From positions 186,001 to 250,000 of the forward strand of contig CAJQUW010001818.1 in the NCBI GenBank assembly GCA_907163375.1: a DNA stretch of 64,000 bases, given 5' to 3'. The notes beneath the pieces are model-generated. The model did not search any database. It saw only the letters and a program-made list of their open reading frames with translations, and was not told where the DNA came from. The stretch comes from Prostheceraeus crozeri (lineage: Eukaryota; Platyhelminthes; Polycladida; Euryleptidae). Below, one piece after another: positions 1 through 64,000 of this stretch (position 1 is the first letter of the stretch; each line of letters starts with the position of its first letter). Both the position numbers and the translations under genes were made by a program.

Positions 1-98
1 TTATTATATCTTGTGATTGAAACTTCATATGATACTGAGTACAAATTTTACTGATATCGATCCTCTGTAAGTAGATATTGATTATTATTGACATTAAA

Positions 99-813
99 TG
101 GGTCGTGCACATATTACGTGATACGAAATGGGGTAGGGGTGGGGGTTCAACCGATATATGACGCGGTATCACATGGGGGCGGGGGGTACACAAACAATAT
201 CACGTGATATTCTATAAGCTGATACTGTTCTTTCAAATAAAATGCATTATCAATTAGAAGTTGTTATTTTGACGAAAATAAATGTTACTGATACCTTGAA
301 GTATCTCGAAGCAAAAATCGATCGAATATTTGGTAAAAACACAAGCGGTTTGAATGCAAAATAACGTCACATGCCTAGCTGAGTGACGTCATATTCAATA
401 ATCAAACGTTTTCTCCCGCTGAAACAATGGGCTTGCATGGCTTTCTGTTGATCAGCTACTGACTTCAGTGAAGTGTCCTTCTCCATTTTTCTGCATAGAC
501 AAAAGATCATCGAATAGACGCGCGCCTATGTCTAGGAATATGTAGTTCACTAATATAAATAAACCAATGTTGAAATGAAATGTTTTATGTGATTGAGACT
601 TGTGTGCAACAGGGAAAGAAGACTCATTTGCCGATCAAATGGTTAATAACAATAATAGACGCTGCAGTCTGCAGGAATAGATCATGGATTTTTTTTGGGA
701 GGGCAGACCAGAATATCACGTGATATGTGAGGGGGTTCTCAGGATATATCACGCCGTATCACAAGGGGGAAAATTTTTTTAAATTTGGTATCGCTTAATA
801 TGTGCACGACCCC
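99..813. mobile_element. Harbinger-like MITE with long terminal inverted repeats
   Basis: Both ends carry GGGTCGTGCACATATTA in opposite orientation (from 100 and ending at 813). The inverted match continues more loosely through GTGATAC and the palindrome around 209-220, which recurs near 715. Possible 3-bp target duplications are AAA at 96-98 and 814-816. No transposase is visible, so it would be non-autonomous. The GGG-type ends suggest PIF/Harbinger, but the duplication is too short to prove it. A CRE-like TGACGTCA lies inside near 384. Confidence 0.55.
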
Positions 814-1365
814 AAAGGTGTACTATATGTATCTTTGTACGCAAGATTACAAACTGTAGGGAAAATAGGATGACCGACACCACAAATGGTGGGCAACATT
901 TAAGGCACTTAATGATACATAATGATTACAGGCATCAATTTAAAGCAATTGTCAATAATGAAGAAGTCAGAGACATGTTCAGAAGACACAAAGATACATG
1001 AAAAAGTGTAAACAACATCGGAACGTCATCAGAGAAGCTGCACGAGTTCAGGTGAACAGCAGATGCCCGAAAGGTTGACTGAAACGCCACTTAGACCTGA
1101 GGAACACGTATTCCATCACCTTGTCAAGGCTAAACGCTGCACATGCGCAAAGTGGTGGACGCTGCTTAGACAATGATTTGACTGCAAATCACGAAAGTGA
1201 TGGACACGGAGCAGAAGAGACGGGAACACACAGAAAATGAAGGACATCCGAGTTGTCAGTGCATGATATCGAGGCACAAAATCAAAATTCTTATCAAAGC
1301 ATTCGATACAGTACTGTATAGAATGAAAATGATGACATGCAACCTGTCAGTGTATTGAGGACATG

Positions 1366-1575
1366 AATTGAATGAATGATGGTATAACGTCACTACTCCC
1401 CCGTAATGTGGGCTTGGACGATGCTGACAATGTCAAGACTTTAATCTGGAGTGTTGTGATCTTTTAGTCCGCATCCTCTTCGTGACGACTTCCAGTGACA
1501 CTTTCGGGGCTCGACCTCTGGACCAGTAGATCGCTAGGCCAAGCACTTAACCACATTGCCACGGAGACCACATGC
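1366..1575 (-). repeat. tRNA-derived SINE
   Basis: Read on the minus strand, the 5' end (about 1573) begins with a tRNA-like head: an A-box-like TGGCAATGTGGTTAAG and, about 40 bases on, a B-box-like GGTCGAGCCCC. This is followed by a non-tRNA body and ends near 1366 in an ATTC-rich tail. The head resembles Ser/Leu tRNAs, but no acceptor stem closes, so it is not a tRNA gene. The tail type suggests mobilisation by a CR1/L2-type LINE, which is inference. Confidence 0.5.
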
Positions 1576-3848
1576 TAATTCTTTATCTACCAAATGTATG
1601 ATGTGCCATTTGTAGCTATTTCTTGTCTTACGGATTTGAGAAACATATTAGATTTCATAGGTCAGGACGAATTTGAGGAAGTAGATGTAGACAAGAAAAT
1701 ATGGTGTTCTTCCTCACACAACCCTTCTTTTGTCTGAAAAACAGGTAGCAATGAAGTAAGAGCAAGAAAAAGATCAACGCGCTCGTTCACTCATTATGTC
1801 AGCTGATTTAGGAGATATCTATTAATAGCGTGTCAAATGAGGTACGAAACCATGACACGTACATCTTCAACCGACATTGTGGAGGAGATTGAATTAGACA
1901 TCGTGATAAGGAAAAAGAAAATCAATACTCTCTTCTCCTTCATGTAGATGATACTGAGCTCGTTAATTTGCTGCCAAATTCTTCCTGCAGTTTGAAAGAT
2001 ATGTGATTTATAGAAAATAACGAAGTCTTCGTAATTCGGTTCATCGTCGCTAAATAATGGAAATAACTCGCGATCGATACGGAGAAATACAAACTTCACT
2101 CACACACAAGTTACAGTAAATGAATAATGCTAGATCTCACATTTTAGGACTAAAGAAGGGAATTAATCAAGAGACAGAAGATAACGGATAATTTTTCCTT
2201 TAAAAGAAGCTGTACGATATCGCAATGTTTCAAGCATCGGACTTATGTTGCATCGCAATCGTACACATCATAAATTGAAGAAATACAGCATGAAATGATA
2301 CCAGAACACTTTAATCACGAAAATTAGCTTTAATTAGCTGGATAATCAGGTAGTATATTTACAAATTAAATTGTATTGCCAGTTGTTAACGGCTCATGTA
2401 CTGCTGTTTTAAGTTCAAAAATTAGTTTGATTTTCTTACGTTCAAAGCATGTTTGTGTGAAGAGAGCTAATGATGGATCACGGTTAGATGTGGTGAGTGA
2501 GACAACTACCATCTTATAAGGATTTGTGGATAATAGGGGGTGTATTGTTGATGGCGCTCGCTTCCTAAATTTGTTGTGAAAGCTCCTACAGGTTAGGGGA
2601 GTGCGCAATTTACCAACGCACGTTTACCAGGTCAGTGGCGTTGGCTCACAGTCCGTGCTGCCATCAAGATATAGTAGGAGGGGGAATTCGAAACTTAGTG
2701 AATTCGTGATGCCGCTTGATTTTAGAAGATTTTCGTTCTTTTGTTCGTATTTTTATACATGCAAAATATATACAATATATTTTCCTTTTGAAACCTTAGT
2801 TTCCAATTCATTATAATTCTAAATGTGTGTATGATAATGATATGCGGTACTTCTATTCTCCCCCCCACATTTTTCAAGTTTTCCAAAATCATCAAATTTC
2901 GCCAAAAGCTAATCACATCGGGTTTAGAATGGACTTCATCTGTCACTGAGTGACACTACAACACGACTGAGAAGTCTTACTTGAACCCTGGGATGAAGGA
3001 TTGGTCCCTTGTATACTCAGTTAGAATACAAGGTACAGCTGTGATAATTAACTTCGTGTGATTGTTGACTTGTTGTCTACAGACAAATGACGAGTAGTTG
3101 CAGGGGTCTCACTCTCCCTTGAATTCCTTGAATGGGCAATTTTCTTCCTTGAATTTCCTTGATTTATATTCTTCCTTGAATTCCTTGAATTTCAAAATTT
3201 AACGACCTACACTTTAGAAGGCTTCCTACCTACACATGATTTTTGCTAAATTTTCTGCTTTTCAATTGCCAGTGTAGTCTCACTATTCTGAGTGATTATA
3301 GAGTTTTGCCAATTCACATCATTATTATGTTATTCACAAAAAGCTCGATCATTCAATTTGGATTTCATGATTGCATGTGTTTATCATTTCAGAATACGTC
3401 GATGACCTACTGAAATTAACGTGTTAGAGACACAGTCAACGAAACCTAGTAAATATTGGCTTACCAGTTAGGAATTAAATACAGATAAACCAGATCAGCA
3501 GTTGTATAGCCTGACGTCTACCAAAATACTAATTCACTTGTCCTTCATGATGGATATGTACACTTGCTTCATCACGAGTGACATACGAATGCAAATCCAT
3601 TGAGACTTCAAGGTACAGGTATGTTACTGGGCAATAATATTTTCGCCTAAGCTGTATAAAAAGCATGCCTATCGTTCTTCGCATCGCATATAAAAATATC
3701 GAAAACCTTGGTCCTCGAAAGTTAGTACATTTGACTTGTTATTTACAGCAACTATGCCAATGGTCTGCATTCGATTCACCCTCGTTTGAAAGTTTGGTAT
3801 CTACATGTAACTGCAACTGAGAGGGACATCATCTTTGGTATTGGCCAG

Positions 3849-4020
3849 TGCTGTAGTCGTAGGGTAACGCGGGATAACGCCGTCATGCCACTGCTTTTAG
3901 ATTTTACACAGCGTTACCCCGCTGCTTACACAGAAAGAAATAGTGAAGCTTTTATTCGTTAACGGTGCTTTAAGAAATTCCAGGCAGCGTTATCCCACTG
4001 ATATATCTAGGACTACAGCA
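3849..4020. mobile_element. Small MITE nested in the hAT
   Basis: This 172-bp unit begins TGCTGTAGTC and ends with its inverse, GACTACAGCA. The inverted match continues inside as GGGATAACGC at about 3870 and its inverse near 3986. No coding capacity. No clear target duplication was found. It supplies the first 26 codons of the open frame that starts at 3943, so that start is an artefact. Confidence 0.45.
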
Positions 4021-4965
4021 GACAATAGAACGAATACATGCATTTCTGCATTTTCCATAATATCTTTATTTTTACATCATTCCAGCATTCAATCAATCAA
4101 TTCATCATTCACCTTTGAAATTTGGAAGCTCAACTCAGTGTGGTATTTTGTAACGGAATATTTCGAACAAATGATCGAAGTGCATGAATTTCTGAAAATT
4201 ATGACGCTCAATAACCATTACAGCCAAATCATTACAGCATGCACATCCTTGAGGCAATATCGCCGTCTAACCGATGACGAAATTCCGAGCACCTCTGTGC
4301 ATGTGCGAGTAGATGCATATTGGACCGCTATATTTTCAATTTTGAAAGAAAAGGGCGACGATACGACTGCTCTTAAAAAACTGATAAAAATGGCATACTC
4401 GCTAGGTCATAGCAATGCGTTTGTCGAACGTGGTTTCTCAACCACTAAGGCTATTTTAAATGATAGACAGAGTTTGAAGTACTCTACGGTTGCGTCCATG
4501 AAGATCGTCAAAGAAGAAATAGCAAGAAGTGGTGGGGCAGAATTCGTCGTTATCACTCACGACTTGCTGGCGCGCTGTCGGAAGGCTCGCTCTGTTTACT
4601 TTGAAGCCTTCAAGATTGAAGAAGAAAAGAAAGAAAAGACGAAAAAGCTTGCTGAAGCCAAACAAAAGGAAAATGAAAAATTACAGAGATATCAAGGTCA
4701 GCTAGTCAGTTGGCAGAATGAAAAGGAAAATCTAGAAGCCTCTATCAGAAAGGAAAAGACAGTGATAAAATATCAAAATGATGCTTCCGAACACGCCATG
4801 AAAGAGAGTTTGCTCAGCACCAAAAGCGAACAGAAAAATAATCTGATCCACGCGGCCCTAGTTGCACAGGCATCGAAAAGAAGTGCGGAACAGTCATTGG
4901 AAAAACTGGTGCAAAACTTGAATGCTCACTGCGAAAAGAAGGCCAAAAGAAGCGAATCATCATAG
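3943..4965 (+). pseudogene. hAT transposase C-terminal fragment with coiled-coil tail
   Basis: The open frame is 340 codons, but the first 26 come from the inserted MITE. The recognisable part is the hAT C-terminal dimerisation region at residues 145-175, with the hallmark SNAFVERGFSTTKAIL. A long charged segment rich in K/E follows (residues 224-300) and is predicted to form a coiled coil. The catalytic core (the RNase H-like D, D and E residues) is missing. hAT transposases are usually about 600-900 residues, so this is a fragment without cleavage activity. An open frame of this length after deletion may reflect recent origin or chance. Confidence 0.7.
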
Positions 4966-6990
4966 GGCTTTTTATTGTTAGACTTCGTATTTGTTATTAT
5001 TGTTGCTGATTGTCCCAATCTCTTGTTCTTGAACAACCAGCATTCTATCGAAGATGTTTTGTTGTTTTATCGTTCTACCAAAGACATTTCGTTGTTGTTT
5101 GTCTGGTTATTGAAGAGACGAAAGACTTCATAGTCTATTTCATTTGAATCAGCATTCTATCAAAGATACTTCATTGTTAATCTCGCTTTACAGATTTATT
5201 CAGATTTTGTATAAAAATATATTGATTTAGATTTCCTTGAATTTTTTCATTTGCTTCCTTGAATTTATGGTTTTTAGGGTGAGATCCCTGCAGTTGTCTA
5301 ATTCTGAAGTGACTGTGCTTTAAACTGTGTTCTACAAGTGAGATAAGAGGAGTTTTACACAATCAACGCTATGCGACGTTAGTGAGACTGATCGTAGGAG
5401 CAAGAGAAGATCGTTGACGACGCAACAGTTCCGGATGTCAACAACAGAAATGTGGGGGAGAATAGAAGTACCGATATGCGATTGAACGAGCGATTTTGAT
5501 CAGTAATTAATCGAAAGACAGGCGAATGTACAAATGTCAGTGGAATGGTATGTATGGTATAGATTTCTAACAAAAACCCAACCCAAAATGGGTTTTTGAC
5601 AACCCTGTTTAACTCTAATAGAAATTCGACCTTAAAACATAGGGGAGTTACCTTTTTGCCTTAGATTATCAAAATGAGCATGCCCTCCTGTCATTTTGTC
5701 AACTACGTTTTTCATTTACTCTCATGTTTATGTCCAGTTGTCACGTATGTTGCATGTGTTGTATGTAAGTTGCTTAGTAATTACTGAAACGTATCGTATT
5801 TCATCAAATAGTAACCAGGAATACTATTGCAAGCTCATTTACGTAACTTGGTTAAGTCTAATAGATCTACTTAAAATCATAGAGTCTAATCGTATTCATG
5901 AAAAAAATCCGGTTCTGATTGTAGCCCATAGACAGCATTTCTGACACAACAATTGATGCTGATTACACAATTTGGACCTATTGTGTACAGGCCTATATAG
6001 ATATTTTAATTTTTCTTTAAAAGTCAAGTTGACGATCAAGGGTGTTGATAGCTTAATTTTCAATATAGAAGGACTTGTGCTGTGTATTGAAATCGAACTT
6101 ATAAATTATTTTTGATCACATCCTATAGGTATGTACATGGATGCATGCTTTTAAAAGAATGTAGCACAACTAAAGCAGGAAGTGCCTACCAATATGCCAA
6201 CGGCATTCATAGCTTTGAAGAGTAGCCGCAGACTCTATTCTGAGAAATATGATAAAAAACTGCGTCATTTAGGTTTATTTTATTTGCGCTGTGATGGTTT
6301 CCCTCATCGCTACAAATCCTGTTGTTTTCATCCAGTCCATCATGCTAGCGGATGTTCGCATGTAACCGGTCGTTGCGCAGTTGGAAGAGAGACAGGTATA
6401 GATAACCTGAGGTCGTATGGTCGAGTACTACCAGCCGCACATCTTTTTGCATGGTACGAGTAGTTTGATCTATCGTCTATCTCATTTCATCTATTATACC
6501 ATGATTTAAAAGTTGTTCAGGTGATATTGTCACAGAAGGATGCTTTCAGATGTGAACACTTTGAGCTCTACTTCATTGGCAGCCCGTAGATGGTACGTTT
6601 CATCAAACAAGGGTTCATCAGTGCGTCTTTGAATAGCTCAAACTAGATTATAGAATCTATAGAATGACAGAAAAAGTTGAAGAACCGCAAAACCGGCTAT
6701 TCTGTGTTTTTCATCCTTGCTTTGCCATGCAGTTGCTAATGATGAAAAGATTGCAGAGTGCCTGTTCACCTGGGCACAACTTAAAAAGACGTTTCCAAAC
6801 TTGAGCAATTTAAGCAATGATTTCTATCCTGATAAGTCATTGTAAAACGAAGCAGTTGCTTTGGAGTTAGTGGAATTGCTATGCAAATGAAAGCGGTTTT
6901 GCACGACAGAATACAAGGAGAAGAAAATGCTAAAGCTGAAATGTAATCCATTGTGTGGAAAGTGTTTTCAATAAAGACAAAATTTATATA

Positions 6991-7150
6991 CAGTGGAACC
7001 TCCTATTGCGGACATTCTATACAGCGGACACCTCCGTATTACGGACAGTTAAGCTCAGTCCCGGATAATGTTCGCATCATCACCGGTAACTCCATATTGC
7101 GGACACTAAGGCGCAGTCCCGACGGTGTCCGTAATATGGAGGTTCTACTG
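6991..7150. mobile_element. pogo/Tigger MITE, TA target duplication
   Basis: The left end CAGTGGAACCTCCTATTGCG pairs with the right end, the inverse of CAGTAGAACCTCCATATTACG. TA lies on both sides (6989-6990 and 7151-7152). GCGGACA motifs recur through the 160 bp as subterminal repeats. The CAGTRGAACCTC ends are typical of Tigger/pogo elements (Tc1-mariner superfamily). It is non-autonomous. Confidence 0.8.
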
Positions 7151-7315
7151 TATTTCATTCAACAAATTTTAAAGATATTGGAAATATTTTAGCGCTTATT
7201 ATTGTTGTGAAGACTGTAGAAACCTTTTTTGACTCTCCCAATGTATGAATTGCATTCAAATGTAAGTGAAAAGTATGAGCATAAGAATATTAAGAGGTGT
7301 CAACTTATTTTTCAG

Positions 7316-7432
7316 GTTTGTCGAACCTTGGAATTGCATGCTAGCAGAGAAGAGCCTAACTTAGAAAACTTCGATGATCTCCTATACAGTCTTCTTTGTA
7401 CGTATGGAGAGATTTTGGATGTCCGAAGCGAG
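7316..7432 (+). CDS. Candidate internal exon of an unrecognised gene
   Basis: A good 3' splice site (CTTATTTTTCAG) precedes 7316 and a GT follows at 7433 (CGAG/GTGGCA). The 117 bp between are open in phase 0 at both borders and give 39 residues beginning VCRTLELHASREEPNLENF, acidic and helix-like. No domain is recognised. A Tigger MITE lies 165 bp upstream, so if real the flanking introns carry transposons. It could equally be a chance open frame. Confidence 0.3.
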
Positions 7433-8581
7433 GTGGCATGTATTCTGATCGTATTGTGAGTGCATTTAAACATCTTTTAATCAACTATTTTTTGCTTGCT
7501 GTGTCGGTCAGGTGTTGACTTTCTTGTGATGGCTTTCCCGATGCTGCATGTTATTACATCAATGTATCTAGGTAAAGTTATGTTTTCTCACTTGGAGAGG
7601 TGTGTAAGTACAAACAACTTCAGAGTGCACGAAAATGTAAATATATTAGCAGTGTACTCAGTGTACTCAATAACTCAAAAATCTAGCTAAATGTAATATT
7701 TCCCGAAAGTTAACCCCATTCCATCTTCTATTGGAATGGTAGATGTAGGAAATGGCTTGAATAACCACCTTGATTAACCACCACCAAGTTAGACCTTTCT
7801 GTGTTTGAGCCAGATGGTGGACACCATGTCACCATCCCAAATCTACTCAAGATAATCATCAGACATTTTTCTATCTGACCATGCATTTTTATCCATTACC
7901 ATCGTTTATTCTGAACGATGATATGATATATTTCTGCATTGTCCTTTACTCTTCGAGATGCTTGTATTATTAGTCTGACCGTTCGCTACTCAATGATATC
8001 ATCACTGACTTGGTGTAGATTTGTCCGGTGATTTGATACGTCAGTTGTACATTTAATAAAGAAACGTAATGTATTTACTCACATTACACAGATCCCTCTT
8101 CTTGTGTGACTGAAATTCTGATTGTACATAGGAGAAGTGTGACGAAACATGAATGATAGCTGCGGATTTGTGAGGGAAAATATCAAATTCATGCTACAAA
8201 GGAAGCTAATTTTCAGCAAGTTATTGTCATGTATCATATCAGTAAGAAAATCCTTATTAAATAAAGTGACGTGAGTAAGACATCGGAAACTATGTTGCTT
8301 GAAATGAGTTTTATTTACTTGTGAGAAAATTTGAATAATGCTAATTCTAATTCTAACAATCAATTGTGAAATACAAATATTAATAGAGACAAAGTTTGTA
8401 ATTATAGTTAGAGTACTATTTGGGAGAAAAATCTCCTTTCTTGCTCAGGCTGTTCAAAAGTGGTCTCCTATACATATGGTTATCTCTAGGTCTTCGCCAA
8501 TCGGTCATAAAGTAATGCCGCATTTCCCTCTCTTACTAAAAAAATTCGACAAGAGGACGCTTCTCTGCTCTTAGGTGATAC

Positions 8582-8710
8582 CAGGGATCTCAATTTTACG
8601 TCTTTTCCGTTTTTGTAGAAAATTAGTCTAATGCAAATATTTCAAATTTATGCATTCAATCCCCGGTTTTACCCGATTTTCCATCTTTCTTGTGTGAATT
8701 GCGATCCCTT
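8582..8710. mobile_element. 129-bp hAT-type MITE
   Basis: The left end CAGGGATCTCAATT matches the inverse of the right end, AATTGCGATCCCTT. The flanking 8-mers ggtgatac (8574-8581) and gttggtac (8711-8718) agree at six of eight positions, as expected for an aged hAT duplication. The ends resemble those of the larger hAT at 3101-5290, so a related transposase may have moved it. No coding capacity. Confidence 0.5.
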
Positions 8711-8735
8711 GTTGGTACATGGTTTCCCATGGCTG

Positions 8736-9608
8736 ACTTGTGTTGTAATTGTAATTGTAATTGCGATTACATTTACGTGATTGCAATTACAATTGCTGTA
8801 ATTAATAATTTCAATCAATTATATTTTCTGATGAGAAATTTGCGGTTGTAATCAATTACAATTCTAGCTATGTAATTGAGATGCAATGGTTATTACTTTG
8901 CGGTCAACTCTGCTCATTCGCGCCCAGTTTGAATTGCTTTACTCTCCTCGTCGATAATACGGTAAAAGACTTAGATGTGCACCGTGTGGACGACCACCGG
9001 TAATTTTTTCAGAGATTTGCTACGAAACTTACTGTTAAAATCTAAATTGTGTGCCGGTGTTTCGATATTCAACCCCCCTCTAATTACTGATCATAAAATG
9101 TAAACATGAAAGCTATTATTAGATCATTTCTCCTGGGAAAATGAGAGGCACATAATAGGGTCTTCAAGAGACCTCATTTCTTCAAATCTTCAGTCATCTT
9201 CATTTCAAGAAATATTCAAATCCATTTTATATCTTGGCGGAGATGTAATTGCAAGCCTAACAAAGTCTCTTAGAAGCCACAAGTCTCGATATCTCAGTTT
9301 GAATCCTAGATGTAAGGCGAAAACACTTTGGGGGGTTAAATGGTGGCAGTTAAATATGTATAAATGCTGCAAGCGGTGCCTGTTTTCCGGGGAGCAATTG
9401 TGATTAACCTTTGCATATCCGCCGAGAGAAAGAAATGGTAGGAAAACGTTTAGTGTGATGCCGGAAATTATCTAAAGCCTTTACAAAGGAATTAAAATGT
9501 AATTGAAAGCAGACGGATTAATATGCAATTGTAATCAAATGCAATTTTAAGTTAGTAATTTGTAATGTAATTATAATAAATTACATTTCATCAGTAATTG
9601 CCACAAGT
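8736..9608. mobile_element. Possible hAT-like element rich in TAATTG repeats
   Basis: The left border ACTTGTG and the right border CACAAGT are inverse to each other. Both are followed inward by dense GTAATTG/CAATTAC repeats (8741-8875 and 9490-9600, inverted with respect to each other). The middle is unremarkable and non-coding. No 8-bp duplication is visible, so the borders are uncertain. Confidence 0.35.
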
Positions 9609-9609
9609 T

Positions 9610-10590
9610 TGTCTCCTGGGCAATACAAAGGACAGTATATACTACATTGATAATCTGACTACGTAAGGAAGTCTAGCCTTTCTATACTTCCCTGTTTCTT
9701 TAAGTTGCCGGTGTGATGCACCGGTAACCGAATCCACGAACTCCCTCCGTCCGGTCTGCCTTCTCGCTTCCTTGTATTCCGTAATGTGATTTGCAAGGGC
9801 TTCCATAGCGCATTGACGCTATTCTCGCAGTCCGGGTATATTGACAATCTGAGTAGTGTCACGACCTGTAATTAAGCCTGTTCTTGATTATTTTAAAAGT
9901 TGCATTACTATCAGTACAGAACAACAAATTCCATAAATCTTTTGCACCGTCTGATGTATGGAAAACAATGTTACAGTCAAGTAGATTTTCTTTAAGCAAA
10001 GGTTAAAAGATGGCTTAGAAGTTTGAACACTCGTATGGTGTGTATACATGCATGTGTTTGTGTGTGTGTGCAGACCGAAAATAAAGAAATGGTCATGGAA
10101 TATATGATTGTCCACAATATTGTTTTTCGTATATCAGAGAAAGTTTTTGATTATCATAATTTTTGTCATAACCTGTTGATTTTCAATGAATTAATTTTTG
10201 TATCATGACATTCATAGACATCCCTGATCATTTCTGTCATTCTCTTGCATGACTTCAGGATTAGTCAATTTAACCAGGTTCATTTCACCTCATCATAGAT
10301 AGTCAATTGGCGATTCTTGAACACGATAAAATGATGTGAAAGAAATTTGCAACTCACAAGTGTATTGTTATAGAAAGCAGTGAAAATCCATAGGTGTACG
10401 ACCTCGGGACTTTAACTGAATTCTGTGCGTTTTTATTTCTGGTGAAAATTTCTAGATGATGCTTTAACCATCGCATCCAAGTACAGTCACGAATGTGTAT
10501 GCTACTGTTATGAGCAGCGGACAATCTGCACGATCATGGAGTAGTTGCTGAGACAAAATAATGACGTTTTTATTAGTAATGATTCTTAAT
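9610..10590. other. Non-coding stretch, no gene recognised
   Basis: A moderately GC-rich patch at 9660-9860 (on either strand it looks repeat-like rather than coding) is followed by AT-rich sequence with a short GT-rich run near 10055-10070. No domain, splice pair or transposon end could be supported. Confidence 0.3.
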
Positions 10591-10597
10591 CTCTTAC

Positions 10598-10796
10598 GAG
10601 AGTTTGAAAAATTGCGCATAAGTGTCAGCAGACATTGACTCTTTGTTCAGATCTGACAGACAATTTATTATCATAATTTGGTCGCCATAAACGCGATGTG
10701 CACGTGCTGCACATGATCGAAATTCGACAAGACTTTCACAATAATTCTTCCAGACTTCCGCTTGGCATTGTGAAAGCATCGGATCAGGGTTGTGAT
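10598..10796 (-). CDS. Candidate internal exon encoding a helical, cysteine-bearing segment
   Basis: On the minus strand an acceptor (TTCTCATTAATAG) precedes 10796 and a strong donor (CTC/GTAAGA) follows 10598. The 199 bp are open with border phases that fit (2 + 65 codons + 2). The protein begins HNPDPMLSQCQAEVWKNYC and contains cysteines within a predicted helical stretch. I do not recognise the family. The strong donor and the consistent phase are the main support. The partner exons were not found. Confidence 0.4.
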
Positions 10797-11300
10797 CTAT
10801 TAATGAGAAATCATTATCGAGATATGATCCGGTCGAAGCCATAATTCATTGTGCATACCATCAGTGTAATTAGCAATGTATTTTGCGCCTATGCTTATGA
10901 TGATCGTCACATCAGAAAGTAGCATTATAATCATAAAAACGTGATAATTCCAATACATGTATTTCTGTTTAAAGACATACATGGTATAAAGTAGAAAATT
11001 AGTAAAACATACGTGACTACGAAATGTCTTGCTCCGCTTTGAAATTCAGACTAAAAGGCATTGACCTCATTATGCATCAGCATTGTTTATCAATCTGATC
11101 TAGTCGTTTAAGTCTCGCCATCAACTTGAACATTGCAATCAGGAGGAAGTTGACATGTAGATATGAAGCTAATCATGAACACCTGCGACGATTATGCATT
11201 GACAGCCTGGTTGGACTTTCGATGTTGTGATAAACTTGTTACTTTGTTATGGATGAATTTGCACATTGCACTTATAGTAAAGTCTTGGGTCGTGGACATT

Positions 11301-13664
11301 TACCGTAAAACCTGTAATTGAAGGCCACCTGTAATTGAATGTCACCTGTAATAGAAGGCCACCCTAGCGAGGAGGTTGAAAAATAGAAGGCCACCCTGTA
11401 TTTGAAAGCCACCCGTAATAGAAGGCCATCCTAGCGAGGAGGTTGAAAATAGACCGCCACCCTCTAACTGAACGCTCCTACAATCTCCAATAGAGTGTTT
11501 CTCTGCTGTAGCCTACATACAGCTTATAAAGGAAGAAAACATTCATCCTCTGGGGTCCTCAGAGATGCTTTGCCTCGTCTATCAGCTTGCCGGTAACTGT
11601 GTTTCCTCTGTGGGAGCTATATTTACAAGTACCGGTATATCTGATAGTCAATTCCCGCGTGCGCTAATGAAAGGAGCTGGCTGTTACCTCTCAATGCATC
11701 TCCCTCTGGGTAATACAACAGATTGACCTCTATCTGACTACAGCTTGATCAGTTGATGAATCAAAGGTTGCAACTACGCGTGATATCAAAACACGTGACC
11801 TGACTTCTGCCCATTGTTACCATCGATCCCTCATCGGTTAGTCTCGTCCAATAAGATTCATTAAAGTTCGTCCACAGGATTTATGTAGATACTGCATTAG
11901 TCATCAAAATTTTCGATCATCGCTGTAATGGATATTACTGACTCTGACATTGAAGAATCGACTCCGTCGAAACGAAGAAACTATGACATTAAGTTCAAAC
12001 TAGAAGTTGTCAAGTATGCTCAGAATTATAATAAAGCTAAGGCTGCAAGAGACAAAAATGTGCCTCGTACCTGTGTCAAGAATTGGATCAATCAGAGAAT
12101 GCAACTTGAATCTCAGTTACAACAACCTTGCTCAAGCTCATCTGATAAGAGACTACATGGCGCGGGACGGCCTTTGAAGGATGCCGACTTCGATGAGAAA
12201 CTCATCGCTTGGGTTCGTGAACAACGTGCGAAGAAGATTCGTGTCAGTCGCACCCTGATTCAAAAGCAAGCTCTCACCTTTTCTTCCGATTCGACCTTCC
12301 GGGCAAGCAACGGTTGGTTGGTCAACTTTTTGAATCGCCATAACCTGGTTTCACGTCGCCCAACGACAACTTGTCAAAAAGAGCCTGAACATTATGCTGA
12401 GAGGATAACCAATTTTCTTGTATTCGTCGAAAAACTAACTACCAATACATCTTCGCATCAGACGAGACAGCTGTCTACTTAGATAGCTCTAACAGTCTGA
12501 CAGTTGAGGAAAGGGGAACCCGTCAGGTGTCTGTCAAGACCGTGGGTCATGAGAAGCTTCACGTTACAGTCATGTTGACTGCAAGGTCTGATGGATTCAA
12601 ATGCCGACCATTTGTGCTATTGAAGAACAAGCGTCCGATCAAGCATATTGAGGAGAAGTTCAAAAACATTGTCTGCCTCTCATGGGCCGGTCGAACCTTC
12701 TTCAACGATGAACTGACGTCGGAATATCTGAGGAAGATCCTTGGCTATTCCATGTTCGGTAAACGCCTTCTTGTGTGGGACTCCTTCAGGTGCCACATCA
12801 GTGACTCAACAAAACAACAACTCAAGAAACTGCAAATCGACACCGCAGTAATCCCCGGAGGTTGCACCAAGTACATCCAAGCACCTGATGTGTACTGGAA
12901 CGCCCCGTTCAAAGCAAAGATCAGGCAATACTACGAGGACTGGATGGTATATGGTGAGAAGACGTATACCAACTCTGGTAACACACGCGCACCCTCGATG
13001 GAGGTGTATCTCGGATGGATAGTTGAGGCTTGGAAGCAGATACCAAGTGACTTGATCGAAAGATCGTTTGTTGGATGTGGACTTACCATCGCCCTGGACG
13101 GGTCAGAAGACCACAAAATTCATTGTTTTAAGCCGGAGGGCGAGATTCCGAATGGATGCGCATCTCTCCGAGAAGCACGAATTCGTGAAGCAAATAATGT
13201 CGACCTCGACAGCACTGATGAAACGAACAGCAGTGATACCGATGATGACAACTCGTTAGTTGATTTCGAGTAATAAGTGTAACACTCAGTTTGAATTCAA
13301 ATCTTTTGATCACACCAAACGTAATTATTGATGTTAGTGTCAATTTTGTTAAAATTTCGTCTCTTTTTATAAATCAATTAGATTTCATCAGAGTATTTAA
13401 GCTGACTTTTACACATTGTTTTATCACGTAAATGGAGTACCTACATGTAGGAGGCCTCTTCAACTCAACGGGGTTTCAACTGATTTGAAACATTTGAAGT
13501 TGAACTATAAAATTCAAATTTCTATAGACCTAAAAATACCGAAAATTGATGGTTGTAAATTAGAAGGCCACCCTGTAATTGAAGGCCACCTGTAATAGAA
13601 GGCCACCTTACCATGGAGGTTGAAAAATAGAAGGCCATGGCCTTCAATTACAGGTTTTACGGTA
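11301..13664 (+). mobile_element. Nearly complete pogo/Tigger transposon
   Basis: The ends TACCGTAAAACCTGTAATTG and its inverse (ending at 13664) include the TA target duplication. Inside each end are several copies of a GTAATTGAAGGCCACC-type repeat, some separated by CCTAGCGAGGAGGTTGAAAA (11301-11475 and 13544-13664). The 2.36 kb body holds one transposase gene in two frames (11928-13273). This is the expected size for a full-length Tigger-type element. A deleted relative lies at 18574-19289. Confidence 0.9.
11928..13273 (+). pseudogene. Tigger-type DDE transposase, one frameshift
   Basis: The first part (11928-12482) has a psq-like helix-turn-helix at residues 15-60, followed by a CENP-B-type DNA-binding domain at about 75-140 (GWLVNFLNRHNLVSRR). 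The second part (12527-13273 from its first ATG) is open back to about 12422 in its own frame and carries the DDE_1 catalytic core. The first Asp is in FASDETAVYLD near 12465, the second in LLVWDSFRCH near 12780, and the third in YIQAPDVYWN near 12890, so the likely triad is D-D-D. A single indel in the A-run at about 12429-12438 separates the halves, with no other break. The acidic C-terminal tail is shared with the relic at 18838-19152. It would act in the nucleus on its own TIRs. Confidence 0.88.
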
Positions 13665-13956
13665 TGTCATATTTTATGCGTATGCAAAATATTCATGTAC
13701 TGTACATGTACATTATATTAAAAACATGCGAGAAGGGATGACATCGGATATTTCTTCAGTTCTTAAAAATGGATGCCGTGTCCCGAATTCTAAATACATG
13801 TAACTTAAAAATCGCGAATAAGTTGCGATAAGCCATCGAAATACATGTATAACACAGCATCGATGTGCTATGTAGTGTTGTGAGTCATCAATTTTTACAG
13901 GAATGTGACAGGTAGTCCCTCCCGCTGGCGATTCAACAGGGAATTCCTCAGATATT

Positions 13957-13979
13957 ATATATATATATATATATATATT
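13957..13979. repeat. (TA)n tract at the 5' border of the Penelope-like element
   Basis: An alternating AT run sits exactly where the truncated Penelope-like coding sequence begins. It mirrors the longer tract at the other border (15487-15528). Confidence 0.85.
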
Positions 13980-15484
13980 CCTATTCTACCAACCTTGCAA
14001 AGTGGCTTGATCAATTACTGAAACCTCAAATCCCAAAAACCTTTTCTTTGAAAGACACTTTTCAATTTGTTGACCAGCTGAAAAATCTTGATGTTTCTGA
14101 TCAGTCGTATAAAATGTATAGTTTCGATGTTGTCAATCTCTTCACCAGTATTCCTTTGAAGAGGACCATCAGACACATTGTCTCAATGATTGATTTCAGC
14201 AAATTACCTATAAACTCGACTGCATTATCGAGTTTATTAGAACTGGCTTGCGAAAATATTTTGTTCTCATTTAATGATAATTTGTATTACCAAATCAACG
14301 GCATGTCCATGGGGTCCAGTTTAGGACCTACCATGGCAGCCTTCGCTATGGATCTTCTTGAAAGCCAATTTCCTAAGTACGACGGCAATCAGCCATTTTT
14401 CTATCGTCGCTATGTAGACGATTGTTTTTCTCTTTTTCGTAACGATAATGAAGCAGAAAATTTTTTGAATTTTCTGAATTCCCTAGATGATGATTTGAAA
14501 TTTACGATGGAAAAAAGTGTCAACGATTCTTTGGTTTTTCTTGACACTAATATAACGTTGAAATCAGAGCAATTCAAAATTGACTTTCATTTGAAAACTA
14601 CCAATACAGGAGTTTATATACATTTCCACGCATATGCCCCCAAGCAGTATGAATTAGCTGCTATGAGATCCCTCTTTTACAGGGCTCATCGTATTTGCTC
14701 TGATCGTTCTTTGTACGATAATGCTGTAAAAAAGATAACTGAAATATTTAAACAAAACGGCTTCCCAGATCCTCTTATAAATGAAACAAAATCAAAAGTA
14801 GAACAGAAGATTTTTCAAAGCCAGCAATCGATTGTGAAAAATGATGATAAGAAAGCCATTTTATATTGGTCCGTTCCGTTCATTGCTGAAGGCAGTAAAG
14901 AGTTTAAAAACAGAATCAAAGACTTGAATCACTATTTATCGAACACTACCATCAAACCGGTTTTCAAAACCTCCAAAATGAGTGATTATTTTCCTAACAA
15001 AGATAAGATTGCCAGCGGTCTGAAATCGAATGTTGTTTACAAATACTTTTGTGACCGTTGCAATATGCGGTACATCGGCGCTACAAAACGCCATCTTGAT
15101 ACTCGCATCGCTGAGCATCTTAAAGGTTACCCTGTCTTGACAGAAATTTCTATGCATGAACACAGTCCTGAGAAAACGAACTTTAAAGTCATAGGTCGGT
15201 ACAAGTTGCCCTTTATTCTGGAATCTATTTTAATCAAGCAAGATGTGAAATGCCTGTCCAACGAACGGAACGGATCTCACCCTCTCTACCTCGGATTGTC
15301 TGACTAGCAATTGTTAATTTTATTCAATTTCCATGCTTTAGTGATTTCATATATAAGGCGAATTTTACTTTATTTTAACGATTTGTCCGCTGATGATGGT
15401 GTAATGAACACTGAAACATGTCCGGTTGAGAAAAGACAATTTGTTTTTCTTTATCATGAAATCAACACTGGGTTCACTATGCGT

Positions 15485-15486
<2 letters not shown>
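13980..15486 (+). mobile_element. 5'-truncated Penelope-like retroelement
   Basis: The unit consists of a reverse transcriptase/GIY-YIG gene with no introns and a short 3' region, framed by (TA)n on both sides. The reading frame is already open at the left TA tract (about 22 codons before the first listed start), so the 5' part was lost on insertion. The 3' region contains GATGATGGTGTAATGAACAC and CTGAAACATGTCC, the kind of sequence often found 3' of Penelope-like genes. Confidence 0.8.
13982..15307 (+). pseudogene. Penelope-like reverse transcriptase with GIY-YIG endonuclease
   Basis: Numbering from the alternative start at 14048: motif A is YSFDVVNLFTSIP (Asp27), then GMSMGSSLGPT at 85-95, and the catalytic YVDD at 122-125. 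Together these are the Penelope-type palm. The C-terminus has the linked endonuclease, NVVYKYFCDRCNMRYIGATK from 328, with Tyr342-Gly344, Arg353 and Glu356 placed as in GIY-YIG nucleases, and the CxxC that Penelope enzymes carry. The frame stays open to the stop after LYLGLSD. The N-terminal third and fingers are absent, so the protein is incomplete although the remainder has no stop. Full-length relatives are about 700-800 residues. Confidence 0.88.

Positions 15487-15528
<42 letters not shown>
15487..15528. repeat. (TA)n microsatellite at the 3' border of the Penelope-like element
   Basis: An uninterrupted TA run of about 40 bp directly follows the element's 3' region. With the shorter tract at 13957-13979 it suggests insertion into, or creation of, a TA microsatellite. 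Confidence 0.9.
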
Positions 15529-15529
15529 G

Positions 15530-18430
15530 AGAATAAAACAATTAATTTGTTTTAAGTTTTTTTTTTGGCGGACCGTCCTTCTCAATCAAATTTGTAACTT
15601 TAAAAATAAATTGATTGAGACATGCTGATCGTCGAATTGTTTTTTTATACAAATGAAGGCAAATTGCGAGTATTTATACGTCGAAAGATAAATCATTTTT
15701 ATTTTCATTAACTAAAATGTGTTGCAGGTACCCAAACCATGAAGTTGAAACAGAAAGTAGCTTGAGTGCAAGCATAATTTCTCTTTGGAGGAAAAGTGAA
15801 TGCAGGTAGCCCCGAAGAGGGCCGTTTAAGCGTTCACGGCGACTAGCTGCAGAATAACAACTATTTTTGAGCAGAGTCCAAAATAACGTTTGAACACCAC
15901 AGGCGACACTTGAGAAGTCAAATGACACTTAAAAGTCTAGCTGAGCCGGAACAGAGTCAGACATGCAGGTAGGTAGCTGTCCTCTATCTTCTCCCGGTCC
16001 TTTCTTCTCTCGTGTTCTCCTTTCGGCGTGTTCTGATCAACAGCGACCAGTGTGTGCGCGCGTATCTTGAGACAGAGTCAATTCTCTCTCTCGTTCTTTC
16101 TCGCGCCTTGTGAGTAAGTGGTGCCGGCGCGGTCAGACTCGCCGTTTATTAAGGGAAGGAATGGACGATATCCTTTCATTCCCGACCACTCGTAAATGAG
16201 GAAACAAAATGAAATAAGCTTGACTGCACGTCCGAATAAAACAATGTTCTGGAAATCTAGCTCTACTTTTTGTCTGTCAAAGAGCAGCAGACGAAAGATA
16301 AAACAAGTACAAGTAACTATTGACTAGCGAATTGCAATTGTAACATGAATCTTTCTTTGCAATCTCTATTACAACTACTAGAAATTGCTCTGAAAGTGGA
16401 TCATGAAATTGTGAAAAGGCCCTCAGAAACCGAACGCCTCTACTGTTAGCCATCTTTTTTTTAAATTCTCGTCATTTTTCTCTTTCAATCTCATTTCTCA
16501 ATTTTACTGCCTTCAGTAGACATGCTTGAGTACATACTTCAACTTCAAAGCTTTCTAATGTCAGTGCATCTTATGACATTCATAGAAATATCTTTCGATT
16601 AATTGGCTAACTTTTCCATACCTTATACCAGAGTGTTCAATGTTTCAATGATTTCTATGTCACTGAATCCGCATAGTGTTAGTCACGTGTCTGATGATTT
16701 CTGTAGACAGTGCATTTTGTCGTGTGTTTCATCTGTTGCTATTTGAAGCTACAATGTCACTTGGATAGTTGAAATTCATGCGTGAATTACGAAGGCCGCA
16801 AATGCTGTGCTTGTATGAATATTTGTTGGTAACAACTTATTATCAAAATATCATGAAATCCGCTCGTTCAGATCATCAGATGACCGTGCTATGAAATAGC
16901 ATCAAAGAATTCGAGGTTCTCAGCGCCTTAGATAATTCCAGACCGTGGTAAACTTCATTACAAGTCAGTAAAATGTCAATCCAATTCCTCGCCGTGAAAT
17001 GTCGGTCGTTCTATTGTAGAATGATGTCATGTTTATGATAGAAAGTCGCTATTGTTTTGCTTAGATCTGCTGACCATCGCAGACCAGTATCTTAGTCGAC
17101 ACAATTGTGATACAGTTTGTTCATTCCTAAAACTTCGAATTCCAGTAGGATTTGCATCAATCGGCAATTAGTCTATAACGCCATTTATGTCCTGTTCCGA
17201 CAGAATTCCTATCTCCTACATGCATTCATGTTAGGATGTTTTTGCTTCGTGTACGAGAAATTCGCCTATAACGGCGCCATTTTTCCAACCCCTAGACGAT
17301 AAATTCGTCCGCATTTTCATGCATTGAGGAAATACATCATTTATTGCTTTTTTACAGTTGCAATATGCATATTTAGGATCCTCAAGAAGGTAGAGTGTAA
17401 TTTTATTCTGACATGGAAATGTGCCCAATACTAAATGCAAATGTATTCTTAAATACATGTAGATGCGAGGTCATTGTTATCTATTGAGCGTAAGAGAATA
17501 AACTCAATGCATTTGAATCAAGTATATTGTGGCTTGGCTACATGATGCACTTGAATCTATTTTATTACTCGACAGGCGGTTCAGTTGGGCTGCGTTGCTG
17601 GAAGACACTAATTCACTCGAAAGCCGATTGTGATAGAATCAGTTGCGTTTGCATATCGTGCTCAAATCTTGTTAATGCCTTCATCAAATATAAGGTCCTG
17701 TCTATTTCAAAGAGAGGTAATATAGAAAGGAAACTTAATTCTGCAATATAGCGTATGCGTTGTACATGGAACAGTCAATAAATATAGGATCAACTGTTAG
17801 ATAAAAGTGTGGTGTCTGATTTATGTCATGCCAATGTATATTTTTAACAAGCCTATGTATCTAATATACAGTTCTAGAAGTACATGTTCTATGAATACAT
17901 TGCTGCATCATGATAAGGATTGCTAATAACTATGGCGGTGCATCGGTACACCGCTTCTTCTGCTTGCATCGGTTATCCGGCCGGTTCACCGAAGTGCGAG
18001 AATTTCGATCAGATTGCAATTTTAATCATTTTAATGCAATTTTAATCATTTTGCTGCACAGTTTCAATTATAATTGATTTATCTTATCAGTTGCCTTAGT
18101 CCCAGCAAACTGAAGAGAAGGGGTTTACAATTTGAGTATACAGAATAGCTGATCTAACTATGAAGATTATTCAATTCTATTTTTCGATTCAGTTCAAACT
18201 TTAAACTTCTACGTCATGAAAGTGAAACCTTTTGAAAATCATGGCTATATCATAAATTAACCGATTCATTTCCTGATGTTCAGGCAAAAGTTCATGACAA
18301 CTTATTTTTGACCACGAAATCTCAATTCTCACGACCTCAGAATTCATAATGAATACTGTGTACCCTGCTGTTGCTCTTCATGCTAAGATGTAGGCTGTCT
18401 TATCATTTCAGCAGCCAGGAAGGAGGCTAA
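15530..18430. other. Non-coding stretch, no gene recognised
   Basis: Mixed-composition sequence with a GC-richer, CT-rich patch at about 15980-16150 and a short direct repeat of TGCAATTTTAATCATTT at 18017-18055. Open frames are short and match nothing I know. No transposon borders could be paired. Confidence 0.3.
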
Positions 18431-18573
18431 CTCAGGCATGGTTTCGGAAACACCCGATTGTACGAAGTGGGACCCAGAGTAGCAACAATCAAGTCCAGTC
18501 CACCTTGTACCAAACTAGCAGTCGCCCTGCACCATCTTTTGAGACCCTGATGTGTTTGCAATAGGTGAAGACA

Positions 18574-19289
18574 TACCGTAAAACCTCTATTTGAACGGCA
18601 TGCCGCTCTATTCTTCAAACCTTTCCCCGCATTGCCGCTTAATTAGAGGTGCCGTTCTATTTTTTGACTAGCTGATCAGAATTTAGAGATGAAATTTTCA
18701 GTAATTTTTATCTTAGATCTGTAAATTTTATGGATGAAAAGCGAAAATATGTAACATAAGAACTCTGCATATATCTATTTGACAAAAGTTAACAAACACA
18801 GGTTGCCGGTAATCACTGGTTAGAAATTACAAACTCACTAGTTAAAATCAAGTGACACGTCGCTGTTGTAGCTGTCCTCGTCATTCGCATTACCTTCAGC
18901 ATCATCGTCAAAGTTCTGATTGATTCCACGTTCGACACCAGCATTGGCTCGGGCTTGCCGGAGAAGTTGCAAACCAGTCTGAATTGGACCGTCCGAGTCT
19001 GGCTTGAAACAATGGATCTGGCAATCCTCCGAGCCGTCGAGAGCGTTGGTCAGTCCGCATCCTTTGAATGACTTGATGATCATATACGATATTGCATAAA
19101 TACGATGCAGCTCCATTGAATGGGACTTCCCAGCCTTTAAAAATAGCTCCATAGCATTCTACAAACTATGTATTTTCCTGTTTTACACGTTTTACAGAAG
19201 ATTATTTCAGTCATGTAATTGATGTAGGAGATGAATTCATCAAAGTGTCGTTAGATTAGAGGTGACGTTCAATTAGAGGTTTTACGGTA
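18574..19289 (-). mobile_element. Internally deleted Tigger relative
   Basis: The ends TACCGTAAAACCTCTATTTG and the inverse (ATTAGAGGTTTTACGGTA, ending at 19289) match the family of the 11301-13664 element over the outer 12-13 bases, then diverge. TA target bases are included at both ends. The 716-bp interior keeps only the last part of a transposase on the minus strand. It inserted between two codons of the BEN-like frame. Confidence 0.85.
18838..19152 (-). pseudogene. Tigger transposase C-terminal tail
   Basis: The 104-residue frame contains FKGCGLTNALDGSEDCQIHC, closely matching the C-terminal segment FVGCGLTIALDGSEDHKIHC of the transposase at 12527-13273, and then an Asp/Glu/Asn-rich tail as in that protein. 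The DNA-binding and catalytic domains are gone. The first 30 residues match nothing in the full copy and may be fused from the 5' end. No stop interrupts the tail. Confidence 0.8.
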
Positions 19290-20689
19290 AATGGTCGTAA
19301 GGGTAAGGTCCCCATTGAGCTCCTCAACCCCGATTCGCTTGCTCGTGTCATTGTGACTTCCATCAGAAACAACCCTGTCGGCAATCCTCCCCATTATCAG
19401 GGGCGTTCACTAGCGCTGACTCTGGCGTCTCAGGGACACATTGCCAGTTACGTGGTTGTCTCCCTCAGTCATAGGCACGAGCTGGTAGGTGCCAAACAAG
19501 AGCCAACCTGACACCAAGTTTTCAAGACAAATCATCACTACCTCAAGTACATTTCTGTCTTAATGTCAGAACGGTCGCACTCATGATGAGAGGTCGTAGA
19601 ATATGCTTGGGAGATAATAAACGGCAATTAACAAGCGTGGCCTTGCACACAAAAGTGTATCCGGCATAGATGTTGCTTAAAAATGCATTTTTTATCAAAA
19701 AGAAAAAGGTGTTGCCGTAATTTGACAAATTTGAAAGCTTCCCAAGCCACAAGGGTTGGCAACTTCTTGATAGATCCTCGAAATAACGGTTTAGATATTG
19801 AAAAAAGTGCATAATGATAATAATTATTATTAGTGTTTCTTCAACTCAGCTCTTCAAGTTTTTATTGCAAAGCTGTATTGTATGGGCTAACAATTGATGC
19901 ATTTTTCATTTGACTGCAGATTATTAGGCAACTTCTTTTTCAGATATGAAAGTCGCGATTCATGTGATTGGGCGATGGAATGTCTTAATGGAGCATATTT
20001 TGGTGATGGTAAGAAGAATTTGATTTGATTTGCAGCTGATCCTCTGACTTTTTTCATTTTGCTTTCAGAGGAAATGGAAAACAAGGCATTAGAGTGTAAA
20101 ATCTTGGAGCATTAATCAAGAATTTGTTGACTTTATCAATTTGTTTTTATAAGTGAAGCAATTTGCCGCTTCAATGCATTTGTTTGTATAAGATTCACAC
20201 AGATTTTGTAAACGGTTTTATATAGAAACGTTGTTTTCTCCAGGGTGTGTTACGGGAACGCAAATAACTTTGGTGAAGAAAAGATCTGGTTCTGATCGTA
20301 AAGCATGCGAGAACTCGAATCTTCTCACAACTATACACAAACGGTCTAGGTGAGTAAAATCATCAAAAAAGGCAAAACATGATGCAGTCGATTCATAGGT
20401 CCTTCATTTGTTGATTTATGAGTTTCGGAACTGATCACTTCACCTGAAGGTTGCATTATCCAAATGAGCGTGCGAAATTGTTGCTATATGCAAACAAAAG
20501 GAAAAAATCTTTAAAGACACGTTTCCAGGCTTGTGTTTGGATGCTTTTTCTGCTCAATCCCAAAGCTAACACAATTATGGCATTTGACAGCAACTAAACT
20601 AGCAGCGCTTGATTTCTTTCACTCGGCGAAAGCTGAGCAGACAATCAGCTGGTGACTGGTGTTAGGCCTCATAGACAAAGATAAATAAA

Positions 20690-20890
20690 TATGCCTTATT
20701 TATATTCGGAAGACAGGCGAGCCATTCTTCCATGGGGCCGAATTTTGTCTATCTCACCCGCATTCTTTTGTGCTGAGTGTTACTGTTATGCAAGAATGCA
20801 GAGTGTACTTATTTTGAAAGTCTTGGACTTGACCCGACCATGGATTCAACCCAGATCGAACACTCTACCACAAGGCCGAAGCCGTGCGTA
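20690..20890 (-). repeat. Possible tRNA-derived SINE
   Basis: Read on the minus strand from about 20888, CCTTGTGGTAGAGTGTTCG resembles an A box, and GGGTTGAATCC about 20 bases later resembles a B box. A body and an A/T-rich tail near 20690 follow. The A-to-B spacing is shorter than in a tRNA, so either the anticodon arm has been deleted or the match is fortuitous. Confidence 0.35.
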
Positions 20891-21242
20891 TGCCTGCGGC
20901 TGCAACCATGCTGTGAATAACATGAAAGATCGCCAAAAGCCACGCAGCATGAATGTTAGATAAGACGGTGTTTTTTTTTCAGTTGCCAAAGTTGCAAAGC
21001 AGTTGGAACGTAGGCATTTGACGGATTAGTCAAAGACAATGTCTTCCACTTTAGTATTAAAGGAATATCGAAAAATTGTTCAAAACAGAAAAAGATTTCA
21101 AAACCACCCTTCTCTTTGTAGCTCCATCGGTATATTGCTTGAAATGCTACCATTGTTGCGACGCAGATTGTGTATTTGATTTTTAACAAATAAACCTGTA
21201 TCTGTCAATCCGATCATCAGCATTAGTACGTATTTCACGTAA

Positions 21243-21937
21243 TAGTCCAGCAGCCAGAGCGGATGTCTTCAGGGATGAAGAGAATGATGTACACCCTATG
21301 CTTGCTTCGAATCTGCGCGTCTACCGAGTTCCAGTGAGTTACTCTTCTTGTGAAACAAGCTCAAAGAAAAACACATGTAAATCCAATGGGACGCAGATTG
21401 CACCTTTTGGCAAAAATGAAATTTTGTATGATTTCTCTGATTAAACGAAACGCACTAAGTCCATAGTCATAATTTTTGGCATGGAATGACTTCAGGTCAT
21501 TTCCTATGATGTGCATGTGCTGTTGTCATGCATCTAATCGGCAATGTATCTGTGCGTCGGGATGAGAATGTGGATAAAGTTGCTCAAAATGTTAGTGTTT
21601 GCCGACATGAGGCCAAACCTAAATGTGTTTAGCTTTATAGACGGGTGCATGAAAATTGAGAGGAAATGACCCAAAGACATTCCATGCCGAAGATTATGAC
21701 TCTGGGATTAGTACTTTTTCTTTAATCATAGAAAACATAGAAAACTTCATTTTAGTCAAAATCTGCAATCTGCGTCCCATTGCATTAGCATGTTTTTTCT
21801 TTGATCCTGTCTGACAAGAAGAACTCACTAGAACTCGGCAGACGTGCCGATTCGAAGCAAGCATATGGTGTACATCATTCTGTAAGTCTCACTTTCAGCC
21901 TCGTTCCCTGCAGAAACTCCCTCTGGCTGCCGTGCTA
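21243..21937. mobile_element. Fold-back MITE with ~265-bp inverted arms
   Basis: The left arm (21243-21510) and right arm (21660-21937) are inverted copies for most of their length. Shared blocks include CAGCCAGAG at the tips, ATGCTTGCTTCGAATC, GGGACGCAGATTGCA and GGCATGGAATG. TA occurs at both outer borders (21243-21244 and 21936-21937), fitting a Tc1/mariner-type duplication. The loop is about 150 bp and non-coding. A transcript through it would form a long imperfect hairpin. Confidence 0.75.
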
Positions 21938-21939
21938 TA

Positions 21940-23176
21940 ATGAGGTCAATTGTGATTTATTTTAAGTGTCTCAATTCAATCCAAACAACGGCAAGCCTGG
22001 GTGGAGCTTCGGGAAGCTTGATATTTCTTCTTGTAGGATAGTCAATGGAGGATGTCATGCACTTCGAAAAAATGTGAAGTTCGGGCGCGCACACATATTT
22101 CATACAGGATTTCCATTATCTTTCAAATTGTTGAAGCGCAATTGTGTAGCTTGCTTGTAAATCGAGTTTGAACTGGAATGCTGTTGGAACGATCGTTTGG
22201 TGTTCCGATGCCTCTGGTCTAAGCTTAGTGCTATGTGATCTTCCTCGCTGCTCGTCGTGTCCATATGGCTTTCCAAACATGATTATTCATTAAATGTGTT
22301 GCACTTGAGGACCGATTCTGGTTTTTAGACATTTCTTAGTTTTGGAAGACAAAGTACTTCGTCTTCTCATTTCGGCATCAATGCACATAGTAATTTTCCG
22401 TTTCTTTACGTTTGCATTAATCAGAGTTGTTCATTGATTCATTGTCTGCAAACGGAAGTGCGATATTTTAATCTGAACAGTGATGCATATTTTACAAACC
22501 ATGGTAAACCTACGTTGTCTCACTCAAAGGCTATTTGTTCATTTATGACAGTAAGAGATGGTATCTGAATTTGATAATGTCGCAATATGCCTCGTTCACA
22601 TGACAATTATTGTACAAAGCCGAGGTTTGAAGTTTATAATTAAAGTACAATCCATATGCGAGCAGTTGGTTTCAATTCCAAATGTTTTTACTACAATAAG
22701 AGACAACTCATTGTTAAATCATAAAATCTAAAAGCTCAGAATTCGAATACTAATTTGTGATGTTTCGGTAGGCTTCAAGAATTTTTAATGTTCTTGCCGG
22801 TTTCATTATCTTATAACTCACTTGGAGGCTTCTGCATTAATATACTCGAAGCCTATGTTTGCAGACGAATGTTCGTTTAATGTTCATGTCAATGTGAGCT
22901 GTAGTAAATGAAGTCATAATTCACGGTTATAGAACTTACTTATATCGATCCAATGAAGATTAAATAGTAAATTTCAAGTTATCTATCAAATCTACTTGAA
23001 TGCAATTTAGGCTACTGTTACTTATACTTCATCTTACGAACGTATAAAACAATTAATAACGGATAGTTTCACCAAATTATGTATGCGTTTTGTTAATATC
23101 ATCGACCCTTTAGCAAACATAGTTCTGCCATTCTGTAGAGCTAGGATTGGGATGGACAATTAAGAACCTTAACGCT
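21940..23176. other. Non-coding stretch, no gene recognised
   Basis: AT-rich sequence with no open frame, splice pair or repeat border that I can support. Confidence 0.3.
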
Positions 23177-23972
23177 CCATCTACTAGTGATGTAAAATTA
23201 CCGGTAATTTTTGAATTGAAATATTACCGGTAATTTTTGAAAAAATGGGTAATTTTTGAATTTCAGTATTTGGTGTAATTGCACCCATAATTAACGTCTG
23301 ATATCCTAGACATGTCGCTCCTGTCTATATAACACAGTCAGTTGATAAATTTCAGTTTTCATTGCGAGTTAAATTGCAAGTCAAGCTTCTTGACTATAAG
23401 TTCGACTGCTTGTAAAGATAAAGGGCGCACGTATACTACGTGTACAGTAGCCTCCTACGTACGTCGTAATGATGCTCCTATACACATTCAATAGTGCAAG
23501 AAGTGAAGAAGGGGGCAAACGAGTTTCATCTGTCTGTAGACCTATAGTGTAGGCTATGTACGTACATCTACTGCAGTATATTGTAGTATATGTGCGGGAT
23601 GTAGGCCAGGTCTTATAGCGGTACCGGTGTCCGGTACCTTACTTTAATATCAATACAAAGCTATTTGTCATATTTCCATTGTGGTCTCTAGTGCCTTTTT
23701 CAAGACAATTCCATGTTTCATATGAAGTTGGGATAACTTTAACGTTCAACCGGTACGTCCGGTAGCGGTAGGGCCTACGTGTATACCTGAGTGAGCGATA
23801 ATGATTAATCAAACTTATGATAGCAATTGGGTAAGACAAAAGTCAGGCACTGTGCCCTGTAATTGAGCTTTGTGATTTAAAAAAGTTGGCTAAAATTCAA
23901 CATTATGTACAACTACAAAGTACAAACCCAAACGTTTCGCGAGACACTCCTAGGCCTAGGCTTATCTCTGAC

Positions 23973-25124
23973 TAGTGTTCAAAAATTACCGGTAATTTAT
24001 TTTAAGTTACCTTACCGGTATTTTACTGGTAATTTAACGGTAAATTACCGGTAATTATATTCAAGTCCGTATAACTTCAAATCGAGCGCACCAATATGCT
24101 TTGATTTCAACTAAATACACAATTGGCTTAATCTGATTCTGATGAACGTTTGATTTTTGCTCAACTTCTGATTCTTTGTCATAGATATTTCAATTAAGAA
24201 ATGAAAAATTGACTTTTTTGAGAAGTTTGTTGTTATTTCACCCAAATAGACCATAATAATCAAAAGTTTGACGGCAAATAAACATTGTTCTAGGGAAAGG
24301 CCACACGCTCTATAATATTTTGTAAATTATACACTGCAGATCCTTCTTTCTATAAATATAATCAAAACTGGTTGTCAATGCTAGATGCGAAGTAAATTTA
24401 GATACATGGAGACAATATTGTTTCAAGAAATGTATTTTGATTACTACAATTAGTAATAAATATTAGCTACTATAATATGAGAGAGAGATCATCAATGGAA
24501 TATGCAGATATCGTCCCTATTGCAGCCACCTGGTAAAATTGGACAATACGCGCGTCGGCTACAATCATCATAAAGGTGCATAAAGGCATTGATAAGAGAG
24601 CAATAGCGATCGTCTCAACCAATGAGAGACCAGAATTAGAAGATTTTAAATGCGTGTTGAAATACTTCTCTGTAGAACTTGACATCGACTGTGTCTCTTT
24701 GTTGTGTGATACGGTTGATAACAGTCACTGAAGCTTCGCACAATTTGGCGTGTTTACTATCAAACTGGCTGCTTATTGTTCGATTGCTGTGGTAATATGT
24801 CAGCAGATAGTGCCATTTTATTAACGTTACATGTTCCTATGTTTCCTTTCTAGTCAAACAGAAGAAGAGAAGACCGGTCTAATTCTGTGGGTATAACTAT
24901 TAACATCGAATTCTTCATGCACACCTGGTTGAATACATTAATAGATTAGATACATAAGCTATGATTTAGTAATTTTAAGAAACTCTAAATTCTTTAGGCT
25001 ACCTGAGAATTGTGAGTGTATTGGAAATGAAATTTTGTCACAGCAAAATATAATGAGGAAACCCCGAAAAATGAACAATTGTGTATCGGTAATTTACCGG
25101 TAATTTACCACACTTCAATCACTA
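23973..25124. mobile_element. hAT element, perfect 8-bp TSD, same end family as its host
   Basis: The left end TAGTGTTCAAAAATTACCGG pairs with the right end, inverted TAGTGATTGAAGTGTGGTAA followed by ATTACCGG. The duplication TCTCTGAC is identical at 23965-23972 and 25125-25132. The 1152-bp body has no recognisable transposase; a 71-residue minus-strand frame at 24470-24685 is not convincing. The ACCGGTAATTT repeats at its ends are shared with the surrounding 23185-31649 shell, so it probably used the same transposase. Confidence 0.9.
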
Positions 25125-25331
25125 TCTCTGACCAGAACCAGATGACACAGTTAATTATAAGAGTCGCTGGTACTCGAGTATCGCGTCAGGTGACTAGCTC
25201 TTCTTAACGGTCCATCTTTGGTCTGTCATGTGTATCTAATGAGTTGAGCTTCAGATAATCGATTTTCTAACGGAGATTTATTTCTGGTAGGGCCTAGTGA
25301 TTTTAATCGCAAACTCAGTGATACCTAGCGC

Positions 25332-27323
25332 CAGAGTTGGAAAAGTCGGAATTGGAATTAATTCCGATCCGGAATTAATTCCATTTTTCATCGGAATTGG
25401 AATTGGAATTGACGATATTGAAATCTACTGGAATTGGAATTGACCTTGATAAACCTCAATTCCACTTTTTCGATAGACCTGTGATAAATCTATTTGTACA
25501 AAAATTGAAATCACAGTACTCGGTCGTTGTGTTAGCTACACGCAGAGATAAGAGAGAGATAGATCGACAGAGGTAGCTTTATTCTATAGTTGAATATATA
25601 AGTTGGTGTTTTCTGTGACTTCTATGGGCCTACAGCCCCGGACAATGTTATTTTAGCAGACATGTTATATTAAGCAGACAATGAAAAGACAATCATCTTT
25701 GTTCAATTTGTTATTTGTTATTTATCAAGTAAGATAATTAATCAAAATATAGCAATTGCTGAATTTAGCTCTTGATAGGATAAGCACAAAAATTGGAGAT
25801 TAACTTAATTGTTGTACACGCGAAAAGCAATTGATTTGGAAAGAGATTGGTTTGGATTAACGGTGCATTAAAGGGCAGCAACCCTGTCAGTTCAAATCAT
25901 AATATAGACAGTGTCAGCAAATTATTCTAATAATTAATTATTCAATTACATGAACTATCCGCTTAGTTAATGTATAACTTAGTTAATACCGCTAAGTACT
26001 AGGGTAAATTGAAGCGACAATTCTGACAACCTCAGTTGGACAGAATTCACTCGCTGAGTAAGCTTGCTAAATTCTCTTTTTGTACATTTGGTTCGAATGA
26101 GTTATTATTTATTGGTTTCCAATTGTATTTTCAGTAGCAGTAAGGTAGTTTTGTTTAAACAAATATAAATAATAATCTAGAGGGTAGGGGAGTGAGTAAG
26201 TTTAAACTTTAAAACCCTTAAACATTGTATTTGATAGGGTTAGCGTATAACGTTTTAATTATTATTCAACTTCCAATCACAACAATTTACAATATTAATT
26301 TTTAAGACTATAGTTATATAGATACGATACGCAACGACAAAAGAAAACGTTACACTTGCAGTTAGTTCACTTTCTTAATGTTAAATTCATTTCAATTCGA
26401 TCGGACTCACTTATACCAAAATAATATCATAAACATCAGTGTCACTTATACCGTCAATCTTCAATCGCGCTCGCTGATGTTTTGCCGTATACGCTGCTGT
26501 GTTGTTGTTCGCTGACAGGCTGTTGTTGTTACTTCTGTAGTTACTTTACACCGCGAGAGCCCGGAGTTCTTCTAACTGCTACTGAAGATGTCGTATGTGT
26601 TGTTGTTGTGTCAATTTCTCATCGTTTCTAATTTATACAAATTTTTGAGACTTGACGATAAAGCCACGTTCTTTTGAAATTGAAAGAGTTTCCTTTAATC
26701 CCTGCTCGTTAGCTTTCGACCCAACCACATTTCGTTTTTATCACGGAATTTTTAATCTCCTTTTTTAACATGGACCATTAATCAGACTTCACGATATCAT
26801 TTTTGTCGTCGTTTTTTCTTTCATCAACAGTCACGTTATTCGCACACTGAATTTCTTTCTTCTGTCAGTTTATTTATAGATTTATTCGCATCTCATCTCA
26901 CTTTCTCTCTCTATCTCTCTCTCTCAGCGTTTGATTCTTAGCTGACTGTTAACTTTCTTTTCTTTTTTCACGAGATAATCTCGTGAATATCTCGTTTACG
27001 AAACGAAAATGTCGTAGGCTGACCGGTTACATATATACATGTACACAAGAAATATGAACTATGAACATGAAAACGCACATAGGAACGACGCAGGGAACGG
27101 CACACAGGAACAACGAGGATAGGATAAGGGCACATATGGGTTAGATTGAAACGAACAAACGTTAGATACATTATCATAAGACACTATACGCGACATGCAA
27201 TTATCGGAATTGAATCTTATTATGGAATTGAATTGAACTGTTTCGACTGGAATTGGATTTGGAATTGAAATTTCTGCTCCGGAATTGGAATTAAAAAATT
27301 TCTGTGGAACTTTTCCAGCTCTG
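25332..27323. mobile_element. hAT element with GGAATTGGAATT subterminal repeats, perfect 8-bp TSD
   Basis: The ends are CAGAGTTGGAAAAGT and the inverse of CAGAGCTGGAAAAGT. The duplication CCTAGCGC is identical at 25324-25331 and 27324-27331. Many GGAATTGGAATT repeats line both ends (25355-25475 and 27205-27300). The 1992-bp interior has CT-rich tracts (26895-26930) and GTTGTT runs but no transposase, so it is non-autonomous. Confidence 0.92.
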
Positions 27324-28513
27324 CCTAGCGCACTGTTATGTTCAATTTTGGAGTGTTCAGAAAGCGCACTTGTGTTTGTCTGCAAGCGACCAAGCGTAGC
27401 TGAACGACGTTCGTGTTCCTCAAAAATAACATTGAAAAGTTATGTCAGTCTGACCTAGGCTATGTATTTTTTATTGCAATGCCACGTTGGTCTAAACTCG
27501 TAGGTAATAATCTACTTACGAAACGAAGATCGCAATAGACGCGGTCACGATGCAAGCAAATTACACTAATGAGAAAAAATTGATCAGCGTGCTGATTTTG
27601 TTAGGATTACTACACGAGCGAGGTTGCTTCAGCTTTTTCTTAGTGTTTGACTCAAGATACAGCAGGTCTAATGTAAAGTTGTCGAGTTTTAAAATCTAAG
27701 CAAAATAATTGCTTCAGATTGCCTTTGTAATACTTCCATACTAAGGTTTTCTTATTCACCATCACCCTGAAAATAGATGAAAATTCTCAAATACAAGGGA
27801 AGTTTTAACATATATTACTCATGTTATCAATATCAATACTGATAAATATACAGAAGGACAATTAGAAACGTAAGCGACATCACCTTTGTAGACATGTCTG
27901 TAGGCCTATCTGCCAACATAAAACAATCATGAAACGACACTAAAACTTGAGTGATTTTTCAGAGACTAAGTTACTAGGTGCCCACTGGTATTGGAAAAAT
28001 GAACACTATAGGGCTTAGCCAAGAAGGTAATAATAAGTAGCAGTGCCGAAACATAGCACATACCGGTTTTGGTATATGGGCAGTTCCACGTAAGATCAGA
28101 CAATAAACTCAAAAAGTAAAAATGAGCTATGGATAGTTTTGCATATAATCATTTGTGCTTGGATACACTGAATTTACTGAAAATATGAATGAAATTTCCA
28201 CTGGCACCATTCTCTTGATGAATTTTGACAATTTCATGAGGTAGCCCGAAATTCAATTCGAAGAATGAAATTTGATAAATCTGGAAAGTTAGTATTTCGG
28301 ATAATAAAATTATCACAAATGCTCATCTGTGCGGTTGAATGAGCGTTCCATTGAGAAGGTTTGGTTGATTTGTTTCGTGTTTATAGTTTGATTTCCTCGT
28401 AAAATATGCATTTTGATGACAAAATCAAAAAAGTGAATTTGTTATTTGGAGTGAATTCAGAGGCACATGATGTAATAACGACAAATAGGAAAGTGGTCAT
28501 TGCGTATCGAAAC

Positions 28514-30100
28514 CACAGATCTAGAAAGGGATAGATGGACTACTCCCCGATTTGCGTGAAGCCTGCTTTCCCTGCCACGCGCGCGCGCACAATCCCGGTA
28601 TGTAGGCAAGAAACAAATGTCGGCATGCACGTGTCTATGAGAATGTAATGATAAAGCACTATTAACATTCAACGACGATACTAATTGATAACGAATCATA
28701 GGGAAAGTATTGACAATTCCTGATCCTGCAATGTCATACTTTCATCTCACATCATGATGATTTATATAAAAATGTAGAAAATAGAAGAATTTTAGGTGCG
28801 AATTGCGATGAACGTTTTTTTTTTTAAAAAAAAGAAAATAAATAAATTTATTTGCCTCTAAAGAAAATCACCGTCATTGCCTGCCTGCCTGACGTGAATA
28901 GGACTTTTGAATTCAAGATATTAACTTCAAAACCATATCGTACCGTCCGAAGAGGCGAAACATGACATAATTCGACGTCTGCCAGCCTGATGTTAGATGA
29001 TCCGAGTCTTGATGAAAGAAGTCTTGATGAAAAAAAGGTCTGCAAAAAGGGGTTAAAAAATAGTTTATAAAGTTTTTACATCAACTAGGAAAAGGACAAA
29101 ATCAAAATATTATCAATCAATGTTCGATATTGAGGGGAGTCACATCGTGAGAACAAAGAAAAAAAGAAGCGCAAAGCTAACTCACCAATTTACTTTTTAC
29201 TATATACAGCGAAACTAGGAGTGGATGCTTTGCTTCTCTGCTTTGCTGAAAACAAAATAACATCTTATACATCCTTCATACTTCCTTCATCATCGCCCAT
29301 TGCATTGAGCAAGCATGAGAGCAATCATCGAAGCGCTGGCAAACTGAAACGACCCATAAACCCTCACGTCTCCAAAATATTAGACTAATAGTCTCGATCA
29401 GTTCAAAAATTCATCAACATCACATAGAAATAGCAGACACTCAGTCATCATCACCACCCACATCACTGAGCTCAACTCCACTACAGGGATTCCACCACTC
29501 AGCTCGAGGGAGAAAGCTGTGGTGAAAGTCCGTGTTGCTGTTGGTAATATCAGCATTAACATTAGCATTATTCGAAGGTTTTATAAGTTATTCATCAAGA
29601 GGGAACTTGAACGCGGTTGCACGGGATTATTGTTGAAGCCACCACGCTGCCGTATCTTGCTGAATAAGATCTCGAGATGATCCTGCGATGTTTTGTACGT
29701 CAGAAAAAAAGAGTGGCCACGCTCTTGAATCAGATGTTCGCAAAGATCGCGAATAGAATGAACAGTAACCTTGAATCCCATTGTAGGAATTCTTCTCCTT
29801 GAATCAGCAAGTGGAACATGATCATTAGTGCACAAGGATTCAAGATATCTGAGAGCCATTTCGAAAAAGGGTTTCCATTCGCCAGAATTACTTAAAGAAA
29901 GGGGCGCCTTGTCACCCTTATCAAATAAATCATCATCAATTGAAAACAACACCACAGGTGTCAATTGCGATCAGCTCAGCGGCCGTCATTTCTTGCCTAC
30001 ATACCGGGAGCAGGCGTGGCGGCGATGGGAAGTTTTCAGGCTTCACGGCTGAAATAGGGAAACGCGGAAAGCAGTCCATCTATCCCTTTCTAGATCTGTG
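28514..30100 (-). mobile_element. P-element-like transposon, perfect 8-bp TSD
   Basis: The ends start CACAGATCTAGAAAGGGATA and continue for 28 bases as perfect inverted copies. Shared inner blocks follow (GTGAAGCCTG, CCACGC, CCGGTATGTAGGCAAGAAA). The duplication ATCGAAAC is identical at 28506-28513 and 30101-30108. The body (1587 bp) keeps only the C-terminal part of a P-type transposase on the minus strand, so it is an internally deleted copy. The size of the duplication fits the P superfamily. Confidence 0.92.
29581..29964 (-). pseudogene. P-element/THAP9-type transposase C-terminal fragment
   Basis: The 127-residue frame ends with the signature LTYKTSQDHLEILFSKIRQR followed by GGFNNNP (residues 88-113). 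This is the conserved block that provides an acidic catalytic residue (Glu98 in DHLE) in P-type transposases. Residues 20-80 match the preceding helical region loosely. The THAP zinc finger, GTP-binding region and first two catalytic Asp residues are absent. A shifted frame just downstream (29420-29580, on the minus strand) remains open for about 47 codons and may be the true C-terminus after a frameshift. Confidence 0.82.
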
Positions 30101-30253
30101 ATCGAAACACTCAATCAAAAAAGTCATCCGATGACGTCACATGCTATTTTAAGCATATTTAAGCCAGTTTTTACCTCTGAAGTCCGTTATTTCTCAATGA
30201 AAGTGGCATGAAAGTGTAATTTTAGCACTTCAGATCAGTCATATTCACATCCT

Positions 30254-30450
30254 CGGTACTTCTATTATCCCCCACATTTGACATCAACATTAGAATCCAT
30301 ATTATTCTGAGAAACTTTGCCCAATTTTGTTGAGGATAGGTTTTAACTGTTAAAGAGAGCAGGTACAACACCACAAGAAGTGTCACTTGGACCCTGGCAT
30401 GAAATATTGGCTCCATAGATATTGGTTGGAATATGAGATGCGAGCACAAC
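30254..30450 (+). repeat. Dispersed copy of the 2846-5472 end family
   Basis: CGGTACTTCTATTATCCCCC and CACATTT at 30254-30280 match the terminus at 2844-2873. A downstream block (ACTTGGACCCTGGCATGAA) matches 2979-2998 (ACTTGAACCCTGGGATGAA), with comparable spacing. No second inverted end was found nearby, so this is a one-ended fragment inside the hAT shell. Confidence 0.55.
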
Positions 30451-30762
30451 TTTACTAGAAATGCGAGAGTACTTTATTGAAATAGAACAACCTACACGCA
30501 TTTGATAAAAGAGGCATCACGTACTACTCGGTATGCGGCTAATACAAGCCTAAAATCCTAAGTATATAGCCTTTAAACTAAGAACTTGAATGACTCCGTT
30601 AGAGATAAGCCTATCATAATTGCCACTGTCACAGTAATCTGCTAAATTTGAATTATCACACGGTTCCGTTGTGTAAAACAATCTATAAACAGCTCAGTCC
30701 CCTAAGGCTTACGAACATGCTGTTGGATAATTCGAAAATGCACTTCGGTGTCAAATGTAAAG

Positions 30763-30813
30763 ATGAAAATTACCACACTTGTCAACACTTTGACAAAGTG
30801 TGGTAATTTTCAT
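30763..30813. repeat. 51-bp hairpin
   Basis: ATGAAAATTACCACACTT-GTCA is followed after about six bases by its inverse (TGACAAAGTGTGGTAATTTTCAT), with a single unpaired base in an arm of 22-23 bp. It lies inside the hAT shell. It may be a collapsed pair of transposon ends or a short structured transcript. Confidence 0.6.
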
Positions 30814-31657
30814 GCTTACGAATATATTCACTCGACACCATGTGGGCTACCCGTGTGGTATTTACTAGTATGTATACCGGTTGGTAGGGCCTACCGGCAC
30901 CGGCATTGGGTGTGCCTCATACAATCTAAAGATTTGCCTGGCCATATCCGGTGTACGGTAGACTACGCCCGAGTTTTCTATCTTGAGTGAGTATTACATC
31001 TATTTACCGGTTTTTCATTGCGTAAGTCGTAGTCTGACATAGCTATGTGTAATCTAAGCAATCCTGGAAATTCAAGTCACACATATATTTATACTGCTTT
31101 CATATGCAATGGGCCAACTGCACCATGATAGTATTATCGCACTGTGCATTCAAATGTTCGCTTGCATGCGAGCCACATGGAGAAACTACATTATTAAATC
31201 AACTTAAGCTTGATACAAATCTAATGTATTTGAAACACAAACACCAATAGAAAGGTGAGTTGCTCACAAATTCACATGAACACAGGCTTTTAAATGCAAA
31301 TATTTTCACAAATCTGCGGTCTGGAACTGATAAAGCTACATCAAACTACGTACAAATTATCTAGAAACTGTTTGTACTAATTTCATGAAGAGTTGCCATG
31401 CAAGTTTAATTGATTTGATTAGAAGACGATATGGATGATGACGTCATGTGATAAATATCAAAATTATGAACACTATGCTTGAATTATATAGCTTTTCTAA
31501 TATCACTACTGTTATAGTAAGTAAACCATGTCTACAACACACTTCATGATCAAAATAGAGCAAATAAATCAGTTTTAAAATCAAAAGGTACCGGTAATTT
31601 ATGGTCAAAAGTGAAAAATTACCGGTAATAATTACCCTTCACATCCCTATCATCTAC

Positions 31658-32555
31658 AGCAAATAAGTTTCAAGCGTGATGTAATTGTATCAGGGGCCGA
31701 ATAATGGCCGTATAGTCTAATACTGTTTAGCATCGCATATCGCTAACAGTTGATCATGAAATCACAAAGCTCTGAACATGGCTGTGCAGGCGGAAAGTAA
31801 TTTCAAAATAAGAAGTTCCACGACGGAAATTATGTTATAGGACAATTTTACGCCATCGAATTAATGTAAAAACTATACAATAAACTATTGAAGAAATTGA
31901 TTTTAATGGATTCCTGATAGCAATGGAAAATGTTACACTTAAAGAGTACATGTTTAGACTCCCATATGCAGTTACATAATTTCATTCCTCTACAGCGCGC
32001 CAGGAGGCAAATGAAACAGTTCACAGACACGCGTCCCGAATTTCGTCTCATGTGTATAGCAACTGTGTAATGTACATGAGAATGACTTGACGCAGATCAC
32101 ATAGTAAGGCAATGGTGTTGCAACCATGCACAGTTCTGATGCATCATTGTGCTAATACACTTCAATCAAACCATTGTAGCTAAGCACTATGAAGTCTCAG
32201 ATCTTGAGAACTTTGGAATCTTACGTATTGCGGGTTAAAGGTTGGGGAAAATTACATAAACTGGTCGGAAAACTTGCAAGAAAATGCGAGACCCGAAATA
32301 TGGAAGGAAATCATGAAAGAAGCGCCGTCTAAACATGCTAGGAAACACAAATCCCGATCCAACAAGAAGAATAACAAACCCAAAGCAAGTCGAAAACATG
32401 CATTGAATTTCCTACCAAGACCTAAGGCCTGCAAGAAAATGCATTCCGATCCCGGAATAATAAATATTCTTTCAACTCATGTTGTGGCATGTCTAGCTCT
32501 CCGCTCTTTCTGTCGTCTAACGCTTTCTCACGCGCTTGTGCGAATTTCTATAAAA
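31658..32555. other. No gene recognised; ORF-like repeat patch
   Basis: The stretch is mostly non-coding. Around 32270-32460 the blocks GCAAGAAAATGC and AAACATGC recur, giving a basic plus-strand frame (KHARKHKSRSNKKNNKPKAS) that looks like a translated repeat, not a protein. Confidence 0.3.
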
Positions 32556-32559
32556 TGGC

Positions 32560-32940
32560 TTCCGCGCCCTCTCCCCTACTGGTGGTGGTGGGGTGGTATT
32601 AAGCCACCCCTCCCTGTTATTGGGAGGGGTCCACGGGGCCGTCAAGGGTTGGTCGGGATACCGCCCGCTCAAAAGCGGCGGATGAGCTCTGCACACCCGA
32701 CGAGGTAACCCACAGGTCCCATGGTGAAAGCGCTGTCTGTATGTGTGTGCAAGAGAGGAGGTGCTTTGTGTTGTGCGGTTGAGTTTTACAAAGGGGGCAA
32801 AGAGGTGAAGAGTGGATAGAGGGGTTTATATTGTGTAAGTGTTCTTTTAAGGAGGGTGATTTGTTGGTGCGGACTTGTGCCAATGTTCTGCGTGTGCGCC
32901 TGTCGAGTGTTTGTTCTGATTTGTGAACTGTGGGCTCTCT
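32560..32940 (-). pseudogene. LINE 3' end: C-terminal zinc knuckle of a non-LTR ORF2
   Basis: The minus-strand frame from about 32940 reads SEQTLDRRTRRTLAQVRTNK and then HSSPLCPLCKTQPHNTKHLL, SCTHIQTALSPWDLW. This RRTLAQLRT...CPLC..H...H....C pattern is the C-terminal domain of I/Nimb-clade LINE ORF2 proteins. It ends at 32617 and is followed by a GC-rich 3' region to about 32560. The reverse transcriptase and endonuclease are missing, as expected of a 5'-truncated copy. Confidence 0.75.
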
Positions 32941-33139
32941 CCGCTACTTTTCGTCACTGTCGCTGCCGCTGCACCACGATCAGCATGCCTTTTCTCTCAT
33001 CTTTTCTCATCCTCTCACAGCACCTTCAGCTCCTCTCTTTCTTCGCTCTGTGACCTCCACCAACGCCCTCTTAGATGCTTCTCCTCTCGCAGCTTATTTT
33101 CTCCAGCCGCACCTTGTCCCTGACTTGTCGCTCCTTTGA

Positions 33140-33490
33140 CCTATCTTTTCCAAATGTCTCAGTACATCTCTGTAGCAGGCAACCTGGAATTCTCTCAATC
33201 TCTCTTCACATGTGCCTTTGTATTCACTAGTCAACCCTTGACTTCAACGATGCTCCACTCCTCACTAAGTCGCTGGCCACATTTAGCCTTTCAAGAAACT
33301 TGTGTCTGAGGTTCCGCGCGTGGGCCTCCTGACCGACGTCCCCAATCGACTCACTTGCCGTAGCAATGCGGCGACTGCATCCAGAATTTCCTTTCTCGAG
33401 ATGAATGGCCTAAGCCCGCTTACCCTTGAAACTTCGTCCACAACCAACACATAAATTGCTATGTCATGGTCAGTAAGTCAGTATGACTAC
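33140..33490 (-). other. GC-rich, coding-like remnant of unknown origin
   Basis: On the minus strand two overlapping frames stay open for about 55-60 codons each with protein-like composition: one from about 33480 (IYVLVVDEVSRVSGLRPFIS), the other in the next frame (DVGQEAHARNLRHKFLERLN). The change of frame suggests a decayed gene or retroelement. It lies upstream of the LINE fragment in the same orientation and could belong to it or to another insertion. Confidence 0.3.
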
Positions 33491-33499
33491 CTCTTTTGG

Positions 33500-35520
33500 T
33501 GAACTCACTTATCCAAAATGACTCATGCTGTTCAGAAAAGGCAGTGCGACAGGTCCATATCCTACTAAGCGGATGAACATTGACCAATGCATGGGATCAA
33601 GAGAGATTCTCCCGCTGCCTCACTCCACTGGAGGCCCATCGTCGTCTAGGGTTAGACTTACCGGCAACTCCATAGTGTTTTTTGTTTGCTGTTGCGTCCA
33701 AATTGCCTTTCCTGGATCATTAGTTTTACCTATGTACCTATTATTTCTATGGTATAACACAATAAGTGCGCATGATCACTCCATTTTGCATTTCAGCCAG
33801 TCATATTTGTCATGATGAATTTCAATGATACTATCTACGTGTGGTAGAAAATTTTTAATTCTGTTGACTTTTCTAACTGACATTTTCAAAATTATGAGAA
33901 ACAAAGTCATTAGTGCAACGCAAAAGGTAAAACCAAAGGTCCAGCCTTGTAGCATATGTAAATGATCGATGCATCAATCATGGGACAGTTAAAGCACTAT
34001 TAAAACCGAAAATCTAGATCTAGGATAGTTTCTTCGAAATTCGAGAGAAATTCAAGAAGGTTAGAAGTCGAGCATGTCGCATGATCTGTGGTCCATACAG
34101 TTGTGTTTTATTTACCCCATTTGGTATCCGAAACTTCTTCATTACGAATATTCAACAAGATACCTATTTGTAAGGGCAATATTGTGCATTGAACTTCTTT
34201 GTTCATAAGTAATTTTACGCTCACGTTTTTGAGGCTGCACTATCCCGTACATTGCTTTTACATAGTACATGCAAGTCGACTTCCGCGCGTCAAGGAATTA
34301 GACAACTCAAAGCTAATTCACTTCGAATAGAATTTTTCGGTATTTTTATTATCTCAATTCTATGTGATTGTCTGATGATTTGCAGGTTGTGATTTCCATT
34401 CGATATGTGGCAATGTTTTGCTATTTGTAATACTAAATGAAATTTCGGATAATTTTACTTCGACATCTGCAACTGCGATGATGCTCAATTCAAACCGCAA
34501 ATGGTCCAATTCATTGGACGGGCGGTTGCTTTTCTTACAATGAAGTCGCTGTCCTAAAATTTACTCCAAAATCAGTTAGATCTATGTACTTTTCTGTGGT
34601 CTGAGTCATCTTTCCATTTTCCCTCATATTTTCCATTTTTCATTATTTAAGCAAGATGACACTCACTTGATTGTATCCATTAGTATTGCGGTGTCATTGT
34701 TGTCAGGACTATGATATTATTTTTACGTATGATTTTTGAAAATTTTCCGTGGTGGTCAAATTTCGATGTGGATTGCACCAGATTGCATCTACATATTTCC
34801 ATCATTCCATTTTAATCAATATCAGACTTCTGTCAATGACTCAAGAAACATGCATGATTAGTTGAAATAATAGGTGACGTCACATCTGACCTCAATTTAC
34901 AGATTTCTCGCATTTTGCAAAAAGTTGTCAAACTTATTTTTAGATGCTGAACTAGAAGATATCAAGTAATTTTCCAGTCAAATGAGCCAGATGTTTACTC
35001 ATAATGAATAATCAAACTTAGATTTTAACTTGATTAGTTGAAAAAATTAGAATCTAAACGTAAATTAAGATTTCATCTTTATTGAAATCATGAAAGTTAT
35101 TTTCTAGAATTTCATCTATGAAAATTATTTCTTATGAAATGCTTCTTATGAAATTGATCGATAGCTCTGAGATTTGATTATATTTTTATAGAGTTGAATT
35201 CAACCCTGTAGCCCTTTAATTGTAAGTCAACTGATTAATTTATATTTATTATTGATTAAAAAATTCAAAAATAGCAACACTACACGACTAGACAAGGAAT
35301 TATGAAGCACCGCTCATTTGCATTATCAAGAGCTAGCTTTCATTAAAATATTCAGAAGTATGCATCTCCAGTAAATAAACATTATGCAGCACTTGTTAAA
35401 CTGCACAACGTGTTAACCGGGGTAATCCTTTGGTAACAAAATTGTCATCTTATTTTTGTTTACTTCTGAAAGAAGTTTTCTCTTGTGATATAAATTACTC
35501 GCTTGCTTGGCGTAGTCACA
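33500..35520. other. Non-coding stretch, no gene recognised
   Basis: Mostly AT-rich sequence without supported features. A 96-codon plus-strand frame at 33525-33815 contains a hydrophobic segment but matches nothing I know. Confidence 0.3.
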
Positions 35521-35886
35521 TAATAAGAGCTGATCATAAAAAACGGACCACCTAATTTTCGCTAAATTCAATCGATTCTCATGACTTCCAATCGTGGTCC
35601 ACAACAACGTGCCATACATCATTCGAGAGCTTGTATTCTCAGGTTTGATGAGCTATGATAGATTTGCATCCGTTATTTTGCTTGCTCAGCAGTGCTCATG
35701 ATATGAAAACCTCTCAACTTGCAAATTTCAATTTCTTAAAAAGAAGAGATGTGAGTATAATAATGAATCATGCATGGGGAGAACGAGCATTTTCTGAGCT
35801 CTCTTTTGATATACTGGTCATTCAAATCGGTGAATTAGGAAAGAATCAGTGATGTCGTGAAGTTATCACGAAATCCTGACTTTTTT

Positions 35887-36290
35887 AGCTGATCGTAAAA
35901 AACGAACCACCTATTTTTCGCTAAATTACTCAAAACAATCAAGGTAAACGATTTGCAGTTGCTGTGAGAGAAGAAGACATGACTTTGCTAATTGTTTTGT
36001 TTTGAACCTTCGTTGACCTTGCAATATGTTTGTGTACTTTTGCGGAAATGAAAACAAGATGTTGAAGAAGTTTGAACAAGATCTATTGAACTTATTTGAA
36101 TAAAACTTAAATATTTATACTCATTCCATGAATTCTGAAGAATTCATGAAATTCCATGAATTCTGTAAGTGTTTAACAAATCAATTAGCAAAGTCATGTC
36201 TTCTTCTCTCACAGTGACTGCAAATCGTTTACCTTGATTGTTTTGAGTAATTTAGCGAAAAGTAGGTGGTTCGTCTTTTTATGATCAGCT
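35887..36290. mobile_element. Fold-back MITE with ~110-bp inverted arms
   Basis: The left arm (35887-35999) and right arm (36182-36290) are near-identical inverted copies: AGCTGATCRTAAAAA, GACCACCT-type and ACTCAAAACAATCAAGG blocks, through to CATGACTTTGCTAATTG. A third copy of the outermost 45 bases lies at 35528-35573 in left-arm orientation, so an older or tandem end is present. The tip sequences resemble Tc1/mariner TIRs (AAAAACGRACCACCT), but the TA duplication is unclear. Confidence 0.7.
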
Positions 36291-36353
36291 CTGTATATGA
36301 TGTTCACTTGCTAGCATTATGATTGAAAGGAATCTTTCAGTGCTCCCCTATAG

Positions 36354-36587
36354 ATTGATTCGATGGATTGCAGCACGTTATCTGAATTGTCACAAAGTTG
36401 CAATGAAAGATTAATAGATAATTGTAGAAGAGTGCAACGACACTTGGCGCGGAACATCTGTAGATTGAATTCGACACCCTACGAAAAACGCCTTAAACTT
36501 CTGCAGCTGCTATTCCTTCAATGTCGCTGTCTCATCATGGACCTCATAGAAGTGTTCAAGACGAATGAACTGCCTCACGCCCTGTGA
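36354..36587 (+). CDS. Candidate terminal exon of an unrecognised cysteine-containing protein
   Basis: A 3' splice site (CAGTGCTCCCCTATAG) ends at 36353, and the in-frame TAG there shows the coding must start at the splice. The exon reads IDSMDCSTLSELSQSCNERL and stays open for 77 codons to TGA at 36585-36587. Six cysteines lie in a helix-rich context (SCNERLIDNC, NICRLNS, LQCRCLIMD). No signal peptide is visible in this exon. No family is recognised, and no upstream donor could be matched because the fold-back MITE lies just before it. Confidence 0.35.
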   Translation: MDSMDCSTLSELSQSCNERLIDNCRRVQRHLARNICRLNSTPYEKRLKLLQLLFLQCRCLIMDLIEVFKTNELPHAL

Positions 36588-37094
36588 TCCTAAAAAATCA
36601 TCCCGAATACTCCGAGCACGCGTGGGCATAGACTCAGAATCTGCAGACAACCGTGTAATCTCTACATTCACTTCAACTTCATCCCACAGAGAATTCTCAA
36701 TCACTGGAATTCCACAGTAAGTTGCCGATTCCTGTTCAGTGAAATTGCTGTAACTGAGGCTGTTAAATCTGTTTCAGCATCGATATCTTTTTGTATGAAA
36801 TTTTGATTTCACTCTGCCTTGGTGCTCCTTCCGCATCAACATTAACTAGTAATGGTGCCAGAAACTATTAACAATTATTATGATACGTGGTTTTGATTTA
36901 GCCAGAGACTGGATTTACCTCCGTATATTTTTCTTCGTCAAAATTGTAGTGACTCTAGTGAATCATATATTTTGTAATATCATTTATATAGCATTTGATT
37001 TCTGAACCTACTAACACGGCATTGCAATTTGAAGATCCGTTGTAGTTGTCAGGTTAAAACTTATGAAGGTGCAATCTTCTGATCAGATAATTTA

Positions 37095-38802
37095 GGGATC
37101 GCTCACAGTTGACGTCATCCAATCTTTCGATGTGTTTGATCCCCTCCCCGGGTTGTCAACCTTTTTCAACTTTGACCATCCCCTCCTCCCGTTGATTTCA
37201 ACCCTAGGTATGCCCTAGCTTATCTATTATGTATGATTCATTGCTACTATTTTCTATATTTTCGGCATGCGCTTGCTAATTTCTATTTGTTATTTTGATT
37301 CCTTTATTACTTGATTTCTGAATACCTATCATTTAGTAATTTTTTGTTGATGGAGACTGTTAATAGTCCCAATTAACAAAATATTGCTAATATATCTTGG
37401 GTATACTAATATATATATATTAATACACAGTATAATAGGTATACATAATTATGCATACCTATATATTGATAAAATATACAACCGTTTTGTAGAATGCATC
37501 TTGCAGATGTATCAGTTCAGTTGATGTATAGGAAATCTTTGAAATTTCATTCATTTTGTTGTCTACTTGCAGATTATTTGCAGGCCCATAGAAACTGGAA
37601 TGATTTACACAGATTTCAAGTAGTTTCTCAAGCATACAAATTATTTGATCTATCTTTCAGCAAGGAATTCTCAAAAATCTGCAATTAATAGGAAGTCATA
37701 TCATTGAAATTAGCCTACTATGTTATAAATGTATGTAGGGAACAATTCGACGCGCGATTATAACGGAATAAGAAAAATAATCGAAAGTTTGAAATAATTT
37801 CAATGATAAGATTTCCAAACAATTCTTTGAGGAAATAACTTATTTCAACACGTAATAAGAGGTCGTATCAGTACTTTTCCTGACTATGCGAAGTTTTATT
37901 TGACTTTGTGAAAAAGTGTAGTTTGACTCGACAAATAAACATGCAGAACTGTAGATACTATCAAAACGGATCGATGAAATCTTATGTCAAAAGGTGCAAA
38001 TGATATGGAATAAAGAAAAGCGGCTATAAAAAAACAGAAAATTGCTTTATAACAAAAACGCGAGTGAACCCTTGACTTCGGCAGCCATGTCAGTCGCAGC
38101 ATGGGCACCATTGTGTTTTGCTTGTGTGAGGGGATTTTTGCTTGTCATCTCTGGGGAGCGGGAGGGGTAGCTGTTACAGTTCCAAATCTGACGCATTCGT
38201 CGTGATCTTCACGCATTCGACTCCCTTCTTACGGTCTCTCGCTAAGAATGGAAACAAATACATTGATAGAGAGATTCATAGTATTTGAATGGAACGTCAC
38301 ACATATTGAGATTTTCTCAGGCATTTACAATTTTACATTCAAATTTTATCATGTGACTGCTTCCTGAAATAATTAGGCTACGATGGGGTCAGTATAGTCA
38401 GAATTTACATAACGAGTTATATGATTCAGCAACGACCATCCAATTTATTCACTGTGCATCTGAGCTGGTACTACAGGCTATACCATACAAATTGTATTCT
38501 TCAACGGGTGCATGATGAGTCATTGAGAATTACGATTGGACTAAATCATTCACTACCTCATTAACCGGCCTTTGCTGTAAAATTTCGAGAATTTTATTTA
38601 CATGTAGGTAGATGTGTACAAAGCTTTCGACAAGGAAGGTTATACAGAAGTCAATAAGTATGTAATGGCGAGCATTTTTGTATTTTTAGCCGAAAAATTG
38701 ATGTCAACTTTTCATTAAACCCCCACCCCCTCCCTAAATTTTGGTCAACTTTCGGGCACCCCCTCCTCCCGGTCATGGTTGATGTCAATTGTGAACGATC
38801 CC
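37095..38802. mobile_element. Non-autonomous PIF/Harbinger-like element, TTA duplication
   Basis: The left end GGGATCGCTCACAGTTGACG pairs with inverted GGGATCGTTCACAATTGAC on the right. TTA flanks both sides (37092-37094 and 38803-38805), the usual Harbinger target. C-rich runs such as CCCCTCCTCCC near both ends lie on the same strand. The 1.7 kb interior includes a TA-rich stretch with the palindrome TAGGTAT..ATACCTA at 37436-37461 and no transposase. Confidence 0.7.
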
Positions 38803-38805
38803 TTA

Positions 38806-40530
38806 GGTATGCTGACATTTAGTCCAGAAATAAACATACTTGCTACAAAAGGGAAATAGCAATTGAAAGTTCTGTCGGATTTGGTAGACCCACATCGAAG
38901 TTTCTATTAATTTTCACCTCGCTCAACTCGCCCTGTATAGTACTGGGAATTACGTGACCCAAAATTTCATTTTATTTGCTATTATACACCAGGTATGATG
39001 TTCTTCAGATTATGAAATTCTATATCTTCAATTACAGCACCGATTTTGTGAATATTGATGCTAGGACATACCTAGCGCTGAATGTTATAATGAATATCAT
39101 GTGCGGTTAATTGTTCGTTCTCTTAGAATTGATTTGAATGACTGCCCTAAAGAGGACAATTGGAGGGCTCCAGACATAAATGGATTAGCCCCATTCTGAT
39201 CCCTTTTTATAGGATCCTTTCTAAATACGCATTCCGAAGTCGGTAGGTCTAAGCCATGAAGACTGACCATGATCTGGGAACCTACTCTTGGTCCACAAAT
39301 GAGTGCTGAAATGTGGACTCCTTTTGTGACGACCACATGTTCTTTTAATAACAAATGATACGTTCGGTCATTTGTCAAGCTCGATTTATTAAGAGGTAAT
39401 TCATTAATGAGCACTTAGGAACACAGTAAGTAATAAAGCTGCAGAGAGCGGCAGTTGATGACAGCATTGTGAGAAACAGCCAAACCATCATAATGCTGGT
39501 AATGTTCAAAATTATTGCTACTAAAAGCCGTCAGTCATCAGCAGGTAGCCTACCCGCCTGACAGCTTTTCAGCACGTAAACATGAACGCTCAAACTCATA
39601 CGGACGGGGCCCCGCATAAATACGGCCGGCTTTCATGTAAATTTGGACTAAAAATACATTAGTATTTTAAAGATAAACTCATTAAGCCTAAATTTTTATT
39701 GCTTCATTAGCAGAGAATGTCTTGCGATTGACGTGACACTGGTGACGACTTGGATATGCATGCCCAGTGTTTTTATGAAGCAGTCATGTTAAGCAGAAGC
39801 AGATAAAGATGTAGTATTTTACTAGTATTGGATTTCTAGTGATTGCGGTAGATGAGATATATTTGTTTACTCAGAATTTCAAAAAAAGCGTCATGTATTT
39901 GATAGCGAAAACGTTTACAAGGACGTAATACACTAACAGTTAGACAAAGTGTATTTAAAAAATGCAGGCACACGGCCTCCAGAATGAAAGGCCTTTGGAT
40001 ACCTGTGGAATATAGACATAACACAAAATATGAATATTTTGTTAGCACATTGCTGCGAATACTTGAATACTATATTTCACCTTCGCAATGTCAGTCCCAT
40101 GATGCCCCAATAATCCTTCATCACATCGCTTGCTATTTTAAGACACACTCACACGCGATCAGAGCTCAGGATGCTATTTCGGGAACGGTAAAAGGAACGA
40201 TTCGCTAACTCACTGAGCATGATGGCAAAGCATTGAGAAATGCAGTCAGGAATTGGGGAAGAACAACATTGATTCGATATGGCAGAGGTCGGTTGAGTTC
40301 ACAGCACCGAGTACATCCAATTTAACAAGGAAAGCGAATCGTTAATTACGGAATTCTGTGGATCAACCACAGACACCAAGTAGGGAGTGGAATGACGGCG
40401 TCTAACCAGTCGTCTGAGTGTTCAGGAAAGGAAACACGGTTGTAGATACAGAGGCTGCTGCACAAAACCTGTCAAAGAAAGTTGTCGAAGATAAAATACA
40501 CATTTCCAGACAAATTGAAGACTTTGGTTC
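38806..40530. other. No gene recognised
   Basis: A 105-codon minus-strand frame at 39097-39414 (with GLDLPTSECVFRKDPIKRDQ) is the longest in this gap. It is protein-like in composition but matches no family I know and lacks clear splice sites. The remainder is non-coding and sits downstream of the ASB-like gene's poly(A) signal. Confidence 0.3.
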
Positions 40531-40532
40531 CA

Positions 40533-40538
40533 TTTATT
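40533..40538 (-). terminator. Poly(A) signal of the ASB-like gene
   Basis: AATAAA on the minus strand (TTTATT on plus), 34 bases beyond the TAA stop of the gene at 40572. Position and strand fit a short 3' UTR. Confidence 0.6.
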
Positions 40539-40571
40539 GACAACTATAATTGACGAATAAGTAGAATAACT

Positions 40572-41921
40572 TTAGCACTGACTTTCATTGAGAGGAGAAA
40601 TGTAAATATTATATCCATTGGCCAATGCCGTAAGTGGGGCGGGGAACGAACAAGTTTTAAGATGGCTGATTTGGACGTATTTAACAAATGAAGCCAGTTC
40701 ATGAGGAATCTTGAGGCTCGCTACCTTTTCTTGGAATCGAACACCACCGAGCAATTTCCGAAGGCGATTACGAGCGATAAGTTTGAGTGACAAAGGCTGT
40801 TCATTGAAAGAAACACACACACCCTGAAGAAACTTTAGCCGTGCATTGAATTCTGACCGTCTCTCTGTATAGCGCTTCGAGTAAAGCTTTCTAAGTTGGA
40901 GGTTTTCCAGATTTTCCTTGAAATCCTCTAGAGAAGGAAATGTGCAACGAAGGGAAAGAAAATTGATAAGTAGAAGGCCAGCTTGGTGGATAATAGGCGG
41001 AAGAAGGGAGTCGCCATAGGAGTCCATTTTTGGGTGACTTAGGAGACTGAGAAGGATGCCATACCAGTTATAACAGGGAGAGAGAAATTCTAGACACTCA
41101 AATTGTGAGAAGCCATGCTGAATCAGACTCTTCACTGCAGCCAACTCCGCGAATCCGGATTCGTCCGCTTCCGTGATATCAGGCACTGTGGCATTTTCAT
41201 TCGTGTAACGACAAAGATACCAGTCAAAACTATACGCCAGGCAATTTAGCACGATGACTGAATCGATGCGCTGAACGTTGACATTCTTCTCCAATAATGT
41301 GGGAAGTTGCGCGAGGTAGTAGGTCAGTGGACTGGTGACTGTGTCACTCGCATTGACACACAACATGTCTTCGCCCACGAATTCATAAATACTGCCGAAA
41401 TAGTAGTCCAAGGCGGATTGGTAGGTGTATTTTCCTCTTGTCCAAAACTTCTTGTAGGGTGTGGCCGAAGAGCGGGTGCTTGGAGAACAGAGATACGTCC
41501 AACGTCGGCACATTAGAGGTCGGTTGGGGTCGAGTCCGTATTTAGCCAGCAACGGAAGCATGTGCCACTGCTGACAATCCAACGCCCAGATAACGGGACT
41601 ACATTCCTGATAGAAGTGAAGAAATGGGTCAGAGTTTCTGTCCATCCAGCACGTGAAGTTGGGTTTTAAATGACGACGTTTGACGGATACGAGGATATGG
41701 CCTGAATCAGTAGTTAGACGACGCAAAAGGCGTTCGGTGCCGTTCAAGTCACCTTTCTGGATAACCGACGCCAGTTGTGTTTCATCATCCGCTCGGGATC
41801 CATCGCTGGTACAGAAACAGTTAAGAGTGAATCGGAATGGACTTCTCACGGTTACACGAGTCTCGTCGACCAAAGATCGGCGCTCTGAGGGCGCGTCCGA
41901 GCTGTTGCTGTTTCCGAGCAT
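40572..41921 (-). CDS. Ankyrin-repeat and SOCS-box (ASB-like) protein, intronless
   Basis: A single 449-codon frame. Residues 376-418 form a SOCS box: PLSLKLIARNRLRKLLGG corresponds to the elongin B/C-binding helix, and LKIPHELASFVKYVQI to the LPLP-type Cul5 segment, although the second Pro of that motif is absent. Ankyrin-like helices are seen at 48-80 (LASVIQKGDLNGTERLLRR) and 108-136 (SPVIWALDCQQWHMLPLLAK), with more divergent helical repeats between. ASB proteins recruit substrates to Cullin5-elongin ubiquitin ligases through the ankyrin part. The substrate cannot be inferred. The first ATG is used, and no better in-frame start or splice site was found upstream. Codon use and GC are higher than in the surrounding DNA, supporting a functional host gene. 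An upstream coding exon cannot be excluded. Confidence 0.75.
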   Translation of the reverse strand: MLGNSNSSDAPSERRSLVDETRVTVRSPFRFTLNCFCTSDGSRADDETQLASVIQKGDLNGTERLLRRLTTDSGHILVSVKRRHLKPNFTCWMDRNSDPFLHFYQECSPVIWALDCQQWHMLPLLAKYGLDPNRPLMCRRWTYLCSPSTRSSATPYKKFWTRGKYTYQSALDYYFGSIYEFVGEDMLCVNASDTVTSPLTYYLAQLPTLLEKNVNVQRIDSVIVLNCLAYSFDWYLCRYTNENATVPDITEADESGFAELAAVKSLIQHGFSQFECLEFLSPCYNWYGILLSLLSHPKMDSYGDSLLPPIIHQAGLLLINFLSLRCTFPSLEDFKENLENLQLRKLYSKRYTERRSEFNARLKFLQGVCVSFNEQPLSLKLIARNRLRKLLGGVRFQEKVASLKIPHELASFVKYVQISHLKTCSFPAPLTALANGYNIYISPLNESQC

Positions 41922-42300
41922 GGAGGACTCAATCCACTAGTGTAAAGTCATTGACGGTTACAGAGCACAGTGGATGGGAGGAGCGGAGAAGCTGGCGTTT
42001 ACTGCTGTGCGATTTCTCCTCCTTCCTCAGTACAGCCTAAAGCGGGATGCGCGCGCTACACAACTACTTGCCGAGGGAGAATCGATGGCGTATCGATCTC
42101 CTGTCTGTCGACTGAGAGAGAGAGATGCGGAGAAACATAGACATCGACGTGGCCACCGTAACCAATCAGAGCGCGGGATAAGTAGCGCCGCTTTCAGTAC
42201 AACGTCAGCACGCTTGAAACAGTGTAGCTGCTGCTGCTGCTATTGTGCTGCTGCTTCTATTCAGTAGAAAAGGCGACGACTATCAGGTCACCAGAATTGA
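41922..42300 (-). promoter_or_regulatory. Presumed promoter/5' UTR region of the ASB-like gene
   Basis: The sequence upstream of the ATG is richer in G+C and CpG than the rest of the window (for example GATGCGCGCGC near 42040 and GAGCGCGGG near 42170) and carries a GCTGCTGCTGC run at about 42227-42254. No TATA box was identified with confidence. It fits a CpG-type promoter, but the start site is not defined. Confidence 0.35.
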
Positions 42301-42984
42301 GCGCTGCTAGTGCGCGTTGGAGACGGCATTCGAAACTTAATTCCGAACTAGCAGCGACATCCGGTTGAATGTCTGAAATGAAAACGCTCTACATCAAAGC
42401 TTATCGACTTCTGATATTGTATGCGGAATCCACTCACATTCGAATTTTCTCTCCATTGATTTGCTGTTAATATAGTACTTATTGAGATTCATGCGAGTTC
42501 GGAATCACAGACGGTATCAGCTTGGCTCTCATGGTGATTTACGTGCGAGGCATTTTCGCTGATATGATGGTTACTGTAACGAATTATCAACTGGCTTCAT
42601 AATTGCTACAATATGCAGTCCGATCCATAAATCCTTACATACAGTTTTTGATTAATTATAATTGATTAATTTTTAATGGTATTCAATGAAAGTCATCATT
42701 TAGAAATATATATATGTAATAGCATTGAAGCTTTTGAATGATTGAAATATACAGCCAAGCTACTGAATCTAAAAGTTCTGATTCAAATGTGAAAAGGTTT
42801 CTTACAAATTTTCGCGGGTAGTGCTGTATTACCAAACATTGATGACAAGAAGGGAGGTTTCAAAATAGATATGGTATAAAATTCAAACATGGTGCAAAAA
42901 TATCATTATAAGTCATCAAAGGCTGATACTGGCAGAATTTTTTTTTTTGTTGTTTAATGTTGGCTTGATTTTTCTGTTATGTAC

Positions 42985-43125
42985 TTCTCTAAGTCGTAGG
43001 TTCAGTGGAGCGATGTCCTATCTTGAAATACCGCATTTCTTTTAATAAGCGGCGCCGGCTAACAAATGCGCTCTCTAATAAGCGCCGCAGTTGAGAGTTC
43101 GACATTTTAATAAACGCTGCACCTC
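42985..43125. repeat. One-ended Tigger/mariner-like terminal repeat
   Basis: CAGTGGAGCGATGTCC near 43000 is followed by several TAATAAGCGSCGC-type motifs (43041-43118). Such motifs are common as subterminal repeats of pogo-like elements. No opposite end was found, so it is a fragment if it is an element at all. Confidence 0.3.
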
Positions 43126-43129
43126 TACT

Positions 43130-46040
43130 ATCAGGAAAACCAGAAAAGAATGACAAATAGCTATAGTAGGCCTACATATCATCAATTGAGTCACAAAATA
43201 AAGACTTAGTCATGAAACGATACTAGAGTGCATAATGACTTTGCCTGGTGGTGCAGTCTGTATGATGACAGAATAAGTCACATAATAAAAGCACCACACT
43301 CAACCTTTCGTAAATAATAGTCCAGCCTGCAAGTTGTTGCCTAGTGGCGGATGTCAGAGTATGGAGAGGGACTCCTGTCTCTGGCTGTTGCTATACCGGA
43401 CCGTCGAGCACCAGGTCATGTCATCGCTCAAGTTTTGTGTGAATGTGAGCCTTGCCTTCAAGTGAACTTGGGAAGGAAACCGCAAATATCGATGTCAGTA
43501 ATTCCAAGAAATTTGTCCTATGCTGTGTTCAATCAGCGCCGACACCACCACGCCTGGTAGGCAATCAATAAAACTGTAATGCAGCAAGAAACCTGCTAGA
43601 TCAGCTTTTACTGATAATTTCCGTAAATGTTTTATACCTGTAATTGTCACTGTTATTCAATTTGGAAAAATGTAGTGTGGAAAATCGCATTTTCGTTAAA
43701 TTCTAATAAATAAATCGCTATAAATTTCTAATATTTAATCGCATCATTTGCGCAGGTGTCGCAAACCCTGGTCTGATGAAATTTCACTAGCTGACAACCC
43801 TTAAAAAATGGTGGTAGTGTAGTGTATATATATTCATAAATGGAAATCATAAATTATTCAAAGTGGACGTATACAAAATGTAAAAGCATCAAAGATTATT
43901 CATGAAGTTAATGACCTAAGGAATTAAAGAACGTTTCCGTTTCACAGTCTGACAAAAAGGAACAATATATTTGCCACTGTATTGCAGTGTTCGTGAGATC
44001 AAATGTCTCAGGACATGATCCTCATTCATTGAGATACACGCATAATACAAAATAATGAGTGATAATATTTTATTCGAAGCACTTTTTCAAACTCTTCAGC
44101 ACATCTTAGCTCCACGTTGCTTGATGAACATCTCTCGATTCTTCGTTCTGTACAATTCTTGGTTTGTCATCAGATAGGCGAGCACTGTGTTTGAATTTTA
44201 TACCATGATCTTCTGTACAATTTTCTTTCTTCTTTCCATCTATCCTTGATAATGCAGCATTACATGCGAAAGTTCGCAAGAAACTGCTTCCTTAAAACTT
44301 TTGACATGTAGATCAGAACTTTTGGATTCAGCATCTTGGCTTAATCCATGCTGCTTAAAGAAAAGTTTTATTCATTATTCAACATTGAAGCTGTTTCACT
44401 ATTTCCAAATATTCTATTGGACGTCGCTTTGTCATCTGCTATTGTAATGCTCAAAGTTGACTCTCCGAAATTCTCACTATGAAGGAAAAAGTGCCACATT
44501 ATCTAATTCTATGCGGCTGTATCATGCGTAAATAGGCTAATCATAGTGAGCAGCAAGATCGATCAATTCATGACCTCCCTCCAGCATATGCGCGTATCAG
44601 ATGATAAGATTTCTTGATCATGATATGATAAATAAATGAAGCCAGAAGATAACAGGAGTCTGTTCACTGACTTCGAAGTAGCATGTGGCGTCACTCTTTT
44701 TTGTCAGTCCATTAACCCTTCCACTTACTTATGTTTTTTCCGATCAGCTCGAAGTCGCTCCGCTCCTATCCTCTCCAACCTCACATCTACTTCGCTCCGC
44801 TCTGATACCCGATCCGCTGCACATCCCTGATTTTTATGATAAAAAGTTTGTCAAAATCAAACAACAGTTTCAGTGAGAAATTATGATGATTGAAACTGTG
44901 TTCATTTTTTGACGGAATTGTTCATGAGACGGTCATATAGCCTGCAGTTCATAATTCATTACATATGCCTTCTTCTTAAAATCAAAATCCAATCGATGTC
45001 ATGGGTACCAATCGCGTCTCACATTAGCGCACCATATAGGCTACACCATCCAAAGAAAGTCATTCCATCTTTCAATTAAGCTGCATGTATTATCCAATTA
45101 CATTCGTTATCTTATCATTTGAACAGTGGTCTGTATCTAAATATCATTCTTGAAATCGCGTTTTTTCAGATGGTTTCAGATTTTTCAGCATGGTGTGATA
45201 ATCCAATGCAAGGAGAAAATAATTGATGAATTATAATATATAAATCATAATAATAAATTAATAATTCACAAACAATTAAAATAGCCGACCTCGATTAGAT
45301 TTAATTTTTGCATCACTGACTGTCTATTGTGATGTGTTGTATGTCAAGGTCGGTGGAAAAGGAGATAACTCGTTAATTCATCACAAAATCGTCGTCAGTG
45401 ATTTCTAAACTCCCTGAAAACTTCAGTTCTGTGATCCAGGCAATCCCTGTTTTAGTCGCACGATTGAAAATAATCATTTCAAGTCTCAATGCCGATTTCA
45501 GGGAGGTTCACTAATGTTTAATTTTCAAAATGATGAGATATCAATAATATGCATAGCTATCACATTTAATTAACCTATGGGCAGTGTTCTGAGTAGGCCC
45601 TAATTGTAGTTCCATTTGCAAATCTCTCACATAATGATGATAAAAATTTCTGCAAATGAGACGCTTCATGGTTATTGAGCATTAAAATATTAATCAATTT
45701 TATTTACACATTGCAGAATTACGATATTAATATATATTATATATATTTGTGTGAAGTTCCCCAAAAATGTAATTCGCCTTCTTTATGAAATTATATCAGC
45801 ACAGTCACAGATTCAGCTTTATGGGTAGAAAGTTTCCAACCTAAGAAGTTGTACGAATGAAATTAATGCATTCTGTGGACTACTCACTGTTGTTGCACTT
45901 TCACGGTTGTTTGTCTTTATCAAATAGTTGTATCACTACATCGTGAAATCCAGATTAAGGCTCGTTCACACTGACACGATAACAATAAAATCGTCGCGAT
46001 ATTTCATTTCATGGTTGAGCTCCACTGTTTACATTGGAAA
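43130..46040. other. Mostly non-coding; one polyadenylated-transcript-like patch
   Basis: A GC-richer stretch at 43320-43575 carries a 69-codon plus-strand frame (43351-43560) followed by AATAAA at about 43569. It might be the end of a transcript, but no domain or splice site is visible. The rest to 46040 is AT-rich with no supported feature. Confidence 0.3.
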
Positions 46041-46607
46041 TGCAGTATAATCCTATTATAGGGTACATCTCTTTGGAAATGAAAAAATGTCCGTTATATC
46101 CGATGTACGTTATATCAAAGGTAAGACATTTTACCCTTTATAAGCATCCCTTTATCTAATCGCTTTTCATATTTTCTGACTAAAGCAAGTTATTTGGTGT
46201 TATGACAGATAATTATGATTAGAAAATGTATGTTGATTGCATGCAAATATCAATTACAACTCACTTGCATTGAATTTTGAAACTGCTGGTGCTATAGGCC
46301 TAATGTATCTATACTTGCTTTGCATGTAGCCTATACTGCAATCAGAGTAGTTTGACGAAGGTAGTCATAGGAGTTTGCTTTCTTAGTGGTAAATTATGTA
46401 GGCCTACATGATTGTCTACGGCTGACTTTCCTATTGTGAAAATAGGGAGTTTCTCAAATCCATCCATGCTTGTGCCAACCATGTGGGTCAAAAGTTGCTT
46501 GCTATATTTCGCTCCATGACATGGATCACCCTTGTAAATGAAGGTTTTACTTGGATGTAATTGATAGAAAAGGACAGTCTCACTGCGTTAAATATAATGG
46601 CTCACAG

Positions 46608-47940
46608 TCAGCCAGAATCGCAGGCGGTTTTTTTCTTCCAGTCATCTACGGCAGATTGTGTTGCACCGCTAGCTTCTCCACTGACGATACGAAAGGTAAT
46701 AATTATGTCAGACTTTAAATCTGTCCAACCACTTAGTGATGAAAATTTTCCGGAAAAGTTTGAATCAAAATTTTCTATGGAAAATATTAGAAAATTTTGA
46801 AAGTTTTGACTTTTTGTGATAGGCCCTATAATTTGACCGCTTCCACAGCCGAGGCATGGACACATAAATGGAGTTGTTCTAAAACTCTTGATTTCATCAT
46901 ATTATTTCGATTAAAATGATCGTAGCAATACGACTCCCGTCCGCGGATTTTGAGCATTCCTTCACCACCATGGCTTGTGGTAATTAGTTAGCATTTTTAA
47001 TTATCACAGACAAAGTTTGGGATAACGGGACTTTTTTCCTTTACATTGGGTGTATAATATCATGCAATGTGAAAGATCTGGAGCAAAAATAATTAATGCA
47101 CTTGATTTGTGAGCTTGCTTATATCTTGAAAGTTAGGCTTAATTATGCAACCTTGATTATAATGATACAAATTCTCCATGTGTTGATGAACATGTGAAGC
47201 ATAAGCACACAGTCCACCACAGCATTATACATAAGCGACCATATTGGAAGATGTATAGAGACTGTAAACTCGTGAGATATTTGGAAACTAAAAATATCTG
47301 TGATGAATAGAAGAATATCTATGACAGTTTCTAACTTCTGGCGCATTGTCCGATCTTCGATGAGGACATAATTCTGCACATCTTCCATTTCCAGCTCAGA
47401 TGGTTCAGATAGTTCCAAATCGATTTCAGACATTTCCAGATAAATTGGAGATTCTCCAGTTGAATTTAAGATCCTTTCAAAGTTGGGTTTCTGACAGATA
47501 TCTGAAATTCAATTAGAGAAATCTGAAATCCATCTATAATGTCTGAAATTCATTTGGAAAAATCTGAAATAGACATGGAAAGGGCGCAGTTGGTTCCAAA
47601 AGGTTGTTAATATGCATGTTAACATGCAGGGATGATAGAGAAGTTTTCGGTCTTTGTTACATAGTCTTTTCAAGCGACTACAACAAGTCTCAAAAACAAA
47701 GGAAAAAACGTCTATCACCGAAAAACAAATTTTAAAACTCCATTGGAAAATTTTGAAAAAATTGGAAAATTTTCCATTTGCATCATACCCATCACTATAG
47801 TCAGTTTCTCCAAGTCGCTGGGCGAATTGGTTGGCATTCACTTTGAGCAACGCTCCCGTCACAGGTGCTCTGCAATTATCTTGCTTGAGCAAGCCATATC
47901 ATCAACGTCTCCACAATATCTTCGCATTCTCTTCCTCTTG
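46608..47940 (-). pseudogene. Tigger transposase DNA-binding domain, split by an insertion
   Basis: Minus-strand remnants, in order: EDIVETLMIWLAQAR near 47920; after a frameshift, APVTGALLKVNANQFAQRLG and ETDY up to 47798; then, beyond the insert, SGWTDLKSDIIITFRIVSGE and ATQSAVDDWKK at 46650-46733. Joined in this order they follow the CENP-B-type helix-turn-helix of Tigger proteins (ALLKEKA..FA..LG...F.AS.GWL..FK.RH). The DDE domain is not recognisable further left, so it has decayed or been lost. Confidence 0.7.
46734..47797. mobile_element. hAT-like element inserted in the Tigger transposase
   Basis: Both ends begin TAGTGATG in inverted orientation and have GGAAAATTTTCC palindromes just inside (46746-46760 and 47762-47773). 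It interrupts the Tigger coding frame between ETDY and SGW, which fixes both borders to within a few bases. The flanking 8-mers (caaccact and tagtcagt) do not match, so the duplication is lost or the exact borders differ. Minus-strand frames within it are repetitive and not transposase-like. Confidence 0.5.
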
Positions 47941-48439
47941 TTATTAAAGCAGCTGCTTTAGTATTTTTCACAATGTGACCATCGCATTGTTGCTCGTGAT
48001 AAAACTCGGGTCTATCCCGCTTGAGTTTTAGACTTTCTTTCTATTTGCTCGCATATTGATCTTTTTGATTTCGAAATTGACGGACTGACGCTTGCTTGAC
48101 AAGCTTGAGCACTGAGATAAAAGTTTGCAATGAATTATCAATATGGCAATTCTCTCGACAAATTCAGAATTTTCAGTGCGCGAATTTCATAGATTGCAAA
48201 TTCTTTCAACACATACACATCGAAATATTACTGAGAATATCTACAGCTGTCAGGAATTGAGATGAGCAGAAGCAAATGTGTGCGCTATTTTTTCATGGGA
48301 GTGAAATTTCTGTCTGTTATAGTCGTGTTCGCTATAACCAGAGAGTATTTTATTATGAGTCAGATATGATATTTTGCCGGGAATATTTTATGTGTATGTT
48401 ATAGCCGAATGTACGTTATAGCGGGGTTATACTGTATTA

Positions 48440-49500
48440 TCGTTGAGAAAATCGGTCATGTGAACAGCAGCTGTGATTCACATGTACTAGAACGATTTTG
48501 CTTCATTGCTGTAGTTATCGGTATCGGTCTAAAGCGAGCGCGCCCTAGGAAAACTTTTCTGTAATGTGAAGTTTCATAAATGGTAACTGAGTGCAAATCA
48601 ATAATATATTCCTTCATCACGTTTATAGATTTAAGATACACGCGTCCCTCTGGTAAAGAAGTCGAGGTATCTATATTGCACAGGAGACAGACTGACGCTT
48701 TCTAAAGCATCGAAATCCTGCTACAGAGATAGCTTATCATAACACTGAATGAATTTACAAAAGGCATTTTATTTCACAGGCATCATCGAATTTTTGTGTT
48801 CTTTCTGCCATTGTCATTGAATCGAACGCGAAGATCGATGGAAAACATGCTGAATAAGTCAAGGCAGTTCTTTTTAAGACACTTTTTCATGCTAGCACGA
48901 ATCGACGATGTCTGTCTATGCACCTGCGATTTTGCGTCTACTCCCTGGCACAATCAGAATTAAGTTATTTATAAAACTCTGTAATACAAGTGTTGCGGAT
49001 ATGTTCTTCATCAGATTTGTCGCATCAAAGAGGTACTATGTATAATTGGTACCTTATATATTAGGTACTTTGCATCTAATCATTTTTACTTGGATTTATC
49101 TTCTCTCTATAGTACTCATCTTTTGTTTACTTCTAAAAATATCCTAAGTTAAATAGTACAATTAGCTTGATAATATCAAAGGGCTTCATCAGACAAAGGA
49201 AAACAAATTGGTCAAAATAAACACCTTTGATTCTCTATTACATGATATCAAACATCACTTATCAATGTGATTCTAAAAACTTTCTACACAAGACAACGAA
49301 ATATGCTGTAGAAATATGAAATTCGAGGAAAAGTGATGGCGTATAAATCGAAAGAAAGACAGGAACCCTTTATATTCATATATCGACACCAGCGGATGTC
49401 CTGGAGACTTGTGAATTGAAAAACATCTTGAAGGAAAGAAGCTGGAAGGATTTAAAGAGGAATTTCCCTCATATGAAATGCATCGCTAGAATTTCGTTGC
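48440..49500. other. Non-coding, possible older MITE flanks
   Basis: The DNA just outside the Tigger element (GTTCACACTGACACGATAAC at 45964 and GATTCACATG plus AACGATTTT near 48475-48500) is loosely inverted. The Tigger may therefore have landed in an older MITE. No gene is seen before the DUF4773 exon. Confidence 0.25.
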
Positions 49501-49503
49501 CAT

Positions 49504-50208
49504 TCAAGGTACCCAATTGTTCATCTTGTCGATATGTACCAGTTTTGGGTCTCGGCCAGTCCGGAAACAACCTAAGGGGTAGATAGCAATGGGAGTTCCC
49601 GTAAGTCGGAGAAGGAGGTCGAGACAGCCACTGAGAGTTGTCTTGTGATCGGGGGAATCAATCTGGACACGGTAGGACACGTTGCGGAAGGATGCACACA
49701 AATCCATGTCTCGCCCTGCGCACAGTGTCGGCGGATAGTCTGCTAGCAAACTTTTTGCGGCGATTGGCTTATCGTCGTATGTTAGGCGCACTCGCAGCTG
49801 TTTTTCTTTCAAGACATAGGTAAAATTAACGCATCCTTTCCGCTCCATGTAGAACCGTTGCATGGTGAGTCGTGCACAACACGAGCATTCGGATGAAATA
49901 GACTGTCCACAGCGACATGACCCGGAGTTGACGTCAAAGTCCGGTTGAACAGAGGCAAGATATGCTCGTGTATTCGACACTTCTTTGCTCAGTTGACGGA
50001 AGAGCATAGTGTTGGACTGTAGCCGTTCCAGCCTCTCCGCCGAGACGTTGAAGTCATAGGGAATGCGAATGACTTTGGCTTCCGACGGATGGGCAGCAGC
50101 AACTGGAGCTATCCATTTCTTCATTGCTGCTCGTGCACGCGTGCCATCCACCAGCCACCGCAGATCAGCAGCAACAGCAGCGTGAGTTCCTTGATTGTCC
50201 TGCGTCAT
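49504..50208 (-). CDS. DUF4773-type cysteine-rich protein, terminal exon
   Basis: A strong acceptor (TTTCATTTTCTTTTCATGCAG) ends at 50209, so the exon begins at 50208 (codon ATG ACG, phase 0) and runs to the stop at 49504. Numbering from the ATG at 50214, the domain spans about 100-205: CRCGQSISSECSCC (Cys 100, 102, 110, 112, 113), GCVNFTYV (Cys128), LRVRLTYDD, Cys165, Cys173 and GCLDLLLRL (Cys197). This CxC...CxCC...CVNxTY...CLDL pattern is that of DUF4773, a family of mostly secreted invertebrate proteins of unknown function. No signal peptide lies in this exon, so one or more 5' exons are expected upstream on the minus strand. Disulfide bonding and secretion are inferred from the family. 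The frame has no breaks. Confidence 0.7.
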   Translation of the reverse strand: MTQDNQGTHAAVAADLRWLVDGTRARAAMKKWIAPVAAAHPSEAKVIRIPYDFNVSAERLERLQSNTMLFRQLSKEVSNTRAYLASVQPDFDVNSGSCRCGQSISSECSCCARLTMQRFYMERKGCVNFTYVLKEKQLRVRLTYDDKPIAAKSLLADYPPTLCAGRDMDLCASFRNVSYRVQIDSPDHKTTLSGCLDLLLRLTGTPIAIYPLGCFRTGRDPKLVHIDKMNNWVP

Positions 50209-50557
50209 CTGCATGAAAAGAAAATGAAATCAATACACAGTTCAATGATTGCACGACGCACGACAAAAGAAGTACATAAGTACTGAATTGTAGGAGGTAT
50301 TTTCATAAATATTAATTGATTGTTGAATGCAGATATTTGCAATTAATTGTCGACCAACATGATTGCCATTACCAATTGATTGTTGGATTCCTGCTGCAAT
50401 TGAATTGAGTTGACGACTGTGAACTTAATGAGAATGCGGACGACATGCAGCATGATGAGGACACTGACGGGCTCCGAGTGGGATGAGTTAGCAATTATTA
50501 ATCATCATGTTCTCATGTGTGAATTGAACAGAATATGATGCACTTAATCGCATTCAC

Positions 50558-50712
50558 TTCATTGGGATCCAAATCCAAGGAGCATAAGACGGAAGTGAAG
50601 TGCAACATCGATGCTTTTATCAGGCATATTTCACACACATCCACAAGCCAGTTTTCAAAGTTAACACGCTCTGATGGTTGCACCTTCTTGACATCAGGCG
50701 ACCGGTCGATAG
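50558..50712 (-). CDS. Possible upstream exon of the DUF4773 gene
   Basis: An acceptor (AATTCATTCTACACTAG) precedes 50712 and a donor (AATGAA/GTGAAT) follows 50558. The 155 bp are open and end in phase 0, compatible with the phase-0 start of the 50208 exon. The product contains VNFENWLVDVCEICLIKASM and has no known domain. The weak donor and an open opposite strand keep confidence low. Confidence 0.33.
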
Positions 50713-50789
50713 CTAGTGTAGAATGAATTGAATGAGAACGAATGTTTTCAAGTAATATCATCGAAGAAATGAATTGATTCTCAGAGGAG

Positions 50790-53700
50790 AAGAAAGTTCG
50801 ATCTGTGTGCGTGGTAAAAAGTCGCTAAAGATGCACAGAAATGTTTATGGTTTAAATAGACAATTCCGTCAGTTTGCAGCAACATAGTAGAATATGGTAC
50901 TAAACAGGTTATTACTTCTACGAAAATGAGTAGTACATAAAAATCTGACATAATTCTTTAGAGAATCATAACACCGGTTATCGCATATAGACTGGAATCA
51001 TAATAACATGCATCAGTTTGTCCAAATGGAAACCGATATGTACATAAATCGTTGCACAGCACTAAAAATTCCTATACTTTTTGTATATTCTCATCAAATT
51101 TAATCGCATGCTGATAATCGATCAATAAACTTATTTACTTGGTCAGCTGAGGCACTTGGTTCAGGAAACATTATAGCGTGGCTTGCTTAATTAAATGAAG
51201 TGATTAGTGATTGTCTGCTTTGTTGTTTCACGCTATTTCAGATATCAATATCATGTTGGGCCATGTGTCACTCATTCTCCTTTTCATCATTGATGAGCTC
51301 CATTTATCGGACGCAACGCAAGTGTTAGCATTCCTACGGCGTGAAGGAAATGCTATTGTTTGCTGTGAACAGGTGCACAGACAGGACAAGCCCTTGTCTG
51401 ATTCAAGATTCGAATTTGAGTGAGGGAAATGATGACTCACGCAATGGCTGACTATGGGAATAATACAAATATGAAGTTTGTCAGTGAACGGATGGGCCGA
51501 TTTTGATAAAACTTACATATTCTTGGCTGGAAAGCAACAGCGTTAATACAACAGAAGTTGTTAAGTTGTGTGGTGCAGTTGATCGTTGTTGAACATAGTT
51601 AATGCGAAAGTGGCGTAAAACTAGGTAAAAGTGTAAATTGAATGATGCTGCACAAATTGATGTCCGAATTCGAAAACAATTATATCATCTGAAAGCTTAA
51701 CACGAGCCTGATTCAATGGTGATAATCTCAATTTCCTGTATTGCGTAGCTTCGTCTGTAGGTGTCGGTGAACGAATTGACCTAACATTCATACTTTAAAG
51801 TCTGCTAACCACAACTGACCAGACATAACCTAAACGCTTTGCCAAATCAAAGTGCTTGACACAACCTTTCACATGGTACAAAAGTTATTGAAATTGAGCA
51901 TTTTCATCAATGAGAAAAATCAATGAGGATTTTTTAGCAATAATTTTTCGGTTAAACTTATTAGTATTGTATCTTTTTGTACATACAGCCAATCCTAAAA
52001 ACCGTGTATCATGATGAAGCTGACTGATAGTTCATGCTGTCTGCCAACTTTCATAAAAAAAATCTGTCGTCTTCATTTTGAAATCCTGCATCACAGAAAA
52101 CGCTCAATTTTTTTTCATAAGGCCTACTGCCCACACATGAAAACGAAATATATGTCAAAATAATCTATGGAAGATAAGGTTTCATATGGTATATCGTTTA
52201 TTAAAATTGATCCAGGACTTCAACACGAAAATTTCATTTGAAAATGGCCTAGCTTTTCGTGCAATTACTTTTGAAACGGTCTGTGAATTACATGTCGGTA
52301 ACACAAGTATTTGCAACGCAGATACAAGTGCAGATATTCTCAATTGCTACATGTGAAATTTCTGAAATAAGAAATTTAGCTATCATGGGCTGAAAAATTG
52401 CTAAAAATTAACCAAAACACTTCCATGTCGGGGCCGTATGGACTCCTTGATTAACAGATCACATTGCTACGAACCTTATGTTAATTTTTCAACAGTTTAG
52501 TTTTATTTGATGAACTAAAAGAATGTTAAAGCGATTAAATCACTACGTCATATTATAGATTGTAGTGTCAAGTCGCACCCCGGTCTTTTTGTATAAAGAT
52601 CATGAAACTCGGTTTTGATAAAACTGCACCACGGAAAACTTCATAAGGAAATTAAAATAACAAGACTGTGCTTGGCAACATCTCAAGCCCATGTATCCAT
52701 TGAAAATTTAGCCAGAAAATCAATAGCATGTGACAGTTTGTGGAGATATACCAATGCATACTTTCAAACTGGACTTTGGATGTTGCTGAGAACGTTTTTG
52801 TTATCTTACATTTAATTTTGAGACTTTCCCGGGACTGGTCTATTAAAACCATGTTAACTTGACATCGTCGGGTCGCCTGGGCACGCAATTCAAGACATGC
52901 TCAGTCAAAGCACCAAGTTCCTTACCAGCCGAAGGCACAGACTTTAAGTTTTTTCACAAGGTTGGCAAAACGGCTCTGAAAGGCTCAAGTTATGTCTCGG
53001 TGGCCCCGACTGTACAGTCCTTCATCCATTCCAATTATCATAAGTAGGCTGGATAGATGATAAACGATAGATGAGTGTAACAAATATTGCTCCCACAGAA
53101 TTTAATATTTTGTTTATCTGCTTCGGTTTGCTAGAAGTGTGATTTATTCCAAATCGCCAGCACATCGAGGAACCTATTAAGTGGGCAAAAATGAATTCCT
53201 AATACCTTACAGAGATTAAAAAAGTCGTGCGTCGCTTGCGGATTAATGTGAGTTCCAGCAAAGTGCTTCGATTGCCACAATGCCTTCAGATTCGAAAAAT
53301 TCAGATCAATGCGCACAACTTTTCTCCATAATGTTGGCCCTTCCGATCATTATAAAAAAATAGAAGGCGTACGAAAATTTGTTCACTTGATGATTTCACC
53401 ATCGTCTTCTCAGCATTCCTCATTGCATGGTGCATACACTGAATCGAATGTTAGCCAGACAACGTTGTGTGTTTTGGTGTGCGGGAAGGGATATCACAAC
53501 GCGCACGCCTATCTGGTGTCCTCTGCTGACAGCTTGTTGTTTGCCATTTCCAATAGCAGGTGGTACCCGAATTATCCATTCGAGAAGGAGCAAGTTGTCT
53601 AATTCAGTGATGTGCCATTTCGATATTAAGGTTAGATGCAATCATTCCATTCTAGGAATTCCGAAGATGCGCGCAGATAAATATAATTCTGTGATTGCTC

Positions 53701-54430
53701 CAGCACATGTCCGCAGGCGCTGCATTTTCGGAGAAATTACTACCGGAAAGCACATAATGGCAATGATGTGAGCATTGCTTATAATAATTGTTTTCATTGG
53801 CACATACCGTGCACTTTTCAAAATGTCGGTGCTAACTTCACATTACACAATTTAGCTTTCGGTCCAGTTTTCTACTGGATCTGGTGCGACTTTTGTGATA
53901 TAAGGTTAGAGGCACATGCTGGCACACTCCAAATGCTTTGCTTGTGAGGTTAATCTGATTGGCACACCTCGTTTTCAAAATGGCCGTGCTAGCCTCACAC
54001 TTTACCCCTAATTAAGGTTTTTCTCATGCTATCAAGGATTGTCTGAAAAATATCTGGAAGAAGGACGAAATAAATTTGAAGGTCGACTGCACACTACCCA
54101 TCAACCAATAAAGCAGCTATGAAACATCAATGGATCGATTTACTCAATAGTACACCTAGATGTGTGAAGCTCTATAAATGAAAGGAAATCTCAGTGCTGC
54201 ATTGATTATATCAACACACTTTGCTTTCTGACATTTTCATCACCTTCCAAATGCACTAATTTCAGCCTGTTCATTTCTTATAGAGCCAATATTCTATATA
54301 CACGTATTTCCATTTCTAACGTTTCATGCTTCTTGACATTTTGGAATTATTTTTTTTAATAAGCCGATTAAATAATTAACATAATAAGGTTAGGTAAGCG
54401 GCAGTGACTGTTGCTTCAGAGAACGTGTAT
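50790..54430. other. No gene recognised; a few exon-like open frames
   Basis: The minus-strand frame at 53131-53316 (GTHINPQATHDFFNLC before a GTAAGG donor-like site) and overlapping frames on both strands at 53309-53771 are the most coding-like parts, but none has a recognisable domain. Copies of a CAAAATGKCSGTGCTARCYTCACA motif occur near 53820 and 53978. Everything else is AT-rich. Confidence 0.3.
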
Positions 54431-54442
54431 GTAAATTTAAAA

Positions 54443-55165
54443 CAGGGGTGCGGAGTCCTATCATTTTGATAGGACTCCGACTCCGGGTGGCAAGTATATA
54501 AAGCCTAGTTTTTTGAAAAATTAACTGGTAACCTACATCATAGATCATTATAGGCTTACCTGAACAATCATTGCTGTATCAATTATCATTCATTTTCGAT
54601 GAAAGTTTATCAAATGTCGCTTTCAGTTACATGCATGCTACTCGGCTCCTCCCATCTTCTTGATGTATGCTTCACACGGTTTTTCTCCAGTCTCTACCAA
54701 GCAGGAAAATCCCCATTCTTCTCCAAAAATATGATTACACCTTCGATTTTAATATGCGCTTTAGAGGAGCAATCACACACGATTAACGTGAGGGTAAGAG
54801 GTAATGTTCTCAAACAAACTAGTATTTCATTTTTGTCTCTGATGTGACCTTTGGCGCGTAGGTGTGATCGAGGCTAGGAAGGCTTGTCTTCTCTACTAAA
54901 TGATCGAGTGAAAAGACAATTCCTTGTTCACTATCATGGTTCATTCGCTCAACTATTACAAGCTCTGCACGCACTGCTGTCTGTACTTTTGCTTGACGGA
55001 GAAAGTTGACATCAAGGCAGTGACAGCCATGGACGAGAATAAATAATTTGCTTGTATTATATTTCGGGTCTAGTCATAGGCCGGAGTCTGGAGTCCTATC
55101 ATTTGATAGGACTCCCGACTCCAGCAAAAATGATAGGACTCCGGGACTCCGACTCCGCATCCCTG
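54443..55165. mobile_element. hAT MITE with GGAGTCCTATCAT ends, perfect 8-bp TSD
   Basis: The left end CAGGGGTGCGGAGTCCTATC pairs with the inverted right end CAGGGATGCGGAGTCGGAGT. The duplication ATTTAAAA is identical at 54435-54442 and 55166-55173. TGATAGGACTCC repeats occur as hairpins just inside both ends (54454-54485 and 55089-55150). The 723-bp interior is non-coding; the 82-codon frame at 54599 is unremarkable. Confidence 0.92.
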
Positions 55166-55179
55166 ATTTAAAAACATAG

Positions 55180-57260
55180 TACTGGAAACTCAGACACTTC
55201 AAACAGTCTGTGTTGATGCAAAATGTCGGATGCGACACTTTATAATTTAGAATACATTTCCGTCATTATTTTGAGAGCCAGTCGTCTTTTTTCTCGAACT
55301 TTTTGCTATGAGAATCAAAACTCCGAACCGAACCAACATTTTCGGTGCGCCGGAAATCCTAATTACAAGACAGATGGACCTCCAGGTCCTATTCATGAGT
55401 CCTTCTCACAAGAACTGAGCGATTGTGTTCGACTGTCAAGGACTTTCCTGCTTAAGCTACAGTACTTGCTTGTAGACATCTTCCAACATTCAGTAATGAA
55501 TATTGGACACAACTTCATTCGACCGATTACCTGGGATTTGTGCGAATCTGTTGACAAATGGCCTCCCTGACATCACAAGAATCAGCAACATCTCAGAGAA
55601 TCGGAACTTTGCTTAGCCTAATCATTAAGGATAGCGTGGATTTCTTAGTGCGCAACTTTCAAGATGAAAAGTTTTCTCTGCAAATTAACATTGCAAGCAT
55701 CATACCTTCGTAAACATAAAGACATTTTCATGACTGACTTTGTCTTCCATGTCTCATTTTTACTTTAAGAACTTAAATATTCTTGCCAAGATAATCGATC
55801 TGAGCAACTTGCATGCTCAGTAGATGATAAGTATCGAAAATATGTTGATAACACCAGCTGATTTTGAGTGATTTTTTACAAAAAGAAGCGATATAATTTT
55901 GAAGTAATGCAAATTACGGGTAAAATGTGCATGATATCAGGAGCTTTTTTTTACTAAAACAGTCTAACTGCGTAATGAAAGATTTGCATATTTCTATAAC
56001 TCACACGCATGAAACCGACAGCAAAACTGAACATATCCCATATATTTGCACATTTTTGTGTGGCGCATGAAGTTACTCAGAATTGGTTCACAATCTTAGA
56101 TTACTTGCCTCAGTCAAAGTAAATAATTGAATATCTACGAGAAAAGCAGATTTATTGATCAAAGAAATGAGTATCAATAGAGAAAAAACAATCAAGAATG
56201 TGTCGCGCGCACGCGTCAATTGAATTTATTTTACACTAGCAAGGAGAGCAGTAAGAAAACCAGGAATGCTTGCAGGTGTCGAGTTGCATTATTGACGAGA
56301 AAAATTTGAACGTTTTCATACAGCAATAGAGTTGAAAATCGAATGAAACAACGTTATATACCATTCTCGATCCTTCAAGTAATGAAGTTTCAATATTTTC
56401 TGAAGAATATTTTGAAAAAGGTTTTGCGAAAAGCTTGTTTTATTTCTATCAATCGAAAAACCGGGACCAAATGCCCGAAAAATATCCGCAGCACCTCATA
56501 GCAATGACTTTGTGAAATTCCACAGAACATTGTAACTCGGATACTAAGCGACTTTTATATTAAGCCGATTGATGTCTGCAACAATTCTTTCAAGAGCATT
56601 ACCAACAATCAAGATCAAACACAGTCCTCTGTGTGTTGATTCGTGACTGAAAACACAAGAATTCATCGTAATTGATCCAGAATTGCTATTTTTTGTAATC
56701 GATGTGTTTTCCGCCGACTGTCCTGAATGAAGGTTATCTGTTGATGGTCGTATAAACGAAATGCCATTGTGAAATTAAAAAAGTGAGCACTAGATCAGAG
56801 CTTGAAGTTAAGCCAAAGGAAAATTAGTAGCCAGAAAAATGGGCATTGAGGGCCTTTCAAAGCCCATTCAAATGCCATTTGAAAATTAACTTTTGAAAGG
56901 TCCTAGTTATTTATATCATCACTAGGCATGACGATTTCAACGTTCCTCGAATCTCCGATTTATCTTAATTATCAGCAGTGCATAAGCAGGCTGCAATATC
57001 GAAACATTCTATCCATTAAGCTTACGGCAGAGCAGTATGTGTGTGTGTACAACACATGTCCTATTTTATGTTGATTTTCTTTCAAATACCCACACAACAA
57101 TGCCGTTTAACTGATCTTTTACAGCATGTATGTATTTCCAAGGCATATCTCCTGGTCAACTGTCTTTTCTTTTCCTAATATACTATTAAGCCTAGTACAT
57201 GAACCATTGAATAGCAACGTATTGTTATATAACCACAAGAATTAAAATATGAAGATTCGG
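55180..57260. other. No gene recognised
   Basis: A 115-codon plus-strand frame begins at 55223 just after the hAT MITE and includes FRCAGNPNYKTDGPPGPIHE. It has no recognised domain and no clear splice signals. The rest is AT-rich. A short inverted repeat (CCTTTCAAA/TTTGAAAGG) lies near 56852-56908. Confidence 0.3.
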
Positions 57261-57675
57261 TACGTGATCACTAGGGCGGTTTTTTATTGACCTAAAAAAT
57301 TACGAATTTTGACTTTATTTTCAAGTAAATTTTTACCAAAAATTTTGACTTAAATGTAAAATTTTTACCCAATCTTTTTACCTAATTCAGTTTTTTTTTA
57401 ACCAAAGAAAACATTTCAGACTCACAAGAAAACGTTACTTCTTTTAATTAAAGAAACACATTTTATTATTGAGCCCACAAATACAAAGTTCTTCACGAAA
57501 AGAAGGAATGCCTCTTAAACAACGAGTTAATTGTTACTGGCGTTGTAATTCATTATTGCATAGTATCTAATGTTTTGGGGAGAAAAGTTTCTGTTAAAAC
57601 GCAGGAGATTTTTCAACTGGGAAAAGCTTCGTTCGATCGCAGCTGTGGTTGATTGTGCACACAACAGAAGATTGT

Positions 57676-59790
57676 ATTATTAATAATAATAATATTCTCT
57701 ATTTATCCTCGAAACACAATAGGGTTGACCCTCTTTCCGTTGTGGTCGAGTAACATGATAAAGAGGGATAAGGTAAAAATACAAAAATGAAAGAAAAGTA
57801 AATGTCACTTTCAGAAGCAATCCAGATAATACTGGTAACAGGCTGAAGTAAATTGTCGATAGGTCGGTAGAGCGAATAGGTTATGGTAATTCATTGAAAC
57901 AACGTGGGCCAGTAACACGAAAGGAATTGTCACCAAATTTGCAACGAGAAAAATGAACGTGCATCTTTTGATCTGTGAATGATCTCAATGAATTCCTTTT
58001 ACATCTACTTGTGGAAACTTTGACAATATCTGAAATATTCGATGGAGTCATATTGTGTTGTGATTTATACACCATTTGAACAACTTTTAGCTTGTGGCGA
58101 TACTTCAAAGAAAACCAGTTTAGTTTTTTGAACATATCAATGGATGACATGTCAGCAGAACATTTGACATTCAAAATCAATCGCATTGACTTTCGAAGCA
58201 GAATTTCAAGGTCATTCATTTGCGTTGCATTACACCAGCCCCAAATCGATGGACAGAAGTCAAAATGAGGCAAGATGAAGGAGTTGAAAAATTGTCGGCG
58301 AGCATGAAATGGGAGAAAGTCTTTCAATCTGAATAAATCTGAATAGTTTTGATCTGACTTTCTGACAAACTTTACTGATATGGGCACTCCAAGATAAGTT
58401 TTGCTGAATGGTAACGCCTAGAAGGCGATGACAGCTGGTGTTCATAAGAGTTGTCTCATTCAATTTCAATTAAAAATCATCAATGTCAGCGAGATGAGAT
58501 CGCTTTTGGTTGGTAGATAAAAGCATGGATTTTGATTTGCTCAAATTAATGGCCATTTTGTTGTCATAACACCATTTTGAAACAGTTTTTAGATCATCAT
58601 TTAACTTCGATGACAATGAGTAAAGGTCACACGATGATGTATGAATTGTTACGTCGTCAGCATAGCATTCAGTTGTACATTTATCCAGACTGATACATAA
58701 GTCATTCAGGTACATGATGAATAAAATCGGCCCAAGGACAGACCCCTGAGGCACTCCAGATATAATTGGCAAACTTTTAGAGCAAATCTTATCAACATAG
58801 ACAATCTGGCTTCGGTTCCTTAAATAGCTTTCAAGGAAAGAAAGTTCGTTATCTCGAATTCCATACATTTGTAACTTTCTTAGTAGGATAATGTGAGAAA
58901 CTGACTCAAAAGCTTTACTGAAGTCAAGATAGATAGTACCAACAACCTCCTTATTCAGCAAATTTTGAATCCAATGGTCGTGAATAGACATGAGTGTGGT
59001 CTCACATTAATGGAATTTTCGAAATCCTGATTGCTTGGCGTAAAGGTCATTTCTGTTCAAAAACTTAACCAGATGGCAATGCACAGGACGTTCGAGGATT
59101 TTTGAAATCGCTGGCAAAATACTTATTGGACGAAAGTTCTCTGGGTTCTTGGAAGAACCTCCTTTGTGCACAGGAATAACTTTTGCGATCTTCCATGATT
59201 GAGGAAATTTGCCTGCTCTCAAAAAATTATTCATGATTGAAGTTAAAGATGGTACAATAACCGAGGCTGCAATTTTGAGAAATAGAGGTCTATGACCATC
59301 AAGACCGGATGATGAGGAAGCTTTCAAGCTAAGGAAATGTTTCTCAACAAAGCGGATGTCCAAGAGAGGCAATGAGAACAATTCAAATTCCCTTTGATTT
59401 AGGAATCTTTGCATTACGTCGACGGATATATCGACATGACTCAGATCAATTCAGTTGGTGAAATACCGTCACGTGCCAAGTTAACAATCTCCATGATATC
59501 ATTCTTAGATAAACGCAAGTTTATACATGATTTGATTTCACAGGGATCAATTCCGAAATCCAGACTGTTTACGTCCTGCATTACCTGACGAATGTTGTAG
59601 TTGGTTCCTTCGCATCGCTCCATTAGATGATGCAGAGGTCTATACGTTGCACATCCACGCGTTGGTCAACAATTACTGTGCTGGAAACTTCAGATTTTGC
59701 ACGACTTACAATTCTCATACGATGATGAAAGTCATCCCAGTAGCCATTTATAATAGAATATAATGCTTACTAATTTAAATTATTAGTTAA
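57676..59790 (-). mobile_element. 5'-truncated non-LTR retrotransposon (LINE) inside the hAT
   Basis: The 3' end lies at the (ATT)n tract 57676-57692 and the 5' border is between about 59640 and 59850. It holds a degraded reverse transcriptase gene on the minus strand. A short-repeat tail instead of poly(A) is typical of CR1/L2/Rex-type elements. No endonuclease domain remains. Confidence 0.75.
57881..59623 (-). pseudogene. Reverse transcriptase of CR1/Jockey-like LINE, with two stops and one frameshift
   Basis: From 59414 the frame reads KASSSSGLDGHRPLFLKIAA, IPVHKGGSS and FRPISILPAISKILE (RT fingers). After an in-frame TAA near 58998 it continues with the palm: IYLDFSKAFESVSH (catalytic Asp), SGVPQGSVLGPILF and CYADDVTIH (catalytic Asp pair). 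A second TAA at 58470 precedes the thumb-like HRLLGVTIQQNLSWSAHISK, and a frameshift near 58340 moves to the frame of 57881-58387 (FFNSFILPHFDFCPSIWG). All three catalytic Asp residues survive, but the gene is dead. Confidence 0.85.
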
Positions 59791-61319
59791 AGTAGTCCTA
59801 AGGAGGACTGATGGCGTTCTCCAATCCGCAAGTGTACAAAGGCAATGCTACTGTAACCATTGGATTAATCAGTTCTTAAAAGAACTCAATGTAGCTTTCT
59901 CGTGGCAACGAATTAAAATTGATCAGCTTTGGCCCAATATCTGGTAAAAATGGAAATCTTAAGACTTGTAATACTACTCATTCTTGCTGTTAATATACTA
60001 ATACCATAGATTCCAAACACTGCCGTATACACGTTCAAAACAGACTTCTAAAAGTAATCCATCATCCTCGAAACCCAACACAATTTGTTTGACGTCGGAA
60101 AAGTGGTCTGCATACCAAAAAGCCGCGTTTAGGCATGTTCCCCACCTGGTTACGACCGGCTTTGGTGGACTTCCAATCGATGCAAAAAGAAGACGGCGAT
60201 CACCATTTTTAACAGTGGCAGCCTTGATTGAGGAAATCAAACTGTCGACAGCCTCATACTTCGACTTCACAAGCAATGCACAGTCGTGCAACAGGTGTGC
60301 CATACACCTTACATGAAATAATGATGGATACATAGACTTCAAAGTTTTGCCCGCAAGAGTCATATAACGAGCTGCATCAGATAGCAGTAAAAGGAAATTA
60401 TTGCGATGAACATTTAAATCTTTAACAACATCATCAATAGCATGGCACACTGTTTGATGATTGATGTTTCCTTCTAGCTGTCTACAGTCATACAGATAAG
60501 TAACTTCAGGCTTTTCTAGAATTCCGACAAGAATGTTCATAAACTTCCGACCAGAAATTTCCGTTTCGTCCACCAGTATAATTTTTTCCCCATTCACATA
60601 TCGAAAGAATTTTTGTTGTTCTAACTGAAAGAGTTTTGGCACATGTTGCCGACCTGATGACTCAGATGGGCAATGATGACCCATAAAATCAAATAAATCT
60701 CGTATTGCTTAATGCTCCAATTTATGTAAAGGAATGTCAGCGGCTAAAAACGCTGTTGTTACATGCTTAGCCAGATCAGGTTTGAAGTTCAAAAAGGTCT
60801 GACTTTCATGCTTTGATGAGGTAGGTACTGATGATGAAGAGGTAATTCTTTATAACTTCGTCGCATGTTTGACATTTTTACGATGACTGTCAATCATAAA
60901 CTGTTTCGCGTATTTCACCGGGCATTCACAAAGCACACAGAAAAGTTCATTCCTTGGTGTTACTTTAAATTCTTGAGGATATTGGCAAGTAATTCTTTTG
61001 CACTTGGATGCGTCACTTTCAGCTGTCTTGGGCATTTCGAACAATCGAAGATAGTCAGTGTCAGTTAACAAAAAGATGTAGTTATGTGCGTTGAAATCCT
61101 TGCGAGAACACTTGGTGTCACAATAGCTTAGCTTTTTGTTTTGATTGAAAAAGAGTTCGGGGGAGTTCTAAAAATAGCGCTTAGGAAGGCCAGGTGTCTA
61201 AAAATAGCGCCTAGGAAGACCAGATTCCTGAAAAATTTACTGTCTTATTTTAACTTTTTGACCTTATTTGACTACATTTGACCGTATTTTTACTTTATTG
61301 ACCGCCCTAGTGATCACTC

Positions 61320-61980
61320 ATCGACACGATGAGACAAGGTGTGCGGGTGGTGGTGGAGGGGGCCATCTCGTGACCCCGGGAATTCCCGGAAAACTTTGAA
61401 CCTTGCACTGGATTCCATCATTGTGTAAAATTATTAATTAAGTAAAAATATAGTCATTTTGACCCCACGAAAGGCTATCGAATCTACACTTCCACACGAT
61501 TAGATATTTTGATTGCTGTCATAGGATCTAAACAGCTGACTGAAAATTGCGTGGGTTCCTGAGATATTTCGCCAATATCAAGTGGATTCACTCATTAATG
61601 ATTTCTTAATGACAATTAATCCCTAGAGGACCTACCAGGTAGAATTTCTGGATTTTTGTGCAACATCGGGTTGTTCTTGTTATTGTAATCTATGTCTCGG
61701 TTTTCTATTCAAACGAAAGATCGTGACAGATTTATAAAGGATATGCGCACTAACTTCTTTGAGCATAGAGAAGCTCATGATAATGAATAAAGGCGAAGGT
61801 CACCCAGAAATGGGGTAGAAGCGCATACATCGATGAGATTGTTATCAACGTAATAGACCTTATGCGTTAACTCCTGGAGCCAAACCGTCATCTTATATCT
61901 CCTCTGCACAACAGACAAATGATTAATTCCGAATACTTTATCAGTGGACATCCGAAAGGCATCAATTGCTTCTAAAAATG
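61320..61980. other. No gene recognised
   Basis: An 83-codon minus-strand frame at 61775-62026 (with HLSVVQRRYKMTVWLQELTH) is protein-like, but it overlaps the tandem duplication at its start and has no known domain. The rest is non-coding. Confidence 0.3.
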
Positions 61981-61982
61981 AC

Positions 61983-62182
61983 AACCCAACCCACTTTTGA
62001 GAATATCTTTCGCCTACACTTGACATTTCATTTTCAGGACGTCTCTACACAGCAGCCCGCTAAGTCTTGCTGCCAAAAACCCAACCCAACCCACTTTTGA
62101 GAATATCTTTCGCCTACACTTGACATTTCATTTTCAGGACGTCTCTACACAGCAGCCAGCTAAGTCTTGCTGCCAACCCTCA
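61983..62182 (+). repeat. 100-bp tandem duplication containing a 3' splice site
   Basis: Two adjacent 100-bp units (about 61983-62082 and 62083-62182) differ at one clear position (CAGCCCGC versus CAGCCAGC) plus border bases. Each contains ACTTGACATTTCATTTTCAG followed by GACGTCTCTACACAGCAGCC. Only the second copy runs on into a donor. The near identity indicates a recent duplication. Confidence 0.9.
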
Positions 62183-62185
62183 ACG
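62138..62185 (+). CDS. Candidate 48-bp micro-exon with duplicated acceptor
   Basis: The acceptor TTTCATTTTCAG ends at 62137 and a textbook donor, CTCAACG/GTAAGT, follows 62185. The 16 codons are open in phase 0 (DVSTQQPAKSCCQPST). If the identical upstream acceptor at 62037 is used instead, that frame meets TGA after 20 codons, so the outcome of splicing decides whether the product is intact. No family can be assigned from so short a piece, and other phases are possible. Confidence 0.5.
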
Positions 62186-62189
62186 GTAA

Positions 62190-63720
62190 GTTTTGATTCA
62201 ATCATTTCACTTTTTTCAACATGTCTGAACCGTCTACATATTATGGAGATTGTCAGCTTTAGAATGATCGATTAACAAGTAGAATCATCATTTTTCATAC
62301 CAGGATTCTTCTGCCAACAATGTGGCGATGTTGAGAGTTATTTGACGTCATTTGATTGATTATTCGTCTGATGCCATTTTTAAGAACAGATGCAAAATGA
62401 AGTTTTATGAAGTAGCATTATTTTCGTTCAATCTTTTCTAGGCAAGTAGACAAACATCAGAATCACATTTTTCGAAAATCTCTTGTCGAGTTGAGATATA
62501 CTCTGTGTGCCAATCATCAGTTGACAATCGAAAACTTACAGAACAAATTCATCCACACTCGATTGTTCAGAAATATTAAAGAATTCGAACCTCAGTAATA
62601 AACTTGATATTACCCAAGAAGATCGTAGAGAATGTGTCAAATGTTCCTCATTTAATTGACAGTGTGACATTATCACTTATGTCATAAGAAGTTCCATATG
62701 ATCATCCAATCATCATGGGTACTGGAAATACATTCTGTCACTTAGGTTTTTGGTATCACTCTTGCAGAACAGTACTAGAAGTTAGTTCCGGTCACACTAG
62801 ACCGCTAGCTGTATGATATAATCATATGCAACATAACTGCTGTTCACATTGGCCAAATTCTTAATGAAATCGTCTTCAAAAATCGAATAGTTCAGACCGT
62901 CTCCAGAACGATTTTCGTGAGCAATCAATAAAATGGAATATATTTCTAACGCCAAATTTGATTTATTTGACTATTCTGAGAATCAGACGAAGCATATCAC
63001 AGGAGCAAGTAATTCGAAAGTAGCTGACTCGAATGATAATCTTCATTGGTCTAACAAGTAAAAAGTAGAGAGTTAACATAAATGTGGCGGGCCTTCGTTG
63101 TCCAGCGCCTTCTATACTCAAATGGCGTTCCGCAGACTCGCTGTAAAGATTTATAAAGAAGGAAATGGTATTAAGAATTGCGATATTTGTTGAATGTGAG
63201 GCGATCTATGTGAATGTGCAAACTGCAGGAAGGCTATTCGCGTCTTCTATTGATTTTTAGCTTCAGTGAATGTTGTGTCTCGAGTGTTCGTCAGCTTAGC
63301 AATGAAATCGATTTGAAAATCCTCGACGCTACCTATGTCATTAGTTTATTTTTGACATTCTCATAGAGAGCGCTGGATGCGGACATATTTACAATAACAC
63401 GTTCGTGTTCTGCGTGCCTAGTGCAGAATTTTCATGTGTCCTACCTATGTAATTCTCTCCACATGTATTACACGTGCACCTGTATACTACATAATTGTCA
63501 CTACAATAGGTAAATATTGACAGACTTGACAGTTACAAGTATTTGAGAAATTATTATCTTTACTTTTGCCCTTATTCCTTTTCATAGGAAAATTCCTGTC
63601 CGTTTGAATCTAAATGAATAGTTGCAATGTGAACAGTTGAGTAAAATTATAAATCGTCGGCTGATAGATGACACATCACCTCGATTTTATCGCTATCGTC
63701 GTCGGTTCAATGTGAACTGC
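62190..63720. other. No gene recognised
   Basis: Presumed intron or intergenic DNA downstream of the micro-exon. Fragments of a GTTCACATTG / AATCGT-containing repeat appear near 62850-62920 and 63630-63720, and similar fragments flank the Tigger element at 46 and 48.4 kb. Confidence 0.3.
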
Positions 63721-63724
63721 AATG

Positions 63725-63930
63725 GTAAATGTTTTTGCTCATCCCTGCCACACCCACGGCACAAAGCCATTCTAGTGAGCTAGGAGTGGGGTAGCCTACA
63801 CACCAGTAACTCTCACCACACTAGGGTTACAATGGTGGTACCTTCCGAGGCGGACAGATTCGAACCCTGCACCTTCTGCACCTCCGCATCGAAGCACGGC
63901 TCTTAGCCAACTGAGCTATCCTACCTCCTA
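63725..63930 (-). repeat. tRNA-derived SINE
   Basis: On the minus strand from 63930, GGTAGGATAGCTCAGTTGGC includes a perfect A box (TAGCTCAGTTGG, plus 63907-63918). GGTTCGAATCT is a perfect B box (plus 63856-63866), about 40 bases on. The 3' end of the head does not pair with its 5' end, so it is not a tRNA gene. An unrelated body follows to about 63725. Confidence 0.65.
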
Positions 63931-64000
63931 ATGTCAGAGTTCAAGCGCAAGTTTAGACTATTGATCATCCTAAATCAATGTCTTCCGCTGGTCACTTCAT

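Follow-up and report, generated by a model that had tools for sequence, protein, structure and literature searches.

A P-type and two hAT-like insertions side by side within a probable hAT-like shell in the polyclad flatworm Prostheceraeus crozeri

The 64,000-nt window analysed here (contig CAJQUW010001818.1, positions 186,001 to 250,000; all coordinates are those of the window) contains three transposable elements lying between a pair of matching outer ends, and the boundaries of the three inserts (23973–25124, 25332–27323 and 28514–30100) and of the enclosing shell (23185–31649) are exact to the base. An earlier note on this DNA had reported three insertions with identical 8-bp flanks between outer ends at 23185 and 31649 whose own flanks agree at seven of eight bases, and had estimated the shell at about 3.7 kb. 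We observed that all three duplications are perfect and that the coordinates and pairing of the outer ends hold, and the shell, which occupies 8465 bp as found, measures 3710 bp without the inserts and the second copies of their duplications. The description of the locus as a four-layer nest did not survive: the inserts are disjoint and lie side by side, which leaves four elements at a depth of two. Because the inserts interrupt the shell, the shell would be the earliest arrival, and because they do not interrupt one another there are two levels. Containment, together with one mismatch in the shell's duplication against none in those of the inserts, likewise points to an older shell.

Insert 3 (28514–30100, 1587 bp) is a P-type element, as indicated by its terminal and subterminal repeats, its 8-bp duplication and a transposase fragment. 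The duplication ATCGAAAC is perfect and present on both flanks (28506–28513 and 30101–30108), its length being that of the P superfamily, and the terminal inverted repeats pair at all 28 of 28 bases, again as in P elements. A second perfect inverted repeat, of 21 bp, is subterminal, with its left arm at 28593–28613 on the plus strand and its right arm at 29989–30009 on the minus strand. Between these arms, a 129-aa open stretch on the minus strand (29581–29970) corresponds to the C-terminal portion of a transposase of P type and matches PF21789 (TNP-like_RNaseH_C) with an E value of 6.5e-13 and 48.9 bits, against a cut-off of 24; it is through this C-terminal fragment only that the element can be tied to a P-type transposase. 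Residues 482–548 of the P transposase structure 6p5a align with the same stretch at a sub-threshold E of 0.11, and the comparison returned nothing at the default E of 0.001. Most of the transposase gene is missing from the minus-strand frames scanned, and a scan of the insert's three minus-strand frames revealed no N-terminal THAP domain, which fits a truncated copy. Pattern searches for relatives of the fragment returned 7 and 46 stretches in viral_contigs and genome_contigs, none of them confirmed; insert 3 had no match among phages, its end pattern had none in genome_contigs, and the right-end word of the shell and three end patterns had none in viral_contigs, all three being viral or prokaryotic collections that say little about a eukaryote.

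Inserts 1 and 2 both look like non-autonomous hAT-like elements. Insert 1 (23973–25124, 1152 bp) is flanked by the perfect 8-bp duplication TCTCTGAC (23965–23972 and 25125–25132), has short ends of the sequence TAGTG and carries the subterminal motif AATTACCGGTAATT, as the shell does. Only 5 bp of its ends pair without gaps, and its assignment therefore leans on the perfect duplication and the shared motif. Insert 2 (25332–27323, 1992 bp) is flanked by CCTAGCGC (25324–25331 and 27324–27331), likewise a perfect duplication of the 8 bp typical of hAT elements, and has short terminal inverted repeats, CAGAGTTGGAAAAGT and CAGAGCTGGAAAAGT, that pair at 14/15 positions, with GGAATT repeats in subterminal position. 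No Pfam family, and thus no hAT transposase, was detected in the four of six frames scanned for insert 1 or in all six frames of insert 2.

The shell (23185–31649) is flanked by CCATCTAC on the left (23177–23184) and TCATCTAC on the right (31650–31657), a target duplication of the 8-bp hAT length in which 7/8 bases agree. Its ends, TAGTGATGT and TAGGGATGT, are short inverted repeats that start with CA/TA and pair at 8/9 terminal positions, and each is followed by AATTACCGGTAATT. A six-frame scan of three shell pieces out of four (18 frames in all, the 199-bp piece 25133–25331 excepted) gave no Pfam family at E 0.1, and so no hAT transposase. With none of the scanned frames yielding a transposase domain, the shell appears non-autonomous, as do inserts 1 and 2, and since their label is read from ends and duplication length only, we describe all three as hAT-like and the shell as something short of a proven hAT. 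Of the earlier description as a hAT shell with two hATs and a P-like element, the P-type label thus gains strength from the PF21789 fragment, and the other three elements are borne out only as hAT-like. The palindrome AATTACCGGTAATT near the ends of both the shell and insert 1 suggests that both may have been mobilised by transposases of a single family. Self-comparison within the 64-kb window detected neither the shell nor any insert a second time at E 1e-3, the composition profile of the window shows nothing special at the shell, and Rfam gave no match anywhere in the window. The last shell piece also contains a near-perfect 63-bp palindrome (30757–30819) whose sequence AAGTGTGGTAA is also present at the right end of insert 1.

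Elsewhere in the window we observed further mobile sequences. A hAT-like element at 57272–61309 is flanked by the perfect duplication GTGATCAC and has 9-bp ends that are identical; on its minus strand it contains a DUF659 match at 59998–60708 (E 2.2e-7, below the Pfam cut-off) and a weak hAT dimerisation match near 57572–57676 (E 0.01), with a LINE reverse transcriptase (57881–59450, minus strand, E 1.1e-30) between these transposase pieces. No shared words of 9–14 bp were found flanking the LINE sequence within this element. A short hAT-like element of 723 bp at 54443–55165 has a perfect duplication, ATTTAAAA, and the ends CAGGGGTGCGGAGTCC and CAGGGATGCGGAGTCG. At approximately 11301–13664 lies an element with inverted ends TACCGTAAAACCTGTAATTGAAGGCC and two overlapping frames that encode HTH_Tnp_Tc5 and DDE_1 domains, an element we take to be pogo/Tigger-like, and a shorter element at approximately 18570–19293, with the related inverted ends TACCGTAAAACCTCT, is possibly its non-autonomous relative. 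The 463-aa open frame at 13916–15307 encodes an RVT_1 reverse transcriptase domain (E 5.5e-9) and may be Penelope-like from the look of its C-terminus. Two other open frames, one of 454 aa at 40572–41936 with a SOCS-box match just under the Pfam cut-off and one of 241 aa at 49504–50229 with DUF4773, may be host genes, and a tandem repeat with a 100-bp unit occupies 61966–62176 (2.0 copies, 98% matches).

As a control for chance, the window was compared with 40 dinucleotide shuffles over spans of 100–9000 bp. A rule that combined an exact 8-bp duplication with terminal pairing at 14/16 positions or more, low-complexity ends being filtered, returned three elements from the real sequence (inserts 2 and 3 together with the element at 54443–55165) and none in any shuffle. 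A second rule, which asked for an exact duplication, a CAG or TAG start and 5/5 pairing, returned four (inserts 1 and 2 and the elements at 54443–55165 and 57272–61309) versus 13 in the 40 shuffles combined; because such ends arise by chance this often, the identification of 57272–61309 leans on its protein matches. With a shared 10-mer added, this rule returned insert 1 and 54443–55165 in the window and nothing in the 40 shuffles. A third rule (duplication at 7/8 or better, pairing at 8/9 or better, CA or TA start) returned 45 candidates in the window versus 3 to 18 per shuffle, and 15 versus 0 in 40 shuffles once a shared 12-mer was added; 12 of these 15 are pairings of AT repeats near 13968 and 15500 and are not elements, which leaves the shell, insert 3 and 54443–55165. 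Both shared-word rules were set after the sequence had been seen. Under the rules used, including the post hoc shared word for the shell and insert 1, none of the 40 shuffles reproduced the anatomy of the nest.

The shuffle control is blind to the case of two unrelated elements from the same family, so the unity of the shell has to be judged by the agreement of its flanks. The ends at 23185 and 31649 could be what is left of two distinct short elements from a single family, each having lost its opposite end to decay, with ordinary DNA between them, as might be supposed from terminal regions that are clearly alike over only about 40–60 bp and with gaps, from an interior devoid of recognisable transposase, and from the imperfect duplication. 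Independent flanks would, however, seldom agree so well: random pairs of 8-mers from the window agree at 7/8 positions or more with a frequency of 0.00063, and only 17 of its 63,993 8-mers differ from CCATCTAC at one position or none. Four ends in the region carry the ACCGG motif, and among these the flanks agree at 7/8 for 23185 with 31649 and at 8/8 for the two ends of insert 1 (23973 and 25124). The four alternative pairings were rejected, with agreement at only 3 or 4 positions, so that apart from insert 1 with itself no other pairing exceeds 4/8. We therefore regard two separate elements as improbable, and a single shell, of which the window holds no second copy, as much the likelier arrangement on account of the flank agreement at 23185 and 31649, with the pairing itself drawn from one imperfect duplication and short ends.

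The earlier note had further proposed that P-type and hAT enzymes landed repeatedly in the same shell because it is a preferred or tolerated landing zone. In favour of this idea, the three insertions span 1381 bp of shell sequence, and the binomial probability of at least three random insertions falling inside the shell is 0.001 for four insertions and 0.002 for five, with the cluster selected after the fact. When any cluster is allowed, three of six insertions come to lie within 1400 bp somewhere in the window in 3.1% of random placements, a rough figure that treats the six as independent points and concerns a cluster chosen beforehand for its density. A shared target sequence can be rejected, as the three sites, TCTCTGAC, CCTAGCGC and ATCGAAAC, are unlike each other. 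The published motifs for the P element (GTCCGGAC) and for hobo (GTNCGNAC, or NTNNNNAN) are known to resemble one another, as given in the accessible part of the source (PMC3276498), and this likeness could in principle draw both kinds of enzyme to the same DNA. Measured against the hobo and P motifs as they appear in that part, however, the insert sites agree at 3/6 and 2/6 positions and insert 3 agrees with the P motif at 4/8, a level that about 6% of the window's 8-mers reach on either strand; NTNNNNAN is fitted by the site of insert 3 and by neither insert 1 nor insert 2. Nor is nesting special to the shell, because the hAT-like element at 57272–61309 in the same window also holds LINE sequence. 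Given unlike sites that match the motifs at two to four positions only, and clustering that is weak and post hoc, it is very unlikely that transposases making 8-bp cuts prefer the shell as a landing zone, and the stronger form of this idea, in which the AT-rich interior of the shell acts as a genuine hotspot for hAT and P enzymes through similar motifs and other copies would show an excess of insertions, is just as hard to credit. What is left of the proposal is the word tolerated, which holds for any DNA without genes.

By far the most probable history is that of a non-autonomous hAT-like shell hit later by three ordinary cut-and-paste insertions. An element of about 3.7 kb would have inserted at YCATCTAC, its transposase gene having been lost or never present, and three others would later have entered it at unrelated points approximately 788, 987 and 2169 bp into the shell: a hAT-like element of 1.15 kb with the AATTACCGGTAATT motif, a hAT-like element of 2.0 kb belonging to a different family, and a P-type element of 1.6 kb that lacks most of its transposase gene. 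Each event would have been a standard insertion with an 8-bp staggered cut, giving the perfect duplications. The transposases would presumably have been supplied from elsewhere in the genome, and the dispensability of the shell may explain why these sites were hit. The boundaries, duplications, terminal repeats and P-type fragment on which this history builds are directly visible in the DNA.

Comparable nests are on record. In Drosophila, a GalileoN copy at an inversion breakpoint holds BuT4, which is a hAT, and BuT3 as nested elements, both flanked by 8-bp duplications, and a further GalileoN copy contains BuT5, flanked by an 8-bp duplication, together with a LINE-like piece, as far as the accessible portion of that report describes them (PMC2775673); Galileo is assigned to the P superfamily in the available excerpt of a second study (PMC4168063). 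Within what these excerpts cover, the present nest resembles the GalileoN nest in having guests side by side with 8-bp duplications and in combining hAT and P superfamilies, but the roles are exchanged, with a P-superfamily shell and a hAT guest there and a hAT-like shell with a P-type element among the guests here, and the breakpoint role is a feature of GalileoN. P elements and P-MITEs of Anopheles gambiae have terminal inverted repeats of 27–31 bp and perfect 8-bp duplications according to the sections of the paper at hand (PMC1562414), and on that basis insert 3 resembles them in repeat length, in its 8-bp duplication and in being a shortened copy with P-type ends; it differs in keeping a C-terminal piece of transposase. 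The shell and inserts 1 and 2 are like hobo and Hermes, both hAT elements, in their 8-bp duplications and short terminal inverted repeats, and unlike them, so far as the available text of the two sources extends, in that no transposase was found and that nTnnnnAn is fully matched in 0/3 (PMC2803484, PMC3276498). Nested insertions were counted in 191 of 530 candidate coding MULEs in maize (36%) and 195 of 476 in rice (41%), as stated in the accessible part of that survey (PMC3903597).

The nest is ordinary genomic layering of a common kind and needs no special landing zone. A hotspot, if true, would link the target choice of two transposase superfamilies, a link that the present evidence does not carry. 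The locus adds unnamed copies of known superfamilies and no new mechanism; as an illustration of how nesting allows relative dating it is a clean one, and it shows P-type and hAT-like elements sharing one host genome.
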